This document shows positions 1 to 64,000 of a stretch of DNA of 64,000 nucleotides, in pieces. Position numbers and translations under genes: made by a program. Each line of letters begins with the position of its first letter. Position 1 is the first letter of the stretch. The stretch lies in IMG/VR virus record IMGVR_UViG_3300025000_000065, positions 47,970 to 111,969 of that record; one strand, given 5' to 3'. Origin of the DNA: a virus. The notes below the pieces were generated by a model. The model did not search any database. It had not been told where the DNA came from and saw nothing but the letters and a program-made list of their open reading frames with translations.

Positions 1-86
1 AGCTAAGAAATCTAATGCCTATTCCAATTCGAGATATTTATTCTTATCATTTTTATAAATCTGTAATTGTGTTCGAGAAAGCATAA
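1..86 (+). CDS. C-terminal end of an upstream gene (partial)
   Basis: Frame 3 is open from the window edge to a TAA at 84-86. It encodes a 27-residue tail ending in KSVIVFEKA. The next gene starts 2 bases later, which fits an operon. The tail is too short to assign; the aromatic, hydrophobic ending resembles that of small class I methyltransferases, but this is only an impression. Confidence 0.5.
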   Translation, partial: LRNLMPIPIRDIYSYHFYKSVIVFEKA

Positions 87-87
87 T

Positions 88-888
88 ATGAATAATGATA
101 TATCTATTGTAATGCCAATTCATAATCAAGAATCAATTATCTTTAAAATTTTAATGGGAATTTATAAAAATTCTTCGGAGTATGTCAAAGAATTAATTTT
201 AATTTTGGATGGATGCACTGATCATACTCAAGAAATTGTGGAAAAATTTTTAAATACTTATAATAAAGATAATAGATTTGATGCAAAAATTTTTATAACC
301 CCAAATATTTTCGAAGTACAATCTTGTAATATTGGATTTAAAAACGCTACTTGTTCCTGGATTATCAACATGCAAGACGATATAGAAATTACAGAAAGAC
401 ATTTTGATAAAAGATTAATGAAGCCATTTTTAAGAATACATAATCTTTTGGGTGTTACAGGTAGAGATGCTGCAAATGTTTACCTGAATACAAAATATGA
501 AATTGAGTTTCTTGATTTAGCAGGAAGGGATGCAAAATTTCCTTTTTTAAAGGAAAGAAACAAATTTTATATCCGTGATATAATTAATCGTGCTCCAATT
601 TTATTCAATCATGAAAAGTTAAAAGAATTAAATTATTTAGATGAAGATTTTGCTCCAATTTGCCAGGATGATACAGATTTATTTTTAAGAGCGTATAAAA
701 AATTTGGTTACACTTGCGGATCTTATTTAATAGAGTATAATTCTCCCCTAGAGTGGGGAGGAACTAGAAAGAGTGTTGAAGTTAGTAATTTTGTTCATTG
801 GTCTGAGCAAAAAAACATGCAATTATTGAAAGAAAGACATTTACACTTGATCTTAGGAGAAAAACATAATTTTGAAATCAATATATAA
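88..888 (+). CDS. Family 2 (GT-A) glycosyltransferase
   Basis: A protein of about 266 residues that begins with the GT2 signature ISIVMPIHNQE, followed by LILDGCTDHTQEIV, the nucleotide-sugar binding half of a GT-A fold. The acidic motif NMQDDIEIT near residue 100 serves as the DxD-type metal and sugar-diphosphate site. A later QDDTDLFLRAYKKFGY segment matches the acceptor-side acidic motif of GT2 enzymes. No membrane segments are seen. An in-frame TTG lies 21 bases upstream, but the ATG at 88 follows directly on the previous stop and keeps the family N-terminus. It lies 9 bases before a GmhA-like isomerase gene, so it probably transfers a sugar made or modified by the next two enzymes. Donor and acceptor are unknown. 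Confidence 0.82.
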   Translation: MNNDISIVMPIHNQESIIFKILMGIYKNSSEYVKELILILDGCTDHTQEIVEKFLNTYNKDNRFDAKIFITPNIFEVQSCNIGFKNATCSWIINMQDDIEITERHFDKRLMKPFLRIHNLLGVTGRDAANVYLNTKYEIEFLDLAGRDAKFPFLKERNKFYIRDIINRAPILFNHEKLKELNYLDEDFAPICQDDTDLFLRAYKKFGYTCGSYLIEYNSPLEWGGTRKSVEVSNFVHWSEQKNMQLLKERHLHLILGEKHNFEINI

Positions 889-897
889 AGGAGAAAA

Positions 898-1437
898 ATG
901 AATTTTCAAGAATATTCACAAAAATATTTTACACTACCAATTGACTGTGATCCCATAGATAGAGCACTCAAAGGATTGAAGTATTGTATAAAAAATAATA
1001 TTTTAATTATTGTTGCTGGAAATGGTGGATCTGGCTATACCGGAAGTCATTTTGTACAGGATTTAATAAAAGCCTGTCATGCTAATGCCAAATCTTTAAA
1101 TGATAATACAGGATTATACTCTGCTTTATCTAATGATGTTAGACATGATGATGTTTTTATTGAACAATTATTTAGAATAAATGGAAAGTATCTGTTTGTT
1201 CCCATTAGTTTTTCTGGCAATTCCAATAATATAATTAAAGCATCAGATTATGTTAGGAATGTTCAAAAATTACCAGTTTTAAGTTTTACTGGCAATGATG
1301 GTGGAAAACTAAAAAAAATATCTAGTTTGAATATTAATATTGAAACAAGCAACATTTATGTTGGTGAGGGTTTTCATTCTTTGATCTTACATTATTTAGT
1401 TGATGAGTTAGCAAAGTCAATTTCTCAATTAGATTAA
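898..1437 (+). CDS. gmhA: SIS-domain sedoheptulose-7-phosphate isomerase (GmhA-like)
   Basis: The 179-residue length is typical of GmhA. The SIS phosphosugar-binding loop is seen as VAGNGGSGYTGSHFVQDL, matching the GNGGSAxDAxHFxxDL pattern of GmhA and DiaA. The second binding segment, FVPISFSGNSNNIIKA, matches the SxSGNSxN motif. GmhA converts sedoheptulose 7-phosphate to D-glycero-D-manno-heptose 7-phosphate, the first step toward nucleotide-activated heptose. A HddA-like kinase follows after a promoter, supporting this reading over the related DiaA replication factor. A ribosome-binding site (aaggag) precedes the ATG. Confidence 0.8.
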   Translation: MNFQEYSQKYFTLPIDCDPIDRALKGLKYCIKNNILIIVAGNGGSGYTGSHFVQDLIKACHANAKSLNDNTGLYSALSNDVRHDDVFIEQLFRINGKYLFVPISFSGNSNNIIKASDYVRNVQKLPVLSFTGNDGGKLKKISSLNINIETSNIYVGEGFHSLILHYLVDELAKSISQLD

Positions 1438-1441
1438 ATCC

Positions 1442-1470
1442 TTGACTTTTTTATTGAAATATAGTAAACT
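1442..1470 (+). promoter_or_regulatory. Sigma70-type promoter before the heptose kinase gene
   Basis: TTGACT (1442-1447) and TAAACT (1465-1470) are separated by exactly 17 bases, in the gap between the isomerase and kinase genes. The start codon at 1506 lies 36 bases downstream. The same architecture recurs at 17506, 22123 and 24874. Confidence 0.65.
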
Positions 1471-1505
1471 ATTGTTTAATATAGAATTGAAATAAGGAGA
1501 ATAAA

Positions 1506-2495
1506 TTGATTATAGCAAAAACTCCACTTAGAATAAGCCTTTTTGGTGGTGGCACTGATTTTCCAGATTATTTTAAAGATAACCCTGGTCAAGTTTTATC
1601 AACCGCTATTGATAAATATACATATGTCATTTTAAATAAAAGACCCTTTGATGAAAAAATAAGATTGGGATATTCTAAAACCGAACTTGTAAATTATGTT
1701 TTTGAGTTAGATCATGAATTAGCAAGGGAAGCCATTAAGTTATTTAGTGCTTCTGGAATAGAAATGTCAACAATCTCAGATGTTCCAGGAGGGGTCGGTT
1801 TAGCAACAAGCAGTTCTATTCTTGTAGGAATGTTGAATGCCTTAGCAACATATTCTAATGTGGAGTTTGATGTTTCTCATTTGATTGATTGGGCTATAAA
1901 CATTGAGGTAAATAAATTAAATAAGCCTATTGGATATCAAGATCAAATTATTGTTGCTAAAGGTGGCTTTCAAAATATACATTTTAGTTCTTTATATCAG
2001 AAGCCATATAATTTTGTATACAATTTCAAACAAACCACAATAGATCAATTGGAAAGTTGTTTAAATTTATTTTATTTTGGAGGTCAAAGAAATTCTTCAG
2101 ACATATTATTAGAACAAACTAAAAACATTGAAAAAAATAATGATACCCTAAGACAAATGTATAATATTTGTGATAATGCTTATGATGAACTATCTAAGGG
2201 AAATGTTTATGAAATCGGAAACATGTTGGATGAATCATGGAAATTAAAAAAGACTCTTGCATCAAATATCAGTAATACTGAAATTGATTATGTTTATGAA
2301 AAAGCCTTGCAAAATGGATCAAATGGTGGTAAACTTTTAGGTGCTGGAGGAAATGGATTTTTATTATTTTTTACAAAGGATTATGAAAGTAAAGAAAACT
2401 TGCTTAGATTTATGAAATATCATATGCTACGAATTAAACATGTTCCATTCAAGTTTGATAAACACGGTTCGAGAATAATTTTCAATAATGAATAA
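1506..2495 (+). CDS. hddA: GHMP-family D-glycero-D-manno-heptose 7-phosphate kinase (HddA-like)
   Basis: A 329-residue GHMP kinase. The N-terminal TPLRISLFGGGTDFPDYF is characteristic of the HddA and fucokinase-like branch. The ATP loop is DVPGGVGLATSSSILVGML (GHMP motif 2, PxGxGLxSSS) at about residues 95-113. The C-terminal motif GGKLLGAGGNGFLLFF matches GHMP motif 3. The family phosphorylates heptose 7-phosphate at C1, giving the bisphosphate used for GDP-heptose. The start is TTG with an aaggag site 6 bases upstream. No nucleotidyltransferase or phosphatase to finish the pathway is visible here; they may lie left of the window or come from the host. Confidence 0.82.
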   Translation: MIIAKTPLRISLFGGGTDFPDYFKDNPGQVLSTAIDKYTYVILNKRPFDEKIRLGYSKTELVNYVFELDHELAREAIKLFSASGIEMSTISDVPGGVGLATSSSILVGMLNALATYSNVEFDVSHLIDWAINIEVNKLNKPIGYQDQIIVAKGGFQNIHFSSLYQKPYNFVYNFKQTTIDQLESCLNLFYFGGQRNSSDILLEQTKNIEKNNDTLRQMYNICDNAYDELSKGNVYEIGNMLDESWKLKKTLASNISNTEIDYVYEKALQNGSNGGKLLGAGGNGFLLFFTKDYESKENLLRFMKYHMLRIKHVPFKFDKHGSRIIFNNE

Positions 2496-2504
2496 GGAGA
2501 TAGT

Positions 2505-3098
2505 TTGAACATAAATATAATTTATACACCTACTGAAGAAGATTGGCTGAGAGTTAGAAATAATGCTCTTACAACTCAGCGAAAACAATCTGATAAAGTA
2601 CCATCTCCTGAATTAAAAAAGAAAATGATTATTTCAGAGCATTCTCCAATTAGAGATTTAAAAGCTGTTTGGGAGTGGATTGATTTACCTTATTATGTTA
2701 GCGTACATTTTACCAGACATAAAATTGGAATTGAGCATTATGTATCGTCTCAAAGGAACGATATTCAAAAAGAATTTGATAGAAAAAATGCACCTCAATC
2801 AAATCCCGTTACACATCGTTGCTCTGCTAATTTTCAAGCAATATTAAATATAAGTCGTGCTAGATTATGTTTAAACGCATCTCCAGAAACAACAAAAGCC
2901 TGGAAATTATTTCTATCAAGACTTTATAATTATGAACCAGAGTTGGTACAATTGTGTGTAAAGCCTTGTATTTATAGAAATGGAATTTGTCCAGAAGTTT
3001 TTAAACAATGTGGTTATAATAAGACAAATCATTATCATATAGTTCAAAAAGGTTATAATTATTATATTGGTTTTACGAAGGAGGATGATTTGACATAA
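2505..3098 (+). CDS. thyX: Flavin-dependent thymidylate synthase
   Basis: ThyX makes dTMP from dUMP using methylenetetrahydrofolate and FAD. The signature RHRx7S appears as RHKIGIEHYVSSQR, so the third residue is Lys instead of Arg. The upstream segment HSPIRDLKAVWEWIDLPYYVSVHFTRH matches the FAD and substrate-binding helix region in order and spacing. At 197 residues it is slightly short for the family. The start is TTG, preceded by aaggag, 9 bases after the kinase gene. It joins the ribonucleotide reductase, dNMP kinase and MazG of this genome as a dNTP-supply function. Confidence 0.85.
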   Translation: MNINIIYTPTEEDWLRVRNNALTTQRKQSDKVPSPELKKKMIISEHSPIRDLKAVWEWIDLPYYVSVHFTRHKIGIEHYVSSQRNDIQKEFDRKNAPQSNPVTHRCSANFQAILNISRARLCLNASPETTKAWKLFLSRLYNYEPELVQLCVKPCIYRNGICPEVFKQCGYNKTNHYHIVQKGYNYYIGFTKEDDLT

Positions 3099-3167
3099 TA
3101 AATAAAATTATTGTTTTATTGAGTTTATTTATTGTTTAAAATTTTATTAAATTAAAGGAGAAATTGT

Positions 3168-4220
3168 ATGGCAAAAACGCATGAAAGTTTTGGTGATTTA
3201 GAACAAACCGATGGATCATTCGCCTTAAAAGGCGTGATTACTGGAGTGGCAAAACCAACATTTTACCAGGAAAAAAATGATAAAAATGGTAAACCATTTC
3301 GAATGATTAATTTCGGTGTTCAGGTTTCAAAGGATTGGGTTCATTATTTATCAATCAATGGAATGACTCAGGAAAAAGTATATTTCTATTCAAAAGACGA
3401 TAAGAAAACACTTAGCCAGGATTGGAAATCTCGTAATTCTTTCCGCAAAGAAGGATATCGACTAATTGGAATGAACTTGGGTCTTGAAAAAACCAAAGAT
3501 GAAAAAGGAAATGATGTAAACGATAAGAAAAATCTTGTTCCTTTTGATGCTTGTGGATATATTTATGAAAATTTAAAAGATGGAATGTCAGTGTTTGTTC
3601 GTGGAAAGCTAGAATATTCTAGTTTCAACAATAATAGCGGTGAACTGCAACGAAGTGTCAAACTTGTTCCTAACCAAATTTCTTTATGTAAAGACGTTGA
3701 TTTTGATGAAAAAGATTTTGATGTTCAATCAGATTTTACTCAAACATTTGTCTTTATGGATATGGAAATGGTCAAGGATGGCGAAGAAATTCTTGGGGCA
3801 AATGTTCATGGAAGCATTATAAATTACAATAGCATTGAACAAGCTGAATTCTTTATTCGAGATTCCGCATTAGGAAAGAATTTCAAAACATTAAAACCCT
3901 ATACTTTCATTAAAACATGGGGCAACCTAGAAACCGAACGCAATAAAGAAGAAGTTGCATCCGAAGATGTTTGGGGTTCAAGTAACACTATGGAATCTGT
4001 TCGTTCACCTTATAAGAAATTGTTTGTTATTACGGGTGCAGATCCAAAATCAATGAACCGTGAAGATTATAGTGAATTAAAAATGGATAAAGCATTGCAA
4101 GCAATGAAAAAATCACAATCAGAAAAAGAAGAATTTAAAACACAGAATACTTCTACTGCTGGAATTACCGAATGGGGAAATACTACACCCGTTGAAGATG
4201 AAGAAGAAACTGGTTGGTAA
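3168..4220 (+). CDS. Phage single-stranded DNA-binding (OB-fold) protein
   Basis: A 350-residue protein. The N-terminal half has OB-fold-like strands (FALKGVITGVAKPTF, then MINFGVQVSKDW and DGMSVFVRGKLEYSS, the last being typical of SSB strand 4). The C-terminus is acidic and ends DEEETGW, resembling the acidic tip by which SSBs recruit partners. It lies directly upstream of the Sak4 recombinase, as SSB-like annealing partners do in many phages. Function is inferred from fold impression and context, as no strict motif exists. The ATG follows an aaaggag site. Codon use is slightly richer in GC than its neighbours, which suits an abundant protein. Confidence 0.6.
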   Translation: MAKTHESFGDLEQTDGSFALKGVITGVAKPTFYQEKNDKNGKPFRMINFGVQVSKDWVHYLSINGMTQEKVYFYSKDDKKTLSQDWKSRNSFRKEGYRLIGMNLGLEKTKDEKGNDVNDKKNLVPFDACGYIYENLKDGMSVFVRGKLEYSSFNNNSGELQRSVKLVPNQISLCKDVDFDEKDFDVQSDFTQTFVFMDMEMVKDGEEILGANVHGSIINYNSIEQAEFFIRDSALGKNFKTLKPYTFIKTWGNLETERNKEEVASEDVWGSSNTMESVRSPYKKLFVITGADPKSMNREDYSELKMDKALQAMKKSQSEKEEFKTQNTSTAGITEWGNTTPVEDEEETGW

Positions 4221-4234
4221 TTATTATTAAAAAT

Positions 4235-4260
4235 AGGTGGAATTGAAATATATTCCACCT
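4235..4260 (+). terminator. Stem-loop after the SSB-like gene
   Basis: A 9-bp perfect inverted repeat (aggtggaat / attccacct) with an 8-base loop lies between the SSB-like gene and the next gene. No U-tract follows, so it may be an attenuator or a transcript-stabilising hairpin and not a full terminator. Confidence 0.45.
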
Positions 4261-4279
4261 AAATAAAATAGGAGATTTT

Positions 4280-4495
4280 ATGAGAGAATTAAAAACCGTA
4301 AAAATGAGCGCAGTTGACGAACTCAGTAATGTAACAGTAAAACTTGATAGGAAAAATTTACCTGATGAGGAAACCGAAGATATTCAAATGATCACAGAAA
4401 ATTTCGTTGAACTTCTACGAAAATTACATTATAATCCTTCGGATATTCGTAATGCTGTACGTGATGTTTTAGAAAACTATGATTTTGAAGATTAA
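4280..4495 (+). CDS. Small conserved-context protein, unknown function
   Basis: A 71-residue acidic protein with an aggag site before its ATG. It sits between the SSB-like gene and the recombinase, 10 bases from the latter. The C-terminal half (ITENFVELLRKLHYNPSDI and following) is probably helical. The position suggests an accessory recombination or replication role, but no domain is recognised. Confidence 0.6.
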   Translation: MRELKTVKMSAVDELSNVTVKLDRKNLPDEETEDIQMITENFVELLRKLHYNPSDIRNAVRDVLENYDFED

Positions 4496-4505
4496 GGAGT
4501 AATTA

Positions 4506-6599
4506 ATGAAATATGTTTTAAATGAGCCAAAGGTTGCGTTAGAAAGTTTTCGACATTATTTACGTGGAACTAAAAAGGTTGGTAAAGCACAACCACTATA
4601 TTCAAAAATTCAAACTCCTTATGGCGAAAAAACAATGGGAGAAATGAATGTTGGAGATGAAATTTTTACTATTGATGGAACTGTAACAAAAATCACTGAT
4701 GTTTTTCCCCAAGGTGTTAAAGATATTTATGAAGTTACCTTTTCTGATGGAAGCAAAACAAGATGTTCGGAAGATCATTTGTGGTCTGTTAGAACTAAAA
4801 AAATGAAGATCCTCGGAAAGGGATTTAATCGAATTATGACTTTAGGAGAAATTAAAAAAGATTATTTTTCTTTGGAGAAAGACGGCTATAGACATCCTAA
4901 ATTTGAAATTCCCATTGCAAGTGCCGTAGAATTTGAAAAAAGAGAAATTCCATTAGATCCCTATTTGCTAGGATTATTGTTGGGAGATGGATATATCTGT
5001 GGAAGAGTTGTTGGATTTTCCAATACAGAAGAAGATGTTTTAGAGAAAATTGAAAAAATATCTTTTGAAAAATATGGATGTGGTTTTGTTAAAAATTCAG
5101 AGCATAATTGCACGCATCATATAAAAAAACCAGATGGAGAATACAGAAATCCAATTCGAACAAAATTATCAGAATTGGGATTATTGGGATTAAAATCAAA
5201 AGATAAATTTATTCCCCAAGAATATTTATACAATGATTATTCAACAAGATTATCTATATTACAAGGATTAATGGATACAGATGGACACATTAGTCAAGAG
5301 GGACAAGTTAATTTTTCTTCAACATCTTTACAATTAATTGAAAATGTAAAGTGGTTAGTTCATTCCTTGGGAGGTCTTGCCACAATTCATGAAGATGCTA
5401 GAATTGGAAAAGAATCTTATTACTTAATTATTAGAGCAAATGGATTTGTACCCGTCACATCAGAAAAACATTCTCCAAAATTTGAAAAACATAATCCAAA
5501 TTTAACTAGATTTATTTCCAATATTGAATACATTGGTAAAGAAGAATGTCAATGTATTAAAGTTGAAGATGATTCAGAATTATATTTAACAGATGAGTTT
5601 ATTGTTACCCATAATAGCACGTTGTTCCGAGATTTAATTGTCGAATATTATGGAGATCCAAAATATGGATTAATGATTGCTCCAGGCAATGAAACAGGTT
5701 TTAAAGCCTTAGATAATCTGTATGCTATGGAAGCTCAAACATGGGAAGATTTCTGCGAAATTGTTAATGATTTAGTATTGAATAAGGCAGACAATGAATT
5801 TAAGATTATAGCAATTGATACCGTGGATGAACTAATTGCAATTGCAGAAGAAAAAGTATTGAAAATTCATTATCAACGAAAAGGCGAAAAGGCAACTTCT
5901 ATCAATGCTGCTTTAGGTGGATATGGAGCAGGAAAGAAAATGCTTCGTAAACTCATCAATGATAAAATCAAAGAAGTTGAAAATGCAGGTTATACCTGGT
6001 TTTTCGTTGGACATACGAAAGTTCGTGATATTAAAGAAAAGGGACAAGAGGAATCATATCAACAATTAACTTCCAATCTTGAGTTTGATTATGATGCATT
6101 ATTTACAGATAAAGCAGACATTATTGCCTCTTGTTACATAGAAAGAAACGTAAAAGATAATTCTTTAGAATCAACTACACGATACATTTATTTTCGCCCT
6201 AATGGTTTTGTTGATGCAGGAAGTCGTTTCAAAGATATGCCAGAGCGTGTTCCTATGACTGCACGTGATTACATTAGTGCTTTTGAACAAGGTGCAAAAG
6301 GAACTTATACAAAACCATTGACGAAAAAAGAATTGGATAAACGAAAGAAACAAGAAGAAACAGAACGTCAAGAACAAGCTCAAAAATTTACTGAAGCCAA
6401 AAAATCTAATTTTGAAGGATTAGAAACAGTTGAAGATTATCACAAAAAGATTCAGGAAATGAAAGAAGCATTGGACTCTGAGACTGCACGTGAAAAAGGT
6501 GAGCAATTAAAAGAAGCTGGATTGCCTCTAAGATTTAAAGAAATTGAAGATCTCGAACAACTAAAATTATTCTTAAAAATCGTTTCTTCAGACGATTAA
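4506..6599 (+). CDS. Sak4-like RecA-fold recombinase ATPase (AAA_24), interrupted by an intein
   Basis: The 697-residue precursor contains host residues 1-27 and 371-697 flanking a 343-residue intein. After splicing, the P-loop reads GTKKVGK-STLFRDL. Walker B is FKIIAIDTVDEL, and a conserved VGHTKVRDI segment follows, as in AAA_24/Sak4 proteins. Sak4-type proteins are single-strand annealing or strand-exchange recombinases that work with an SSB, and an SSB-like gene lies just upstream. The C-terminal 90 residues are charged and helical, likely an interaction tail. Without splicing the Walker A motif is broken, so activity should depend on intein excision. The ATG follows aaggag. Confidence 0.85.
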   Translation: MKYVLNEPKVALESFRHYLRGTKKVGKAQPLYSKIQTPYGEKTMGEMNVGDEIFTIDGTVTKITDVFPQGVKDIYEVTFSDGSKTRCSEDHLWSVRTKKMKILGKGFNRIMTLGEIKKDYFSLEKDGYRHPKFEIPIASAVEFEKREIPLDPYLLGLLLGDGYICGRVVGFSNTEEDVLEKIEKISFEKYGCGFVKNSEHNCTHHIKKPDGEYRNPIRTKLSELGLLGLKSKDKFIPQEYLYNDYSTRLSILQGLMDTDGHISQEGQVNFSSTSLQLIENVKWLVHSLGGLATIHEDARIGKESYYLIIRANGFVPVTSEKHSPKFEKHNPNLTRFISNIEYIGKEECQCIKVEDDSELYLTDEFIVTHNSTLFRDLIVEYYGDPKYGLMIAPGNETGFKALDNLYAMEAQTWEDFCEIVNDLVLNKADNEFKIIAIDTVDELIAIAEEKVLKIHYQRKGEKATSINAALGGYGAGKKMLRKLINDKIKEVENAGYTWFFVGHTKVRDIKEKGQEESYQQLTSNLEFDYDALFTDKADIIASCYIERNVKDNSLESTTRYIYFRPNGFVDAGSRFKDMPERVPMTARDYISAFEQGAKGTYTKPLTKKELDKRKKQEETERQEQAQKFTEAKKSNFEGLETVEDYHKKIQEMKEALDSETAREKGEQLKEAGLPLRFKEIEDLEQLKLFLKIVSSDD
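4587..5615 (+). mobile_element. Class 3 (WCT) intein with LAGLIDADG homing endonuclease
   Basis: Residues 28-370 of the precursor. The intein starts with Ala28 (AQPLYSKIQTPYG, block A) instead of Cys or Ser and ends THN before the +1 Ser371. The class 3 signature is complete: Trp93 in block B (CSEDHLWSV), Cys350 at block F position 4 (ECQCIKV) and Thr368 before the penultimate His369-Asn370. In class 3 inteins the block F Cys starts the reaction in place of residue 1. Two dodecapeptide motifs, LLGLLLGDGYI (154-164) and ILQGLMDTDGHI (251-262), keep their catalytic acidic residues, so the endonuclease looks intact. The insertion is between the Lys and Ser of Walker A, one of the most conserved positions of the host gene. 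Confidence 0.9.
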
Positions 6600-6683
6600 T
6601 TCGAATAAAAAATAAAATGTTCATTTTATTGGTTTTAGAAGGCTATTAGAGGCATGTTTTAGGCGATTTGGAACGTTTTTAAT

Positions 6684-6727
6684 GGTATATTATCAGTAGA
6701 CAGCTTTATAGGTATATTATCGGTAGA
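6684..6727. repeat. Tandem direct repeat GGTATATTATCRGTAGA
   Basis: Two 17-base copies at 6684-6700 and 6711-6727 differ at one base (A or G) and are spaced 27 bases start to start, in the 211-base gap after the recombinase gene. Spacing near 2.5 helical turns and the embedded TATATT suggest operator sites or paired promoter elements. Function is unknown. Confidence 0.6.
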
Positions 6728-6734
6728 ATTCAAT

Positions 6735-6770
6735 AAAATAGGGAAGAAAAATAAAATTCTTCCCTATTTT
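6735..6770 (+). terminator. Rho-independent-type terminator hairpin
   Basis: A perfect 14-bp inverted repeat (aaaatagggaagaa / ttcttccctatttt) with an 8-base A-rich loop lies between the recombinase gene and the helicase operon. The descending arm ends in TTTT. It probably separates the early recombination unit from the replication unit. Confidence 0.65.
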
Positions 6771-6810
6771 AAAACAATAATACAAAATAAAAATTACTTC
6801 GGGAGGTACA

Positions 6811-7455
6811 ATGATTATCACCACTCGGAAGTGTGGATTGTGTAAAGAAAACATAGAATTAGAAAAAGAGAAAAAAACAGTTCTTCAAAGTAAAAAATAT
6901 TATCATTATGATTGTTTTATAGAAAAAGAGATAAATAAAAAACGCAATGTTTTAACTAAAGAAAAAATAGAAAATTTAGCAAATCAACTTATAGAAGAAA
7001 ATAAAGATTTTATAAATGAAATAATTAATAAAAATCATTTATATTTATGGTTACAAAAAAAATATAATTTAATAATTATTCCAACTTATGTATATCAGAA
7101 ATTAGCAGATATATATAATGGAACTTGGAAAGACATTAATATAAAAATTCCTCCAGAAGATATTCTGGATATGTTTAAAAGACAATGGCATAATCTAGAG
7201 CAAATCAATATTAGCAATATTAATAAAGGAAAAAAATTAAGTCCAGAAAATAGGTTGAATTATGACTTAAGTGTTATAATAAATAAATCAAGTAGTTATT
7301 ATGAATGGAGGAAAAAACAGGAAGAGCAACAAATAGAAATGATGCAATCCATAGAATCTTCACAAGCAACTAATAATTTTAGAAGCTCTATGGGGATTGA
7401 ACAAAATATTACAAGCAATGAAAACGACTTATCTCAATATTTAGAGGAGATTTAA
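6811..7455 (+). CDS. Zinc-finger protein upstream of the helicase, unknown function
   Basis: A 214-residue protein. The N-terminus has a likely zinc site, CGLC at residues 8-11 paired with HYDC near residue 34. A long, Lys- and Asn-rich helical middle follows, with a Gln/Ser-rich tail. The ATG has a strong gggagg site. The stop lies 3 bases before the DnaB-like helicase gene, so a helicase loader or replication adaptor is a reasonable guess, but no loader signature (for example an AAA P-loop) is present. Confidence 0.6.
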   Translation: MIITTRKCGLCKENIELEKEKKTVLQSKKYYHYDCFIEKEINKKRNVLTKEKIENLANQLIEENKDFINEIINKNHLYLWLQKKYNLIIIPTYVYQKLADIYNGTWKDINIKIPPEDILDMFKRQWHNLEQINISNINKGKKLSPENRLNYDLSVIINKSSSYYEWRKKQEEQQIEMMQSIESSQATNNFRSSMGIEQNITSNENDLSQYLEEI

Positions 7456-7458
7456 AAA

Positions 7459-8985
7459 TTGATAGAACAAAAAGACTTAGAAAACATTCCAAATGAAATA
7501 GCGTTAGTTGGAGCATTTTATAAAAATCCAGAATTATATATTTCATATGGATCATCAATTAAATCAAAGTATGATTTTTCAGGAGAGGTATCAAAATTTT
7601 TATACGATTGTTTTGAGCTAATATATCAAACCATATCTCAAAAAATAAATGAAACAAAAGTCAATTCGTTTATGATCATGGATGATAAAAGATTACAATT
7701 ATATAAAAAATATGGGGGATATAAAACAATAGATGATTGGATGAATTTATCTGATCCAGAAGATTTTGATAATTATTTTGGAATATTAAAAAAATATTCT
7801 TTGCTAAGAGAATTTTATAGAAGTGGATATAATGTTGAAAAACTTATCACTCATAAAAAATTTGATGTTTGGAGCGCACAAGATATTTTCAAAATGTTGC
7901 GATCTAAAGTTGATAAGATTCACACTGTTATTCTTTCCAATCAAGAAAGTGTTATCTTAAATGAAAACGCAGAGAAAGACATTAAATCGTATGTAATAAA
8001 ACCACAAGCAGGATTATCTTATCCCTGGATTGTTATTGATGAAATGTTTAAAGGAATGAGATTAGGAAAAGCTGTATTAACTGGATTCCTTAGCAATGAA
8101 GGAAAAACCAGAAATCTTATTATGCTCATGAGTTATATAGCATTAGTAAAAAATAAACCCGTTTTAATTATGTCAAATGAAATGGATGATGAAGATTTAA
8201 AATCCTGCTTGATTACTACAATTGTAAACAATGAATGCTTCCAAGAATTACATGGTGTCAAAATGAAGAAAATGGAAGGGGAAATTGTTTTAGGAAAATA
8301 TAGAGATCAAAGAGGAGCAATTATTCAAAGAGAAAAAGATGAAAATGATATCTATACCGAAAGGGAAGAAGACTTCATTAACAGACTAGAAAGAGACTCC
8401 GAAGAATACAGAAACATAATAAAAATTGGTCAATGGATTGATAGCAGAAAAGAAAAACTTATATTTTTCAAAAATGTTGGAACAGATTATTCCGATCAAA
8501 CACTAGAATTTGAAATTCGAAAACATAAACTTTTATATGGTGTTGATTATGTTGCCTATGACACTATGAAGGGCTATCGAACAGATGATTGGATGACGGT
8601 AAAACAATCATTTACTAAGTTAAAAGAATTGATGAGTGAATTGAATATTTGGGGATGGTTTGTATTTCAATTAGCTGACCAGGCAGTTCACATGGATATT
8701 TTCGATATGAGTAGTAATGAAATTGCCAATGCCAAACAGATTAAACATCCTGTAGACCACATGCTATTAGGAAAAAGAATTTATCCCTCAGAATATCATA
8801 AATATAAATATATTCCAAACTATCAATGGGGAGATCCTAGACCAATTCCATTAGACCTTTCTAAAAAATATATGGCTTTAAAAGTTGAAAAAAATAGAAG
8901 TGGTAACAAAGCAAATTATCCATTATTTGAATATGATTTAGATTATAATACTTGGGACAATGTTGGAAGTTTAGTTAGAGCATAA
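7459..8985 (+). CDS. dnaB: DnaB-like replicative helicase
   Basis: A 508-residue protein with a helical N-terminal DnaB-type domain (NEIALVGAFYKNPELY, about residues 12-27) and a RecA-like motor. Walker A is GFLSNEGKTRN, a phage variant of GxxxxGKT. Next come VLIMSNEMDDEDL (the DnaB SLEM-like segment), the Walker B-like VDYVAYDTMKG, and later GWFVFQLADQ. Together these follow the order of SF4 helicases. It should unwind the fork ahead of the family B polymerase and work with the primase encoded next. The start is TTG, 3 bases after the preceding stop. Confidence 0.8.
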   Translation: MIEQKDLENIPNEIALVGAFYKNPELYISYGSSIKSKYDFSGEVSKFLYDCFELIYQTISQKINETKVNSFMIMDDKRLQLYKKYGGYKTIDDWMNLSDPEDFDNYFGILKKYSLLREFYRSGYNVEKLITHKKFDVWSAQDIFKMLRSKVDKIHTVILSNQESVILNENAEKDIKSYVIKPQAGLSYPWIVIDEMFKGMRLGKAVLTGFLSNEGKTRNLIMLMSYIALVKNKPVLIMSNEMDDEDLKSCLITTIVNNECFQELHGVKMKKMEGEIVLGKYRDQRGAIIQREKDENDIYTEREEDFINRLERDSEEYRNIIKIGQWIDSRKEKLIFFKNVGTDYSDQTLEFEIRKHKLLYGVDYVAYDTMKGYRTDDWMTVKQSFTKLKELMSELNIWGWFVFQLADQAVHMDIFDMSSNEIANAKQIKHPVDHMLLGKRIYPSEYHKYKYIPNYQWGDPRPIPLDLSKKYMALKVEKNRSGNKANYPLFEYDLDYNTWDNVGSLVRA

Positions 8986-8986
8986 T

Positions 8987-10006
8987 ATGGATATCAAGGA
9001 ATTGAAAAAATATATTATCGAAAACGATAAAGTAGAATATATTTTAGAAAATTTAGATTGCCAAAAAATAAAATTTCATAATTCTGGTTATTGGACTTGT
9101 GGTAATCCTCCTCCATCAGATAATCCTAATGCTGTTACAATATATAAAGATAATTTAAAAGTAATTAATTACACAAAAGATATGTCAGAACCATCAGACA
9201 TATTTACATTGATTGAATATTATAAGAACATAAATTTCTTTGAATCTTTAAAATGGATTTGTGATTTATTAGAAATTGATTTCTATAAAGATTCCAATGA
9301 AGAACTACCAAAAGAGTTATTGATCACAAAACAATTAATTAGTATGCGAACTGGATCAAAGAGAGAGGATGATGATGATACTCCAATAAAACCACTATCA
9401 GAAGAAATAATAAAATATTATCCAGCAATTGGGAATACAATGTTTTTTGATGATGGAATAGATTATCAGACTCAATATGAATTTGGCTTATCATATGATA
9501 ATGAAAGTAATCGAATATTAATTCCCGTACATTCTGAAATAGGAGATTTGGTATCTTATAAAGGAAGATTGTTTAAATATAAATTAAATAAGGACGAACA
9601 AAAATATATTTATTTATATCCTTGTCCTAGAAATAAACTCTTATTCGGATATAATAAAACACATTTGTATATTAAAAAAGAAAATTGGGTTTGGGTTGGA
9701 GAAGCTGAGAAATTTGTGTTACAATTATGGTCTTACGGTTATTATAATTCTATCGCTACAGGTGGTACAAAAATAGGACAGACACAAATAGATAAAATAA
9801 GTAGATTGGGAGTTCCAATTTGTTTTTGTTTTGATAAAGATATAAAAAAAGAAACTATAGAAAAAATATCTGAAAGGTTTACTGATGGAATTGATATTTA
9901 TGCTATTTTCGATGAAGATAATTTGTTGAAAGAAAAAGAATCGCCTAGTGATCAAAAAGAAATTTGGGAATTATTGGTTAAAAATAATGTTTACAAAATA
10001 AAATAA
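8987..10006 (+). CDS. dnaG: DnaG-type primase (TOPRIM)
   Basis: A 339-residue protein. The N-terminal part has a degenerate CHC2-like region (C25, H31 and C38, within LDCQKIKFHNSGYWTC). Next comes a DnaG core segment, ESNRILIPVHSEIGDLVSYKGR. The TOPRIM fold is seen as WVGEAEKFVLQLWSYG (catalytic Glu) and ICFCFDKDIKKE (DxD). The protein is short and lacks the helicase-binding C-terminus of bacterial DnaG. It is encoded one base after the helicase gene, so the pair likely forms the phage primosome. Confidence 0.82.
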   Translation: MDIKELKKYIIENDKVEYILENLDCQKIKFHNSGYWTCGNPPPSDNPNAVTIYKDNLKVINYTKDMSEPSDIFTLIEYYKNINFFESLKWICDLLEIDFYKDSNEELPKELLITKQLISMRTGSKREDDDDTPIKPLSEEIIKYYPAIGNTMFFDDGIDYQTQYEFGLSYDNESNRILIPVHSEIGDLVSYKGRLFKYKLNKDEQKYIYLYPCPRNKLLFGYNKTHLYIKKENWVWVGEAEKFVLQLWSYGYYNSIATGGTKIGQTQIDKISRLGVPICFCFDKDIKKETIEKISERFTDGIDIYAIFDEDNLLKEKESPSDQKEIWELLVKNNVYKIK

Positions 10007-10049
10007 ATATGATAGAATAGAAAAATAAATTATTAAAGGAGAAAATTAA

Positions 10050-10748
10050 TTGAAAAAAGAATTCAATAAAGTTTATAACATTGATTTCTTTGAAGGAATG
10101 TCTTCTATAAAAAATGATTTTATAGATTTATTACTTACAGATCCTCCATATGGAATAAACTTAACTCCTCAAAGACGAAATAGTAAATTTAAAAATACCA
10201 AAATAAAAAATGATAATAATTTAGATTGGTTAGAATCTTTTGTCAATGAATCTTATAGGATTATGAAAAATGCTGGATTTATTTTTTGTAATTGGCAAAA
10301 ATATGATATTTTCAAACAAGCATTTGAAAAAAAATTTATTATCAAAAACCTTATAGTTTGGGATAAGATGTGGTTTGGAATGGGAAATAACTTTAGACCC
10401 AATCATGAATTTATTATGCTTATATGTAAAACAAATATTACAATAAAATCAAATAATTTATCTAATATTTTATCTTTTAGAAGACTTCATCCATCTAAAA
10501 TGATTCATTCCTGCGAAAAGCCAGTTCCATTATTGCAATTATTAATTAATGAAACAACTAACGAAGAAGATATTATTTTAGATCCCTTTGCTGGAAGTGG
10601 AAGTTGTCTAGAGGCAAGCTTAAAAACAAAAAGAAAATTTATTGGATTTGATAATGGCAAAAATGAAAAAACCAATGAACATTGGGCTGATATAGCAAAT
10701 CAAAGATGTCTTAATGTAAAAATAAAAGGAGAAACAAATGAATTATAA
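10050..10748 (+). CDS. Orphan DNA (N6-adenine or N4-cytosine) methyltransferase
   Basis: A 232-residue beta-class enzyme: catalytic motif IV comes first as LLTDPPYGINL and the SAM-binding motif I is near the C-terminus as ILDPFAGSGSCLEA. DPPY favours adenine-N6 over cytosine-N4 but does not decide it. No restriction endonuclease gene is adjacent, so it is probably protective or epigenetic. The start is TTG with a full aaaggag site. The last 11 bases overlap the RecJ-like gene. Confidence 0.85.
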   Translation: MKKEFNKVYNIDFFEGMSSIKNDFIDLLLTDPPYGINLTPQRRNSKFKNTKIKNDNNLDWLESFVNESYRIMKNAGFIFCNWQKYDIFKQAFEKKFIIKNLIVWDKMWFGMGNNFRPNHEFIMLICKTNITIKSNNLSNILSFRRLHPSKMIHSCEKPVPLLQLLINETTNEEDIILDPFAGSGSCLEASLKTKRKFIGFDNGKNEKTNEHWADIANQRCLNVKIKGETNEL

Positions 10749-12459
10749 ATTGCTAAATAAAAATTATAAAGAAGAGTTAGAAAATAAAACAATTAAGGAA
10801 TTTATTTTATCTAACAGAAATATTGAAAATCCAAGTATCTATTTATCTCTTACAAAAGACAATGTTCATCATTATTCTTTATTAGAAAATATTGATAAAG
10901 CAAAAAATGTCTTGTTAGAAACAATAAAGAATAAAGGAAAAATCGGAATTATTGTGGATGTAGATGTAGACGGATTCTCTTCGGCATCTATTCTATATCA
11001 ATATCTTGCAAGAAATTATGATCAATCAAAATTGTCTTATTTTATTCATACTAAAAAACAACATGGTATTTCAGATTTGTTATCTCAAATATTAAAATCA
11101 AAAATTAATCTTTTAATTGTTCCAGATGCAGGAACAAACGACACTAAGGAATGTAAAATTCTTCAAGAAAAAAATATTCAAGTAATTGTATTAGACCATC
11201 ACCAGGTAGAAGAAGAAAATCCATATGCTATTGTTGTAAATAATCAACTTGGAAATTATCCCAATAAATATCTCAGTGGAGCAGGCGTAACTAAAAAATT
11301 CCTAGAAAGTTTAGATGATGAATTATGGGATGATTCAAGTGACTTTGATGATCTAGTTGCTATATCAATTATTGCAGATTCCATGTCCATATTAGAATAT
11401 GAAAACCGTTATCTGGTTACAAAGGGTTTAAAAAATATTAGAAATAAATTTATTCAAGCAATTATAGAAAAACAATCTTATTCAATTGGCAACACAGATA
11501 ATATCAATGTTAATATAGTTGCATTTTATATTTCTCCATTAATCAATGCTTTAATTAGATCGGGTTCTTTAGAAGAAAAAGAATTAATGTTCAGAGCTTT
11601 TATTAATGATCCAGAAACTTTTCCATATAAAAAACGAAGCGGAGAAGAAATTCAGGAAACAATGCAAGAAATGGTTGCCAGATTAGCAACTAATTTAAAA
11701 GCCAAACAGAATAGAGAAATTGATAAGTCTTTAGAATATTTACGTGGATTAATTGATAAGAACGAATGGAATAAAAACAAGATTTTATTTGTTGATGCTG
11801 ATGGAGTGGATTATAGTTTCACAGGATTAACAGCAATGAAACTTGCTTCAGAATATCAAAAGCCTTGTCTATTAATTAGAAAAAATAGGGACAATGTTTT
11901 TGCTGGATCTGCGAGAAATTATGGAAATCAAATTGAAAACCTTAAAGATTATTTATTGGAAACAGGGTATTTTGAATATGCTCAAGGGCATCCATCGAGT
12001 TTCGGATTAGGAATAAAAATTGAAAATATAAAACCTGCACTAGAAAAATTAAATGAACAATTGAAAGACATTAACTTTGGAGAATTTATTCATTATATTG
12101 ATTTTGAAATTAGCATAGAAAATTTAAGCGTTGAAATAATTAAAGATATGAATGAACTTTATGACTATTATGGAAATGGAATTGAAGAAAGTTTAGTGTT
12201 AGTAAAAAATATTCCAGTAAATACAACTAATATTGAACTTATGGGAAAAACAGAAGACACATGGAAATTCCTGTATAATAATGAAATTCAATTTATCAAA
12301 TTTAAAAACAATAAAGATGATGCTATTATGAAAGCAAGACAAAACGATTGGTCTGGAGCAAATTTAAAAATTAATGCTATCTGTAAATTAAGCATGAACG
12401 AATATGGTGGAGTTAGAATTCCTCAATGTATTGTTGTTGATTATGAAAGTATAGAATAG
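10738..12459 (+). CDS. recJ: RecJ-like DHH-family single-strand exonuclease
   Basis: A 573-residue protein with DHH motifs in order: IIVDVDVDGFSSASIL (motif I, DxD), LIVPDAGTNDTKE (motif II), VIVLDHHQVEEEN (motif III, DHH) and AISIIADSMSI (motif IV). The C-terminal DHHA1 region shows GSARNYGN and AQGHPSSFGLGIKI, the GG[H]xxAxG-like substrate site in diverged form. RecJ degrades single-stranded DNA 5' to 3' and would supply ends for the Sak4 annealing system. The ATG has an aaaggag site inside the end of the methyltransferase gene. Confidence 0.85.
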   Translation: MNYKLLNKNYKEELENKTIKEFILSNRNIENPSIYLSLTKDNVHHYSLLENIDKAKNVLLETIKNKGKIGIIVDVDVDGFSSASILYQYLARNYDQSKLSYFIHTKKQHGISDLLSQILKSKINLLIVPDAGTNDTKECKILQEKNIQVIVLDHHQVEEENPYAIVVNNQLGNYPNKYLSGAGVTKKFLESLDDELWDDSSDFDDLVAISIIADSMSILEYENRYLVTKGLKNIRNKFIQAIIEKQSYSIGNTDNINVNIVAFYISPLINALIRSGSLEEKELMFRAFINDPETFPYKKRSGEEIQETMQEMVARLATNLKAKQNREIDKSLEYLRGLIDKNEWNKNKILFVDADGVDYSFTGLTAMKLASEYQKPCLLIRKNRDNVFAGSARNYGNQIENLKDYLLETGYFEYAQGHPSSFGLGIKIENIKPALEKLNEQLKDINFGEFIHYIDFEISIENLSVEIIKDMNELYDYYGNGIEESLVLVKNIPVNTTNIELMGKTEDTWKFLYNNEIQFIKFKNNKDDAIMKARQNDWSGANLKINAICKLSMNEYGGVRIPQCIVVDYESIE

Positions 12460-12466
12460 AATAAAT

Positions 12467-15070
12467 ATGATTACTAATTTTGAAAAAAAATATGTTTATG
12501 ATATTGAAGTATTTCCTAATTTTTTTTCTTCCATATTTTTAGATATAGATACTCAAGAAAAAGAAACTTTTATTATATTTCAAAAGAGAAATGATACTAA
12601 AGAATTATTCAATTTTTTAAACAGAAATATTCAAATAATAGGTTATAATAATATTTATTATGATGGTGCTATTTTATATTATATTCTTGAAAACATGGAA
12701 TTATCAATAGAAGATTTACTAACTAATATATTTAGAATATCTAGCAAATTAGTTTCTGATGATTTTAGATTTGATAAAGAGATTAGAGAATTACAATTTC
12801 CAGGAAAAGAGTTACCTTATTATCAATTGGATTTGATGAAGATACTCGCTTTTGATAAGTTAGGTATAAGTTTAAAGCAAACATCCATTAACTTAAAATG
12901 GCATAAGGTACAAGATCTTCCTTTAGAATATGATACCCTGATAAAAAAAGAACAAATTAACATTATACTAGATTATAACTTCAATGATGTTTTAATTACT
13001 TTCGAGTTATATAAAAAAATATTACCCTTAATCAATTTAAGAAAAGATTTAGGAGAAATATTTAAGGTTGATTTAAATAACGCTAGCGATAGCAAAATGG
13101 CTAATGTTTTATTAGAAGAGATTTATTCTAAAGAATTAAATTTAGATATAAATACCATTAAAAATTTACGAACAAAGAGAGATCAATTCATGTTATCTGA
13201 ATGTATATCAGATAAAATAGAGTTTAAGACAAATAAATTAAAGAAAATAAAACTAGAAATAGAGAATACTCTTGTTCGTAAAGACACTAATTATAGATAT
13301 AAAAAGCAAATAGAATTCGCAGGATGTAAATACGAATTAGGTATTGGAGGATTGCATAGTGTAGATGATGCTAGATTGTTTGAAACAGATGATAACTATC
13401 TAATACAAGACTGTGATGTTTCTAGTTATTATCCTAATATTATATTGAATGAAAAAATTATTCCTGAGCATTTAGATGAAGGATTTCTAAAGGTATTAGA
13501 CAAAATAACTAAGGAAAGATTAGAAGCTAAACACACAGGAGATAAAGTTAAAGCTGATGGTTTAAAAATCACAATCAATTCTATTTTTGGAAAATTAGGA
13601 AGTAATACTTTCTGGTTGGAAGATGCTAAAGCTATGATCAGTGTTACTTTATCTGGTCAATTATATTTATTAAGTTTAATAGAATCTCTAGTTTTAGAAG
13701 GAATACCTACCATATCTGCTAATACAGATGGTATAATTTGTAAAATACCAAAAAATCTAGAAAAAAAATATTATGAAGTATGTAAGCAATGGGAAAAAAG
13801 AACAAATTTTGAATTAGAGTACACTCCATATTCTTTATATATTAGGTCGGATGTTAATAATTATATTAGCAAAAAGACAGATAATGAAACAAAAGAAAAA
13901 GGAAGATATACAAAAGAGATAAGTATTAAAAAGGGCTATAAATATCCTATTGTTGCTGTAGCAATGTATGAATATTTTATTAATAAAAAACCAATTTTAG
14001 AAACGTATAAGGAATCTACTGATATTTTAGATTTTTGTATATCTCAAAAAGCTGGGGGAGATTTTCAAGTAGAATTTCATAAAAATGATAATATTGAATT
14101 TTTACAAAAAAATAATAGATTTTTTATTAGTAAAGATGGTGGAAAATTAATAAAAAGAAGAAAGTCAGATAATACTACAATTGGATTATTTGTAGATCAG
14201 CTAACTACAGTCATAAATGATTACGATAAAAATATATCAATTGATACTTATAATATAGATTATGACTTTTACGTAGAAGAAGCTTACAAATATATTAACG
14301 ATATTGAACTTAATAAAGATACAAAAATAGATTTTTCTATTAATGATATTAGTGAAGACGAAATTAAAATAGAAAAACCTGATCCCGAAATAGAAAAAAT
14401 ATTAAATAAACTAAACAAAATAAAAGGTTTGAGTACTGGAGTAGTTCAAAATTTGCTAATCATTCATAATAAGTTTAAATCTGGAAGTTTTTTAGACTTA
14501 TTAGTATTCGCAGAAGACAACTCTTATCTATCTACCAAATTTGAAGATCTAATAAAAATAAGATATTTTGAAGAATTTGGAAAAAACAAAAAACTATATG
14601 AATTTTATCAAGAATTTACTTCTGGTAAAAACAGATATTCCAAAACACACACAGATAAAACAAAAGAAAAAAGGATTTCTGAACTACAAAAAATATGGAA
14701 TGACATTCCCAATAAAAATTATTCAATTCAAGAACAAATAAAAAACGAATTAGAAATCTTAAACGAAATTCAAACTAACTTTCCAGTAAACAAAAACTAT
14801 GCAGTAGCAATAGAATTAGATTTAAAATATTCTCCAAAAATAGAATTTCAAAATCTCTTGACAGGAGAAAGAAAAACGTTTAAAATAAAGAGTAAGATTT
14901 ATAATGAATTTTCTATAAATAAAGGTGACATTTTATTGTTTAAAAAGGTTATAAAAAAGAATTCTATGACTAAAAACGAAGAAGGTAAATGGGTTCAAAT
15001 AGAAGATAAATTTGATTTATGGCTAGATGTATATTATATTATTAAAGAAAATGATAAATTATCGAAGTAA
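12467..15070 (+). CDS. polB: Family B DNA polymerase with proofreading exonuclease
   Basis: An 867-residue protein. Exonuclease motifs are intact: Exo I YDIEV (D12, E14), Exo II NNIYYDG (D66), Exo III DYNFNDV (Y170, D174). Polymerase motif A is CDVSSYYPN (D317), motif B KITINSIFG (K367 to G375) and motif C SANTDGI (residues 417-423). Motif C has Asn419 where DTD enzymes have the first Asp; the main metal-binding Asp421 is kept. The palm is followed by about 430 residues of C-terminal sequence that resembles no motif I can name. It is the only polymerase in the window and sits between a RecJ-like and a RecD2-like gene. It starts 7 bases after the RecJ-like stop. Confidence 0.88.
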   Translation: MITNFEKKYVYDIEVFPNFFSSIFLDIDTQEKETFIIFQKRNDTKELFNFLNRNIQIIGYNNIYYDGAILYYILENMELSIEDLLTNIFRISSKLVSDDFRFDKEIRELQFPGKELPYYQLDLMKILAFDKLGISLKQTSINLKWHKVQDLPLEYDTLIKKEQINIILDYNFNDVLITFELYKKILPLINLRKDLGEIFKVDLNNASDSKMANVLLEEIYSKELNLDINTIKNLRTKRDQFMLSECISDKIEFKTNKLKKIKLEIENTLVRKDTNYRYKKQIEFAGCKYELGIGGLHSVDDARLFETDDNYLIQDCDVSSYYPNIILNEKIIPEHLDEGFLKVLDKITKERLEAKHTGDKVKADGLKITINSIFGKLGSNTFWLEDAKAMISVTLSGQLYLLSLIESLVLEGIPTISANTDGIICKIPKNLEKKYYEVCKQWEKRTNFELEYTPYSLYIRSDVNNYISKKTDNETKEKGRYTKEISIKKGYKYPIVAVAMYEYFINKKPILETYKESTDILDFCISQKAGGDFQVEFHKNDNIEFLQKNNRFFISKDGGKLIKRRKSDNTTIGLFVDQLTTVINDYDKNISIDTYNIDYDFYVEEAYKYINDIELNKDTKIDFSINDISEDEIKIEKPDPEIEKILNKLNKIKGLSTGVVQNLLIIHNKFKSGSFLDLLVFAEDNSYLSTKFEDLIKIRYFEEFGKNKKLYEFYQEFTSGKNRYSKTHTDKTKEKRISELQKIWNDIPNKNYSIQEQIKNELEILNEIQTNFPVNKNYAVAIELDLKYSPKIEFQNLLTGERKTFKIKSKIYNEFSINKGDILLFKKVIKKNSMTKNEEGKWVQIEDKFDLWLDVYYIIKENDKLSK

Positions 15071-15096
15071 GACTGATATAGAAACGGAGATAATTC

Positions 15097-17442
15097 TTGA
15101 AAGAATTCAAAATAAAACACTACAAGGAAGAAGAGGATTTATTGTCTGTGATTTACAATAATAAAAAATCGGATTTACCAATAGATTTTGATCAAGTATA
15201 TGAATTTACAGGATTTTCAACTCATGAAAGATTTTATTCTGATGATTCATCATGGGGTGTTTATACTTTTAATTCAGAAATAGAACTGCCTACTTCCATT
15301 ATTATTAATGATATAAATATTTTTTCTACAAAAGAAGATGACAAAATTCTATATCAGGTAACTCTACGTGGAAAAATGCAACAATTAGATCCTTTTTCTA
15401 ATGTTCCATATAAAGTAAAAGCTAAGTTATCCAATCATTCAAAATGGGGATATGGATTTGAAGTTATCAGTATTTCTCAAGATACTCCAAAAACCGTTGA
15501 AGATACTGGACTATTTTTAAAATCAATTTTAACAGAAAATCAAACCAATATACTTTTAGAGATTTATCCTGATATTGTAGATATGGTTATAAATAATCCT
15601 AATGTTGATTCAGAAATTGATTTGAATAAACTCAATGGAATTAAAGAATTTACCTGGAAAATTATAAAAAATAAAATTTTAGATAATTATTTAATGGCAG
15701 ATGTATTATCACTTTTATCACCATATGGTATTTCACAAAAAAGAATTAAACAACTTTTCAATGAAGAGGCAAACCCATATTTATTAAAAGAAAAATTATT
15801 GAACGATCCATATATAATTACTGAAATAGATGGTATTGGATTTAAAACTGCTGATGCAATTTCATTAAAAATAAATCCAAGTTTATTGATTTCCGAACAA
15901 AGAACAAGAGGATTTGTTAAAGATTATTTAAAAAATATTGGAGAAGAAAGAGGCGATACCTGGATTTATTTAAGTGAATTAGATTCCGCTATTAAAGAAA
16001 ATGTTCTTGAGACAGAAATATTGTATAACGAATTTATCGAATCTGAAAAACAACATGAAACCATTCTCCACATTGAAAAAGATGAAGAAAAAAATGATTA
16101 TAAAGTAGGCTTTCATTATTACTATTGGATTGAAAGTGAAATATGGGATAAAATAATTGCTTCTAATAAAGAAGAACCTTTATGGATCAACCAAGAACAT
16201 ATTGATAATGGAATTAAAGAAGCAGAAAAAGAACAAGGTTTTACTTTTACTGAAGAACAAAAACAAGCAATTATAAACATGACTAAAAATAATTTTAATA
16301 CTTTGTCATCTCCGGCAGGTTGTGGAAAATCAACCATATCTAGGGGTATATTAAAAATATATCAAAAGGCAGGATATTCTATAAATTGTGCTACGCTATC
16401 CGCAAAAGCAGCGATTAGATTAAATGAAACAACTGGATTTCCAAGTCAAACAATACATCGACTTTTAGAAGCCCGACCAGGAGGAGTATTCGGGCGCAAT
16501 CGTAATTTAAAGCTATCAGAAGGAGTGTTCTTAATTGATGAATGCTCAATGATTAATTCTTATTTATTCAAAAAATTATTTGAAGCAATTTCAGAAAATT
16601 CTAAAATTATTCTTGTAGGAGATAACTACCAGGTCAGCCCAATAGGGTATGGAAATACTTTTGAAGATATACTAAAAAAAGATTTTTTACAAAACAATAA
16701 ATTAACTAAAATACTTAGACAGGCTGCAAAAAGTGGAATTATTAGTGATTCCAATAAAATAAGACAAGGAATATCGCCTTTTATAAAAAAAGAACCCAAA
16801 ATGGTCAGGGGAGAATTACAAGATATTTTTTATATATTTAGAGACAATCGAGAATCATTAAATAAAATAGCCATCAATAGTTTTATGAAATCTTTAGAAG
16901 AAGGGAGATCCATTGATGACATCGTTATTTTAGTTCCAAGAAAAAAAGATGTAATCAATTCCACTCAAGAAATAAATAAAAAAATACAATCTATATTAAT
17001 GAAAAATGAAACAAGATTTATTGATTATGGAAATTCAAAATATTATTTTGGAGATAAGGTAATTCATATAAAAAATAATTATGATAAAAATGTAATGAAT
17101 GGAGAAATGGGAAGAATAATATCTATTTATAAAAACAATGATAAGCAAGATTGTATCTTGGTGGATTTTGGGGATAAAGAAATTGAATATACAAAAAGAG
17201 ATATGAAAGAATTAGATTTAGGTTATTCTCTCACAGCATATAAATTCCAAGGATCACAATCTTTAGATGTTATTACAATTATTGATAATACTCATTTTAT
17301 GTTATTAAGTAAAAACTATCTCTACACCGCAATAACCAGATCAATCAGCCGTTGTTTACTTCTCGCAGAACCATATGCATTTGATATGTGTATAAAAACA
17401 GATAGAACATCAACTAGAAACACTTGGATGAAAGGATTTTAA
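15097..17442 (+). CDS. recD2: RecD2-like superfamily 1B helicase
   Basis: A 781-residue protein. An N-terminal OB-like region is followed by helix-hairpin-helix segments (ITEIDGIGFKTADAIS), as in RecD2. The motor has Walker A SSPAGCGKSTIS, motif II LIDECSM, motif III ILVGDNYQVSPIG, motif V/VI GYSLTAYKFQGSQ and YTAITRSISRC. RecD2 enzymes unwind 5' to 3' and, without RecBC, act in replication or recombination. The start is TTG with a cggag site. It closes the replication operon. Confidence 0.87.
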   Translation: MKEFKIKHYKEEEDLLSVIYNNKKSDLPIDFDQVYEFTGFSTHERFYSDDSSWGVYTFNSEIELPTSIIINDINIFSTKEDDKILYQVTLRGKMQQLDPFSNVPYKVKAKLSNHSKWGYGFEVISISQDTPKTVEDTGLFLKSILTENQTNILLEIYPDIVDMVINNPNVDSEIDLNKLNGIKEFTWKIIKNKILDNYLMADVLSLLSPYGISQKRIKQLFNEEANPYLLKEKLLNDPYIITEIDGIGFKTADAISLKINPSLLISEQRTRGFVKDYLKNIGEERGDTWIYLSELDSAIKENVLETEILYNEFIESEKQHETILHIEKDEEKNDYKVGFHYYYWIESEIWDKIIASNKEEPLWINQEHIDNGIKEAEKEQGFTFTEEQKQAIINMTKNNFNTLSSPAGCGKSTISRGILKIYQKAGYSINCATLSAKAAIRLNETTGFPSQTIHRLLEARPGGVFGRNRNLKLSEGVFLIDECSMINSYLFKKLFEAISENSKIILVGDNYQVSPIGYGNTFEDILKKDFLQNNKLTKILRQAAKSGIISDSNKIRQGISPFIKKEPKMVRGELQDIFYIFRDNRESLNKIAINSFMKSLEEGRSIDDIVILVPRKKDVINSTQEINKKIQSILMKNETRFIDYGNSKYYFGDKVIHIKNNYDKNVMNGEMGRIISIYKNNDKQDCILVDFGDKEIEYTKRDMKELDLGYSLTAYKFQGSQSLDVITIIDNTHFMLLSKNYLYTAITRSISRCLLLAEPYAFDMCIKTDRTSTRNTWMKGF

Positions 17443-17505
17443 GTTTTCTTTAACATTTCAAACCTTAAAAAACATAAAACTTAAAGAAATTTTAACATTC
17501 AAACA

Positions 17506-17534
17506 TTGACTAAAATAAACTTACGTGATAAAAT
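17506..17534 (+). promoter_or_regulatory. Sigma70-type promoter of the nucleotide-metabolism operon
   Basis: TTGACT (17506-17511), 17-base spacer, TAAAAT (17529-17534). It lies in the 133-base gap after the RecD2-like gene and reads into the purine enzyme gene. An AT-rich imperfect inverted repeat upstream (about 17443-17500) may end the previous transcript. Confidence 0.7.
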
Positions 17535-17575
17535 AAAATTCCATTTGCCAAACAAAGGAGATACTATATAAATAA

Positions 17576-18574
17576 ATGATTATAAAATCAGAATTAGAAC
17601 CACTAGACTATGATGATGTTTTATTAGTACCAGAACAATCATGTATTAAAAGTAGAAAAGATGTAAATATTTTTGTTACAGATAAAAAATATATGCCTAT
17701 TTTTTCTGCCCCAATGAAAGGAATTAGCAGTGTTCCATTCATAAAGGAATTGAGTAAATTAGGTGGAATTGGCATACTTCATAGATTCTTTTCTACTGAA
17801 GCTGAAAGATTAGAATCGATCATACAACTAAAAGAAACTAAAAATTACGGTATTGCCATTGGAATAAATCAATGGAAAAAAGAACTTACTTATGTTAAAT
17901 TGGCAATTGGCAATGGAGCAAGATTTATTTGTATTGATACTGCTACTGGTCATATGCAAAGAACCATAGATTCTGTTTATTCATTAAATGAATATAGAAA
18001 AGAAAGTGGATTAAATTTTGAAATTATTTCTGGAAATGTTGCCACATATGAGGGATCTTTTCATTTAGCTAAAGCAGGTAGTGATTTTATTAGAGTTGGC
18101 ATCGGTTCAGGGGGAGTTTGTGCCACTCGCAATGTCACATCTGTAGGAGTTCCAGATTTAACAGCAATTCAAGATTGTTCCAGTATAAAAAATCTTTATC
18201 CAAATGTAAAAATTATTGCTGATGGTGGGATAAAAAATTCTGGAAACGTAATAAAGGCTTTTGTGTTTGGTGCTGACTATGTAATGATAGGAAGTTTATT
18301 TGGGAAAAGTAAGGAATCTAATAATGGAGGTATATTACATGGAATGAGTTCTTATAAATTGCAAAATGAAATGGGGAAACACTTAAAATCCAATGAGGGA
18401 TTAGTAATACAAATACCCCAAGAAGAAATTAGACCATTGAAAGAAATATATGAAGAGTTTATATGGGGAGTTAAATCTGGTTTGTCATATCTTGATTGTT
18501 CAGATATTAATGAGTTACATAATCAAGAAGTGACATATATTAAAACAGGAAATGGAACTTTAAAAAAATTATGA
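17576..18574 (+). CDS. guaC: GMP reductase / IMP dehydrogenase-like purine enzyme
   Basis: A 332-residue TIM-barrel protein. It opens with LDYDDVLLVPEQS, shared by IMPDH and GMPR. The phosphate and active-site loop is GIGSGGVCATR with the catalytic Cys, and KIIADGGIKNSGNVIKAFVFGADYVMIGSLF is the second phosphate loop. CBS domains are absent and the length fits GMP reductase (GMP to IMP), but phage IMPDH-like proteins without CBS also exist, so direction is unsettled. The ATG lies 15 bases after aaaggag, a rather long spacing. The stop overlaps the next start (ATGA). Confidence 0.75.
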   Translation: MIIKSELEPLDYDDVLLVPEQSCIKSRKDVNIFVTDKKYMPIFSAPMKGISSVPFIKELSKLGGIGILHRFFSTEAERLESIIQLKETKNYGIAIGINQWKKELTYVKLAIGNGARFICIDTATGHMQRTIDSVYSLNEYRKESGLNFEIISGNVATYEGSFHLAKAGSDFIRVGIGSGGVCATRNVTSVGVPDLTAIQDCSSIKNLYPNVKIIADGGIKNSGNVIKAFVFGADYVMIGSLFGKSKESNNGGILHGMSSYKLQNEMGKHLKSNEGLVIQIPQEEIRPLKEIYEEFIWGVKSGLSYLDCSDINELHNQEVTYIKTGNGTLKKL

Positions 18575-19176
18575 CAGAAAAAGAAATAATTATTGGAGTT
18601 GATTGTGATGATGTTGTTATCAATTTAGTTCCTAATTGGGTTAAAATGTATAATGAAGATTATGATGATAATTTGGATATTCAAAATATAACCGAATGGA
18701 AAATTGATAAGTTTGTAAAATGTGGTAATGATATTTATGATTATATTCATCCAACACCAGAATTCCTATTTAATATTTATGATTATTGTGAACCAATTGA
18801 AGGAGCACTTGATGGGATAAAGTCTCTAAGAAAAATTGGATTTAGAATCATATATGTTACAGCAAGCAATAAAATGGATTTTAAATATCAATGGTTAGAA
18901 AAATACGGATTCTTAGATAAACGAGAAAACTTCGTTCAGGCTTTTGATAAAAATTTAATTAATATAAATTTTCTTATTGATGACAGTTGGGAAAACGTTC
19001 AAAGTTTTATTAAAAATCCTAATAAAAGCGCAATTTTATTTAATGCACCCTGGAATACTTCAAAACAAGATAATTATAAAGAGGTCGATCATAGATATAC
19101 TAGAATGAATAATTGGTATGAAATTGTAGATAGTTTTACCTGGTTGAGCAAACAAATAGAAGGAATTTTAGGATGA
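18571..19176 (+). CDS. 5'(3')-deoxyribonucleotidase-like HAD phosphatase
   Basis: A 201-residue HAD protein. Motif I is GVDCDDVVINL (nucleophile DxD), motif II IIYVTAS and motif IV NFLIDDSWENV, the arrangement of the NT5C-type deoxyribonucleotidases. It would dephosphorylate deoxynucleoside monophosphates. It is overlapped by 4 bases with genes on both sides, so translation is coupled to the purine enzyme and the dNMP kinase. Presence of both a kinase and a phosphatase suggests pool balancing or removal of an unwanted nucleotide. Confidence 0.75.
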   Translation: MTEKEIIIGVDCDDVVINLVPNWVKMYNEDYDDNLDIQNITEWKIDKFVKCGNDIYDYIHPTPEFLFNIYDYCEPIEGALDGIKSLRKIGFRIIYVTASNKMDFKYQWLEKYGFLDKRENFVQAFDKNLININFLIDDSWENVQSFIKNPNKSAILFNAPWNTSKQDNYKEVDHRYTRMNNWYEIVDSFTWLSKQIEGILG

Positions 19177-19712
19177 AAGTAATAACTTTTTCTGGAAAAG
19201 CACAACATGGAAAAGACACGACAGCAAAATATGTAAAAGAAGTTCTTGAATCTTATGGCAAAAGAGTTGTTATTTTACATTTTGCAGATTATTTAAAGTA
19301 TGTTTGTAAAGAATATTTCAATTGGAATGGAATTAAGGATGAAAAAGGAAGAACCATTTTACAAAGGGTGGGAACTGATTTAGCCAGAAAAAATAATCCT
19401 GATATTTGGGTTAATGTAATATTAGATTTTATACTTGCTTTTAAAACAGAATTTGATTATTTTTTAGTTCCAGATTGTAGATTTCCAAATGAAATAAATT
19501 TGCTAAAAGTAAAATATTATTCAACCTATTCAGTGATAGTTAAAAGAACTAATTTTGATAATGGGTTAACAGAATTACAAAAATCACATCCTTCTGAAAC
19601 CGCTTTAGATAACTATAGATTTGACATTATGATTTTAAATGAAGAAGGATTGGATTGTGTAAAAAAGAACGCCATAGAAATTTCTAGAATAATGGAATTA
19701 CGTTCTGAGTAA
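19173..19712 (+). CDS. Deoxynucleoside monophosphate kinase
   Basis: A 179-residue P-loop kinase. Walker A is SGKAQHGKDTTAKY, in the form typical of phage dNMP kinases (T4 gp1-like). Conserved ILQRVGTDLARK and DYFLVPDCRFPNEI segments match the nucleotide-binding and lid regions. It phosphorylates dNMPs, including ThyX-made dTMP, to dNDPs. The ATG overlaps the preceding stop (ATGA). Confidence 0.82.
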   Translation: MKVITFSGKAQHGKDTTAKYVKEVLESYGKRVVILHFADYLKYVCKEYFNWNGIKDEKGRTILQRVGTDLARKNNPDIWVNVILDFILAFKTEFDYFLVPDCRFPNEINLLKVKYYSTYSVIVKRTNFDNGLTELQKSHPSETALDNYRFDIMILNEEGLDCVKKNAIEISRIMELRSE

Positions 19713-19767
19713 GAATTAGAACATGGATTTTTTTAATATTAATATTATTTTATTTAAGGAGGTATGA

Positions 19768-21681
19768 TTGGCAGAACTTAATGAAAAGGCAAAGAAAATT
19801 TTCGCATTAAAATATTCGAAAAATAAAACAAAAATTTGGAGTGAAAAATGTAGAACGATTGCAAAACAAATAGCTGAAGCAGGAAAAAATTATGGATTAA
19901 CAGATGAACAAATATTAGAAGTCGAAGAAGAATATTATAAAGTCATATATGATCTACTGATTCTTCCTGGTGGAAGAATAATTGCAAATGCTGGAACAGG
20001 AATAAAAAATCTTGCAAACTGTTTTGTTTTAGCTATTCAAGATTCTAGAAGTTCCATATATGAAGCGTTAAAAGATGCTGCAGAAGTTTTTGCTATGGGT
20101 GGAGGGGTAGGATATTCTTTTTCCAATATTCGAGAAAAAGGTGCTTTAATTAATTCTACTGGCGGTGAAGCTTCTGGCGCTTTGAGTTTTATGACATTGT
20201 TTGATCAAACAGGAGAAGTAATTCAACAAGCATCTAGGAGAGGAGCTCAGTTAGGATCTTTAATTGTTTCACATCCCGATATTGAAAATTTTATTGAATT
20301 TAAATCTAATTTAGATGTGAGAAATTCAAGATTAATGGAAGAGTATGATCGTAATTTAAAATCTTTTGATGGGAGATTAAAAAATACAAAATATGAAAAA
20401 GTTTTAGAAAAAACTCTTTTGGATGATCAATTAACTCATTTCAATATTTCAGTTCTACTCACAGATGATTTTATGAATGCAGTAAAAGAAAATCGTAATT
20501 GGGATTTGATTTCTCCTGCAACAGGAAAAGTTATAAAAACAGTAAATGCAAAAGATTTATTATTACGAATGGCAACTCAAGCTTGGGAATCGGGAGATCC
20601 AGGGGAATTATTTTATGATCGAATAAATGAAGATAATATGGTGAAATTTTTAGAATTAATTTATGCAACCAACCCTTGTGGTGAAGTCCCCTTATTGTCT
20701 AACGAAAGTTGTATTCTGGCTTCAATTGTTCTTTTATATATTTTTGATCAAAAAACAAAACAAATTAATTGGGATTTATTAAAGACACTTATAAAAACAT
20801 TGATTAGATTTTTAGATGATGTTACAGAAGTAACAGAAGCTCCATTAGATAAAATAAACATTGTTACAAAATCATTGAGACGCTTAGGCGGTGGAGTAAT
20901 GGGTTTTGCAGATTTATTAGTAGAAATGAACATTCCATATGATTCAGATGAAGCAGTTGAATTATCGGAATATCTTTCATGGTTTATTAATTTCCATGCT
21001 TGGGAAGAATCATTTAAATTAGCTAAAGAACGTGGTGCTTTTGCTTACTATGATTCGGAAAAAGTCGATCTCCACGTAGTTGAAAAAGTTTTATATGATA
21101 ACCCTTATGAAAAATCATATATTAATCGAGAAGAATTAAGACAAATTGGCGTTAGAAACGTTGCCTGCATCAGTCTTGCACCTACGGGGTCTATTGCTAT
21201 TATTGGTGGCGTAAATAGCGCAATTGAGCCATTTTTTGCCCTTGCCTATAAACGCAACATCACAGAGGGGGTGGGAAATATTGCTAAAGATTCTATCTTT
21301 GAAGTGAATCCTGCATTAGAAAGAAAATTAAAAGAATTTGGATATGATAAAGAGAAAATAAATAATATATTGGAATACGCTTCTTCGACAGGAACATTAA
21401 CCGGATGCAAATTAGTGTCTGAGGAAGTACAAAAATTATTCAAAACATCTAATGAGATTCCTTGGAAAAGGCATGTAGATATTCAAGCTGCATGGCAAAA
21501 ATATACAAGTAATGCTATATCTAAAACCATTAATATTCCTGAAGAAGCTACTGTTCAAGATATTTTTGATATTTATCTCTATATGTGGGAAAAAAGATTA
21601 AAAGGCGGAACTATTTATAGAAACAATAGCAAATCATTTCAAATCTTAGAGAAACCAGAAAATATACAAAAGGAAAAATAA
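19768..21681 (+). CDS. nrdJ: Class II (adenosylcobalamin-dependent) ribonucleotide reductase
   Basis: A 637-residue protein. PGGRIIANAGTGIKNLANCF holds an N-terminal redox Cys. Radical-site motif YATNPCGEVPLLSNESC (NPCGE, with Cys and Glu) is followed by SLAPTGSIAIIGGVNSAIEP, the phosphate loop. The layout is that of B12-dependent NrdJ, with no separate radical subunit gene nearby. It ends soon after LKGGTIYRNNSKS; the C-terminal Cys pair that receives electrons in many NrdJ proteins is not seen. The TTG start follows a full aaggagg. It needs cobalamin from the host but no oxygen, so it fits an anaerobic or variable-oxygen host. Confidence 0.88.
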   Translation: MAELNEKAKKIFALKYSKNKTKIWSEKCRTIAKQIAEAGKNYGLTDEQILEVEEEYYKVIYDLLILPGGRIIANAGTGIKNLANCFVLAIQDSRSSIYEALKDAAEVFAMGGGVGYSFSNIREKGALINSTGGEASGALSFMTLFDQTGEVIQQASRRGAQLGSLIVSHPDIENFIEFKSNLDVRNSRLMEEYDRNLKSFDGRLKNTKYEKVLEKTLLDDQLTHFNISVLLTDDFMNAVKENRNWDLISPATGKVIKTVNAKDLLLRMATQAWESGDPGELFYDRINEDNMVKFLELIYATNPCGEVPLLSNESCILASIVLLYIFDQKTKQINWDLLKTLIKTLIRFLDDVTEVTEAPLDKINIVTKSLRRLGGGVMGFADLLVEMNIPYDSDEAVELSEYLSWFINFHAWEESFKLAKERGAFAYYDSEKVDLHVVEKVLYDNPYEKSYINREELRQIGVRNVACISLAPTGSIAIIGGVNSAIEPFFALAYKRNITEGVGNIAKDSIFEVNPALERKLKEFGYDKEKINNILEYASSTGTLTGCKLVSEEVQKLFKTSNEIPWKRHVDIQAAWQKYTSNAISKTINIPEEATVQDIFDIYLYMWEKRLKGGTIYRNNSKSFQILEKPENIQKEK

Positions 21682-21684
21682 AAA

Positions 21685-22038
21685 ATGAATATTAACGAAT
21701 ATTGTGAATTAGCAAACAGAACAAACGCCAATCTTGAAACTGAAGTCTTAAATACTCTCCACATGCTTATGGGAATGCAAACGGAAATTGGAGAATTAAC
21801 AGATCCATTTAAAAAACAATTAGCATATAATAAACCTGTTGATTGGATAAATGTAAAAGAAGAAATTGGTGATTTAATGTGGTACATAGGAAATTTATGT
21901 TACATGTTAAACTTCGACTTAGAAAAAATATTAGAAAAAAATATTGAAAAATTAAAAACCCGTTATCCAGATAAATTTGATTCAGGATATGCCATACAAA
22001 GAAATCTCAACAAAGAACGAAGCATTTTAGAATCATAA
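21685..22038 (+). CDS. MazG-type nucleotide pyrophosphohydrolase
   Basis: A 117-residue all-helical protein. The MazG motif ExxE...ExxD is seen as TEIGELTDPF and VKEEIGDLMWYIG. These enzymes cleave (d)NTPs to monophosphates and pyrophosphate, or lower ppGpp-like signals; the substrate cannot be told from sequence. It is encoded 3 bases after the ribonucleotide reductase gene and ends the operon before a terminator. Confidence 0.8.
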   Translation: MNINEYCELANRTNANLETEVLNTLHMLMGMQTEIGELTDPFKKQLAYNKPVDWINVKEEIGDLMWYIGNLCYMLNFDLEKILEKNIEKLKTRYPDKFDSGYAIQRNLNKERSILES

Positions 22039-22081
22039 TAATCCTAATTATAATAATCATGATTATATAAAAATCCAAAAA

Positions 22082-22111
22082 AAAATAACTCCTATTTTTA
22101 GGAGTTATTTT
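22082..22111 (+). terminator. Rho-independent terminator
   Basis: A perfect 12-bp inverted repeat (aaaataactcct / aggagttatttt) with a 6-base loop, T-rich at its end, follows the MazG gene and precedes a strong promoter. Confidence 0.75.
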
Positions 22112-22122
22112 AATATTGATAC

Positions 22123-22151
22123 TTGACAACAAATAAGAAAAGGTGTAAAAT
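22123..22151 (+). promoter_or_regulatory. Strong sigma70-type promoter of the small-gene operon
   Basis: TTGACA (22123-22128), exactly 17 bases, TAAAAT (22146-22151). This is the closest match to consensus in the window and lies just after a terminator, so the downstream small genes form their own transcription unit. Confidence 0.8.
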
Positions 22152-22193
22152 ATTTTATATCAATAAAAATTTTATAATAAGAAAGGAAAAATT

Positions 22194-22421
22194 ATGAAAT
22201 ATGAAAATTTAGAAAAAGCAAGTGCATTATATGATAAAATTAATCAAGTAAAAAACGTTATAAGAAACATGGAAGAAGAAATGAATCAAAACAATGACAT
22301 CACCAAATATATCAATATAGGTGAAGAACAATTTCAAATGGAACAAAAATTCTTTTTAGAAATATTAAATTGTATGATTTCTTATGATGAGTTTTTAATA
22401 AAAAAATTAGAAGAACTGTAA
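22194..22421 (+). CDS. Small coiled-coil protein, unknown function
   Basis: A 75-residue helical protein with heptad-like spacing (LEKASALYDKINQVKNVIRN). The ATG has a strong gaaagga site and is the first gene behind the 22123 promoter, so it may be expressed early and highly, as host-takeover genes often are. No family is recognised. Confidence 0.6.
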   Translation: MKYENLEKASALYDKINQVKNVIRNMEEEMNQNNDITKYINIGEEQFQMEQKFFLEILNCMISYDEFLIKKLEEL

Positions 22422-22459
22422 TAAAACAAACATTTCATTAGGAATAAAGGAGACTAAAT

Positions 22460-22705
22460 ATGACTAAAAAACTTTCTGGAAGATATTGTTTTGAAGAAGA
22501 TGGTTATAATCAAATGTACTGCATTCCCATAGAATTACAAAATAAATTTAATGAACTTTTTGATTATATAGTAATGTTAAAACAAGATGGTTCAACTAAA
22601 CAATTAGAACAAATAGAATTGTTTAATTCTATTTTTGCAGGTTATCGCTTAAATAAAGATCTTAATAAATATAGTTTTACCGATCTTCAAGAAATAGAGG
22701 AATAA
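22460..22705 (+). CDS. Small protein, unknown function
   Basis: An 81-residue protein with an aaaggag site before its ATG. It is aromatic in the N-terminal third (SGRYCFEEDGYNQMYCI) and helical after that. It is second in the small-gene operon. No domain is recognised. Confidence 0.6.
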   Translation: MTKKLSGRYCFEEDGYNQMYCIPIELQNKFNELFDYIVMLKQDGSTKQLEQIELFNSIFAGYRLNKDLNKYSFTDLQEIEE

Positions 22706-22710
22706 TAAAA

Positions 22711-22932
22711 ATGTCCACTCAACACACATTAGGATTTAAATTTACTCATGGAGGATTCATTAATGAAACAATAGAACAATCACACAGCTTTGATGAATCC
22801 GAAGAAGGATTATTAGTTGATATGATACGACAATACATGCATTTTCTAATTGCAGTTGGCTTTCATCCACAGTCAGTCGAAGATGTTATGGAAGAAATAG
22901 TGCAAGAAAAATCTTGGTCTGGTGGAAAATGA
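22711..22932 (+). CDS. Small acidic protein, unknown function
   Basis: A 73-residue acidic protein; the C-terminal half (DMIRQYMHFLIAVGFHPQ onward) looks like a helix followed by a turn. It begins 5 bases after the previous stop and its stop overlaps the next ATG. No domain is recognised. Confidence 0.55.
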   Translation: MSTQHTLGFKFTHGGFINETIEQSHSFDESEEGLLVDMIRQYMHFLIAVGFHPQSVEDVMEEIVQEKSWSGGK

Positions 22933-23201
22933 ATAAACTAACACAACCAATAAAAAATATAGCCAAATGTTTGTTATGTGGAGATATCATAGAATCAAAA
23001 CACAGACATGATTTTGTTACCTGTAAATGTGGAAATTTATCAGTAGATGGAGGACATGACTATTTTAAAAGAAGTATTGTTCATGGTCTTGATTCCTATA
23101 AAGAATTAAATCTCCTAAAAGATGAAGAAGATAGAGAATCTGATTATTGCGAAAATTGTGATTTAGATAATCCAAGTTGTGATAAGTGCATAGGTTCATA
23201 A
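22929..23201 (+). CDS. Small double zinc-finger protein
   Basis: A protein of about 90 residues with two Cys clusters: CLLCG with CKCG near the N-terminus and CENC with CDKC at the C-terminus. This suggests two treble-clef or rubredoxin-like zinc sites. The ATG at 22929 overlaps the upstream stop (ATGA) and is preferred to an upstream in-frame start. Small zinc-knuckle proteins of phages often bind host polymerase or nucleic acid, but the role here is unknown. Confidence 0.55.
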   Translation: MNKLTQPIKNIAKCLLCGDIIESKHRHDFVTCKCGNLSVDGGHDYFKRSIVHGLDSYKELNLLKDEEDRESDYCENCDLDNPSCDKCIGS

Positions 23202-23234
23202 TATGCAATATTTTACATATAAGGAATAATAAAA

Positions 23235-23378
23235 ATGAAGATAGAAAAATGGATGATAATTTATTGGATAGGCGCTATTTGTGCGTTTTGTGGATATTGT
23301 CTTGAGGATTTCGCTATTATACTTGGAGGATTATTAATTTTATTAATAGGAACTATTAAAGGAATGACAAAACAATGA
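23235..23378 (+). CDS. 47-residue small membrane protein
   Basis: An ATG at 23235 preceded by aaggaat opens a 47-codon frame ending TGA at 23376-23378, overlapping the next ATG by 4 bases. Two hydrophobic stretches (MIIYWIGAICAFCGY and FAIILGGLLILLIGTI) are likely membrane helices separated by a short acidic loop. The overlap and the ribosome-binding site support it as real. The role is unknown; a superinfection-exclusion or holin-like peptide is possible. Confidence 0.55.
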   Translation: MKIEKWMIIYWIGAICAFCGYCLEDFAIILGGLLILLIGTIKGMTKQ

Positions 23379-23755
23379 AAATTTATTTAGCAGGTGGACT
23401 AAGAAATCCTTGGAGAAAAACCGTAAAAATAAATGCAAGTTATCCAGATATTAAATATCTTGATCCAAATGAACACGAATTAAACATTCCATCACAATAT
23501 ACTAATCTAGATCTAAATATGATCGATCATTCTGATTTGGTATTTGGATATTTAGAAGAGGATAATCCAGGTGGATATAATACCTTATTCGAATTGGGAT
23601 ATGCAATAGGAAAAGGAATACCCATTATTTTTATAAATGAAAAACCCGATTGGGATAAATATGTGGGAATGATAAAAGAGAGTTCCTTATTTTATACAGA
23701 CATATTCGAAGAAGGGGCAATGTTTCTCAGGAAGTATTTGAGGATAATAAGATAA
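23375..23755 (+). CDS. Nucleoside 2-deoxyribosyltransferase-like protein
   Basis: A 126-residue protein beginning KIYLAGGLRNPWR, the opening strand and loop of the family. DHSDLVFGYLEEDNPGGYNTLFELGYAIGKGIPIIF holds the acidic and catalytic Glu segment (the GTxxELGYA pattern). Family members swap or hydrolyse the base of deoxynucleosides, consistent with nucleotide salvage or with removing modified nucleosides. It is translationally coupled to the small membrane protein. Confidence 0.75.
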   Translation: MKIYLAGGLRNPWRKTVKINASYPDIKYLDPNEHELNIPSQYTNLDLNMIDHSDLVFGYLEEDNPGGYNTLFELGYAIGKGIPIIFINEKPDWDKYVGMIKESSLFYTDIFEEGAMFLRKYLRIIR

Positions 23756-24142
23756 ATGAAACAAGAATTAGAAGAAAAACTAAGAAAAGAATTTAATTTC
23801 TACAATGGATTTTGGGATAATGGACTTCCATTTGAATGTGGAGATGGATGGTTTAATATTTTATACGATTTATCTAAGGAAATACAAAAATTAATAGATA
23901 ATAAAAAAATAAGCAAAGATTTCAATGTTTATCAAGTAAAAGAAAAATTTGCTTTTTTACACTACTATACAAATTTTTCAACCGATGAATTAGATGACCT
24001 GATAACTCAAGCAGAAGAAAAATCTATGACAACATGTGAACAATGTAGTCAACTAGGAGAAACAAGAAATATTGGACACTGGTATGTTACCTTATGCGAT
24101 AATTGTTTGAATGAAAGAAATAAAGAAAGAAATTCAATATGA
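23756..24142 (+). CDS. Zinc-ribbon phage protein, unknown function
   Basis: A 128-residue protein. The N-terminal half contains ECGDGWFNILYDLSKEIQ, a motif I associate with small phage proteins of unknown role. The C-terminus has CEQC and CDNC pairs forming a zinc ribbon. It starts directly after the preceding stop and its end overlaps the phosphoesterase start (ATGA). Confidence 0.6.
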   Translation: MKQELEEKLRKEFNFYNGFWDNGLPFECGDGWFNILYDLSKEIQKLIDNKKISKDFNVYQVKEKFAFLHYYTNFSTDELDDLITQAEEKSMTTCEQCSQLGETRNIGHWYVTLCDNCLNERNKERNSI

Positions 24143-24648
24143 AATATTGGCTCACTACTGATACACATTTTGGTCATTCAAAAATGATGGAATATTGTAA
24201 CCGACCTGAAGATTTTTCTGAAATAATATTGAAAAATCTTCGTCACTCTGTTAAACATGATGATATCTTAATACATCTAGGAGACATTTGTATTTATAAT
24301 GATGTGATATGGCATTTACAACTTCTTACTGTTCCTGGTAGACATTGGTTAATTCGAGGAAACCACGATAAAAAATCTAACTCGTGGTATTTAGAAAATG
24401 GATGGAGCATGGTATGTGATCAATTTCAAGATAAAATATTTGGAAAAACTATTATGTTTTCTCATAAGCCTGTAATCTGGAATGGAGAATATGATATAAA
24501 TATTCATGGTCACTTTCATAATGTAGATCCAAACAGACACGAGAAAGAATTAGTTGCTATTAAAAACGTGTCTCAAAAATTGTTAGCTTTAGAATATACA
24601 AATTATATGCCTGTTACTTTGGAAAAATTCATTGTTGGAAAAGCATAA
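24139..24648 (+). CDS. Small calcineurin-like metallophosphoesterase
   Basis: A 169-residue protein with all metal motifs: TDTHFGH (DxH), LGDIC (GD), IRGNHDKKS (GNHD), FSHKP (xH) and HGHFHN (GHxH). It resembles the compact phage and YfcE-type phosphoesterases. The substrate is unknown; cyclic nucleotides, nucleotides or 2',3'-cyclic ends are possible. Confidence 0.82.
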   Translation: MKYWLTTDTHFGHSKMMEYCNRPEDFSEIILKNLRHSVKHDDILIHLGDICIYNDVIWHLQLLTVPGRHWLIRGNHDKKSNSWYLENGWSMVCDQFQDKIFGKTIMFSHKPVIWNGEYDINIHGHFHNVDPNRHEKELVAIKNVSQKLLALEYTNYMPVTLEKFIVGKA

Positions 24649-24679
24649 ATTAAAACCATTTTATTTTTAAGGAGAAAAA

Positions 24680-24877
24680 ATGAAAAAAGCAATATTTACT
24701 ATTTATAATGAAGTATTCGTAATGAAGTTTGAGCATAATGAAAAGTTTAGTAATAAAAAGAAAAGAAAAATAGCCAAAAAAATATTAAAAATATTCGATG
24801 CAGAAGCAGAAATAAACGAAATCTTTGGATTAGATGATTTAATTATTGAAGATAAAAGAACCTCGAAAAATATTTGA
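24680..24877 (+). CDS. Small basic protein, unknown function
   Basis: A 65-residue protein with an aaggag site. The basic segment (FSNKKKRKIAKKILKIF) suggests nucleic acid binding. It is the last + strand protein gene. Its stop codon lies inside the -35 box of the next promoter. Confidence 0.55.
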   Translation: MKKAIFTIYNEVFVMKFEHNEKFSNKKKRKIAKKILKIFDAEAEINEIFGLDDLIIEDKRTSKNI

Positions 24878-24902
24878 CAATAAAATGATTATCGATTAGA
24901 AT
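24874..24902 (+). promoter_or_regulatory. Sigma70-type promoter of the junction RNA
   Basis: TTGACA (24874-24879), 17 bases, TAGAAT (24897-24902). No plausible protein gene lies between it and the terminator at 25209, so it should drive a noncoding transcript starting near 24909. Confidence 0.75.
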
Positions 24903-24908
24903 ACTACT

Positions 24909-25246
24909 AACAGTACCTAGAACGCCTCTACCTAGTAAGCGTACCGATCTTGTTTTATAAAATAGGGAATTATTTTATAAAGCACGGACACCAATTATGT
25001 CTGAGGTCATACTCAATAAGGGTTGGATTGGCAACTCTTATTGTCTTGTTAGTAGAACAAAACTGGTTGTATTTCATCTTACTGGTAAGACACTACACAT
25101 TTTACAAAGGAGTTTTGTGTATTTTCACACATTTTACATATAAAAAATGTGTAATTTAGGTCACATAACCTTTAGGTTATACAACCTATTTAATAGGTAA
25201 AATCATAAAAAAATAGACCATAGAAATTAATCCATAGTCTATTTTT
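24909..25246 (+). ncRNA. Candidate structured noncoding RNA, about 340 nt
   Basis: The 390-base stretch between the last + gene and the endolysin gene holds this element. It begins at a near-consensus promoter and ends at a strong terminator. Successive hairpins are visible: 24954-24964 with 24971-24981 (11 bp perfect), 25014-25025 with 25032-25043 (12 bp, one G-U), 25043-25055 with 25078-25091 (about 13 bp with G-U pairs), 25127-25135 with 25144-25152 (9 bp), 25165-25180 (6 bp) and 25184-25198 (6 bp). Base composition is less A-rich than the surrounding genes. No tRNA cloverleaf or known riboswitch core is recognised. An overlapping 69-codon frame lacks a ribosome-binding site. Confidence 0.6.
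25209..25246. terminator. Bidirectional terminator between converging units
   Basis: A 10-bp stem (aaaaatagac / gtctattttt) with extra internal pairing. T-tracts follow it on both strands (TTTTTAATTT on +, TTTTTTTATG on -). It ends the junction RNA and the long leftward late transcript 24 bases after the endolysin stop. Confidence 0.8.
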
Positions 25247-25269
25247 AATTTATAAATATTTATTATTTA

Positions 25270-26193
25270 TTATTCAATTCTTTTTAAATATTGCTTTCCA
25301 GCATGTTTTTCTGCAACCCATCCAATATTCTTATCAAAGATCCAATTTTCATAAGGAGCAAAAGAATTATCAAATTCTACTATGTTTCCTTTTAATAATT
25401 TTTTCCCCGTAAATGTATTTGCAGAAACTCTTGGTTGTGTCCTAATATTTAATTCATCTGAAACAACCTCAAATTTTATTGTTTTACCGTCATCAATAGG
25501 ATCAGTTGGATCTACAGGAGGGGGTTCAACAGGAGGTTTTGGAACAGTTGGGACTTTAAATTGAGCACAAAGTTGTTCAAAAGATCCTTTATAGTAATTC
25601 ATATCTAACCCAAGACTTTCAGCACCAAAAGCTAGTCCATCCCCTTTATCACTCCACTGCCAAAATGTAAACGTATCCCAAGGTGTAAGTCTTTTCACAT
25701 TATCTTCCATATAAGATTGATTGGTATAAGAAGCAATCCATAATGGATAGTTTTTCCATACGTCCGCATCTGTACCATGCTCAGCCCAAAAAAAAGCACC
25801 AGTATATATAATTGGTTTTTTACCAGAAAGTCTTTCCATCTCTACTACATAGTTCCATAAAATATCATATGCTTTTGGAGGTGGTGGATTCCAATACTCA
25901 AAGTCAATAACGGGTGGCAATTCACCAGGATCATTTTGAATAATCGACCATGCGTATTGCGCCTGTTTTTTTGGATCAGCAATCCAATCGAGAAAATGAT
26001 AAGCTCCTCTTAATAGCCCTGCCTGTTTTGAAGATTTCCAGTTATACAAAATATCTTCATCAGTCCATAAAGCTTGAGAAGATTTAATAAATACAAATTT
26101 AGCCCCCATTGCAACTGACTTTGTAAAGTCCATTTGTTGAGCGGTGGAATTATTGTCCTGCCATTTTGAAACATCAATGCCAAGTGTATAAGC
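25270..26193 (-). CDS. GH25 endolysin with C-terminal SH3-like domain
   Basis: A protein of 307 residues from the preferred start. The catalytic domain opens LGIDVSKWQDN, has FVFIKSSQALWTDE, LLRGAYHFLDW, and PPVIDFEYW, the GH25 DxE catalytic strand, and ends FWQWSDKGDG. A Pro-rich linker (PKPPVEPPPVDPTDP) leads to a C-terminal SH3b-like wall-binding module (SDELNIRTQPRVSANTF, LLKGNIVEF). It cleaves peptidoglycan between MurNAc and GlcNAc. The ATG at 26193 has ggagg 5 bases upstream and gives the usual GH25 N-terminus. An in-frame ATG at 26265, also with a ggag site, would add 24 residues. No signal peptide is seen, so release needs a holin. Confidence 0.9.
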   Translation of the reverse strand, partial: AYTLGIDVSKWQDNNSTAQQMDFTKSVAMGAKFVFIKSSQALWTDEDILYNWKSSKQAGLLRGAYHFLDWIADPKKQAQYAWSIIQNDPGELPPVIDFEYWNPPPPKAYDILWNYVVEMERLSGKKPIIYTGAFFWAEHGTDADVWKNYPLWIASYTNQSYMEDNVKRLTPWDTFTFWQWSDKGDGLAFGAESLGLDMNYYKGSFEQLCAQFKVPTVPKPPVEPPPVDPTDPIDDGKTIKFEVVSDELNIRTQPRVSANTFTGKKLLKGNIVEFDNSFAPYENWIFDKNIGWVAEKHAGKQYLKRIE

Positions 26194-26283
26194 CATAGAT
26201 TCCTCCATTGTTTTCCAATCATTCATAATCAACGGTAAAAATACTGTTGTTATTTCAGTTTCCATTTCATTACTCCATTTTAT

Positions 26284-26335
26284 ATACCCCCACATATGGG
26301 GTATATCACATCACGATACACCATATATGGGGGTT
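26284..26335. promoter_or_regulatory. Palindromic operator-like sites upstream of the endolysin
   Basis: Two copies of a CCCCATATRTGGGG-type palindrome: 26284-26304 (ATACCCC arm, GGGGTAT arm) and a half-degenerate copy at 26318-26335. On the - strand the first reads GGGGGTATATAAAATGGAG, overlapping the leader of the endolysin. The same element recurs at 38631-38712 and partly at 40989. Confidence 0.55.
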
Positions 26336-26375
26336 AAAAACCAAATAAAATCAACATTTTATTTAAAATAAAATT

Positions 26376-27152
26376 TTATCCAAAACCATATAATGAAAGT
26401 AAAGTTCCTGCTCTAAAATTGTATCGAGTTGAATATGTTCCACCTGTTATATACGCTCTAATCCTAGTTATAGGAACAGTGTTTTTCCAAACACCATTTA
26501 TAATAGAAGATTGTCCAGAAACACTTGAAAAAATAGAGGATGAAAATCCCATTGCTGTTTTGTACAATCCACCAGAAGCTGAGTAATTAGGAATAATTCC
26601 AAATACGCTGCCGCTATCAGTTGCTAGATAATTAGGAACACTTCCTATTATAACTCCTCCATTGGTATAAACTTGCAATGTATTGAGTCCTATTAAATCT
26701 CGTAACCATTGAGAAGCAATATAGTTTCCACTATTAGCATCTCCATTAAAATCCAATCCTACATCTGCAAAAGTTCCATTTGTTCCTGCTGCTAATCCCA
26801 TAATTATTAAATGTTTGAAATCTTGAGGAATATCAGTGAAATCAGCCTGACCCAATCCTTCAAATTCATCTATTTTTTGTAATTTTAAATTTAAGGTATC
26901 AACAGCAGAACTTAAAGTAGAAATCGAAGAAGTTATTGTGGATATATCCGAATTAATAGCGGTTATAGAACCACTAATTTGACTTCTAGCGTCCGTTAAA
27001 GAACCACTAATATCTCCTGCAAATGTATCAATTATAGTCATATTACTAACTGATGATCCTGCTACATCATTAGTCCAACTAATAAAACTTCCACTTTGAT
27101 CAGTTGTAGCGTTATACAGAATCAATCCTAAATTTGTACTTGTAGTTGTCAT
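26376..27152 (-). CDS. Tail fibre / tip protein, paralogue of the next upstream gene
   Basis: A 258-residue protein. The N-terminal half is Ser/Thr-rich with a predicted coiled coil (SDISTITSSISTLSSAVDTLN). The C-terminal half has a beta-rich domain with QADFTDIPQDFKHLIIMG, SVFGIIPNYSASG and TRYNFRAGTLLSLYGFG. The same motifs in the same order occur in the neighbour (26376 and 27163 are paralogues). It is probably a receptor-binding or host-surface protein at the tail tip. It lies last before the lysis gene. Confidence 0.65.
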   Translation of the reverse strand: MTTTSTNLGLILYNATTDQSGSFISWTNDVAGSSVSNMTIIDTFAGDISGSLTDARSQISGSITAINSDISTITSSISTLSSAVDTLNLKLQKIDEFEGLGQADFTDIPQDFKHLIIMGLAAGTNGTFADVGLDFNGDANSGNYIASQWLRDLIGLNTLQVYTNGGVIIGSVPNYLATDSGSVFGIIPNYSASGGLYKTAMGFSSSIFSSVSGQSSIINGVWKNTVPITRIRAYITGGTYSTRYNFRAGTLLSLYGFG

Positions 27153-27162
27153 ATTTTATTCC

Positions 27163-27951
27163 TTATTCTACACCATAAAGAGTTATTTCAGTTCCATCGA
27201 CAAAATTATATCGTGTTGTATCTGATCCGCTCGAACCAAAAATTCTTATTCTGTCTATAGGACTAGCTGATTGCCAAACACCACCCGATATATTACTCTT
27301 TCTCCAAACATCCTGTGTTACAGAGCCAAATCCAAGTGCTGATTTTTTTAAAACTTGACTTCCAGAATAATTTGGTATAACTCCAAAAACAGAACCACCA
27401 TATCCATAATTATCACTTCCAGAAACACTACTTAAAATTAAATGACCATTAACATCATAATAAGAAAGTGTTTCAGTAGGTGCTGGTATTGTAGAGCCTG
27501 ATCTTTCCCAATTTACACTTATGTAACTTGAAGATGTTGAGACTCCATTAAAATCGATTCCGATAAAAGAAAACATTCCTGGACTTTGAGATGCAGCATT
27601 TCCCATTAAGATTAAATGTTTATAATCTTGAGAAATTGAACTGAAATCGGCTTGTCCAGATCCACTAAAAATACCAAGTATTTCAAATCTGCTAACGGTA
27701 TCAGTTATTTGAGATCCACTTGCTTCGACTTGAGCAGAGGCACTTGTTATAGAACCCGATATAGACAAATCAGAACCCGAATAGCCGGTAATTAAATTAG
27801 TAATATTTAATACTAATTGTCCTGAAAAAATATCAATTTTGGTCATATTACTATCGAATATTCCATTCATCTGTTTTCTTAGTTCATCAAACCCTATATC
27901 TCCATCGGATTTTATATTATATGTAAATAAATTTAAATTAGTTGTAGACAT
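27163..27951 (-). CDS. Tail fibre / tip protein (paralogue pair, copy 2)
   Basis: A protein of about 262 residues with a Ser-rich, probably coiled N-terminal part (SGSDLSISGSITSASAQVEA) and the beta domain QADFSSISQDYKHLILMG, SVFGVIPNYSGSQ, RYNFVDGTEITLYGVE. The C-terminal domain matches the downstream neighbour. The ATG at 27951 follows gtggag; an upstream in-frame start would overlap the preceding gene. The two copies differ mostly in the middle, as expected for fibres with different ligands. Confidence 0.65.
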   Translation of the reverse strand: MSTTNLNLFTYNIKSDGDIGFDELRKQMNGIFDSNMTKIDIFSGQLVLNITNLITGYSGSDLSISGSITSASAQVEASGSQITDTVSRFEILGIFSGSGQADFSSISQDYKHLILMGNAASQSPGMFSFIGIDFNGVSTSSSYISVNWERSGSTIPAPTETLSYYDVNGHLILSSVSGSDNYGYGGSVFGVIPNYSGSQVLKKSALGFGSVTQDVWRKSNISGGVWQSASPIDRIRIFGSSGSDTTRYNFVDGTEITLYGVE

Positions 27952-27952
27952 A

Positions 27953-28402
27953 TTAAACTCCACTTTCAATTATTAAGTCAAATGTTATAAAATTTATTCC
28001 TTCAGGTAAAATTCCAGATGATGGACTTCCGCTAGGCAATGTGTGATTTACAACATTTAAATCAGATAAAATTTTTAATGATAAATTAGAAAACATTAAT
28101 GGATCATAGTATTTTAAAATTCCGGTTCTAACAACATGATCCTTTCCATAAAAATATAGAGTATTATTGCTACAAGCCGATATGTCAAAAAATAACCTTT
28201 CTAAATCTTCTGGCTGATCAATTAACAACGTACTTCCGCTAGGCAATGTATGGTTTATGGTGCTTAATGCAGCAAGGGTTTTTAATGATAAATTAGAAAA
28301 CATCAATGGATCATAATATTTTAAAATTCCAGTTCTAACAACATGATCAGTTAAGGAAATATATAAATTCATACTCGCAGAAGTAGAAATTGGAGTAGCC
28401 AT
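27953..28402 (-). CDS. Tail-tip protein made of two near-identical repeats
   Basis: A 149-residue protein containing an internal duplication with a 69-residue period. Each copy has DHVVRTGILKYYDPLMFSNL then INHTLPSGS or VNHTLPSGS. The repeats lie at residues 19-57 and 88-126. It sits between the BppU-like protein and the paralogous fibre genes. Function is unknown, likely a small virion-surface or fibre-attachment protein. Confidence 0.6.
   Translation of the reverse strand: MATPISTSASMNLYISLTDHVVRTGILKYYDPLMFSNLSLKTLAALSTINHTLPSGSTLLIDQPEDLERLFFDISACSNNTLYFYGKDHVVRTGILKYYDPLMFSNLSLKILSDLNVVNHTLPSGSPSSGILPEGINFITFDLIIESGV
28025..28348 (-). repeat. Direct duplication within a tail-tip gene
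   Basis: Two DNA segments, 28232-28348 and 28025-28141, are nearly identical over about 117 bases and are 207 bases apart start to start. Nucleotide identity is high at both ends and lower in the middle, so the duplication is fairly recent or kept similar by conversion. Confidence 0.75.
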
Positions 28403-28403
28403 A

Positions 28404-28751
28404 TTATCTTATCCTTTTTGTTATAACTAAAATTCCTTGTGCTGGAACTACTTCAACACCATCTTCAAAAACAATAGTTAATTGATGAGTATATTTTCCA
28501 TCAGATAAATTTTTTGTATCAACTGAAGAAAGAATAATTTCAAAACTGTTTGTAGTAATTATATTTGCTGTTTTTGTTAATATTGCATAATCCGTACCAA
28601 ATGGAGCTAAATTCCACGTACAATCAGCGGCGCTAATATCTATTGGATCGCCATCTTCATCATAAATTACAAATTCTAAAGTATATGTTGTTCCAGCAAC
28701 AAAACTAATTTCAGATACATTATTTAAATTTGAAAAAGTAACATAATTCAT
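28404..28751 (-). CDS. BppU-like Ig-fold tail protein
   Basis: A 115-residue beta-sandwich protein: ISFVAGTTYTLEFVIYDEDG, LTKTANIITTNSFEIILSS and DGKYTHQLTIVFEDG follow the strand order of N-terminal domains of baseplate upper proteins of Gram-positive siphophages. It lies directly downstream of the Tal gene, as such proteins do. The start has an aaaggtg site. Confidence 0.55.
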   Translation of the reverse strand: MNYVTFSNLNNVSEISFVAGTTYTLEFVIYDEDGDPIDISAADCTWNLAPFGTDYAILTKTANIITTNSFEIILSSVDTKNLSDGKYTHQLTIVFEDGVEVVPAQGILVITKRIR

Positions 28752-28763
28752 TTTTTCACCTTT

Positions 28764-30884
28764 CTAAGTTATCAATGGAACATATTCAAACAACACGCCA
28801 TCTCCAACTTGAATTTCATCAATCATAGTTGCGCCACTAGAAGAAACTTCAGTATAATGAACATCTTTAATTTGGGTAATTCCATTTACATAAATTCTAC
28901 TTGAATTTGTTATATAATTTCCACTTATAGAAATATAACTTCCAGATTGACCAGTTAAATCTTCAATGACTGTTACAGAACTTCCTTCGGCTAAACCACT
29001 ACCACTAATGAAAACTCCGTTTCTAAAAGAAACAACGCCTCCTCCAGCAGTAACAATATCTCTACTAATACCAACACCACCATCTATGGTATATATTGTA
29101 GGTTCTCGTAAAACAACACCTTCTTGATTTAAAATAAAATTTGACGAACCCGTTGTAGAATTTATATTTGTTATATTCAAAGTAGGAGTTGCTGTAATTG
29201 CTCCTTTAATATTTTCAGCAACTATTCCATAAGAAGAAATTCCAGATGGAGTCACTACATTATCTATAATAATAGGTTTATTTGTGCTCCAATCATTATA
29301 AGCATCTTTTGTAAAGCTAACATCCGAAGCAACTTTTAAAGTTTTCTGAATATAATCAGATAAAATAAAACTAGAATCATTTATTCTTTGTTTATTTGAA
29401 ATAACTATTGAGAAATCAGTTGGATCTTCATAATTAAAACTATATTCTAAAAGTGTAGCAGACAACAATAAATTTTCATCTGTTTCTATAGTTATTTGAT
29501 CTCCTAAAACAAACTGACCTGTTATAGAAGAAAATTCAAAAATTGTAGGAAAGTTTATTGTATTAAGCGTAATTTGATATCTAGGAACAGCCATTTTACT
29601 AAGAACAACACTGGCAGCATTATACAATTCTAAACTTTGAGCATTAATTTCTGCATTACTCATTAAACTTGTAATGATTATGTTTTCATTTTTATACGTA
29701 TTTTCATATATAAAATTTGAAAGTTTTAAATATTGATCTGTTGTAAAATTTGATGTATTGGTAAAAGATAATTCATCATTAATATTACTCATAATCAACG
29801 TTGTAGAAGAAATATTGTTTTGTATATTGATAATAACGAGATTTTGATTGTTTATTAAAATTTCTTGTTGATCAATTAACGCTTCTATTTCTGTGGTATC
29901 TAATCCTTGTTCACTTCTTACGTCATAAGTTTGTTGATAAGCCGCCAATTGTGATTGAAGTTCTACTAATGTAGTTTGTTCTGTTGCTAATTCAGTTTGA
30001 TAATCGGTCAATAAAACAGAATATGCAAAATAATCAGTTTCATATAATGTAATTTTATTCTCCCATGCGGTTATTGCATCTACTAAATCTTGAGACATCC
30101 AATTAGAATTTTTATAATAAGAAAAATCATATATCTTATTTGTTCCTAAAGGATTCACATTTCTAATAGTTAAATTTCCACCACCGTAACAGTATAATGC
30201 GGTTGTTATTTCTTCACTAATTTCATTATAATCCTGATCTTTTATTAAATTATCAAAGGACAAATAAATATCCGTTGCCGTTATGTCTCTTTCAACATCC
30301 AATATTTTTATCGATCTATTTAAAAAATCAAAAATAAAAAAACAATTATAAGCAGTTGAAGCATCTGATGTAAGAAATTGATACAAATTTGTATCTGTAA
30401 CATTAAACGTTCTGTATAAATCAATTAATGTTGAATCTATTTGAGAAACACTCCAATTTGGAGCATAAAAAAGAATCAATCCTACCAATGTATCGGTACT
30501 TGTTGGATCATCTACATCATATAATTTATACGTTCCCGTCAATGTATTTATTCTCTTAAAAACAAGTTCAGATTCTCTGCTAAATCCTTTAATATGCTTA
30601 ATGGGAGTTCCCCCATCGTCACTTTTTTCAGGATCTACAATTATAAAATATCCTATTCCATCTAACAAAACAAGTCTCTTAGATTGAAGATAATCAAAAC
30701 CTGGAAGTTCAACTCCATCAATATATTTTGGAAAATCAAATTCTATTTCACTTTGAGCATTAAATCTTAGTATTGGTCTAACGTTATAAGCAGATTCCAA
30801 AGAATAAAGTTGTTCCTCATCTGGATTACATAAAACAATTGATGGACGTTCAGACTGATTATAAACATCAAATGATACCTGCAT
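28764..30884 (-). CDS. Tail-associated (Tal / gp27-like) baseplate hub protein
   Basis: A 706-residue protein, encoded 1 base after the Dit gene. The N-terminal 350 residues show a gp27-like hub layout (YNVRPILRFNAQSEIEFDFPKY, GIGYFIIVDPE, IKHIKGFSRESEL). A coiled segment is near residues 290-350, and a beta-rich C-terminus ends in repeats of the YITNSSRIYVNG type. No lysozyme or peptidase motif is evident in the C-terminal part. It should cap the tail tube and seat the fibres. Confidence 0.75.
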   Translation of the reverse strand: MQVSFDVYNQSERPSIVLCNPDEEQLYSLESAYNVRPILRFNAQSEIEFDFPKYIDGVELPGFDYLQSKRLVLLDGIGYFIIVDPEKSDDGGTPIKHIKGFSRESELVFKRINTLTGTYKLYDVDDPTSTDTLVGLILFYAPNWSVSQIDSTLIDLYRTFNVTDTNLYQFLTSDASTAYNCFFIFDFLNRSIKILDVERDITATDIYLSFDNLIKDQDYNEISEEITTALYCYGGGNLTIRNVNPLGTNKIYDFSYYKNSNWMSQDLVDAITAWENKITLYETDYFAYSVLLTDYQTELATEQTTLVELQSQLAAYQQTYDVRSEQGLDTTEIEALIDQQEILINNQNLVIINIQNNISSTTLIMSNINDELSFTNTSNFTTDQYLKLSNFIYENTYKNENIIITSLMSNAEINAQSLELYNAASVVLSKMAVPRYQITLNTINFPTIFEFSSITGQFVLGDQITIETDENLLLSATLLEYSFNYEDPTDFSIVISNKQRINDSSFILSDYIQKTLKVASDVSFTKDAYNDWSTNKPIIIDNVVTPSGISSYGIVAENIKGAITATPTLNITNINSTTGSSNFILNQEGVVLREPTIYTIDGGVGISRDIVTAGGGVVSFRNGVFISGSGLAEGSSVTVIEDLTGQSGSYISISGNYITNSSRIYVNGITQIKDVHYTEVSSSGATMIDEIQVGDGVLFEYVPLIT

Positions 30885-30885
30885 A

Positions 30886-31677
30886 CTATCCTCCTAAACG
30901 TCTGATAAATTGATATGTAATGTTTAATTGTGTTATATCGCCTGTAAGTTCAAGATTGTTCAACCCATCTTTAAATCTCATAAAATTTTTATTAAAATTA
31001 GACAGTCTTCGATATCCTAAATTTGATTCAATAATTCCTAAGTCAGAATTTACGGTTATTACTTCATATGGAGATAAACTTGTAAATTCAAATTCTCTAT
31101 CAGAATCGCTCGCATTAACAATAGAAATATCGCCACCAGAAGCATTCATTGTAAAAGAAATGTTAGGCTTATTGTATCCCTCATAATGTGAATTATTATA
31201 AAAAACAATAGAACTCCCTGAAGGAGCACTTGTATAATTATATGTTGTTGTTCTAGGGTATGTTCTAACCCATTGAGAATCACAAATACATGTTCCAGAA
31301 AATCCCCTTATCAAATTTCCAGATTTTATAATCTGTGGATTTGTAAAAATTGCTCTAAAATAAATTCCTTCCATATCTGGTTGAGCTATTGCTAAATCTT
31401 TATAGTTCAATGACCCAAACAACCATTTTTGAATATAACTTGCATCTAAAGCAGTTATTTCATCTGGAGAAAAAAAAGTTACAGGAAAAGATAAACTGGA
31501 ACTATATTTTACACCATAAAAATATGGAACAGGTTTTCTAAAAATAAAATCTTGAATTATTTCTACAGTTCCACTTCCGTTTGAACTTATTGTTCCAACG
31601 TCACTTGATGCAATCTGAAGATTATAAGATTCACTTACTTCTCCACCATACACAAAATTTTTTGCATAAAAACCCAT
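30886..31677 (-). CDS. Distal tail protein (Dit)
   Basis: A 263-residue protein. The N-terminus (NFVYGGEVSESYNLQIAS) and the middle (FYGVKYSSSLSFPVTF, then LDASYIQKWLFGSLNYKDLAI) match the pattern of Dit N-terminal ring domains. The C-terminal half is beta-rich, as in a galectin-like domain. Its place between tape measure and Tal is diagnostic. The ATG has aaaggagg. Confidence 0.8.
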   Translation of the reverse strand: MGFYAKNFVYGGEVSESYNLQIASSDVGTISSNGSGTVEIIQDFIFRKPVPYFYGVKYSSSLSFPVTFFSPDEITALDASYIQKWLFGSLNYKDLAIAQPDMEGIYFRAIFTNPQIIKSGNLIRGFSGTCICDSQWVRTYPRTTTYNYTSAPSGSSIVFYNNSHYEGYNKPNISFTMNASGGDISIVNASDSDREFEFTSLSPYEVITVNSDLGIIESNLGYRRLSNFNKNFMRFKDGLNNLELTGDITQLNITYQFIRRLGG

Positions 31678-31704
31678 ACTAATTTTCCTCCTTTCTTAAT
31701 TATT

Positions 31705-31725
31705 AGGGGAGATTTTCTCTCCCCT
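31705..31725. terminator. Stem-loop between tape measure and Dit genes
   Basis: An 8-bp perfect stem (aggggaga / tctcccct) with a 5-base loop in the 61-base gap. No T-tract follows on the - strand, so it may trim or partly attenuate the late transcript. Confidence 0.45.
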
Positions 31726-31738
31726 ATTTTTTAAACCA

Positions 31739-34402
31739 TTAACCATAAATTGATGCGACATCTCTCACGCTTCCTTGTCTAACAAGAGTAGAATTGATTT
31801 CTTTTATAACATCTCTAGCAATGTCTTTTATTTTTGGAATTGTTTTTTCAATTACATCACCTTGAACCGTAATTAAACTTTCAATATTTAAACCTCCAGA
31901 ACCTTGAGCCTTATTAATAATGTTAGCAACACGAGGAATCATCTTTAAGGTTTTCAATATATCATTGTTATTCATTACCTCTTCACCAACAAGAAGTTTA
32001 GAAAGAATTTCACCTGGTAATGTTCTAACTCCACCTACTGCACCAGAAGATAAACCACTATGATGAGTAGGAAGTGTTTCTGTAGATACAACTGGGGAAA
32101 CTCCACCATATAATGCATCTGCTAAATTTCCGTATTTTAATAATGCATCATAAGCTTCATTCCATGCTTCGACAACATCTGTTACAATTCCAGATCCATA
32201 TTCAGAATTCCAATCTATTAATGATTGATATAAATCAGGAGCTTGTTCCCCAATTCTATCTAATGCATCTTGAGCAATTTGACCAGTTTTATCTAAGTAT
32301 TCATCAATAGCAGAAACAGCCTCTTCAATTATTGCAATTTGAGAATCGATGTTTTCTTTATATAGCTCATATTCTTGATCCAGTGCTTCTTCCTGCAAAT
32401 CATAAGATCTATCTCTTTGAGTTTGTTCTAAGTCTTTTTGAGCATCTGCTAATTCTTCAGCGAGTTCTAACTGTCTTGCTTTAGACTCAGCGGAAGTATC
32501 AAGTGCCAAAATTGCCATTTCAGATTGAATCTGAGCAATAGTTTTAGTTTTATCCTCTAGTTCTTCTTGATATTCTACGGATTCTTGTTCTGCTCTTAAG
32601 ATTTCTTTTTTGGCATCTATAATTTCTTCATAAGCGTCAAGTTGTGCTTCTAATCCATCTATTTGATCTTTTAAAGCATCTTTTCTTGCGTTTTGCTCCG
32701 CTTTAATTAAACTAATGACTAGATTGTGAAGATCTTTAAGTGTTTTTATTTCTTCTTTTGCAGCAGCAGAAGATCCACCACCGCCACCGCCTCCAGCACC
32801 ACCACCTGAATATCCAGGAAAAGCAGATCGAGTTGGAACATTTGTAGGAGGTGGATTGAACGGCAAAGAAACGCCATTTAGAATATCATCACCCATTGGT
32901 TCTGTACTTTGATTAGAAATAACATTTCCACTTGTAGTAACAACAAAATTTAAATAATAATCTCCACTTATCGCATTTGCAGCATTTCCAATATTTAAAA
33001 TGTTACCAATTGCTATTGCAGCAGCTTCATAAGATCCATTTGCTAAATCAATCATGGCTTGATCCATTGAACCCAATACTCTTACAGTTTCCGATCCCAT
33101 GAATCCCCAAGCTGTCATCATATCAGCAGCCATAGTATAGGCTACATTTTTAGCTTCATTGCCTAAAGTAGATAATTGTATTCTTTGAATAAATGTACTA
33201 ACGATAGATGCCTGAAGAGATTTCTCATAAGCATCAGCGGTTTTTAAAATATCCTGTTCAACATTATATAATTCATATTGTAGATCACCCAATTGAGTTA
33301 ATTGCTCATCTGATAATGTTGGTTGTTCTGAAAGTAATCGTATTTCTTCTCTTAATTCTGCCGCTTGAATTCCTGCTTTTTCTTGTTTTTCGTGATAAGA
33401 ATCAAATGCTTTTCCAAATGAATCATCGAGTATATATTGCAGATTATCAAATGCTTGAGATAATTCTTCTGTGCTATCAAAGATTTGACCATGCGCACGT
33501 CTCCAAGCTGTTACCCAAGTATCTAATTCTGCTTTCGTAGCATTAAATAAACCGAGTTCAGCATCAGTAAGAGTTCCAAAATCTTCAGCGGTTTTTACTA
33601 TAACCTTTCCTCCGCTGCTTACAACTCTTATTAACTCACCGTTTTCACCGATGGTATATCCAGCAATTTCCGCTGCTCTTTCTACTGCTTCAATATAATC
33701 ATTATAATTACCTGTTGTATCTTTTAGTGTGGAAATTACTTCTTTCAATCCTTGATCAAGTATTTTTTGTTTATTTACAAAAAGATCAGCTATAATTCCT
33801 GCTCTATTATGAGCTTCATTAACGGAATCCACCATTTTTTTGTATTCACCCATTACTTGTTCGGTGGTCTTAATTTCTTCACCTAAATTTTTAAAAGCAT
33901 TAGACCAAGCATTAGTTGTATTTTCTAATCCTAAATCTTGCTGTTTCTTAACTGTTTGTTGATATGTTATAATTACAGCAGTTAAAGCAACAATTGCGAT
34001 TTGAAAAATTGAAACCCAAGATATAGTTGTTTTTAATAAAAGTTGCAAACTAACTAATGAAAAAGAAAATCCTTGTATAGCCGTAGTTGCACCCATAATT
34101 TTAATAATAAAATTTGCCATTGCTTGGGCACTTAAAACTCCAACCAAACCAATAAGAGATTCTAAAATAGGAATTAGTCCACCCATAGAATCAATTGCTT
34201 CAACAGAAGAAATTCCTAAGTCTAAAAAGAATTTAATGACATCATCATCGATTGCTTTTTGCCATAGGTTTTCCATTGCTGCCTTTAATGTATTTGCTTT
34301 TCCCTCTATGGAATCCATGTAAATTTTATATCGTTCTGTAGCCAATCCAACAGAATGAAGTTGTTGTTCTTGAGCTTCTAGTACCTGGTTGTAGTTTTCC
34401 AT
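31739..34402 (-). CDS. Tape measure protein, 3' exon
   Basis: About 887 residues, the C-terminal two thirds of the tape measure. It begins MENYNQVLEAQEQQLHSVG...YKIYMDSIEGKANTLKA, the conserved helical segment that in uninterrupted tape measures directly follows the AGKNRMPEYM segment found at the end of the 5' exon. Hydrophobic segments near residues 50-135 are likely membrane-inserting. Long coiled coils follow, then a Gly-rich stretch near 540. The spliced protein is about 1,290 residues, which at 0.15 nm per residue implies a tail near 190 nm. The ATG at 34400-34402 is not a true start: no ribosome-binding site precedes it. Confidence 0.8.
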   Translation of the reverse strand: MENYNQVLEAQEQQLHSVGLATERYKIYMDSIEGKANTLKAAMENLWQKAIDDDVIKFFLDLGISSVEAIDSMGGLIPILESLIGLVGVLSAQAMANFIIKIMGATTAIQGFSFSLVSLQLLLKTTISWVSIFQIAIVALTAVIITYQQTVKKQQDLGLENTTNAWSNAFKNLGEEIKTTEQVMGEYKKMVDSVNEAHNRAGIIADLFVNKQKILDQGLKEVISTLKDTTGNYNDYIEAVERAAEIAGYTIGENGELIRVVSSGGKVIVKTAEDFGTLTDAELGLFNATKAELDTWVTAWRRAHGQIFDSTEELSQAFDNLQYILDDSFGKAFDSYHEKQEKAGIQAAELREEIRLLSEQPTLSDEQLTQLGDLQYELYNVEQDILKTADAYEKSLQASIVSTFIQRIQLSTLGNEAKNVAYTMAADMMTAWGFMGSETVRVLGSMDQAMIDLANGSYEAAAIAIGNILNIGNAANAISGDYYLNFVVTTSGNVISNQSTEPMGDDILNGVSLPFNPPPTNVPTRSAFPGYSGGGAGGGGGGGSSAAAKEEIKTLKDLHNLVISLIKAEQNARKDALKDQIDGLEAQLDAYEEIIDAKKEILRAEQESVEYQEELEDKTKTIAQIQSEMAILALDTSAESKARQLELAEELADAQKDLEQTQRDRSYDLQEEALDQEYELYKENIDSQIAIIEEAVSAIDEYLDKTGQIAQDALDRIGEQAPDLYQSLIDWNSEYGSGIVTDVVEAWNEAYDALLKYGNLADALYGGVSPVVSTETLPTHHSGLSSGAVGGVRTLPGEILSKLLVGEEVMNNNDILKTLKMIPRVANIINKAQGSGGLNIESLITVQGDVIEKTIPKIKDIARDVIKEINSTLVRQGSVRDVASIYG

Positions 34403-35908
34403 CAAAATTAAAAAATTTTCGCGTTGCCGAACTTTTCTGTTGCTTTCACACCGCGAAGCATGTTACTGACCATTTTACAATGGCGATTAAGTATTTCTAC
34501 TTAATTCTGCAATTTCTTTTTGTTATAGTTGCAGAGCAGACCATATCTTTTTCTTGTTTTATACAAGAAAGATGACGCGGGAATTTATGTCACCACAAAC
34601 ACCCAATTGGTCGTTACGGATTCTCAAAAATTATAAATAATGACTAAAAATTGTGTGTAGTTTAGTCAAATCTTTTCTAAAAATTTCTATTAATTTAATA
34701 TTATTATCTTTACAAATATTTCTTTTTTCTTTCATTCTCTCAAAATAAAAAATTTTTTCTGGCATTCCAAAAAATTCTACAAATATATTTTTTTCAATTA
34801 CCCAATCAACTCGTTTTAATCCACATCTATCATCTTCACAATACTTATTATACATTTCCTCTTTTTTATAATTTATATCATTATCTATTAAAAAATTTGT
34901 TATTGTCAATTCAGACTTGGAAAAACATAAATCTTTATTTGTAGAATAATATGTATTAGATTCTCCAAATAAAGAAGAATTTGAATCTAAATTAGCTAAC
35001 CCACATGCATTTCGATATCCATCAAATCGTCTTTCAAATGTTTTTACAGATGGCAATCCATAAAGAACAAGTTCGCTACCATAAGGAGTTCTTCCTAAAT
35101 ATTCTCCTAATTCTTTTAGTTGTTCTATCATTTGATCTGCATCATACCATTTAACACTTTTTTCTTTAGTTTTATGAAATCCTAATTTAAGTGCCATAGT
35201 TCTTATGCTTTCCGGTTTTCTATTAAGAAAATATTTTTCACTCAAGTATTTATTAGTATAATGAGGATAAACGGTTTTTAATAATTTTATATCTTCGTTT
35301 GTCCAAGTTTTATTTACTTTCAATCTTAAATTATTTATTTTTGCATAAACACCAGATAAAGTTCGATTTAATTTTTTAGCAATTTCTTCATAAGATAATG
35401 TATCATAATTTTTTATTAAAAAATCAATTTCATCAGGTGAATAATCTCTGTTTTTTTCAACAATTATATTCAACTCAGAAGATTTATGACGAATTGAATC
35501 AATATTATTATTTTCTAAATTTTTCATTAATAACTCATAATTTCCACTAGGATATAATTCTTTTAATATTTTAATCCTATCATCCGTCCACTGATATCTT
35601 CCAATTCCCCAAGAAGAAATTAAATTTAATATTGTTGAAGAACATCTATTTACTTTTTTACATATTTCGTTTAATGGAATCTTATTATAATTATCTTTAA
35701 TATAATCTAATTCATTAGGCGTCAATGGTTTCTTTTTCATACTGTTTAATTATCCTTTTAAAAATATTCGCTACACATCAAATATTTTTTAATAATTTAT
35801 TTTTTTTTATAATTTTTGAGTCTTTCCTCGGAATTGTCTGCTTCCAGAGTTTTTCCGATATGGTCATCTTCTGAGATTTTTATTCTAATTATAGAAAATG
35901 CAATCTCT
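34403..35908 (-). mobile_element. Group I intron in the tape measure gene
   Basis: About 1.5 kb separating the two exons. Core helices occur in canonical order on the - strand: P3 5' strand (35863-35870), long P6-like stem whose loop holds the endonuclease gene (35809-35820 with 34623-34634, 12 bp perfect), P7 5' strand within ACGACCA (34608-34614), P3 3' strand (34569-34576, 8 bp), P8 hairpin (34550-34570, 8 bp), P7 3' strand within AAGATATGGTC (34539-34545). The last matches the conserved S element. The 3' end is placed at a terminal G (34403); the 5' site is uncertain by a few codons because P1 could not be drawn convincingly. Confidence 0.85.
34631..35740 (-). CDS. Intron-encoded Vsr-like homing endonuclease
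   Basis: A 369-residue protein within the intron. The N-terminal two thirds carry three repeated SANT/Myb-like or HTH units (TPNELDYIKDNYNKIPLNEI, SPDEIDFLIKNYDTLSYEEI, WTNEDIKLLKTVYPHY). The C-terminal 110 residues have a PD-(D/E)xK/Vsr-like core: SKSELTITNFLIDNDINYKKEE, then KRVDWVIEKNIFVEFFGMPE, then RNICKDNNIKLIEIFRKD. The residues E, D and E of this core are the likely metal ligands. This architecture resembles the EDxHD intron endonucleases of phage recA introns. It has no GIY-YIG, LAGLIDADG or HNH motif. The ATG has an aaagga site. Confidence 0.75.
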   Translation of the reverse strand: MKKKPLTPNELDYIKDNYNKIPLNEICKKVNRCSSTILNLISSWGIGRYQWTDDRIKILKELYPSGNYELLMKNLENNNIDSIRHKSSELNIIVEKNRDYSPDEIDFLIKNYDTLSYEEIAKKLNRTLSGVYAKINNLRLKVNKTWTNEDIKLLKTVYPHYTNKYLSEKYFLNRKPESIRTMALKLGFHKTKEKSVKWYDADQMIEQLKELGEYLGRTPYGSELVLYGLPSVKTFERRFDGYRNACGLANLDSNSSLFGESNTYYSTNKDLCFSKSELTITNFLIDNDINYKKEEMYNKYCEDDRCGLKRVDWVIEKNIFVEFFGMPEKIFYFERMKEKRNICKDNNIKLIEIFRKDLTKLHTIFSHYL

Positions 35909-37126
35909 ATATGTTACCATATATTCTGGCATTCTATTTTTACCAGCAATAGCATTTGCAACCGCACTTTGCTCTATTTCATTCATCGTAGACCATTTTT
36001 CAGCAATTTCATCCATTACATCACCCATAGGTCTAAATGAAGTAGCGGTATCTCTTAATCTGATATTGACTAAACCCAATGCTCTTTCAACATCGTTAAT
36101 ATTTGTTTTATCATCTTCAAACATTTTTCCAAGTTTAATGTTTTCTAAACGAGCGAACATCGTCTTCATACTTTGACCTATCGACTCAGCGGAGCGGCGT
36201 GAAACGCTCGAAATCGTAGCAATGTAACTTGTCAACTCATCAAAACTAACTCCTGCTTGTTGAGCAGAAGCAGCAGAATATTGTAGTGCTGTGGCAATTT
36301 CATTAGCCGAGGTTGCCATCCGATTATCCAAATCGATTATTTTATCAACAACCAAACTAGCATCCTCAGCCTCTAACTTAAATCCATTCAAAGTAGCTGT
36401 TAGTTTTTCAGTTGAATCTGCGGATTCCATGTTTCCTAACTTACTCAACATCAAAGTTGACTTCATTAATTCAGAGGTTTCTTCAATTGTCTTTCCTTGC
36501 CTGAACCATTCGAGGCTTCCCTGTGCCACCTGAATTGTTGTAGCACCCATTTCTTTTGCAAGTTTATTATATTCAACCGCTAATCTGTCAACTTCATCGG
36601 CAGTCATTCCCGTAACAATTTGAACATTTGTTAACTCTTTGTTCAAATCTTTAATATATTGTATTCCTTCTTCTATTTTTCGAAGACTTCCATAAATAGC
36701 TTGTGTTGCAAGAAACCATATTGCAACTTTTTTAATAGCAACTTCAAGCATGGATGTAAATCCATAACCATCTTTAGTCGTATTTTTCATAGAAGCACCG
36801 ACTTTAGTAACAGAAGTTCTTAAATCATCAAAACTTCCCCTTACGTCTTGAATAGAAGCACCACCCCTTTGAGAAAAACTAGTAATGTTATCTTGAAGAA
36901 CCTTTAACGATGCTTGAACGTCTGCGTTATTAAAAATATCTGGAGATTTAAATTGCATTCTTGCAATTTGATTATTCCACTGTTTAACATAAGAATCAAT
37001 ATCTTTCTGCCCCATATTGATACTTGTTGTTATTTTAATATTTTTAGTTTTTCTATCTAATTTATCTTGAAGACCTGTAACATCAGGTTCAATGCCAACT
37101 ATAATATTATAACCACCATTAGCCAT
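35909..37126 (-). CDS. Tape measure protein, 5' exon
   Basis: About 406 residues starting MANGGYNIIVGIEPDVTG, with ggaggg 6 bases upstream. The region YIKDLNKELTNVQIVTGMTADEV...LAKEMGATTIQVAQGSLEWFRQG matches the phage tape-measure core domain (PhageMin_Tail, TP901 type), followed by SSVSRRSAESIGQSMKTMFARLENI and ending AGKNRMPEYMVT. Without splicing, translation adds only about 9 intron-coded residues and stops at 35885, giving a truncated protein. Splicing is therefore needed for a functional tail. Confidence 0.85.
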
Positions 37127-37164
37127 TAATAACCCTCCTTTCAACCTCTAGAAAAGAGGCAATT

Positions 37165-38160
37165 TCATAAACCAAACATTTTATCTATAATTTCGTCTGT
37201 ATGATCTTTTGAATAATCTAAAGTAGTTTTTGGATCGGAATGATGAAGATAGACTTGAACTTGTTCCAAACTAAATTTTTTAGGAACTCCATCTTTATCT
37301 AAAATTCTTTTATCTTCTCCTTGTAATAAACATTCACATCTCGAATGTCGATAACTATGGGGAAAAATATTCATTTGCTTTCCTTCAATTTCACTCAAAA
37401 TTTCTCTTATTTTTAAAACCCAATCATAAATCATTTCATAAGAGGCTTCTCTTTTTTTATCACCACTACCAACAATCCATAAAGATTCAACATTATCTTC
37501 TCCACGTTTATCCAACCAAAGTCTTATTAATTCCTTGGTATCGTCTAGGTAAATTAATGGAAATATCTTTCCTCTTTTTCCTATGACTGCGTTAGTCTTA
37601 TTACTATTTAAAAGATTGTATTTTTTTATTTGAGCAATTTCATTTCTTCTTGCTCCACTATCAAACATCATCATATGGAGTAAAGCAAGTTGAATTTCCC
37701 CCATTTCCAATAACTTTTCTTTTACCCTTATGATTTGATCAAAAGTCATAAAAAAAGAATCTTCATCAGTTCTAACAGGCTCTTTCGGTAGTCCTTTTAT
37801 TTTTTGAGCCTGATTAATATCATATTCATATTCATCAGAATCTTCAATATAAGAAAGCATACTTCTACAACAACTCATTACTCTATTTACTCTAGCATTT
37901 GACATTTTTAAATCATCACTTAACCAAATGCTAAGTTTTCTAAAATCTCTTTTTCCTAATTCTAATAAATTTCTATTTCCGCAAAATCTTTTTACAAAAA
38001 TATTAATTATTCTGAGATCATTTTCATATTGTTTTATTGTACTTGCTTTCATTTTTCGTTGCTGATATTCTTCTAAGAAGTCCTGAACAATATCTTTGTT
38101 TTCTATATTTATGTGGGAATATTCTTCATCTGTGTATATTCTATTATATACTCTGCTCAC
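37165..38160 (-). CDS. Tyrosine recombinase
   Basis: A 331-residue protein. An N-terminal SAM-like core-binding domain (YQQRKMKASTIKQYENDLRII) precedes a catalytic domain with all key residues: Arg in FDSGARRNEI, Lys in the beta hairpin near VIGKRGKIFPL, HSYRHSR (HxxR), YLHHSDPKTT (His/Trp position) and the nucleophile in TLDYSKDH. The GTG start has aaggagg. It lies between the RuvC-like gene and the tape measure gene. This is an unusual site for an integrase; no excisionase, repressor or att repeat is seen nearby, so a role in genome resolution is as likely as lysogeny. Confidence 0.85.
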   Translation of the reverse strand: MSRVYNRIYTDEEYSHINIENKDIVQDFLEEYQQRKMKASTIKQYENDLRIINIFVKRFCGNRNLLELGKRDFRKLSIWLSDDLKMSNARVNRVMSCCRSMLSYIEDSDEYEYDINQAQKIKGLPKEPVRTDEDSFFMTFDQIIRVKEKLLEMGEIQLALLHMMMFDSGARRNEIAQIKKYNLLNSNKTNAVIGKRGKIFPLIYLDDTKELIRLWLDKRGEDNVESLWIVGSGDKKREASYEMIYDWVLKIREILSEIEGKQMNIFPHSYRHSRCECLLQGEDKRILDKDGVPKKFSLEQVQVYLHHSDPKTTLDYSKDHTDEIIDKMFGL

Positions 38161-38169
38161 ATTCCCTCC

Positions 38170-38625
38170 TTATAAAATTCCTTGCTGTTTGAAATAAGTT
38201 AATCCAACAGCTAAAGAATCAGATTCATCATCATTATTAATTACTACATCTTTCCATTGTTTTAAAACAGATTTTTTAACTTGTTCTTTATCTGCTTTAC
38301 CACTTCCTGTAACGGTTTTTTTTACTGTAGTTGCAGGAATATAAATTTGTTCAGACTTCCATAATAAACAATTTATTACACCAACACATCGATAGATCTG
38401 TTGGGTAACTGTCCCAAACTTGGAAAACCCCTTTTCGATAATGACTAAATCAAATTCATATCGTTTTTTTAAATTAATAAAGAAATCTGCAATTTTTTTT
38501 AATCTAATTTGTGTTAAATCTTTTGGTGAAGTGGGAACACTAAAAACTTCAATTACATTTCCCTTTTCATCAAAAATAGATCCACCAGTATTCACCAATG
38601 AAATATCTAATGCTAAAATATACAT
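38170..38625 (-). CDS. RuvC-like Holliday junction resolvase
   Basis: A 151-residue RNase H-fold protein. YILALDISLVNTGGSIFD holds the first catalytic Asp, DLVIIEKGFSKFG the Glu, and NNDDESDSLAVGLTYF the C-terminal acidic pair, the pattern of RuvC. It would resolve branched replication or recombination intermediates before packaging, which suits late expression. The ATG follows gggag. A cluster of palindromes lies immediately upstream. Confidence 0.78.
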   Translation of the reverse strand: MYILALDISLVNTGGSIFDEKGNVIEVFSVPTSPKDLTQIRLKKIADFFINLKKRYEFDLVIIEKGFSKFGTVTQQIYRCVGVINCLLWKSEQIYIPATTVKKTVTGSGKADKEQVKKSVLKQWKDVVINNDDESDSLAVGLTYFKQQGIL

Positions 38626-38630
38626 TTTTT

Positions 38631-38712
38631 ATACTCCCATATATGCCGATATACATCACACATACCCCCATATATAGGGGTATAAAATTTCTTGACCCCC
38701 ATATGTGGGGGT
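38631..38712. promoter_or_regulatory. Cluster of three palindromic operator-like sites
   Basis: Sites at 38631-38652 (degenerate), 38662-38683 (arms ATACCCC and GGGGTAT around an 8-base AT centre) and 38695-38712 (ACCCCC-ATATGT-GGGGGT) lie between the holin terminator and the RuvC-like gene. The last overlaps a + strand TTGACC-16-TAAAAT promoter-like pair. They match those before the endolysin. Confidence 0.55.
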
Positions 38713-38746
38713 ATAAAATCCAATAAAATGTGAATTTCATTATTTC

Positions 38747-38788
38747 TAAAAAAATAGAACACGCTCGGAGATCCGAAACGTGTTCTAT
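38747..38788 (-). terminator. Rho-independent terminator after the holin gene
   Basis: A 10-bp stem (atagaacacg / cgtgttctat at 38754-38763 and 38779-38788) with an inner tcgg/ccga pairing, followed on the - strand by TTTTTTT. This ends the unit containing major tail protein to holin, so the RuvC-like gene and the genes beyond need their own promoter. Confidence 0.85.
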
Positions 38789-38806
38789 ATCCAATGTTTT
38801 CGTCTA

Positions 38807-39115
38807 TTATGCGCTATTGTTTTTATCAACAATATGAAAAGCTTTAGTTCCTAAAACATAAGTAATTACAGTTACGACAACCATAAAATACGGAGAAGCC
38901 TGTGCAATAAGCTCCTGAGGAACAAAAGTTGTAATTGCTAAAGCCCCAATACCTAATAGAGAAGGAATGACAATCATTAAAAATTGTTTTACTTTAGCTG
39001 TTTGTGCTTGAAACCAATCCCATCTTTCAGCTAAAAATGAAACTAATAAAGCCCCACCGCCACCAGTCAACCAAATTAAAAACCCACCTAAATCTTGAAA
39101 TTTTTCTTCAGCCAT
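38807..39115 (-). CDS. Holin-like membrane protein
   Basis: A 102-residue protein with three hydrophobic segments: FLIWLTGGGGALLVSFLA, FLMIVIPSLLGIGALAITTF and YFMVVVTVITYVLGT, and a short polar C-terminus. Size and topology fit class I holins, which permeabilise the membrane to release the endolysin. It is last before a strong terminator and about 12.6 kb from the endolysin. The ATG has an aggag site. Confidence 0.65.
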   Translation of the reverse strand: MAEEKFQDLGGFLIWLTGGGGALLVSFLAERWDWFQAQTAKVKQFLMIVIPSLLGIGALAITTFVPQELIAQASPYFMVVVTVITYVLGTKAFHIVDKNNSA

Positions 39116-39128
39116 CTTTATATTTCTC

Positions 39129-39623
39129 CTAAAATATTCTAATAAATTTTATTTTATGTTTTCTAAAAGCCTTTTCAATTATTTGATTTATTTTACCATC
39201 ATCTAATTCATCTATTAAAGGATGCCAAAAATCTCTAGGCTTTCTCCATTCTCCATCACCAAAAAGATCACCACTTTTTCCTTCAATTACAATGTACGCA
39301 AGCATATCTCTTATATCATTTTGATACCAAAATCTACTTCCATGTTGAAAGTCGTCTTCATTTAGAATTAATCTTTCTGGTTTTTCTTTTACTTCACCAA
39401 TAACTTTTCCATTTACAATTTTCGCTCTTTCTTCTTCCCATAAATCTCTAAGACCACCATTGTCCCCTAATCTTTCATAAGTGGAAGGAGAAAAAGAATT
39501 ATAAACCTTTTTATCAATGTTTTTTTTTAATAATTCTAAAATTTCATCGACAACCATATCCATGACAGATTTCATTTGACTTAATATTATAAGTTTTAAT
39601 TGGGTTTCATTTTGAATTTTCAT
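39129..39623 (-). CDS. Structural-region protein, unknown function
   Basis: A 164-residue protein with a helical, basic N-terminus (EILELLKKNIDKKVYNSFSPSTY) and a distinctive C-terminal part rich in Trp and Asp (GEWRKPRDFWHPLIDELDDGKI). The N-terminal pattern recalls tail-completion proteins of the HK97 gp10 type, but similarity is weak. It lies 13 bases upstream of the holin gene. Confidence 0.5.
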   Translation of the reverse strand: MKIQNETQLKLIILSQMKSVMDMVVDEILELLKKNIDKKVYNSFSPSTYERLGDNGGLRDLWEEERAKIVNGKVIGEVKEKPERLILNEDDFQHGSRFWYQNDIRDMLAYIVIEGKSGDLFGDGEWRKPRDFWHPLIDELDDGKINQIIEKAFRKHKIKFIRIF

Positions 39624-39645
39624 GTATCACCATCCTTATATTAAA

Positions 39646-39855
39646 TCATTGAAAATCTTCTTGATATCGCTCCTTATGTTTTTTATCTCTAAATATTTCT
39701 AAACATTCACATGAGGAACAAAAAATATATTTTTCTGGATATATAATTCCATCTATTTCTTTATTTTTTAAAATTAAATACGTTTCTTTTGATTCACAAT
39801 CTGAACAAGGTTTCCCCAATCGTTTCAACGTTTTATTTTTACCATGTTTAATCAT
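39646..39855 (-). CDS. Small zinc-ribbon protein
   Basis: A 69-residue protein with CSDC (residues 17-20) and CSSC (46-49) pairs forming a zinc ribbon, and a basic N-terminus (KHGKNKTLKRLGK). It starts 3 bases after the preceding gene. Function is unknown. Confidence 0.55.
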   Translation of the reverse strand: MIKHGKNKTLKRLGKPCSDCESKETYLILKNKEIDGIIYPEKYIFCSSCECLEIFRDKKHKERYQEDFQ

Positions 39856-39858
39856 ATT

Positions 39859-40482
39859 CTACTCTAATTTTTTAGGTCTACCTGGTTTTTTCTTTGGTTC
39901 TTCCGATTTTTTTTCCAACAATCCAGGAACTCTATTATTCAATTCTTCTAAAGAACTATTGAATCCGTTTATCACATTTTTTAAATCTTCAACATCCAAA
40001 TCTTTAAAATGATCAATTAATTTTACAATAGTATCTCTAACAATATCAACACTGTCATTTATATTTTTTGATAATTCATTGAATCCGTTCATTGCTTCAT
40101 TTAAAATTTCTTCAATAGCAGATAATGACAATTGACCTTTTTGAATAAGAGAAATAACCTCATCTAAATGAAATCTAAAATTATCATAATTATCTATTCG
40201 ATCTCTTATATCTTTCCAAATATATTGTTCAACAAAATTAGAGTTAAACTCGTCTCCTATTTCAATGTTTGTTAAATCTGCAACAATGTGAGACATCAAA
40301 ACTTTTTCCGCTACAATGTATCCATCTGCAAAATGAGGATACTTATTTAGATTTTCTATGTATTCTTTAATATACTTTATTTCTTTTTCATAATCAATAA
40401 AATCTTGAATAACTATTTTTTGATTTAAAAAATAAAATATTTTTGGTTCTAATTCGGGAAAATTTATTTTTACCTTATCCAT
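39859..40482 (-). CDS. Helical protein with AT-hook-like tail, unknown function
   Basis: A 207-residue, mostly helical protein. The C-terminus (KKKPGRPKKLE) contains a GRP core flanked by basic residues as in AT-hooks, implying contact with AT-rich DNA. Its place between the major tail protein and tape measure genes is where tail assembly chaperones are usually found, but no frameshift site or chaperone signature is seen. Confidence 0.5.
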   Translation of the reverse strand: MDKVKINFPELEPKIFYFLNQKIVIQDFIDYEKEIKYIKEYIENLNKYPHFADGYIVAEKVLMSHIVADLTNIEIGDEFNSNFVEQYIWKDIRDRIDNYDNFRFHLDEVISLIQKGQLSLSAIEEILNEAMNGFNELSKNINDSVDIVRDTIVKLIDHFKDLDVEDLKNVINGFNSSLEELNNRVPGLLEKKSEEPKKKPGRPKKLE

Positions 40483-40494
40483 TATATAAAATCC

Positions 40495-40950
40495 TTATTT
40501 TAAATTATTAAAAAAAGTAACTATCATTTCTTTATTTTCAATCACCCATTTTGTAAAACTAATAAGTGATGTTCCAATAATTGATATCACAGCACCAGGA
40601 ACAAATAAATGAGAGTTCTTATCTATAAAAGATTTGAAAACATCTCTAAAATCTAATTGAAATTTTTTTTCAGAACTTTCAAATTTTGTTTTTAATTCGT
40701 TGGTCGTATTTGATAAATCAATAATTTTTGAAGATTGATCTTTTATTTCAAATGTCATACGAGTTAGTGTATCATCAACACCTTCAATGACGCTTGTATT
40801 TTTATTAAATGCAACTTCAAGTTTTTCTAATAATACCTCCGTAATGGCACTACGTTTATCTACATCTTGAATCCAGCCTTCCATCTTTTCAACTCTCTTT
40901 GTTAAATCGTTAATTTGTTGGCAAGGATTATTATGATTTTCTGCTGTCAT
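40495..40950 (-). CDS. XhlA-like coiled-coil membrane protein
   Basis: A 151-residue protein: an N-terminal coiled coil (QQINDLTKRVEKMEGWIQDV and heptads to about residue 100) and a single C-terminal hydrophobic helix (LFVPGAVISIIGTSLISF) followed by a short basic tail. This layout is that of haemolysin XhlA-like holin partners. The ATG has a strong ggagg. A palindrome half-site lies upstream. Confidence 0.55.
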   Translation of the reverse strand: MTAENHNNPCQQINDLTKRVEKMEGWIQDVDKRSAITEVLLEKLEVAFNKNTSVIEGVDDTLTRMTFEIKDQSSKIIDLSNTTNELKTKFESSEKKFQLDFRDVFKSFIDKNSHLFVPGAVISIIGTSLISFTKWVIENKEMIVTFFNNLK

Positions 40951-40995
40951 GTAATAACTCCTCCTATAAAATTTTTAGGGGAGATTAAACCCCCA

Positions 40996-41029
40996 TATAT
41001 TGAGAGAGATTTATTTCTCTCTCAATATA
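40996..41029. terminator. Stem-loop after the major tail protein gene
   Basis: A perfect 14-bp inverted repeat (tatattgagagaga / tctctctcaatata) with a 6-base loop. On the - strand it is followed by ATGGGGGTTT and not by a T-tract, so it probably attenuates or stabilises the abundant tail-protein mRNA. Confidence 0.6.
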
Positions 41030-41045
41030 CATGTTATTATCAAAA

Positions 41046-42071
41046 TTATGCCGTGCCAACAGCACTGAATGTATCCGTCAAAGATCCGCTTGTAGCATCG
41101 TAATAAGTTGCAGTAAACAATGCAGCGTCTCCAGCCCCAACAGTTGCACAAGCAGAAACAATTCCGGTTGCTGCACCAATGTTGAACGTAGTACATCCAC
41201 TTGTTCTAACCCAAGATGCCGATGTAGTAATACTAGCATTTGCATAAGTTCCACCACGAATACCTAAAAGATTAGCCTGTTTAGATTTTGGTAAATCTGC
41301 TGTACTGAAAGTTAAAACCGTAGGGGTAATAGCAATACTAGAAACAGCAATAGTAGAAGTAGAAACAGGAATCCACGCTACACGATAATAGTAGTTTGGA
41401 TCGGTTGTAGTAGAAGTAACTTCTAAGGCTTTACCATCAAGGGTTTCAGTAGAAACACCATTAGCGGTCATAGCCAAACTATAATTACCGGAAATTTGAA
41501 ATCGTGGAACATGAATTTGAAGTCTTTCAACAAGACCAGTGTTATCTTTGACTTCCGCAATCAAAATTAAATCTACGATATCTGGAGCTTCAGTTGTAGA
41601 ACCAACAACATAATCAACAGTATCAGTATAAGTATAAATTGCAGTAACTTTTTGAGTTCCACCACCAGAAACTGTAATAGTCGTACTAACCGGAGTTACA
41701 GTTTGAATTGTTCCATTTGGCAGTACCACACTAACATTTCCAAGAGGAGTTTCACTTAAAGTCCCATCATCAGCAGCTAAAACTATATCTTCTTGTTTCA
41801 CACAAGTCAATGCACCATTCTCTACTGATCCTCCTGCATTTAAAGCCAAAATAGACTTTGAAAAAATAGCAGATTCAATTGAAAGTTCAACCATACGATC
41901 ATGATAGAAACTATAAAGTAATGGATTTCCAATTCCTCCACGAACATCTGTATTCTGCATAGTAATATTGAAAGCAGAATTAATGTTTGCTTTACCTATA
42001 GCTAAGGTTTCAAGAGTAGTTGGATTTCTCAATATTGCATCTGCAACACTAACTAAGAAATTATTTGCCAT
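41046..42071 (-). CDS. Major tail (tube) protein with C-terminal Ig-like domain
   Basis: A 341-residue protein. The N-terminal two thirds are beta-rich (FYHDRMVELSIESAIFSKS, then DTVDYVVGSTTEAPDIVDLILIAEV, IHVPRFQISGNYSLAMT). The last 90 residues (SSIAITPTVLTFSTADLP to the end) form a BIG2-like Ig domain, common as a surface decoration of tail tubes. Codon choice is less AT-biased than neighbours, as in highly expressed virion genes. It is preceded by neck genes and followed by a hairpin. The ATG has aaggag. Confidence 0.72.
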   Translation of the reverse strand: MANNFLVSVADAILRNPTTLETLAIGKANINSAFNITMQNTDVRGGIGNPLLYSFYHDRMVELSIESAIFSKSILALNAGGSVENGALTCVKQEDIVLAADDGTLSETPLGNVSVVLPNGTIQTVTPVSTTITVSGGGTQKVTAIYTYTDTVDYVVGSTTEAPDIVDLILIAEVKDNTGLVERLQIHVPRFQISGNYSLAMTANGVSTETLDGKALEVTSTTTDPNYYYRVAWIPVSTSTIAVSSIAITPTVLTFSTADLPKSKQANLLGIRGGTYANASITTSASWVRTSGCTTFNIGAATGIVSACATVGAGDAALFTATYYDATSGSLTDTFSAVGTA

Positions 42072-42086
42072 ATTATTATCTCCTTT

Positions 42087-42896
42087 TTATTTATTGTTTT
42101 TTAAATTATTTTCTTTCATAAGTGGATGATTATTCATAAAGTCATCTTTACTTATTAAGATTGAATCATACCTTCCCTCTTGTCCAATATGAGACATATA
42201 ATGTTTGACAATTTCTTTCCCTGTCTTTGACTTTATTTGTCCCGAAATCTCTAATGGGAATAAATTCTCATAATCAAGAAGTAACGCCAATCTTTGAAAA
42301 CTTTTTTTAAATTGATAAATTGTTATATCCTTAATGGAATCATCACAAATTGGAATTCTAGACAATGCACAAAAAGTAAGCAATTGATCTTCAAAAGTAA
42401 CTCCATCGTTTTTTCTATTCATCCAATTTAATTTTTCTTCCAAGGTTGGATCAAAATCTTCTATATATCTTACAGAACTTCCATTTTGTCTCAATATCAT
42501 TTCTCTCAAGATATCAAAATCTTCTTCATTAAATGAAATGCCATTTATTTTTATACTTAAAAGTATGGAATCAATTTCATTTTTAATAAAGTCCAATTTC
42601 TGTATCTCTAAAGAAACCTTATCGGTTTTACAAATTTTTTTAAAAAATTTTTCTAAATTTTTTTGGACTAAAGAAGAATCTTCTTTTGTTGCTAATGGAA
42701 CATAATATAAAATATATTTTAAATAACTTAATTTAATTATTTCTTTTTCTTTTATATACTCTTTTGGATAACCAAAAATTCTATAAAAAAGTTTTTCTGT
42801 TAAAAAATCACTCAATTTTATTGGATGAAATTCAATTCCCTTATATGTTTGAGGAAAACCCCAAACATCGTTTTCCTCATTATACATATATTCCAT
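42087..42896 (-). CDS. Tail-region protein, unknown function
   Basis: A 269-residue soluble helical protein (LNWMNRKNDGVTFEDQLLTFCALSRI and FKKSFQRLALLLDYENLFPLE are the most structured parts). It lies upstream of the major tail protein and may be a tail assembly or completion factor. No recognised domain. Confidence 0.5.
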   Translation of the reverse strand: MEYMYNEENDVWGFPQTYKGIEFHPIKLSDFLTEKLFYRIFGYPKEYIKEKEIIKLSYLKYILYYVPLATKEDSSLVQKNLEKFFKKICKTDKVSLEIQKLDFIKNEIDSILLSIKINGISFNEEDFDILREMILRQNGSSVRYIEDFDPTLEEKLNWMNRKNDGVTFEDQLLTFCALSRIPICDDSIKDITIYQFKKSFQRLALLLDYENLFPLEISGQIKSKTGKEIVKHYMSHIGQEGRYDSILISKDDFMNNHPLMKENNLKNNK

Positions 42897-42911
42897 AATA
42901 AAATCCCGATT

Positions 42912-43460
42912 TTATTCTAATACATAGTTACACATTGTTAATCCCTTACCTTTATATGGAGGAATTCCAATGTTAATAAATTTAGATTGTCCACCTTGAC
43001 GATAATCAAAAAATAATGTTCCGACACCATCAATTTCTTTACCATTTAAAGTTTCTATTATTTCTTGTAAAATAACCATATCTCTTGTTGTGTAATTCGA
43101 TAATGTATTTACCTTATAATGAGAATAAATTTCAAATCCAACTGTTATATAACCAAAAACATGATTAGTAGGAATTCCTTTAACTACAGAAACTCTTAAT
43201 TGAGTTGATTCAACTTGCCAAGAATCATCGTTGCCTGTGTCCATAAAAATCCTACAGTCTGTTTGTGTTTTTATTCCATCAAATATTAAAGATCCTTTTT
43301 GAACTTTTGTTAAATTTGGATGATTTGAATCTGATCTCCACGCATTAGAATCATTATAATAAAGTAATTTAAATATAGTCTCATTATTTTCAATTAAATA
43401 AGAAATAACATTATAAGAAATTAATGGGATAGACGAATAAGTATTGTAGGAATCTGTCAT
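42912..43460 (-). CDS. Neck / tail-terminator-like protein
   Basis: A 182-residue alpha/beta protein. Segments QLRVSVVKGIPTNHVFGYITVGFEIYSHYK and DMVILQEIIETLNGKEIDGVGTLFF resemble head-tail joining proteins with a central sheet and a long helix. Position between connector/fibre genes and the tube protein supports a neck role. Confidence is limited as such proteins diverge strongly. Confidence 0.5.
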   Translation of the reverse strand: MTDSYNTYSSIPLISYNVISYLIENNETIFKLLYYNDSNAWRSDSNHPNLTKVQKGSLIFDGIKTQTDCRIFMDTGNDDSWQVESTQLRVSVVKGIPTNHVFGYITVGFEIYSHYKVNTLSNYTTRDMVILQEIIETLNGKEIDGVGTLFFDYRQGGQSKFINIGIPPYKGKGLTMCNYVLE

Positions 43461-43472
43461 ATTTTTCCCTTT

Positions 43473-45596
43473 CTAAATCCAATAACCATGAATACGTAAC
43501 CATACATCCATTGTTCCTGCGCCACTTGCTATAATTTGATAATAAATATCTCCATTGGCATCACATGAAACAGTCATTTGAGTTGCTGTTCTTCTGTCAT
43601 TTATTTCACTTGCCTTCCACACCAGCCCTTGATTTGCTGTATTTGTTGGGTCTAAATAAATATAGCTGTCTGTTCCTGCTGACGCACTATCTCTAATGTC
43701 TACATAGACTGACACAGCCTTTACTCCGGCAGGTACACCAAAGACTGCCGATAAATCAATAAGTGTTTTTGCGGTTGTGCTGAATGAATCGCCATCCCAT
43801 GCCGTAGATGTAAGAGGAGTAGTAAGTGGTATGAATGTAGATGAACCAAAGGGCATGGTGTCCGCTACTGCTGCATGAGAATAATAAAAGTTTGATATAG
43901 CTGCATTGGACACTGTGTATGTCCCACCACCATATACAGTCACAGTAGTAACATCTGTTCCAGAATCATAACTTGAAGATAATACATAAAAATATTTTGT
44001 TGTGGTTTGATCAAATCTTACCTTAGTCCCTATAACAAACAGGTCAGTAAAATCCCCATCGTACACTTTGAATGATGATGCTGATACGTACTCAACAGTA
44101 ACAACATTTACTCCCCAGTTTAGTTCGTTCCAGGGAAATAGTGCATTTGCATATACTCTATTTCCAGTTATTGAGAGTGTATAATCTGCATTTAATACTA
44201 TTCCAACTGTGGCTGTGGTTGACACTCCAGAACTGGTTAGTTTCCACTGCGAATAAATTTGTGATAGCTCAAAAAGTCCTGCATATCCACCAGAAGATCC
44301 TGTATAGGCTAAACACTGTAAACTTAACTGTGCACCAGACCCGTACCCTCTCACTTTTACTGCTAACCTTGAAGTCATAGTTGGATCGTTGTCATACACA
44401 CCACCCTGAATAGTGACAGCATTGGGAACATCTGTATTATAACTAGATAATGGATTCACCCATACTATTTGACTTCCTGGAGTGTCTTCTGGCAGTGACC
44501 CACTAGAGTAGTCATCCGCAGTCAGGTTTACTCCATCATCATCTAGCCAAGATAAAAACGATCCAGATACATTGCCAAATTTCAATCCCACATTGTCTAA
44601 TACCGCCTTTTGTGTATCTGAATTTAGCGCATATAATCCGCTCCTGTCTAGCCATAATCCCGTACCAGAACCACTTGAGCTAGGAACAGGATCGCCTATA
44701 GATATTGCTGAATTAGTACCATTCATATTCAAAACGTTGCTAATAAACGCACCCGTACTTTTAAATTCCATAATTGGTGTATCATAAATATTTATTCTTA
44801 CTCCATTAATTGAATCGATTGTTACGTTTCCGCTTCCACTTCCATACGATCCAATGGCAACGCCCCATTCTTCAGAGGAGTAATTCCAATTCCCATTCAA
44901 ATCACCAATTCTAATAATCTCTTTTTGTTGATTATATGTTTCTCCCTGTTGAATTAATTGAATTCTCGGAGTATCATAAGCATTTAATTCAATTCTTCCA
45001 TCTCCCGATTCACCTAATTCAAGAAAAACACTACCTTCAACCCAATCATTAGCTCCACTTCCATCTAAATCTCGAACCACATTATAAACAGTGCTTCCAG
45101 AAGCTAAAGAACCAGTTCCAATATATTCTACCTGTAAAGAGGATCTCAAAACAACAGATCCTCCCACAATCATAGTTTTACCAAAATCTATAGTAGCATC
45201 AGTAGAATCTACAAAAGAAGGAATTGAACCCTGATTCTTACCAATAATTAACCATCCTCCAACTAAAGAAGCAGTATTTTCAGCAAAAATAATCGTATCT
45301 AATTCACTAAGCCAACCTTTTCTCCACAAATTAATAGAAGATCCCAAATCGTAGGTATCCGTACTTTCAGGTAAAACATTTCTTAATGTGCTATTTCCTT
45401 GAACATTTAAAGAAGCAAGTGTAACTCCTCCAGAAGCCGTACTTTTTAATATTGTTTCAGCACTTCCACTAGAAACATTATAACTAGCAACAACTCCCAT
45501 CTTGATATCTGGATAAACCCCCTGTTCCGTTAAATGACTTCCAGATAAATCAACTAAATTTAATTGTCTTGGAGTAATAGGATAAGGATTTGCCAT
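43473..45596 (-). CDS. Large virion fibre-like protein
   Basis: A 707-residue, beta-rich, Ser/Gly-rich protein. The N-terminus (VYPDIKMGVVASYNVSSGSAETIL) and the LPESTDTYDLGSSINLWRKG motif are those of phage tail or neck fibres that begin an intramolecular beta-helix. The last third is compositionally distinct and carries a possible lectin-like domain ending in VWLRIHGYWI. It lies among neck genes and not at the tail tip, so it may form whiskers or collar fibres. The ATG has aaaggg. Confidence 0.6.
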   Translation of the reverse strand: MANPYPITPRQLNLVDLSGSHLTEQGVYPDIKMGVVASYNVSSGSAETILKSTASGGVTLASLNVQGNSTLRNVLPESTDTYDLGSSINLWRKGWLSELDTIIFAENTASLVGGWLIIGKNQGSIPSFVDSTDATIDFGKTMIVGGSVVLRSSLQVEYIGTGSLASGSTVYNVVRDLDGSGANDWVEGSVFLELGESGDGRIELNAYDTPRIQLIQQGETYNQQKEIIRIGDLNGNWNYSSEEWGVAIGSYGSGSGNVTIDSINGVRINIYDTPIMEFKSTGAFISNVLNMNGTNSAISIGDPVPSSSGSGTGLWLDRSGLYALNSDTQKAVLDNVGLKFGNVSGSFLSWLDDDGVNLTADDYSSGSLPEDTPGSQIVWVNPLSSYNTDVPNAVTIQGGVYDNDPTMTSRLAVKVRGYGSGAQLSLQCLAYTGSSGGYAGLFELSQIYSQWKLTSSGVSTTATVGIVLNADYTLSITGNRVYANALFPWNELNWGVNVVTVEYVSASSFKVYDGDFTDLFVIGTKVRFDQTTTKYFYVLSSSYDSGTDVTTVTVYGGGTYTVSNAAISNFYYSHAAVADTMPFGSSTFIPLTTPLTSTAWDGDSFSTTAKTLIDLSAVFGVPAGVKAVSVYVDIRDSASAGTDSYIYLDPTNTANQGLVWKASEINDRRTATQMTVSCDANGDIYYQIIASGAGTMDVWLRIHGYWI

Positions 45597-45600
45597 ATTA

Positions 45601-46872
45601 TCACCATGCTCCCTTTAATTCAATACTCAGATTTTTAGTAATAGATCCACTAGAAGTAAGAGTTAATATTAATGGATAATCTAAGAACATTTCATTATTT
45701 TTTATAGAAAAATTATTTCCATCTATTTGAGTAAGAGTATATTTTGAATCAGGAACATTTTTGTCATATAGAGAAATAGAAAAAGTATCTGCTTGCAAAA
45801 CATCATTTTGATATAAACTAACAGTATAATCTTCTGTATCTCCCTCTAAAATATATCTATCACTAGGAGTTATTCTAATATCACTTTCAATGATAGCACT
45901 AGACGAAACAAGAGAAACAGTATCATATACACTTGAATTATCCTCTAAATAAGATGTAATTACACAAGAACCAGTGGATAAAATATTTACAACACCACTT
46001 CCTGAAACACTTGCAACACTACATGAACTTGTAGTATATAAAACATCTTTACTAATTATCAATTCGTTTAATGTAACCACACTTTCTAATTTAAAGCTAT
46101 CTCCAATTCCACCATAAATAGCTGAAGGAGAAGTAACCAATGAAAAGACAATTTTATTAGCATCTGCAATTCCATTTGTTAAATCATCTGTATCTTCATT
46201 CACGAGGCTTTTCCCTAAAACAAGTTCCATAACTGTCGATGTATCATTATCAACACTAGTGTTATTCAAATAATTTTTAACTCCACCTCCATAAACACGA
46301 TAGCACATCCAATTATTTTCATTTCCAAATAAGAATCTTTGATTTTCTTTTATTTTATTTGTTCTACTATTTTGTTGTGCAAATATATGAATTGTACCTT
46401 CGGGCGTAATTGGATCAGTTGTGTTATTGTTGGGAGAAGCAATCTTATAATCAATTACACATGGTTCTTCATAAATGATTCCATTTTGATCAGTCCATCG
46501 TAAAACATTATTACATCTTCTCGCTAATGCTGTTACAGTAATTGATTTTACGACATTCACATTTGTTACAATCCAATAATTACTATCAAAATAATATTTA
46601 TAACCAAGTCCAACAGTATGATCAGATTTAAATAATAATTGTTTAAAATCATCACTTAATTTCATTCCAGTATCATTTGATATTGCGGTTGTGACTCTTG
46701 CATCCACATCAACTAAAGATCCAGATGAAAAAACAGTTTCCTCTTGAATGGTATAAACATTTGGAGAGTTATAAAAATCAGCATCCAAAAAAGAATTAAA
46801 ACTGTTTCTCCACCCTGTATTTGGAGGATATGCATTTATTGGAGATCCAGATAAAAAATATTTATATGTCAT
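45601..46872 (-). CDS. Head-tail connector / neck protein with Ig-like C-terminus
   Basis: A protein of about 423 residues starting MTYKYFLSG, with an aggag site; a longer upstream reading would overlap the preceding gene. The N-terminal 220 residues (FKQLLFKSDHTVGLGYKYYF, WIVTNVNVVKSITVTALARRCNN, LRWTDQNGIIYEEPC) resemble head-closure proteins of Gram-positive phages. The remaining 200 residues contain two Ig-like or BIG-type domains. It is encoded just after an adaptor-like gene. Confidence 0.55.
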   Translation of the reverse strand: MTYKYFLSGSPINAYPPNTGWRNSFNSFLDADFYNSPNVYTIQEETVFSSGSLVDVDARVTTAISNDTGMKLSDDFKQLLFKSDHTVGLGYKYYFDSNYWIVTNVNVVKSITVTALARRCNNVLRWTDQNGIIYEEPCVIDYKIASPNNNTTDPITPEGTIHIFAQQNSRTNKIKENQRFLFGNENNWMCYRVYGGGVKNYLNNTSVDNDTSTVMELVLGKSLVNEDTDDLTNGIADANKIVFSLVTSPSAIYGGIGDSFKLESVVTLNELIISKDVLYTTSSCSVASVSGSGVVNILSTGSCVITSYLEDNSSVYDTVSLVSSSAIIESDIRITPSDRYILEGDTEDYTVSLYQNDVLQADTFSISLYDKNVPDSKYTLTQIDGNNFSIKNNEMFLDYPLILTLTSSGSITKNLSIELKGAW

Positions 46873-46882
46873 AGTTATTCTC

Positions 46883-47344
46883 CTAATATGCTGAAAAATC
46901 CTGGTCAAGCCAAGCATTCCACATATCCGCATCTTTTAATTTATAATTCATTAATTTTTGACTAATTTCAGATCTCTTACTATTGTACAACTGTTGTTTT
47001 TCCCTTAAATTTTGTGCATTAGAATGAATTTTAAAATCTCTATCTTGTATAAAATTATTCATCTGCAAAATATCTTGAACAGTTTTTTGCAGCCAAAACA
47101 ATATCATTATCTCAGCTAACAGGTTTTTATTCTTTTGAGTTAAAGTTTCAGTAAAACTTTGTGTAGTTGTAGAATATTCTAAATCTTGATCACAAACATC
47201 AAACATATCTATTGAAAAGAGTAGCCAAGGCTCTAAATAAGTATTTAAGGCTGAACTTCCAGAAGAATTATAAACCGCTGTTAATCTATAATCTTCATTT
47301 AAACTTAAAAACAAATCAAAAACATCTTCAGCAGAAGTTCCCAT
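46883..47344 (-). CDS. Head-tail adaptor-like protein
   Basis: A protein of about 153 residues starting MGTSAEDVFDLF, with aaggagg 5 bases upstream (an earlier TTG would run through a promoter-like region). Helical throughout: LEPWLLFSIDMFDVCDQDLEY and NKNLLAEIMILFWLQKTVQDIL. Size, helical content and position fit a portal-attached adaptor. No firm motif. Confidence 0.5.
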   Translation of the reverse strand: MGTSAEDVFDLFLSLNEDYRLTAVYNSSGSSALNTYLEPWLLFSIDMFDVCDQDLEYSTTTQSFTETLTQKNKNLLAEIMILFWLQKTVQDILQMNNFIQDRDFKIHSNAQNLREKQQLYNSKRSEISQKLMNYKLKDADMWNAWLDQDFSAY

Positions 47345-47369
47345 AAAACCTCCTTTCAAAAATTTTATT

Positions 47370-47398
47370 TTTAAATTGAAGATGACAATTTTTGTCAA
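47370..47398 (-). promoter_or_regulatory. Possible promoter before the connector genes
   Basis: On the - strand TTGACA (47398-47393) is followed after about 18 bases by TTAAAA. The -35 box is consensus, the -10 weak. A small GC hairpin (47420-47442) upstream may end the previous transcript. Confidence 0.35.
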
Positions 47399-47465
47399 TT
47401 CAATGTATTTTCTAAGTAAATAGCCCCTAATAAAGAGGCTATATATAAAAATTTAATATTTATTA

Positions 47466-48218
47466 CTACACTTTATTTTTTGTGATTTCTAAAAATGCAA
47501 CAGAATCCTCATATTTTTGGTTCAAATCCATATTCATTATTCTGGCTAATTTATCAAATAAATTTAAATCTATTGTTTCACCATTAATTCTTTTATCAAT
47601 AATCATGGTTGCTAAAATTTTTTGTTGTTCTTTTGGTGCTGATTTTGCAAAAGTTAAAATATCATTTTCTTTTACTTCACCACCTTGAAAACCCAAAAGT
47701 ATCATGTCCATCTTTTCTTTGTTCATAATGTTTTTGTAAACATCATCTAGACCATGTTTTCTAACAACCCTTCTATCTAAAATAACGAAAAATCCTCTTT
47801 CAAGAAAATGTCTGTTTTCTTCAATTATTTTTTCTAATTCTTGATAAATAATTCTTTTTGTTTTACCGTATCCCCTAAAAGTAAATATCCTTCCTCTTCC
47901 ATGTCTTTCTGTACTTATATTCAATTCATATGGAATTAAAGACATTACTTTTATATAAGAATTCAAAGGAACTTCTTCCTCTTCTTCGTAAACATAGTTT
48001 TCTTCTACATCATCTTCAGAATCTTTTTTAGTTGTCAAATTAGAATTATTTTTTATATTATTTTGAAGATCTTTAATCATTTTATAAATATTTTCTAATT
48101 CTGTTTTTTTAATAATTACGGTTTCTTCCTCTGAAGATTTTGACTGAGAATTTTCAACTAAATCTTTATTTTCCGCATTTTGCGATTTATCTTTTGGAGG
48201 TCTTCCTCTTGTTGCCAT
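47466..48218 (-). CDS. Head-region protein with AT-hook-like start, unknown function
   Basis: A 250-residue protein. The start, MATRGRPPKDK, has an AT-hook-like GRP core. An acidic stretch (YVYEEEEEV) near residue 78 is followed by a compact domain: SYIKVMSLIPYELNIST, GRIFTFRGYGKTKRI and GFFVILDRRVVRKHG. The domain looks conserved and ordered but I do not recognise its family. Position downstream of the capsid gene suggests a head or packaging role. Confidence 0.55.
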   Translation of the reverse strand: MATRGRPPKDKSQNAENKDLVENSQSKSSEEETVIIKKTELENIYKMIKDLQNNIKNNSNLTTKKDSEDDVEENYVYEEEEEVPLNSYIKVMSLIPYELNISTERHGRGRIFTFRGYGKTKRIIYQELEKIIEENRHFLERGFFVILDRRVVRKHGLDDVYKNIMNKEKMDMILLGFQGGEVKENDILTFAKSAPKEQQKILATMIIDKRINGETIDLNLFDKLARIMNMDLNQKYEDSVAFLEITKNKV

Positions 48219-48247
48219 TGCAAATTTTCCTTTTTTATATTATATAA

Positions 48248-49300
48248 TTAATTTTTTATTTTTATTTTTCCAGACTTTATTTTATCCATAAAGTCATTCC
48301 ATTGTTCGGGAGTATTGTCTCCCATTCCATAAATTTTATGAAATTTAACGTGGCATTTTTTAGTTAATGGTATTCCTAATGGATAGCGGTAATGAACTTC
48401 AACTAATTTATTGATAAGCAGCGCGATTTGATCACCATCATATTCACCAATTGTATTTTTTAATTCAAATCCCAATTCTTTTAATGACTCTTTTAATAGT
48501 GAATTAAACGATTGAACGTGATGAATATCTTCAAATCTTTTTCCACTAATGACACATTTATAATTAGAATTTTCCATACTGTCTTTTTTCCATTGAACAA
48601 TGAACTTAGATAAATATGCTTTTAGTTCAGTTAATCCACCTTGCCAATTACTTGAATTTTCTTTTGAATATTTAATTTTATTTTCTTCTTTTGTACATAT
48701 TGTACAGTTTTTATCTCTGTGTAAACCAGGATACCTTCTTGTTTCAATATGACCATTTGGACAAGAATAAGTAACAATACTTTTAAATTTAAGAAGATCT
48801 CCTTCAAAAGATATAAATTGAAATCCTATAGAATCAAAAAATTCCATCATTTTTTTTTCTGTTTTTTTAGAAACAGATTCCTGTTGTCTTTTAATGGCGT
48901 TGCAAGGATCTCTTTCTCCTGATTGAAATGCTGAAAAAGACATATTATGTATGTTTCCGCATTCAAACTTTATTTTTAAAAGACTTGAATGATTAACATA
49001 TTCTTTTGAAATTAATTCACAATTTCTATCTTCAATATATTTTTTAACATATTCATAAGAAAGTTTGTTTTTAGAAGCAGATTTTTTATAACCACATTGT
49101 TGGCAAGAAGAATGTTTGGCATAAATTAATCGTGGAATGGATTTCCACTTATGTCCACAAACCAAACATTCAAAATCACATTCCGTTATTGTATTTACAT
49201 AATTATAAAAAACAATGGTTTTATTATGTGCGATATCAATTCTTTTTTGTACTTCTTCTTGAGTTATTGAAGGCGTTCTAAATCTTTTGGCTCTTTCCAT
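48248..49300 (-). CDS. Free-standing HNH homing endonuclease
   Basis: About 350 residues from the ATG at 49300 (a TTG 12 bases upstream is alternative; neither has a clear ribosome-binding site). Two zinc-ribbon units, CLVCGHKW with CQQCGYKK and later CPNGH with CTIC, are DNA-binding modules. The C-terminal HNH domain reads YKCVISGKRFEDIHHVQSFN...LTKKCHVKFHKIYG. It is inserted between the capsid gene and the next head gene without splitting either. The hairpin just upstream may hide its start until late infection, as in other phage homing genes. Confidence 0.75.
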   Translation of the reverse strand: MERAKRFRTPSITQEEVQKRIDIAHNKTIVFYNYVNTITECDFECLVCGHKWKSIPRLIYAKHSSCQQCGYKKSASKNKLSYEYVKKYIEDRNCELISKEYVNHSSLLKIKFECGNIHNMSFSAFQSGERDPCNAIKRQQESVSKKTEKKMMEFFDSIGFQFISFEGDLLKFKSIVTYSCPNGHIETRRYPGLHRDKNCTICTKEENKIKYSKENSSNWQGGLTELKAYLSKFIVQWKKDSMENSNYKCVISGKRFEDIHHVQSFNSLLKESLKELGFELKNTIGEYDGDQIALLINKLVEVHYRYPLGIPLTKKCHVKFHKIYGMGDNTPEQWNDFMDKIKSGKIKIKN

Positions 49301-49315
49301 TATCAAGTCCAATCA

Positions 49316-49352
49316 ATTATCTAGTATGAGAAAATTTCCCATACTAGATAAT
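49316..49352. terminator. Stem-loop after the capsid gene
   Basis: A perfect 13-bp inverted repeat (attatctagtatg / catactagataat) with an 11-base loop between the capsid stop and the HNH gene. It lacks a T-tract on the - strand. It could protect the capsid mRNA 3' end or limit expression of the endonuclease. Confidence 0.6.
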
Positions 49353-49369
49353 TTTATTTATTTAAAATA

Positions 49370-50485
49370 CTAGATCGTAATTAGTCCCAGGACAGAATTG
49401 GAGGCTACAGCCGTTCCCCAAGACTTGTGCATAGTAGCACGCTGAATTAAATTACGATTCTCATAAACAGAATCAGTAATAGAAAGGGTTGAACCTTCTA
49501 ATACTAATTTAACAAATTTCTGAGAAGCTGGTGATAAAATCCAGAGACGATCTGTGTCAATTTTCAAAGACCATTCGGTATCGTTATTGGCAACTTGGGG
49601 AAGTTCCATTACATCGTATCCAAATGCGGTACGAACATGACCGAGAGTCATATAGGGATCGTCTAAAGTATAGCGATAATTAGCATCATTGGGTAAAACA
49701 TTTACTAACGCACGTGCAGTACCAACGATCATTGCTTTATTACCGTTATTCCAAGCAGTAACCTGTTCGCATAAGCGCATCAATGAATCTTGTGAATAAC
49801 CAGCAACTTGTAAACCAGTTGTAGCTGTAGTTGGTAAAGCAGCAGCCATAGCGGCAAAAGCATCGTAAACATCATTACGCATAGCTGCTTCCATAGAACG
49901 AATAACTTTTACAACTAATTTAGCAAGAGATTCTTTTCCAGATAAAACACGATATAAATCAGCGTAAACAGTCAAAGCATGATTTACTGGAGTAACGGTT
50001 TTTGTTCCCATAAATTGTTTGTAGGCAAAAGAATTTCTCTGACCACGACCAATTTGAGAAACAGAAAACAGGTCATTAGATTCAACATCAAACTGAGCAC
50101 TATCACCAAACCCAATAGTACGAACATCAGAATATAAGCTAATAGAGTCAATCAAAGTCTGTGGAATAATCATATCAACGATGCTTGCCACAACAGCAAA
50201 AATCTCATTGCGTAAACCCTGATGATTAAAGATTTGATCAGCCGGAGCTTCAGCAAGATAAGGAACGTTAGTTCGTTTCATTGCTTCTTTAATAATTGCA
50301 TCAGTAATTTGTTTTTCTTTTTCCTCAAAAGTAATCAATTCCCCTTTATCATTAACTTTAGCGAATTCATAATTTCGAGTTTTGTCCTGTGAAGACTTGT
50401 AGTGATTCCACCAGTCAGGGATCATTTTATCATATAATGTGGGATTCCCAACAGCGAAATGAACAATATTATTCGGAATTTGCAT
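49370..50485 (-). CDS. Major capsid protein (HK97 fold)
   Basis: A 371-residue protein with the features of HK97-type capsids: a long N-terminal helical arm, a spine-helix-like segment (ALTVYADLYRVLSGKESLAKLVVKVIRSMEAAMRNDVYDAF), A-domain region MIVGTARALVNVLP and YMTLGHVRTAFGYDVMELP, and a beta-rich C-terminus. Base composition is richer in GC than its neighbours, as expected for the most expressed gene. It follows the protease/scaffold and decoration genes in the usual order. The ATG has aaggagg. Confidence 0.8.
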   Translation of the reverse strand: MQIPNNIVHFAVGNPTLYDKMIPDWWNHYKSSQDKTRNYEFAKVNDKGELITFEEKEKQITDAIIKEAMKRTNVPYLAEAPADQIFNHQGLRNEIFAVVASIVDMIIPQTLIDSISLYSDVRTIGFGDSAQFDVESNDLFSVSQIGRGQRNSFAYKQFMGTKTVTPVNHALTVYADLYRVLSGKESLAKLVVKVIRSMEAAMRNDVYDAFAAMAAALPTTATTGLQVAGYSQDSLMRLCEQVTAWNNGNKAMIVGTARALVNVLPNDANYRYTLDDPYMTLGHVRTAFGYDVMELPQVANNDTEWSLKIDTDRLWILSPASQKFVKLVLEGSTLSITDSVYENRNLIQRATMHKSWGTAVASNSVLGLITI

Positions 50486-50519
50486 ATCATTTCCTCCTTA
50501 TTTTTTTTTATTTACTATA

Positions 50520-50541
50520 TAATGTGGAAAACCCAACATTA
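50520..50541. terminator. Small stem-loop before the capsid gene
   Basis: taatgtgg pairs with cc-acatta with one bulged base. It overlaps the stop codon of the decoration-like gene on the - strand and precedes the capsid ribosome-binding site. It may uncouple or protect the capsid mRNA. Confidence 0.35.
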
Positions 50542-51081
50542 GTTAGAAAGACAAATCATTCGATAAGCTGTAACTCTACCACTTGCAACCGCAGGATTAC
50601 CAATAGATATCCATTTTGTAGCCAGATATTTAAATGATAAAGCATTTGCGGCATGTGCTGATCCCCAAACCAATTGCCATAAACCAGTTGTAGCATTAGC
50701 ATAAGTATTAGTAGATTTTGCGGCAGTGAAACAATCTTCACTTAAAGTTACAATATCACCTGGTTGTGGTTTAAAAGCATCAAACACACGATTTGCAGGA
50801 TTGTAGAAATTACGAGGATCTTCTGAACCCTGATTAAAAATTTCACCATCTGCGGACTCTAAGAAAGGAATAACCTGTCCAACAGCCATCCATACGTCAA
50901 CCAAACTGCCAGTTGCAATTTGAGTTGCGGCAAACACCTCTCCCTGTCCAGAACCACTTGAAAGTGAATCTAAACGAAACAGAGAAGCCTGTTCCAAATC
51001 ACTACCACTCGTTGCTGTTCGATTGTAAATCGCCACATCGGTAGCGGCAACTTGATTTAATTCAATAACTGCATATGCCAT
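50539..51081 (-). CDS. Probable capsid decoration protein
   Basis: A 180-residue, Ala/Ser/Thr-rich beta protein with low charge (YAVIELNQVAATDVAIYNRT, EVFAATQIATGSLVDVWMAV, TGLWQLVWGSAHAANALSFKY). It lies between the protease/scaffold and capsid genes and shares the capsid gene's less AT-rich codon use. This is the normal place for a head decoration or stabilising protein. No firm family match. Confidence 0.55.
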   Translation of the reverse strand: MAYAVIELNQVAATDVAIYNRTATSGSDLEQASLFRLDSLSSGSGQGEVFAATQIATGSLVDVWMAVGQVIPFLESADGEIFNQGSEDPRNFYNPANRVFDAFKPQPGDIVTLSEDCFTAAKSTNTYANATTGLWQLVWGSAHAANALSFKYLATKWISIGNPAVASGRVTAYRMICLSN

Positions 51082-51093
51082 ATTTACCTCCTA

Positions 51094-52908
51094 TTATTTC
51101 CAGAAACTTGTAGTGACTGGTTTGTTTTTATTTTCTGAATCCCAAGCATAACGAGGTTCTTCATCCTCTTGCTTTGAATCTTTCTTAATTGCAAAATCTA
51201 ATGCTCTAGCCTTCGCCAAATTTTCCCAAACAGAAATATTCTCTAAACTAAAATCTTTAGATTTTTCTTTTAAAATATTCAACTCATCTTTTGGAATTTC
51301 AGTTTTTTCTTCAATTTTCTTTAAAATAGAATCAACAGAAAAATTAAATTGTTCATCTTCTTTTTCTTTCTTATATTTTTTCAAATTTTCATTTTCCGCC
51401 ATATAAGAACTTGCTTCAGATTCTTTTTCTTTTAATTGCTCTGACATTTTCTTCATTTTTTCAAACATATAATTAGCCATTTTCGCAAAATTTTTAGTTT
51501 CTTTTTCATCGGAAAATTCAGCAGCCAAAGATTTATAATCTTGAGTTTCTTCCTGAAGAAACGCTAAAACAGCCTTAACATCTAAATTGGCATCCAAAGA
51601 CATATCTTCTTTTTCAGATTCCTCTTCCTCTTCTGGTTTTTCATCTTTGGGTTCTTCATTTTCTTTTTCATCAGACATGTTTTCTTCCTTTGGCTTTTCA
51701 GCCATTTTTTCTTTGTCTTCTTCTTTGGTTTCTTGTTCAAAATCCTTTTTTTCTTCTTCCATATTTTTCGACTTCTCCTTTCTCACCCATTTTCCATTCT
51801 CAACTTTATGAGTTTTTTTAAAATTAGAAATAGCAATAGCCCAACCATTTTTTTCTTTATCTGAACCAAGGGTATCAGCTTGTCTCGCTATTGTATTTGC
51901 TTGAGAAACAGAAATAGGAGGATTTATTTCCTTTAAAGCAGGACTCATTTCCGATTTATCTTTATACAGAAAAGTAACTTTTTCAAAATTTTCAATATCA
52001 GAAAAATAAGTCATTTCTCTTTTATCTATTTCATTCATCTTTTCGACAATACTCGATGACCAATTTTTTCCCTCATTGCCACCTCTGTTTAACCAGGATA
52101 TCCATTCATTAGATGTTTTATTGGTAAGATTGTCTTTTGCATGTCTGAAAAAATATTTCTCTATACTTCTTATTTTTTCTGGAGTTACAAATTGGTTTTT
52201 TATTATATATCTTGCAATTGCTAGTCCAACAGAAGTTCCACCGCCATATTTTTTATAAAGTTCAAGACTTTTTATAGCATTATTTTTCACTTCTTCTGGA
52301 ATGGAAAAATCAATTTCATCATACATTCTTGAAAATTCTAAATGTAACGCCTTCTCATATTCTTTTTTTGCAAAACTAAGAACCTCTAAATGAGCACCAG
52401 GACTAGCTTCAGTAATAAGATCTCCCAATACACAAACGGCAGAATATTCAAAATCAAGCATTTCTTCTCCGTTTTCCATTTCGGAATAATCTTTTAACTC
52501 CATTTCAACAGAAACTTTTTTTTCATGATTTTCTGATTCTTTTAATAGTTGCATAAATTGAGGAGCATACATTTTCCATATTTTCGCTAAAACAGATAAG
52601 GATGTTCTTCCATCTTCAAGTTCAATAAATTCAGCAGAATCACGAACAATAAATCCTGCAATAAAAGATTTTTCTGGATCTGTATGAGAATCAAAATCAC
52701 GAAACAGTTTAGAAAAAGAATAAATAACTGGTTTATCATAAATTGATTGAGCTGTGTTTTTTAATGTGTCTAATGAACAATACATGTCATGTCTATTCCA
52801 GCCACTATTAAAAGCAAAAATCTTTATTGTCGCAAACTGAGAAGACTCGTTTTCCTCTATGATTTCTCCACTTTCAATATCAAATAATAAATGCTTATTA
52901 GAACTCAC
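51094..52908 (-). CDS. Prohead protease fused to scaffold
   Basis: A 604-residue protein. N-terminal 210 residues have a prohead-protease-like layout, with His in FRDFDSHTDPEKSFIAGF and Ser in EKKVSVEMELKDY. A second module, GGGTSVGLAIARYIIKNQFVTPEKIRSIEKYFFRHAKDN...EWISWLNRGGNEG, is known fused to such proteases. The C-terminal 240 residues are highly charged and helical (long Glu/Lys runs, KMSEQLKEKESEASSYMAEN), typical of scaffold. It likely guides capsid assembly and then digests itself. The GTG start has ggagg. Confidence 0.65.
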   Translation of the reverse strand: MSSNKHLLFDIESGEIIEENESSQFATIKIFAFNSGWNRHDMYCSLDTLKNTAQSIYDKPVIYSFSKLFRDFDSHTDPEKSFIAGFIVRDSAEFIELEDGRTSLSVLAKIWKMYAPQFMQLLKESENHEKKVSVEMELKDYSEMENGEEMLDFEYSAVCVLGDLITEASPGAHLEVLSFAKKEYEKALHLEFSRMYDEIDFSIPEEVKNNAIKSLELYKKYGGGTSVGLAIARYIIKNQFVTPEKIRSIEKYFFRHAKDNLTNKTSNEWISWLNRGGNEGKNWSSSIVEKMNEIDKREMTYFSDIENFEKVTFLYKDKSEMSPALKEINPPISVSQANTIARQADTLGSDKEKNGWAIAISNFKKTHKVENGKWVRKEKSKNMEEEKKDFEQETKEEDKEKMAEKPKEENMSDEKENEEPKDEKPEEEEESEKEDMSLDANLDVKAVLAFLQEETQDYKSLAAEFSDEKETKNFAKMANYMFEKMKKMSEQLKEKESEASSYMAENENLKKYKKEKEDEQFNFSVDSILKKIEEKTEIPKDELNILKEKSKDFSLENISVWENLAKARALDFAIKKDSKQEDEEPRYAWDSENKNKPVTTSFWK

Positions 52909-52954
52909 ATTGTTCCTCCTTTCCAGAAGGATTAATAAAATCTCTTCTCAATTT

Positions 52955-53155
52955 TTATAATTTATTAAGTAACCTTATATAAACAGGAACTTTTTTTAAT
53001 TTTTCTTTAAATGAAACTGTGCTTACAAAATAATCCCTATTTTTTTTTCTATGGATTGGAACAGCCCCTAATTCTTGAATTAAATATTCCCCCATTCTTT
53101 TATTACAAGAAAACCACGAATCTAATTGCTCTTGAGTAGGATTAATAACATACAT
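52955..53155 (-). CDS. Small protein coupled to the ferritin gene
   Basis: A 66-residue protein starting MYVINPTQEQLDSWF. The ATG overlaps the ferritin stop (TAATG), and taggag lies upstream within the ferritin gene. It is basic in the C-terminal half. Tight coupling suggests a shared role with the ferritin, but nothing is recognised. Confidence 0.55.
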   Translation of the reverse strand: MYVINPTQEQLDSWFSCNKRMGEYLIQELGAVPIHRKKNRDYFVSTVSFKEKLKKVPVYIRLLNKL

Positions 53156-53646
53156 TATTTTTCTCCTAAATCCCAAAGGAATACATTGAACCAATTATTT
53201 CCAGTTAATTCAGCTTTATCCATAAAATCAGTTGCTTCTTCATATTCGTGTCTTTGTATTTCTATCATTTTTCTTATAAATTCTTCTACAACCGGATTTG
53301 ATTCATCAATTGATATTTTTTTAATTTCATCAAGACTCGCAGTTGTTTCATATTCTCTTAACAAATATTTATCGGCAACATCCATAATCGAATTAATTGG
53401 AATATTTATTTCCTCAATTTCAGAAAGCGTAACATCTGCGTTGATATCAGTTAATAAATTTATAATCATTTCAGAATGTTCGTTTTCCTCTTTATATTGA
53501 TTATAAAACTTACTCCCCAAATGATTCAATCCTTTATTTTTTAAGAAGGAAGATATATATAAATATAAATGTGCATTATATTTTTCATGCGCCCATTGTG
53601 CCAACAAAGAATCAATCAAATTATCACTAATTAATTTTATCCCCAT
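53155..53646 (-). CDS. Ferritin (FtnA-like ferroxidase)
   Basis: A 163-residue four-helix protein that aligns along its length with bacterial non-haem ferritin. All six ferroxidase ligands of E. coli FtnA are matched: E21 (AHEKYNAHLYLY, for E17), E54 and H57 (KEENEHSEMIINLLTD, for E50 and H53), E100 (REYETTASLDEI, for E94), Q131 and E134 (EIQRHEYEEATDFMDKA, for Q127 and E130). Ferritins oxidise Fe(II) and store it inside a 24-mer shell. The gene sits within the head cassette between the small structural gene downstream of portal and the protease/scaffold gene, all on one strand, so it is expressed late. The ATG has aaaggagg. Confidence 0.85.
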   Translation of the reverse strand: MGIKLISDNLIDSLLAQWAHEKYNAHLYLYISSFLKNKGLNHLGSKFYNQYKEENEHSEMIINLLTDINADVTLSEIEEINIPINSIMDVADKYLLREYETTASLDEIKKISIDESNPVVEEFIRKMIEIQRHEYEEATDFMDKAELTGNNWFNVFLWDLGEK

Positions 53647-53684
53647 TCTACCTCCTTTCTAAAAAATTAAATAAAAGGTATGTT

Positions 53685-54017
53685 TTATTGGAAAGTGACA
53701 AGATTAATAATATCGCCTGTTTGAATTACATTAGCGGCAGGACTTGAAATTGTAACTGTTCCTGAAGTATTTTTGACATAATACTGTGAACCACTTGTGG
53801 GAATAACCAAAGAACCAGATGAGCGAAATTGTTGAAAAATATATCCTGTAACAGAATCTAGTCCGCTATCAATTGCTACGCTTGAAGCACTCGCTTGAGC
53901 AGAAGAAACAGTAGTGGCAGATACACCCTGAAATCCCTGAACCAAAGTTCCCAATGAAACATCTTGAGATGCACGATTCATTTTATTTAATTTTGATTTT
54001 TGTGTTGCAGTAATCAT
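53685..54017 (-). CDS. Small structural protein with KLNxMNRASQ motif
   Basis: A 110-residue protein. The N-terminus SKLNKMNRASQDVSLGTLV is shared with the larger protein at 61095 (TKLNRMNRASQNVNLGTIL). The rest is a Ser/Thr/Val-rich beta domain (GSQYYVKNTSGTVTISSPAANVI). The motif probably docks both proteins to the same virion partner. It lies between portal and ferritin genes. Confidence 0.6.
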   Translation of the reverse strand: MITATQKSKLNKMNRASQDVSLGTLVQGFQGVSATTVSSAQASASSVAIDSGLDSVTGYIFQQFRSSGSLVIPTSGSQYYVKNTSGTVTISSPAANVIQTGDIINLVTFQ

Positions 54018-54100
54018 AATAATTTATTCCTCCATTTTTTATCTATATATTGAAAATACGGAAGCCAAATATTTTGTTCGAAAAAATATTCGTTATACTT

Positions 54101-55693
54101 TCATTTTAATTTTTTAGCATCATTTGAGCCTGTTTCTCTTGTTTGAGCACCAGCCTCTCCCAATTCGCTATCCGATGATTTCGGTCTACCACTTTTATCA
54201 CTATCTTTTCCACTCATTTGAAAGCCAGAAATAATTGGAGTAAGTTTATCAACAAAGCCACTTCCTCTAGCTTCTTGAAGCATTCTTTCTAACTCTTGTG
54301 GTAACAAACCTATAGCACTAGAAATCAATTGTGGAAGAACTATTCCTTTATCTGCCATCCCCATAGCTCTTTCATATCTTTGAGTTCTATTTAAATAGTA
54401 ATCATTGCCTTCTAATCTAAATCTATATTTATATTTATTTGTTCTTAAATTTACCCAATAATTAAGAAATGAAACAAACTGAGGATATAATTGTTGTTCC
54501 ATTATCTTAGAATCAGATTCAAATGATAATTGAGAATCTACTAAATTTGCTTTTGTTTGCATCGAATAAATCAAAGCAGTATCCATTCCAGACATAGACA
54601 TAGAAGTTTGAATCCATTTACTCAAAACATCTGTATCGCCTTCAAAAGAAAATGCTTGCATATTCTCTAATGGAGCGGCAGAAACTTTAACGGCTTCTCC
54701 AACCGCAGATTTAGCCAAAGCCATAAACTGTCCTAATTGAACAGGATTTAATGCCACCATATCTGCAACCGAAGCACCTTTATCATCTTTTCTCATGGGA
54801 ACTTCACCAAACAATATTTTTGCAGCAGCAGCCATATTAATGTTTTTCTGTAAGGCAATCATGGTTTGATCATTAATAAGTAAAGGCAACATGGCAGAAA
54901 AATACGGAATAGCAGTCATTAAAGATGTATCTAACTTAAATACCCAACCCTCAGATGGAGGTAAATCAACCCAAAAATTGTATTCTGAATTTCCTCTCAA
55001 CTCAGGAGGAAGAGACGGGTTATATATTTGAGCACTAGTTTTACCGCCAAATAATTCAACGTATTTCTTTTTAAAGAAATCGGGATATAAATTTATATCA
55101 ACTCCAGGTTGAATAAAATAATAAAAATTAAAAGATATTAAAGGTGCTCTACTTCCTTTGGCTGTAATTTTACAATATAGTAAAGGAAGTTCCTGTAAAA
55201 CAATTGTATCTTTATTTTCTCTTGGAGTAACAACACATATTTCATTTCTCAACAACTGTTTTGAAATATTTCTAAAAAATGATCGATAATCAAATTTATC
55301 AAAATATTCATATAAAACTTCTTTATCTTTTATATAATTATTACTTTCATATTCTTTATCTTTCATTGAATTTCTTACGGTATATTGTAAATCAAAAGCT
55401 AAATGACTTGCCATATACGAAAATATTCTCTTCAAAGGCATAGACAATATTTCAAAAAATTCAATATAATCTCTTAATTGCTCTTCTGAATTTTTTGCAT
55501 TACCTAATGCATCCGTAATATTTCTCTCAGTTGGAGAAAGAGGATTGAATGAAATTTCTTTTATTCTTTGATTCAATAAATCAGGAGTCAATAAATTATA
55601 ACTTGCATTATACATTGTTTGTGCAAATTTTATTACATCAAAAACCTCTTCTTTAGAAAGAAGAATTTCATCATTTTTATTTTCTTCAGTCAT
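54101..55693 (-). CDS. Portal protein
   Basis: A 530-residue protein directly downstream of the large terminase. Helical N-terminal part (EQLRDYIEFFEILSMPLKRIFSYMASHLAF), a beta segment (RNEICVVTPRENKDTIVLQELPLLYCKI), the wing and stem-like helical region (DQTMIALQKNINMAAAAKILFGEVP), and YRFRLEGNDYYLNRTQRYERAMGMADKGI near the C-terminus are typical of phage portals. It forms the dodecameric DNA channel. The ATG has aggag. Confidence 0.8.
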   Translation of the reverse strand: MTEENKNDEILLSKEEVFDVIKFAQTMYNASYNLLTPDLLNQRIKEISFNPLSPTERNITDALGNAKNSEEQLRDYIEFFEILSMPLKRIFSYMASHLAFDLQYTVRNSMKDKEYESNNYIKDKEVLYEYFDKFDYRSFFRNISKQLLRNEICVVTPRENKDTIVLQELPLLYCKITAKGSRAPLISFNFYYFIQPGVDINLYPDFFKKKYVELFGGKTSAQIYNPSLPPELRGNSEYNFWVDLPPSEGWVFKLDTSLMTAIPYFSAMLPLLINDQTMIALQKNINMAAAAKILFGEVPMRKDDKGASVADMVALNPVQLGQFMALAKSAVGEAVKVSAAPLENMQAFSFEGDTDVLSKWIQTSMSMSGMDTALIYSMQTKANLVDSQLSFESDSKIMEQQLYPQFVSFLNYWVNLRTNKYKYRFRLEGNDYYLNRTQRYERAMGMADKGIVLPQLISSAIGLLPQELERMLQEARGSGFVDKLTPIISGFQMSGKDSDKSGRPKSSDSELGEAGAQTRETGSNDAKKLK

Positions 55694-55719
55694 GCACTCT
55701 CCTTTCTTTTAGTATTATT

Positions 55720-57552
55720 TTACCAATAACTAAGTGCAACCATAGCCTCTAAATCATCTTTATTATCTTTTTGTTTAACTAATTCAATATCAAATTCCTT
55801 TGATATAACATAGTTTACATAAGATATTGCAGAATATCTATCCTTATATGAACCAGGCTTTTCAACTAATTTAATTAATCCATTAACAGGTTTCATATCC
55901 AAATTGATACATTCTCCAATTAATAAACCTGTTTGAACATATGGGTTCAAAAAGAACCCTCTTAAATATGAATCATCTGGATCAGAAAGAAATTCCTTAT
56001 TCTTTTTTAATAAGTATTCTTCACCTTCGGATTCAGGAATTAAAAATTCCCACATTCTTCTTTGAAGTAAAGACCTAAATGAAACAGCAATATCACTATT
56101 CAATGCTTGACTGGCAGTAATTGGAAATATAATTGGTTTTGCTTCCAAACCCCTGGTATGATTTCTTCTAAGATCTTCTCTGGCATCTTGTTTTATAATA
56201 TCAAAATATTCATCGACAACTGTCATTGCTGGATAAACAATTCCTCTTTCCTCATCGATGGTTTCTTCACTAAGAAAGTCAAAGATACCAATACCTGCTG
56301 ATTGAACATCTAAAACCAAATAATCAGCTTCAAAATCATAAAATACTCTTTTTAATCTTTTAGCCTGTTCTCCAGCATGAGATCCCTTATGTGATTCCGC
56401 ATAAACAAGTTGTCTTCGATAACCAACCCCGATTAAAGGTAAAGCTCTAACACATTCAATAATGGAATTGTCATTTGCTTTATTCGCTCTTGTAGCAATA
56501 TCACAACTTACAAACCTTATCTCTCCTGTTGTTTTTAGCAATCCATAAGGATTTTTTTTAGTATTAAAATTATCTTCTTTTTGAGGATAGAAAGCCTGTT
56601 TTATATTTCTTTTAAATAAAGTAGATTTAAAGTAACTTTTTCCACTAGAACCACTTGGAATATTTAAATACTCCATTTGAACGGTCAATGGATCGGCATC
56701 TTCCATTTCATTCTTAAGCATGGATTTTGTTTTAATACCATGATGCAACGAAATTAAATAATCAAAGGCTAAAAAGTTTGCCGTTTCATCACCAGAATTC
56801 ATTCTTTTTATACATGTTTGAACATAAGTGTACCAATATTCCATTGTGTACCAAGAAGATGTAATATATGATATAGTTCCTTCTTCTTGAAGTCTTTTAT
56901 CATTAGCATATTTAGGATTGTTTTTATAAGGAGGATTGCGTGTTTCTAAAAACGGCTTAATAACTCCCTCTAAAATTTCTTTAGGAACAAGACGACTTTC
57001 TTCTACAATGATATAATTAGCACGATTACCTCTAGCCGATTCTGAACTGGGAACAACTCTTATTGTTGATCCATTATGAAAAATACAATCATATGTATTA
57101 GGATTAGCTGTTATACTTTCAATTTCTCTTTCAAGATTAGGATGCTCTTTTCTAAGCTGCATAATCTTTTCAGAAATTATAATTCCACCTTGTTTTAATG
57201 TTTTAGCACAAACAATTATTTTTATACCTGGATATAAAACAGCCAAAGCACAAGACCAAACAGCAATAATCCACGTTTTAGCAGAAGCACGACTAGCAAC
57301 GATATAAGCCAAACTACTTCTTTGAAGAACCCATATCATTAATATTTGATAGACATGTAAATGAATTCCAAAATAATCCATGATAAATCTATGGGGATTT
57401 CTTCTAAAAAAAGTAATCCATTTTTTCAATTTTTCTTTTCGTTCTTCTTCTAAAATCTCTTGAGTAATAAAAGATTTTTGTCTTTTGAAAATATCTTTAC
57501 TATTTTTATTTTTAATTCTTTCATTTTGATATGGTCTAGGAGAAGTTGGCAT
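55720..57552 (-). CDS. terL: Terminase large subunit
   Basis: A 610-residue protein. ATPase: YIVASRASAKTWIIAV is the Walker A variant used by TerL, IIVCAKTLKQGG the Q-like segment and NYIIVEESRLVPKE Walker B with catalytic Glu. Nuclease: FVSCDIATRANK, YLVLDVQSAGIG and KDRYSAISYVNY provide the three acidic sites of the RNase H-like domain. It pumps DNA into the procapsid and cuts concatemers. It is encoded 11 bases after the small-subunit gene. Confidence 0.9.
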   Translation of the reverse strand: MPTSPRPYQNERIKNKNSKDIFKRQKSFITQEILEEERKEKLKKWITFFRRNPHRFIMDYFGIHLHVYQILMIWVLQRSSLAYIVASRASAKTWIIAVWSCALAVLYPGIKIIVCAKTLKQGGIIISEKIMQLRKEHPNLEREIESITANPNTYDCIFHNGSTIRVVPSSESARGNRANYIIVEESRLVPKEILEGVIKPFLETRNPPYKNNPKYANDKRLQEEGTISYITSSWYTMEYWYTYVQTCIKRMNSGDETANFLAFDYLISLHHGIKTKSMLKNEMEDADPLTVQMEYLNIPSGSSGKSYFKSTLFKRNIKQAFYPQKEDNFNTKKNPYGLLKTTGEIRFVSCDIATRANKANDNSIIECVRALPLIGVGYRRQLVYAESHKGSHAGEQAKRLKRVFYDFEADYLVLDVQSAGIGIFDFLSEETIDEERGIVYPAMTVVDEYFDIIKQDAREDLRRNHTRGLEAKPIIFPITASQALNSDIAVSFRSLLQRRMWEFLIPESEGEEYLLKKNKEFLSDPDDSYLRGFFLNPYVQTGLLIGECINLDMKPVNGLIKLVEKPGSYKDRYSAISYVNYVISKEFDIELVKQKDNKDDLEAMVALSYW

Positions 57553-57563
57553 GATTAGTTCTC

Positions 57564-58565
57564 CTATTCATCAACTGCTTGATCTAGAACATCGAAATCA
57601 TCATTATCATCTTCAACTTCCGATACATCAAAATCTCTTGTAACCCTAAGAAAATTCCCCAATGGTCTAGTAACATATTTTTTAAAATAAAAATTTAAAT
57701 TATCGAAATCTTTAAATAAGTTTTTATCTTTGTAATATTCTGCTGGTTCTGTTTCTTCAATAATTCTAATAAAATTAGAAAAGGTTTCTTTACTTTTACC
57801 AACAACCGCTGTTTTTGTTTCTTTTGGATCAACCCCTGCTAATTTCATTAAATCTGAAAGTTGTTTTACTAAATTACTTGTATCTGAACCAGGTTGCTCA
57901 TTTGATATATCTATTTCTAATTGTTTTCGACAAACATTTATTAAAGAGACTTCATCGGCATAAGTATTTATACCATGAGATCCATCCCATTTTGATAATT
58001 TATCTTCTAAATAAGCCAATTCATCGACTGAATACTTATTTCCCCATTTTTTTCTTAATCTATCTATTTCCTCAATATCATACTCTGTATCTGTGATATC
58101 TTCTTCGAATTTTCTATTTTCTATTATATTATCCATAAATGTTAAATTTATTAAATCATCATTATTAACTGAACTTTGAATTTTGCTAATATAAAAACCA
58201 AAAGGATTATTGATAACTCTTCCTTTTTTCATAGTTGTGTCCAAATGAGTTTTTAATTTATCAAGAGCAACTTCACTATAAACAACATTTATGGTTTTAC
58301 ACACTCTATATACAGCTTTATCAAGTGTTCCTTCAACGCCATAAAAAGTGTTATACAATCCATCACAACAAGACTTGCAAACAGACATTCTTCCATTTGT
58401 ATCTAAAACTAAATCTGTTGCTTTGTAAAACTGTCCTTCTGAAAGTAATCTTTGACATTTTCTACAATAATTTGAAGATAGTCCACTAGCATCAGAAGAT
58501 AAAACACTTGATTTTAATATTTTTCTTCTGCTCCGAGTTGCCTTTTTAGGCTGTTCATTTTCCAT
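57564..58565 (-). CDS. Probable terminase small subunit with zinc finger
   Basis: About 333 residues from the ATG at 58565 (a longer in-frame reading upstream has no ribosome-binding site). A basic leader (KKATRSRRKILKSS) is followed by a CRKC ... CKSC zinc site at about residues 35-70, then an alpha-helical body. Such zinc-finger, helical proteins next to TerL are usually the DNA-recognition subunit. The C-terminus is acidic. Assigned mainly by position and the zinc finger. Confidence 0.65.
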   Translation of the reverse strand: MENEQPKKATRSRRKILKSSVLSSDASGLSSNYCRKCQRLLSEGQFYKATDLVLDTNGRMSVCKSCCDGLYNTFYGVEGTLDKAVYRVCKTINVVYSEVALDKLKTHLDTTMKKGRVINNPFGFYISKIQSSVNNDDLINLTFMDNIIENRKFEEDITDTEYDIEEIDRLRKKWGNKYSVDELAYLEDKLSKWDGSHGINTYADEVSLINVCRKQLEIDISNEQPGSDTSNLVKQLSDLMKLAGVDPKETKTAVVGKSKETFSNFIRIIEETEPAEYYKDKNLFKDFDNLNFYFKKYVTRPLGNFLRVTRDFDVSEVEDDNDDFDVLDQAVDE

Positions 58566-58632
58566 ATTTTTAAACTCCAATACCAATAAAAGATCTTTTT
58601 TATTTAAAAATTTGCATCCCAAGATGCATCAG

Positions 58633-58707
58633 TAAAGGTGACTGGATTTGAACCAGTGATATCTACTTCCCAAAAGTAGCGCCTTAACCAGACTCGACTA
58701 CACCTTT
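58633..58707 (-). tRNA. tRNA-Pro (anticodon TGG)
   Basis: Complete cloverleaf on the - strand: acceptor AAAGGTG/CACCTTT (7 bp), anticodon stem CTACT/AGTAG with loop TTTGGGA (anticodon TGG, reads CCA), T arm ACTGG-TTCAAAT-CCAGT and discriminator A. The D stem is short (3 bp with one G-U). CCA is not encoded. Proline CCA is the common proline codon in an AT-rich phage. Confidence 0.9.
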
Positions 58708-58735
58708 ATTTAAAATCCCCCTCAATCAATCTCAG

Positions 58736-59521
58736 TTATTCTTCTTCTTCATCCTCAAAAACGGCATCAATAGAACCCTTTATAGAACCCTTTAAAAATC
58801 CTAATAATTTAAATTCTAAATTGACATTCCATTTTTTGATGGGATCAAATTCCAATAAAACATCATCATCATATTCATCCTCATCAATAGGATCTTCTGA
58901 AGGAGGAATCACAACTGGTTCTTGGGGACTTTTTTCCCACATACCGGTTTCATCCTGTGCAATATAAGCAATTGTAGCTTTACTTGCATCAATGGGCAAT
59001 CCATATTCAAACCATTTTACTAATCCTGTTTTAACTGAATTAGGTTTATTTCCTCCCCAACCAATAACCAAAGGATCAGCTAATTCAACAACCTTTTTTA
59101 ATTCCGAATAAGAACCATCAAACCATGAATTCCATGTTCCAGATAAAATACGCAATATGGGTTTTGTTTTTAGATTTACTCTAGCATATAAATATTCTAA
59201 ATAAGCTCGAATATGATATAGTTGAAAAGTATCTCCGGCAGTTGAATCATAAATATCTAAAAGAATAGGAACTTCATTATTCCAATTATTTTCCTGTAAA
59301 TCATTAAGAACGGAGTGCATCACAGTTCCGTTTTCATTAATTCCAGCAGTTGTCGTAAGACCTAACTTATGAACCAATCCTTTTTTAGCATCTTTTATTT
59401 TGTTCCAGTTATCAAAAAACTGAGGATTAATTACATTTGACTTTACTGCTTCAATCCACACAATGTCCCAAGATGAAGGAACATTATTTATATAAAGATT
59501 ATAAACATATCCTTTTTCCAT
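58736..59521 (-). CDS. GH25-like TIM-barrel protein
   Basis: A 261-residue protein. Segments WDIVWIEAVKSNVINPQFFDNWNKIKDAKKG, EVPILLDIYDSTAGDTF, LKTKPILRILSGTWNSWF and DPLVIGWGG follow the strand order of GH25 lysozymes, with LLDIYD at the usual catalytic position, where a GH25 DxE would be. The Glu of the DxE motif is not obvious, so it may be inactive or altered. The acidic C-terminus (DPIDEDEYDDDV, EDEEEE) is unusual. It is far from the lysis genes, near the packaging genes, so it could be a virion protein. Confidence 0.5.
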   Translation of the reverse strand: MEKGYVYNLYINNVPSSWDIVWIEAVKSNVINPQFFDNWNKIKDAKKGLVHKLGLTTTAGINENGTVMHSVLNDLQENNWNNEVPILLDIYDSTAGDTFQLYHIRAYLEYLYARVNLKTKPILRILSGTWNSWFDGSYSELKKVVELADPLVIGWGGNKPNSVKTGLVKWFEYGLPIDASKATIAYIAQDETGMWEKSPQEPVVIPPSEDPIDEDEYDDDVLLEFDPIKKWNVNLEFKLLGFLKGSIKGSIDAVFEDEEEE

Positions 59522-59544
59522 AATAAAATAAAATCTCCCTTTTA

Positions 59545-59727
59545 TTACATTTCTTCTTTTGATTTTTCTGGTTTTAGTTTTTCTTCTTGCAGTTTAGGAC
59601 TCTCAAATATTCTAAGTTGTTGTAAACCGCCTATTAACTGAAAAACTTCAGCATAAGGTTTAGACGCTAAATATTGTAAAACTGCATTTGCTAAATCTTC
59701 TTGAATTATAAATTGTTTCTTTTCCAT
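59545..59727 (-). CDS. Small helical protein, unknown function
   Basis: A 60-residue protein. The core ANAVLQYLASKPYAEVFQLIGGLQQL looks like two packed helices and recalls small proteins found in phage structural regions. The tail is Lys/Glu-rich. It lies between the phosphoesterase and GH25-like genes. Confidence 0.5.
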   Translation of the reverse strand: MEKKQFIIQEDLANAVLQYLASKPYAEVFQLIGGLQQLRIFESPKLQEEKLKPEKSKEEM

Positions 59728-59744
59728 TTATTTTTTAACCTTTT

Positions 59745-61034
59745 TTAATTTGGAATATTTATATACCATTGTTCTTCAAGACCTTTTTCCAAATCCCAAA
59801 GAAAACAACAGGTACTTCTAACAGCACCAACAAATCCTTTTTCATAATGCCAATTATCCGTTGGAGACATACTTGGTAAATATCGGCAAATTGTTCCACT
59901 CTTCTCAACGGTATGCTGAGAGTGTATGTGACCCATGTGTACCTCAGAATATTTTGTTTTTCCCCACTCTTCTCTTGCCTCTACCTGTAACCAGCCACTA
60001 GAGTTAGCTTTAGATAGATTTCCGTGTGAAATTCCTAAAAGTGTATTTCCTATAACTCTAAATTTTCTAATTTTATGATCCGTATCAATTTTAACACCAT
60101 TATGTTTTCTGAAATACATCTCCAATGATTTTACAAGATAATAAGAAAATCCTAAATCATGATTTCCAGGAATATGTAAAACTTCTACTTCAGCAATATT
60201 TGACAATTGTTCAATTGCATCTATAAACATGGTTGTTGTTTCATCAAAAACGGTTTGAAGTGTTTTATTATTAGAAACAGGAGTTCCACTTGTAGTAGCT
60301 CCATTAATACTATCAAAATTACTTGTATCGCCCATAGGAGTAAAATAAATTTTACTTATATTTTTGTCTTTTGTTCGATTTATAATTTCAGATAAAGTAT
60401 AATAAAAATCATCCTGTACAGTATCATCGTTTAGATAAGGCAGTTTTCCATTATGTAAATCAGCTATATCTATTTCTAAAACCTTCTCATTAACATCTTT
60501 ATATTTTTTTAAGTTTATCTTTGATTGATATTTATGATTCTCAAAAAAATTATCAACATCTTCAAAGGTAATAGATTTATTTTGTTTTGGTTTTGCGGTA
60601 AGACGAGATTGATAAAGTAGTAACCTTCCTTGATCATTTTTTCTTTGAGAATTCCATAGGTTATTTCTTACTAAATAAACTTCCCATAAATCAGGGTCAA
60701 GATTATGCAATTCTAACATTCTTTTAGGACTTCGTTTATCTTCTTCGCTCATTTCAACAAGCTTATCAGAATAATAAGTTCCATCTTGTTTCAATTCTGA
60801 AGCCTCATTATATATTACTTCATCTGCATCAATACTTTGATCCAAATCTTTTACATTATTATTAGAAACCATTTTTGTAAGAATGCCCTTTTTATATCTT
60901 TCTTTTTTAAATGCGGAGCGCATTGCTTCTTTACTAACATATTCATTGGGATATTTTTCCATTAATATATCCCAATATCTAGGTATTTTATTTAAATAAT
61001 ACTTGTAACATTCTTTGAAAATATGATCTTTCAA
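59745..61034 (-). CDS. Calcineurin-like phosphoesterase with N-terminal helical domain
   Basis: A 429-residue protein. The first 150 residues are helical and basic (RYWDILMEKYPNEYVSKEAM), possibly an HTH. The catalytic domain shows LEIDIADLHNGK (DxH), FTPMGDTSNFD (GD), HIPGNHDLGFS (GNHD), ISHGN (H) and VHMGHIHSQH (GHxH). It resembles SbcD/Mre11-type nucleases in motif spacing. The location ahead of the terminase genes suggests a packaging or DNA-processing role. The TTG start has aaggag. Confidence 0.75.
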   Translation of the reverse strand: MKDHIFKECYKYYLNKIPRYWDILMEKYPNEYVSKEAMRSAFKKERYKKGILTKMVSNNNVKDLDQSIDADEVIYNEASELKQDGTYYSDKLVEMSEEDKRSPKRMLELHNLDPDLWEVYLVRNNLWNSQRKNDQGRLLLYQSRLTAKPKQNKSITFEDVDNFFENHKYQSKINLKKYKDVNEKVLEIDIADLHNGKLPYLNDDTVQDDFYYTLSEIINRTKDKNISKIYFTPMGDTSNFDSINGATTSGTPVSNNKTLQTVFDETTTMFIDAIEQLSNIAEVEVLHIPGNHDLGFSYYLVKSLEMYFRKHNGVKIDTDHKIRKFRVIGNTLLGISHGNLSKANSSGWLQVEAREEWGKTKYSEVHMGHIHSQHTVEKSGTICRYLPSMSPTDNWHYEKGFVGAVRSTCCFLWDLEKGLEEQWYINIPN

Positions 61035-61094
61035 AAGTTTGCTCCTTGTTTAATAATTTTTATTTCCTTATAATAAAATCTCTGTTTTATTATT

Positions 61095-61886
61095 TTATCC
61101 GTTCTTTATCCACTCTTCATTACTTCCCAAAGAATCTATTTGATAATGAATGTCAAATTCCAAAAATCTTACATCTTGAGGATACGTGTCCGATCCACTT
61201 GATCCAATTCTCGAAATTCTCCATAAAATTATGGTAGATAAAACTTTTTCAGACATTTCCAAAACAGAAAAATTTGAAGCATTATGTTCATTTAAAGTTC
61301 CATCAGCATAAACAGAAATGGCACTGGTATATGTATAACTTCCACTATATGCCTCTCCTACGTTTGCGACATCACAATCTAACTGCCATACAATACTTCC
61401 TGTAGAAGTAGATGTTGGACTCCAATGGATATGAGGATGAACAAAACTTCCTTCTTTCCATCTATGAGGCATTTGAGCCTGTCCTGCACATATTTCAATT
61501 GATGCAGGATCAAATAAAAAAGTTCCGATAAAAGGAGTGTCCAATGTGTCTTTTGATGCATCCGAAAGTCCTCCAGGAGGATTGATACCAGATGCGGGAT
61601 ATCTTAAATCTTCCCATGTTACAGCAGATCCAGTTAATCTAAGTTCTCCACGATTATTTACAGATAAGAAATCATTTTCACTTCCTATTTTTACCACTGA
61701 ACCAGATCCGTTTTGAAAAACATTTAATAAAGGAGATCCAGAAGAACCAGAAATATTTAATAAACTTATGGGACTTCCAGAATTTACCACATTATCTAAT
61801 TGCTTTAAAATTGTTCCTAAATTTACATTTTGGGAGGCTCGATTCATTCTGTTTAGTTTGGTTTCGTGATCATTACTTATAGGCAC
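61095..61886 (-). CDS. Structural protein with KLNRMNRASQ motif
   Basis: A 263-residue protein. It begins with the TKLNRMNRASQNVNLGTIL docking motif shared with the 53685 protein, then a Ser/Gly-rich linker and a beta domain (FVHPHIHWSPTSTSTGSIVWQLDCDVAN, then ILWRISRIGSSGSDTYPQDVRFLEFDIHY) that resembles head-fibre or tail-fibre tips. The GTG start has aaaggagg. Confidence 0.6.
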   Translation of the reverse strand: MPISNDHETKLNRMNRASQNVNLGTILKQLDNVVNSGSPISLLNISGSSGSPLLNVFQNGSGSVVKIGSENDFLSVNNRGELRLTGSAVTWEDLRYPASGINPPGGLSDASKDTLDTPFIGTFLFDPASIEICAGQAQMPHRWKEGSFVHPHIHWSPTSTSTGSIVWQLDCDVANVGEAYSGSYTYTSAISVYADGTLNEHNASNFSVLEMSEKVLSTIILWRISRIGSSGSDTYPQDVRFLEFDIHYQIDSLGSNEEWIKNG

Positions 61887-62105
61887 ATCTGCCTCCTTTT
61901 AAACAATAATATAAAAATAATATTCTGACATATATATTTTACGTCTCAAAAATAATTATAATAATAAAAATACGGACAACCTTTTGGCTAAAAGGGGTGA
62001 TCTACCATATATGCTTGGCTGAATCTTATTATTTGAGTTGCCATCTCTCGATTCACTTTCTCTAACCAGAATATTATGTAAAAAAAACCTTAATTAAAAA
62101 CCGTC
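61887..62105. other. Non-coding gap, 219 bases
   Basis: No frame with a plausible start. It separates the typical AT-rich genes from the less AT-rich module to the right. On the - strand a T-rich stretch near 62075-62100 may end the right-hand transcript. A hairpin (ccttttagccaaaagg) lies near 61980-61996. I see no clear promoter. Confidence 0.4.
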
Positions 62106-62237
62106 TCAATCATCATTCTGTATTCGTTCTCGTTCCCGATTCGCTAATTCCTTGTAGTGCACAATCGCATCAAAGTTCAGCGGATCATCGGCTTCGTATA
62201 TCTCAAGCATCATGAGAGCATAGTCAAGGTTGGTCAT
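62106..62237 (-). CDS. Small protein, unknown function
   Basis: About 43 residues from the ATG at 62237, which has a strong aaggag site 7 bases upstream; a GTG at 62297 would add 20 residues but lacks a site. Sequence is acidic and helical (LMMLEIYEADDPLNFDAIVHY). It closes the atypical right-end module. Confidence 0.5.
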   Translation of the reverse strand: MTNLDYALMMLEIYEADDPLNFDAIVHYKELANRERERIQNDD

Positions 62238-62293
62238 GACACTCTCCTTGTTCGGGTTGCGTGTTAGTGGTTTATAATCGGTTATCCATTTTT

Positions 62294-62626
62294 TCACTTC
62301 ACCTCAACCCAATATGTCTTAGCTTTTTCAGGATCAAACGCCAATGTCGAAACATGAGCAATCAAACACCGATATACTTTGGATTTATATGTCGCCATAT
62401 CATCAACAGAGTACGAAACACCTACCGCCCATTCTGCCACCGTTGCTGCTGCATCGTAGTATTTCGCCCATTTTGTTTTGTCCTTGTCGGGTGCTGTTAA
62501 TAGGGTTGATGTATGCTGTACTAAACATTTGAATAAGTTTTTCGCATACAGAACAACCATATTAACCGGATATAAAACGCCCACTTTCCAATCGGCTTTA
62601 CTCTTGACCTCTACAAGTGTTCCCAC
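62294..62626 (-). CDS. Tandem carbohydrate-binding (CBM5/12-like) protein, possibly the 3' part of a split gene
   Basis: A 110-residue protein with two repeats of the chitin-binding pattern: ADWKVGVLYPVNMVVLYAKNLFKC...HTSTLLTAP...KWAKY and AEWAVGVSYSVDDMATYKSKVYRC...HVSTLAFDP...YWVEV. Such modules bind cell-surface polysaccharide. The GTG at 62626 has no ribosome-binding site, and the frame stays open upstream to a TAA at 62759-62761, in frame with the next gene upstream. The natural gene may be 62294-62926 broken by that stop. Confidence 0.6.
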   Translation of the reverse strand: MGTLVEVKSKADWKVGVLYPVNMVVLYAKNLFKCLVQHTSTLLTAPDKDKTKWAKYYDAAATVAEWAVGVSYSVDDMATYKSKVYRCLIAHVSTLAFDPEKAKTYWVEVK

Positions 62627-62758
62627 TAATGAAAGCGGTTCGTCAGTCCATGTGACAAGTGTCGCTACATCGAAACAATACGCTTCCTCAATCTTGAGTT
62701 TTATCTTTTCAACCTTGTCCGCTGTAAGTTTTGGTATTGTGCGTAATGCTGATACCTT

Positions 62759-62926
62759 TTAATAATCTGCTTTGATTGTTTCGGCTGCTTCAATGATTGG
62801 TTGGTCTGATAAATCAACCTGATTAATAATCACGTCTGCTACCATCTCACCGTTTACAAGTGCTGGTTCTGCCTGTATGATGTATTCGATAAGTTGCCCG
62901 AAGGCTGGAATATCTACGTATTTCAT
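62759..62926 (-). CDS. Small protein downstream of the lectin-fold gene (5' part of a possible split gene)
   Basis: 55 residues, MKYVDIPAFGQLIEYIIQAEPAL and onward, with an aaagga site before the ATG at 62926. It ends TAA, after which the same frame continues open for 45 codons into the carbohydrate-binding protein. A longer reading from 63121 runs in a different frame through the lectin gene and is rejected. Confidence 0.55.
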   Translation of the reverse strand: MKYVDIPAFGQLIEYIIQAEPALVNGEMVADVIINQVDLSDQPIIEAAETIKADY

Positions 62927-62930
62927 AGTT

Positions 62931-63965
62931 TTATCCTTTCTTGCATAAGCGACCACCGATAAACACGTACGTGTTCGCGGAGGAATAAAGCAGATACCAA
63001 TACCAGAGACCAGCAAACCCACCGAGGCCCCAGCGCCCGCCGACGACGGCAATATATTGAGCAGTGCTTTGATAATAGTAATCTTTGTAGAAATTTGCAC
63101 TAACATCCACAGGTAGCTCAATCATTGGATTAGCAGCATCAAAACCCATATACTTCACGTATCCACTTGCGTCTTTATTAACATATCCAATTTGTTCGTA
63201 GGGGCTCGCAAAAACATTACTGGCATAATCATCTGCGTCTTTGCAAAACCAGGCTTGCCGTGCGTTAATATTAAGGCCATCCACAAACTGCCAGACATTT
63301 CCATACAGATTTTCAATCCCTCGATACATAAATGGATTTTTACCGTTCGTATTATGCGCTAATGATCCACTGCTCGCAGAAATCCCACTTGAAAATCCAC
63401 TTTTCCAGCCACAGTTCCAAAGCACGTTACCCGTTGAAGCGTTAAAAGCAGCCCCGTCTACAGTTATTGTTGTTGATCCTGCACCTGGAGTATCAACTTG
63501 AATAAGCGTAATATTGCGTCCATAAAATACAGACGTATTACCAGCCGCTGTTCCCAATCCAACGGGTTGCCCAACAGCGAATTTAGCACCAATAGTATTT
63601 GCTACAACAATTGTGTTAGCCGCTGATGTGTCCGCTGTCAATACTTCAGTCGCTGCATAATTTCCAGCAGTCCACCCAGTCATAATCGCCTGGCTATCCA
63701 GCTTTGCAAATTCCACCGTGAACAAAACCTGGAGCATATCATACACGTGAATGTCTAATTGCTGATACCCAGTACCGTTGGCTTCTGCGTAGGTTCTAAA
63801 TTCGACGATGTTCTTGTTTATCAATGGATATTCGTTCGGCAAGCTGTTTAACTTCGTACCACCCGTCAGGGTCGTGCCTGCAGGATACTTTCCAACATAA
63901 ACCTTATCTAACCTAGCACCGGTTGAAAAATTGTAGCACGCCCACGGCCAATATGAATTTGGCAT
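62931..63965 (-). CDS. C-type-lectin-fold surface protein, DGR-target-like
   Basis: A 344-residue protein. The middle carries the sulfatase-modifying/CLec signature FMYRGIENLYGNVWQFVDGLNI (G-xEN-GNVWQ pattern). The C-terminus ends in AVVGGRWGLGGFAGLWYWYL...YVFIGGRLCKK, which has the layout of variable proteins of diversity-generating retroelements. The N-terminal part (residues 1-200) probably attaches to the virion. Codon use and GC content differ clearly from the rest of the window. No reverse transcriptase or template repeat lies in the window. It is probably the receptor-binding protein. Confidence 0.7.
   Translation of the reverse strand: MPNSYWPWACYNFSTGARLDKVYVGKYPAGTTLTGGTKLNSLPNEYPLINKNIVEFRTYAEANGTGYQQLDIHVYDMLQVLFTVEFAKLDSQAIMTGWTAGNYAATEVLTADTSAANTIVVANTIGAKFAVGQPVGLGTAAGNTSVFYGRNITLIQVDTPGAGSTTITVDGAAFNASTGNVLWNCGWKSGFSSGISASSGSLAHNTNGKNPFMYRGIENLYGNVWQFVDGLNINARQAWFCKDADDYASNVFASPYEQIGYVNKDASGYVKYMGFDAANPMIELPVDVSANFYKDYYYQSTAQYIAVVGGRWGLGGFAGLWYWYLLYSSANTYVFIGGRLCKKG
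62943..63050 (-). other. Putative DGR variable region
   Basis: The last 36 or so codons of the lectin-fold gene. Between constant residues (GG, W, AGL, WYW, SS, IGGRLC) lie codons ending in T or C at sites that AAY template codons would fill (CGC, GGC, CTC, TTT, TAT, CTT, TAT, TAC, TTT). This is the footprint of adenine mutagenesis. No template repeat is in view to confirm it. Confidence 0.5.
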
Positions 63966-64000
63966 TCTCGCCTTACATATCTGTCTTATAAGGTGTGTGC

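What the first reader, a model, noticed from the sequence alone, without database searches (positions are those of the whole stretch)
24903..25250. Unassigned structured RNA at the convergence point of the two genome halves
A consensus promoter leads to about 340 bases with at least six consecutive strong hairpins (up to 12-13 bp) and a bidirectional terminator, and no credible protein frame. The stem density and lower A content argue against simple spacer. It may be a regulatory, decoy or virion RNA.
Basis: partly seen in the sequence, partly recalled or inferred. Interest (0 to 1): 0.75.

Follow-up and report, generated by a model that had tools for sequence, protein, structure and literature searches.

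The report
New structured non-coding phage RNA
A virus of bacteria, probably one that infects Firmicutes, carries a small gene whose product appears to be a folded RNA about 340 bases long rather than a protein; three related viruses keep the same fold and matching bases change together, but no known RNA family matches it and its job is not yet known.

Summary
At 24874-25246 there is an intact transcription unit: promoter TTGACA-17-TAGAAT, expected start near 24909, and a bidirectional hairpin terminator at 25209-25246. Three other IMG/VR contigs carry the same cassette (L012, L010, L011). The RNA core is 84-90% identical to the window's, although the adjoining endolysins share only 25-55% and other genes have been inserted on either side. 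The 5' domain (24909-25043) has a conserved secondary structure: on a hand-adjusted alignment all 49 listed pairs hold in every member except one pair deleted as a unit, and 9 pairs change on both sides. One 12-13 bp stem is almost wholly re-sequenced in L011 yet still pairs. The invariant loops CCAAUUA and GAUUGG can form a 6 bp kissing contact (inferred, not shown). The 3' half is conserved in sequence but its fold is not settled. No Rfam match; no significant coding signal in the overlapping 48-53 codon frame. I conclude it is a real, stand-alone structured ncRNA family with four known members. Its function is unknown; my best guess is an early, host-transcribed RNA that works by its fold (protein-binding decoy or scaffold), not as an antisense RNA against the phage's own mRNAs.

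The parts
24874..24902 (+). sigma-70/sigma-A type promoter TTGACA-17-TAGAAT
   Evidence: hexamers 11-12 of 12 identical in all four members while the 17-nt spacer falls to 9/17
24909..25202 (+). RNA core, from the invariant 5' end AACAGUACC (expected transcription start, inferred) to AAUAGGUAAAA
   Evidence: homologues L012, L010, L011; core 84-90% identical to the window
24922..24942 (+). hairpin B (ACGC/GCGU plus UAC/GUA); inner pair A-U in the window, G-C in relatives
24946..25008 (+). helix E (GAUCU/AGGUC), closes a three-way junction holding stems C and D
24952..24983 (+). stem C, 13 bp, loop GGGAAU; 6 pairs with change on both sides, L011 keeps a 12 bp stem of largely different sequence
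24985..25003 (+). hairpin D, loop CCAAUUA (24991-24997), two pairs changed in L011 with pairing kept
25014..25043 (+). hairpin F, 12 bp, loop GAUUGG (25026-25031), complementary to the D loop (possible 6 bp kissing contact, inferred)
25044..25202 (+). 3' domain, sequence conserved, fold unsettled; contains invariant UACACAUUUUACAAAGGA with a Shine-Dalgarno-like AAAGGA
25209..25246 (.). bidirectional hairpin terminator (A-run before, T-run after), shared with the converging endolysin operon; different stem sequence in L012/L010 that still pairs

Best explanation
A stand-alone non-coding RNA gene of a phage. Inferred: host RNA polymerase transcribes it early from a sigma-A promoter, giving a ~340-nt RNA that ends at the shared terminator between the converging early and late modules. 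Supported by sequence comparison: the RNA's 5' half folds into a conserved domain (hairpin B; helix E closing a junction with stems C and D; hairpin F). Inferred: the D and F loops pair (kissing contact), and the folded RNA acts through its shape as a binder or decoy for a host (or phage) protein, rather than by antisense pairing or by coding a peptide.
For: Cassette conserved promoter-to-terminator while flanks change: endolysin 54%, 29% and 25% identical in L011, L012 and L010; a gene inserted upstream of the promoter in L010, an HNH-like gene inserted between core and terminator in L011. RNA core is 84-90% identical where fourfold sites of the neighbouring phosphoesterase gene are 61-68% (win against L012 and L011). 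Covariation: 9 pairs with change on both sides and no broken pair, apart from one pair deleted as a unit, on the hand-adjusted alignment; on the plain MAFFT alignment 6 such pairs, 98.5% of cells paired, 0/500 shuffles as high. Promoter hexamers constrained while the spacer drifts. No significant coding signal: 23 synonymous codon changes against 21.2 expected, p 0.38; substitution score p 0.08. D-F loop complementarity, chance of any such loop pair about 1.7%. No phage mRNA target in the window better than shuffled seeds.
Against: Only four members, so covariation rests on few events, mainly L011 (stems C, D) with one each in the window (B) and L010 (C). Transcription not shown. The hand-adjusted alignment of stem C was fitted to the structure. 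Kissing pairs never vary, so they are untested; a crude reach model says an intramolecular kiss needs a sharp bend. No protein partner is known; protein binding is a guess from the type of constraint. The 3' domain is conserved in sequence without a settled fold, which could mean base-pairing to a host RNA.
Confidence: 0.5

Rival explanations
1. Trans-acting antisense sRNA that pairs with host mRNAs through its conserved single-stranded stretches (5' end AACAGUACC, UACACAUUUUACAAAGGA).
For: Invariant stretches not explained by conserved pairing; stand-alone promoter and terminator as in many bacterial sRNAs; phage-derived sRNAs acting on host and phage genes are known (PMC12197685).
Against: No phage target beyond chance in the window; host genome unknown, so host targets could not be tested; the constraint on the 5' domain is on pairing, not on a seed.
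Confidence: 0.22
2. A short translated ORF (48-53 codons from ATG 24997) in a structured mRNA, e.g. a small hydrophobic peptide.
For: Frame open with ATG in all four members; many changes are hydrophobic to hydrophobic.
Against: Synonymous changes not enriched (p 0.38), substitution score p 0.08; the compensatory change in D alters codon 2 (S to F) in L011; no evident ribosome site before the ATG, whose A lies in the D loop and whose T and G lie in the D stem; length and C terminus shift with indels; no Pfam match.
Confidence: 0.1
3. A multimeric RNA: D and F loops kiss between molecules, giving chains or rings, as loop contacts do in ROOL, GOLLD and the phi29 pRNA.
For: Complementary invariant loops; coaxial kissing inside one molecule is out of reach of the 5-nt linker in a crude model unless sharply bent; kissing loops between molecules are documented for ROOL and GOLLD (PMC12286853).
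Against: Pairs do not vary; the geometric model is very coarse; no assembly data; smaller than ROOL or GOLLD.
Confidence: 0.12
4. Only a transcriptional insulator: stacked hairpins and terminator that stop converging transcription.
For: Lies between converging modules; bidirectional terminator.
Against: The conserved promoter and the 92% mean column identity of the 5' domain exceed what an insulator needs; L011 keeps the core although about 1.2 kb separates it from the terminator.
Confidence: 0.06

Closest known systems
Phage-encoded intergenic ncRNAs, e.g. lnc/snc RNAs of staphylococcal phage K (PMC9241854)
   Same: Phage RNAs read from intergenic DNA, one of them (lnc001) from its own early promoter; functions unknown; a Firmicutes host is likely here too (portal relatives in Enterocloster, Brevibacillus, Alicyclobacillus phages).
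   Different: No RNA-wide sequence match found in the phage collection; here compensatory changes support a fold.
ROOL and GOLLD RNAs
   Same: Phage- or prophage-borne, ornate, unknown function, loop-loop contacts (PMC12286853).
   Different: No Rfam match; smaller (GOLLD often exceeds 800 nt, PMC12286853); not beside a tRNA gene (the only tRNA in the window is at 58632).
phi29-type packaging RNA (pRNA), from general knowledge
   Same: Phage RNA with a junction and two complementary loops.
   Different: Different phage type; no Rfam match; packaging role untested.
abiF RNA / RCd22 RNA antitoxin (PMC12373285)
   Same: Structured phage-borne RNA acting by binding a protein.
   Different: No AbiF-type partner gene was identified beside it; no Rfam match.

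Membership tests
Any Rfam 15 family (ROOL, GOLLD and others held) | score at or above the family's gathering threshold | tested here: not met
   window; relatives; lenient scan gives only chance-level matches
Structured ncRNA gene (general kind) | compensatory base changes in homologues | tested here: met
   (four members only)
Structured ncRNA gene (general kind) | own promoter and terminator | tested here: met
   sequence signals conserved in relatives; in L011 the terminator is separated from the core; transcription itself not shown
Structured ncRNA gene (general kind) | detected transcript | not testable with these tools
   no RNA-seq available
Small protein-coding gene | excess of synonymous or conservative codon changes | tested here: not met
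   p 0.38 and 0.08
Antisense sRNA | complementary target mRNA | tested here: inconclusive
   no phage target in the window beyond chance; host unknown
Multimeric (nanocage/ring) RNA | intermolecular loop contacts | not testable with these tools
   loop complementarity only

The most novel reading that the evidence does not exclude
A new class of phage RNA that self-assembles into rings or chains by kissing of its D and F loops and serves as a scaffold during infection or packaging.
Probability: 0.1. Interest if true: 0.85.

Novelty: new member of a known kind. Interest (0 to 1): 0.55.

Why it matters
It adds a new RNA family, absent from Rfam, to the structured phage RNAs supported by compensatory changes. 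The cassette stays intact while neighbouring genes are swapped or inserted, so these phages appear to be under selection to keep it. It offers a compact target (135-nt folded domain) for probing, pull-down and deletion tests of what such RNAs do.

Tried and rejected
Rfam at gathering and lenient thresholds: nothing. Homologues in named phages: only a similar terminator hairpin in MT835469 and chance matches. DNA patterns from four conserved blocks, from the D/F loop pair, and from promoter plus 5' end, in viral contigs: only the same three contigs beyond chance (model and profile checks 43, 48, 49, 68). Covariance model on whole records of relatives and of Enterocloster, Thomasclavelia and Alicyclobacillus phages: only the known members. 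A reverse-strand model match in L005/L011 (27.5 bits) overlaps the same locus and most likely reflects near-palindromic hairpin F, not a second copy. Protein-coding reading not supported. Antisense to phage translation starts: not better than shuffled. A whole-window z-score scan timed out and was replaced by a regression scan. A closing helix of 5' UACCUA with 3' UAGGUR is broken in L011 and was left out of the supported structure.

Full report
The window is part of a 112 kb virus contig. Its portal protein is closest to those of Enterocloster, Brevibacillus and Alicyclobacillus phages (up to 33% identity), so a Firmicutes host is likely but not shown. Genes of DNA and nucleotide metabolism run on the + strand up to 24877 and the structural and lysis module runs on the - strand from 25270 (GH25 endolysin). 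The finding lies in the gap.

Check of the observation. The gap holds the best promoter-like site of the neighbourhood, TTGACA-17-TAGAAT; three such sites exist in 64 kb against 0.74 expected. The region folds far better than dinucleotide shuffles on both strands (z -5.9 and -7.1) and ranks 8th and 9th of 1276 windows in a regression scan. A hairpin with A-run and T-run at 25209-25246 can stop transcription from both sides.

Homologues. Searches of IMG/VR anchored on the flanking proteins and on DNA patterns gave three further carriers: L012, L010 and L011/L005. In each, the same cassette follows the same metallophosphoesterase gene and faces a converging endolysin. The endolysins of L011, L012 and L010 are 54%, 29% and 25% identical to the window's; L010 has an extra gene before the promoter, and L011 has an HNH-like gene with its own promoter between the RNA core and its terminator. 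The RNA core is 84-90% identical to the window's, against 61-68% at fourfold sites of the phosphoesterase for L012 and L011. For L010 the neighbour gene is nearly identical at fourfold sites (46/47) while the RNA is 86% identical, which points to a recombination break between orf65 and the RNA. Promoter hexamers hold at 11-12 of 12 while the spacer falls to 9/17, and conservation resumes at AACAGUACC, seven bases after the -10 box in the window, which is where a transcript should begin (inferred).

Structure. On the 5' domain (24909-25043) a single fold fits all four members: hairpin B, helix E enclosing stem C and hairpin D, and hairpin F. On the plain MAFFT alignment 98.5% of cells pair and 6 pairs change on both sides, with 0/500 shuffles as high. 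MAFFT misplaces one base in L011's stem C; with that adjusted by hand, no pair is broken in any member, one pair is absent in L011, and 9 pairs show changes on both sides. That adjusted alignment leans to the structure, so the MAFFT count is the conservative one. Stem C in L011 is largely a new sequence that still makes 12 pairs. The terminator also keeps pairing with a different stem sequence in L012 and L010. The 5' domain alone has z -2.5 to -4.1 in the four members; the 3' half only -1.1 to -1.4, and its hairpins differ between members. I therefore claim conserved structure for the 5' domain only.

Loop contact. The D loop CCAAUUA and F loop GAUUGG are invariant and complementary over 6 bases (5 Watson-Crick, one U-G). 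Random loops of these sizes give such a match between some pair in about 1.7% of draws. Because the bases never vary, this is an inference. In a crude rigid-helix model a coaxial kiss within one molecule does not fit the 5-nt linker and needs a strong bend; so contact between molecules stays possible.

Coding. The 24997 frame is open for 48-53 codons in all four, but synonymous changes are not enriched (p 0.38) and the substitution score is weak (p 0.08). A compensating change in stem D replaces codon 2 (S to F) in L011, which fits constraint on the RNA.

Known families. No Rfam family matches in the window or the relatives at this locus. The family is known from four contigs only; whole-record model scans of more distant relatives found nothing, but many records are fragments. 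The nearest kind is the group of phage intergenic ncRNAs with unknown roles, such as those of phage K (PMC9241854), and the ornate RNAs ROOL and GOLLD with loop-loop contacts (PMC12286853).

Mechanism. Shown by sequence comparison: a conserved cassette and a conserved fold. Inferred: early transcription by host polymerase, action through shape as a protein-binding decoy or scaffold. The antisense alternative is not excluded because the host is unknown; within the phage window no target beats shuffled seeds.

Noticed in passing
26288-26332, 38666-38710, 40991-41004: Palindromic CCCCATATATGGGG-type sites, twice as pairs 31 bp apart, near the starts of - strand genes; 14 matches against 2.7 expected. 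Possibly an operator or promoter element of the late genes.
   Followed up: partly
L011 6020-7059: HNH-like gene (read by eye from cysteine motifs, no family search completed) and a 98-aa frame with a poly-Q run, inserted between the RNA core and its terminator; own TTGACA-17-TACAAT promoter.
   Followed up: partly
window 24680-24877 versus L010 5542-5721: Nearly identical up to orf65, then a break before the RNA: signs of recombination that swapped the RNA-endolysin end.
   Followed up: partly
4506-6599: AAA-domain protein with a LAGLIDADG domain inside, possibly an intein or homing endonuclease.
   Followed up: no
49301-49600: Strong fold on the - strand in the regression scan, not examined.
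   Followed up: no

What the first reader, a model, noticed from the sequence alone, without database searches (positions are those of the whole stretch)
53155..53646. Phage-encoded ferritin inside the head-gene cassette
The protein aligns over its whole length with bacterial FtnA and keeps all six ferroxidase ligands (E21, E54, H57, E100, Q131, E134). It is transcribed with portal, protease/scaffold and capsid genes, so it is made late. Iron storage at that stage could limit Fenton damage to DNA during packaging, deny iron to the host, or place iron in the virion, as the Ferrojan Horse idea suggests. I know of no well-described case of a ferritin in a structural cassette.
Basis: partly seen in the sequence, partly recalled or inferred. 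Interest (0 to 1): 0.85.

Follow-up and report, generated by a model that had tools for sequence, protein, structure and literature searches.

The report
Ancient virus-specific ferritin in phage head-genes
This phage carries a real iron-oxidising ferritin gene locked between its portal and capsid-protease genes, and the same gene sits in the same place in dozens of related phages and forms a family distinct from the cellular ferritins sampled, which suggests that some viruses have long built iron chemistry into making their heads.

Summary
In detail: window 53155-53646 (minus strand) encodes a full-length 163-aa ferritin (PF00210 E=1.1e-16; AlphaFold pLDDT 95; TM about 0.9 to 24-mer ferritins), under an excellent Shine-Dalgarno and coupled by a TAATG overlap to the next head-cassette gene. 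Five of the six ligands named are right; the fourth is E98, not E100. It is not an isolated curiosity. A portal-profile scan of IMG/VR plus GenBank phages gave 39 non-redundant loci with a ferritin-fold gene between portal and protease/scaffold (39 of 39 in that slot); 12 related loci lack it. Two states exist. In 34 distinct intact proteins (down to 25% identity) every di-iron ligand is kept. In ten others (Enterocloster/Thomasclavelia phages and relatives) fold and slot remain but all ligands except one His are gone, so GenBank's 'ferritin' in PMBT24 lacks a ferroxidase centre. Intact phage ferritins form one clade apart from 58 cellular ferritins (SH-aLRT 99.8), with their own signature and without the cellular iron site C. 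Most likely: a ferritin recruited long ago into head assembly, oxidising Fe(II) in or around the prohead, and replaced by an iron-inactive version in some lineages. Virion location is inferred, not shown. The Ferrojan Horse reading is unsupported.

The parts
53155..53646 (-). Ferritin (163 aa). Di-iron ligands E21, E54, H57, E98, Q131, E134; conserved Y28; phage signature N24, F47, T101
53651..53658 (-). Shine-Dalgarno AAAGGAGG, 4 nt before the ferritin ATG
   Evidence: sequence read
52955..53155 (-). Small head-cassette protein (66 aa from its ATG; 79 aa from an upstream TTG); its ATG overlaps the ferritin stop as TAATG; present in nearly all loci with the window-type cassette, also where ferritin is absent
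53685..54017 (-). 110-aa protein between portal and ferritin, present in a subset of relatives, function unknown (weak PHROG 18880)
54101..55693 (-). Portal protein (530 aa)
   Evidence: PHROG 2739 E=5.5e-40; 33% identity to PMBT24 portal
55720..57552 (-). Terminase large subunit
   Evidence: PHROG matches; Terminase_6N E=0.0039
51094..52908 (-). Probable prohead protease with E/K-rich scaffold-like C-terminus (604 aa); assignment from position and sequence character, no Pfam hit
   Evidence: PHROG 3313
50539..51081 (-). 180-aa protein just before the capsid gene, possibly a decoration protein
   Evidence: PHROG 4147; synteny
49370..50485 (-). Major capsid protein (371 aa)
   Evidence: PHROG 4088 E=9e-50; 37% identity to PMBT24 annotated major capsid protein

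Best explanation
The gene encodes a FtnA-type ferritin of a virus-specific family that was recruited once, long ago, into the head-assembly module of a tailed-phage lineage. Shown computationally: ferritin fold with fifth helix, complete di-iron site, strong purifying selection, fixed slot between portal and protease/scaffold, separate clade from the cellular ferritins sampled, and a sister form in the same slot that has lost the di-iron site. Inferred: subunits are made late together with portal and scaffold, assemble into a 24-subunit cage, and work in or around the prohead, most likely as a co-assembled core component. There the ferroxidase centre turns Fe(II) plus O2 or H2O2 into ferric mineral, removing Fenton reactants next to the DNA being packaged or stored. 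Lineages with the stripped form would keep only the assembly or structural part of the role.
For: Slot: 39 of 39 non-redundant ferritin-bearing loci with portal and protease both visible have the gene between them on the same strand, over portal identities from 100% down to about 20-30%. Chemistry: in 31 aligned intact sequences only ten columns are invariant and they include all six ligands plus Tyr28 (hypergeometric P=9e-9); 34 of 34 distinct intact proteins read EEHEQE. Selection: dN/dS 0.06-0.15, in the range of capsid and portal. Virus-specific: intact phage ferritins lie on one side of a branch against 58 cellular ferritins, SH-aLRT 99.8, with N24, F47 and T101 invariant where cells have S/A, mostly M, and V/I. 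Same-slot iron-inactive form: profile of the ten stripped proteins finds a bacterial ferritin at 9e-8 and hhalign to the intact family gives probability 95.4; solved ferritins at 2.6e-9; AlphaFold pLDDT 90.5 with TM about 0.85 to archaeal ferritin. L029-L031 carry the stripped form although their portals are about 60% identical to the window's, so the two forms replace each other in the same slot, which argues for a head-linked role beyond iron chemistry. Analogy: portal nucleates the T4 core, which holds the protease, scaffold and non-essential internal proteins (PMC9958956).
Against: No proteomics or microscopy places it in a virion or prohead; a conserved location may reflect only expression timing. 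The gene is absent from 12 related loci with an otherwise similar cassette, so it is not essential to head assembly in general. 24-mer assembly was not modelled. No cargo or capsid-targeting signal was identified. The stripped form could have an unrelated new function. The cellular ferritins in the tree were sampled by similarity to a Pyrococcus/Archaeoglobus/Bacteroidales query, and trees used the quick method.
Confidence: 0.5

Rival explanations
1. Free cytoplasmic ferritin: it merely shares late transcription with head genes and protects the infected cell and replicating phage DNA from iron-driven oxidation, or withholds iron. It never enters the particle. Same biology as the Dps and Mn-catalase genes of gut phages.
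For: Complete ferroxidase site; Dps and Mn-catalases are known in hundreds of gut phages and read this way (PMC8008677), and Lactobacillus phages carry a Dps near replication genes (PMC6669764); some lineages dispense with it.
Against: A simple auxiliary metabolic gene should move around the genome and come repeatedly from different hosts; this one stays in one slot in 39 of 39 loci and its family does not intermingle with 58 cellular ferritins. The ligand-less form in the same slot is hard to explain if iron were the only function.
Confidence: 0.33
2. Mainly a structural head protein: the ferritin cage or helical bundle is used as an assembly element, and iron binding is secondary.
For: Ten proteins keep fold and slot with the ligands gone; fixed position between portal and scaffold.
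Against: In all 34 intact proteins the invariant residues are precisely the di-iron ligands and the nearby Tyr, which needs selection on metal chemistry in that clade.
Confidence: 0.12
3. Ferrojan Horse: iron carried by the phage ferritin helps the particle exploit host iron-uptake receptors.
For: A hypothesis in the literature, invoked for Vi01-like phages in which a Phyre2-predicted ferritin, gp217, was seen by mass spectrometry (PMC10892097).
Against: The hypothesis concerns tail fibres; this gene sits with portal and head genes; Vi01-like phages infected tonB and feoB mutants as well as wild type.
Confidence: 0.03
4. Host ferritin fragment picked up by chance, or a metagenomic mis-assembly.
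For: The only direct hits in the annotated phage collection are fecal contigs that are really bacterial.
Against: Same junctions in dozens of independent contigs, low dN/dS, virus-only clade.
Confidence: 0.01

Closest known systems
Bacterial and archaeal non-haem ferritins (FtnA; Pyrococcus 2jd6, Archaeoglobus 1s3q, Thermotoga 1vlg, C. jejuni 1krq)
   Same: Fold, five helices, all A/B-site ligands E-E-H-E-Q-E, length
   Different: Virus-only clade; N24, F47, T101 signature; the site-C glutamates at positions 130 and 133, invariant in 58 cellular ferritins, are mostly replaced in phages; sits in a phage head cassette
Enterocloster phage PMBT24 ORF39 'ferritin' (PMC11035940) and Thomasclavelia phage TR-TP1 gp13 'Ferritin domain-containing protein'
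   Same: Same slot after the portal, same fold family, homologous portal, protease and capsid
   Different: All di-iron ligands except the helix-B His are lost, so the ferroxidase centre is not there despite the annotation
Phage Dps and Mn-catalase genes (Gratiaviridae, Flandersviridae; Lactobacillus phages)
   Same: Ferritin superfamily, iron or peroxide handling encoded by phages
   Different: Different families; reported near replication genes in the Lactobacillus phages, not in the head cassette
Encapsulin nanocompartments with ferritin-like cargo
   Same: An HK97-type shell lineage combined with a ferritin-superfamily iron oxidase; encapsulins are thought to derive from HK97-type phages (PMC8346489)
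   Different: Here a classical five-helix ferritin in a complete phage with portal, terminase and tail genes; no cargo-loading peptide recognised at the C-terminus; encapsulation not shown
T4 prohead core proteins (gp67, gp68, IPI-III)
   Same: Small proteins associated with portal, protease and scaffold, some dispensable (PMC9958956)
   Different: Not homologous; T4 core proteins are not metalloproteins; comparison is by function and gene position only

Membership tests
Non-haem ferritin (FtnA type) | Significant match to the ferritin profile over the full four-helix bundle | tested here: met
   PF00210 E=1.1e-16; family profile finds solved ferritins at 3e-29
Non-haem ferritin (FtnA type) | Four-helix bundle plus short C-terminal fifth helix needed for the 24-mer | tested here: met
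   AlphaFold helices 8-37, 41-67, 87-114, 118-148, 152-161, pLDDT 95; TM about 0.9
Non-haem ferritin (FtnA type) | Six ferroxidase A/B ligands E-E-H-E-Q-E | tested here: met
   E21, E54, H57, E98, Q131, E134; invariant in 34 distinct phage proteins and 58 cellular ones
Non-haem ferritin (FtnA type) | Site C glutamates typical of prokaryotic ferritins | tested here: not met
   Positions 130 and 133 are I and H here and variable in phages, E in 58 of 58 cellular ferritins; site C is not required for ferritin membership (eukaryotic H chains lack it, own knowledge)
Non-haem ferritin (FtnA type) | 24-mer cage, Fe(II) oxidation and mineral storage | not testable with these tools
   Needs purified protein
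Bacterioferritin | Haem-binding Met next to the helix-B ligand Glu; Glu/His on helix D | tested here: not met
   N55 at the Met position; Q131/E134 on helix D (sequence)
Dps | Inter-subunit ferroxidase site, short BC helix, 12-mer | tested here: not met
   Intra-subunit ligand set, best matches all 24-mer ferritins, fifth helix present
Encapsulin cargo (EncFtn/Flp) | Two-helix subunit and C-terminal cargo-loading peptide | tested here: not met
   Five-helix subunit; no such peptide by inspection of the C-terminus NNWFNVFLWDLGEK
Virion or prohead protein | Presence in particles or proheads | not testable with these tools
   No proteomics available; location inferred from synteny
Ferrojan Horse component | Iron in the tail used for receptor-mediated uptake | not testable with these tools
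   Gene is in the head cassette, not among tail genes

The most novel reading that the evidence does not exclude
A virus-specific ferritin family is a true component of phage proheads: iron is oxidised and mineralised inside a DNA-containing HK97-type capsid, a viral counterpart of ferritin-loaded encapsulins, and some lineages have exchanged the active protein for an iron-inactive one that keeps the assembly role.
Probability: 0.35. Interest if true: 0.9.

Novelty: new variant of a known kind. Interest (0 to 1): 0.74.

Why it matters
Ferritins are treated as cellular proteins and phage iron genes as movable auxiliary genes. A ferritin family confined to phages, with invariant chemistry and a fixed place in the head cassette, would make metal handling part of virus assembly, link phage heads to the iron-storing encapsulins, and turn the loose idea of iron in phage particles into something measurable in isolates. 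It also corrects annotation: 'ferritin' in PMBT24 and relatives lacks a ferroxidase centre.

Tried and rejected
Window protein by tblastn against annotated phages: the only hit, MT836766, is a bacterial contig (two-component system, GH92), and the further fecal hits MT839617, MT838998 and MT838721 are bacterial too. The window family alone finds only six viral contigs; the wide family appeared only through the portal profile. A scan with PMBT24's protein found nothing in IMG/VR. An alignment of 31 phage ferritins was too diverse to seed a genome scan, so cellular ferritins were fetched with a cellular alignment. Searched for a ferritin elsewhere in ferritin-less relatives: none above the cut-off; the single weak hit in L064's record (E=0.0018) lies in a frame of about 1,280 aa. 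E100 as ligand: rejected, E98 instead. Dps, bacterioferritin and encapsulated ferritin: rejected on ligands and fold. Host-derived recent acquisition: rejected by the tree. Internal promoter or terminator: promoter-like sites are no more common than in shuffles and no terminator-like site lies between portal and protease. Literature searches found no description of intact ferritins in phage head cassettes; PubMed Central open-licence papers only.

Full report
1. The observation. The ORF at 53155-53646 is on the minus strand, 163 aa. It matches Pfam Ferritin PF00210 at E=1.1e-16 and solved ferritins over its whole length, best C. jejuni 1krq. The AlphaFold model built on 31 phage homologues has pLDDT 95 and pTM 0.88, with helices A-D and a short fifth helix; Foldseek's best matches are Archaeoglobus, Thermotoga, Vibrio, Campylobacter, Pyrococcus and Helicobacter ferritins at TM about 0.9. 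The ferroxidase ligands are E21, E54, H57, E98, Q131, E134.

2. The neighbourhood. The window is bases 47970-111969 of a 111,969-base viral record. On the minus strand the order is terminase, portal, 110-aa protein, ferritin, small protein, protease/scaffold-like protein, 180-aa protein, capsid protein. The ferritin has a textbook Shine-Dalgarno, and its stop codon overlaps the next ATG (TAATG), which suggests translational coupling; no terminator-like site falls between portal and protease. Late expression is inferred from this. The protease assignment rests on position and sequence character, not on a Pfam match.

3. Relatives. The window family alone has few close relatives, all with the same order. 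Cultured relatives by portal and capsid are phages of Enterocloster bolteae and Thomasclavelia ramosa, in which GenBank already names a 'ferritin' in the same slot. A portal-profile scan of IMG/VR brought 71 loci. Profiles of the two ferritin groups then found 34 distinct intact and 10 distinct stripped proteins. Among non-redundant loci with both portal and protease visible, 29 have the intact gene (two of these, L001 and L008, are the window's own record or a 100% identical contig), 10 the stripped gene and 12 none; all 39 genes lie between portal and protease on the same strand. Where the gene is missing in otherwise similar cassettes (L043, L047, L054, L058, L064, L065) the small protein is still there, so the small protein is not a ferritin partner only.

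4. Two states of one gene. All 34 intact proteins read E-E-H-E-Q-E. In a 31-sequence alignment with members down to 25% identity to the window protein, ten columns are invariant, and they include all six ligands and Tyr28 (P=9e-9). The ten stripped proteins keep only the helix-B His. Their homology to ferritin is nonetheless clear: their profile finds a bacterial ferritin outside the training set at 9e-8 and aligns with the intact family at hhalign probability 95.4, matches Pyrococcus ferritin at 2.6e-9, and the model of L025 (pLDDT 90.5) matches Archaeoglobus ferritin at TM about 0.85. In L029-L031 the portal is about 60% identical to the window's and groups next to it, while their ferritin belongs to the stripped clade, so the active gene and the stripped gene have replaced each other at this position.

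5. Origin. In a tree with 58 ferritins from more than twenty bacterial and archaeal phyla, the 30 intact phage ferritins sit on one side of a branch with SH-aLRT 99.8. With the stripped group added, one common clade for all phage forms is not rejected (p-AU 0.88). Phage ferritins share N24, F47 and T101, where cells have S/A, mostly M, and V/I, and most have lost the glutamates at positions 130 and 133 (site C) that are invariant in the cellular set. Caveats: quick trees, long branches, and a cellular sample drawn by similarity to three query ferritins. Within the window clade dN/dS is 0.06-0.15, similar to portal, capsid and protease.

6. Mechanism. Shown: fold, complete di-iron site under strong selection, fixed head-cassette slot, deep virus-only history, and an iron-inactive form in the same slot. 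Inferred: cage formation, late production, and action in or around the prohead. The slot constancy and the inactive form speak for a head-linked role; the ligand constancy speaks for iron chemistry in the intact clade. Together the most economical reading is a co-assembled ferritin that oxidises Fe(II) beside DNA being packaged or stored. T4 offers a precedent for portal-nucleated cores filled with small, partly dispensable proteins (PMC9958956); encapsulins offer a precedent for HK97 shells with ferritin-like iron oxidases (PMC8346489). The main rival is a free cytoplasmic late ferritin, like the Dps and Mn-catalase genes of gut phages (PMC8008677). The Ferrojan Horse idea concerns tail fibres and failed a receptor-mutant test in the one phage group where it was tried (PMC10892097).

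7. What is known. Structural search of viral models finds a few named phage ferritins (A0A8D9C9X5 of an uncultured marine phage, A0A8S5Q7U4 of Siphoviridae sp. ctrzs15), so phage-encoded ferritins as such are on record. No paper in the library describes the conserved head-cassette family, its invariant ligands, its separation from cellular ferritins or the stripped sister form. I therefore call it a new variant of a known kind: a known protein family in a new, ancient and apparently head-linked viral form.

Noticed in passing
window 31739-37144: The tape-measure gene appears split: 419-aa and 888-aa pieces both match tape-measure PHROG 4211 and flank a 369-aa D5-regulator/HNH-like ORF (34631-35740), as if an intron or homing element had been inserted; Rfam finds no group I intron.
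   Followed up: partly
window 48248-49312: HNH-type homing endonuclease (PHROG 559, 681) inserted just after the capsid gene; absent from relatives L002-L004; a relative lies between two terminase pieces in L020.
   Followed up: partly
window 4506-6599: AAA/RecA-like ATPase gene carrying an intein with a LAGLIDADG domain that interrupts the Walker A motif (GK...HNST).
   Followed up: partly
window 62931-64000: Tail protein with a C-terminus resembling a diversity-generating retroelement target, at the end of the record in a stretch of higher GC; no reverse transcriptase is found in the 112-kb record.
   Followed up: partly
L009, L178, L179, L180 (MT836766, MT839617, MT838998, MT838721): GenBank 'Bacteriophage sp.' fecal contigs that look bacterial, with ordinary bacterial ferritins; they can mislead searches for phage ferritins.
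   Followed up: yes
BFVD entries A0A6J7WIS1, A0A6J7XDU5, A0A6J7WPK9: Ferritin-like domain matched inside proteins named Prohead protease of uncultured Caudovirales phages: possible independent ferritin-protease fusions.
   Followed up: no
L029-L031, L082 versus window cassette: Near relatives of the window phage by portal (about 60%) carry the ligand-less form of the ferritin, pointing to replacement of one form by the other at this slot.
   Followed up: partly
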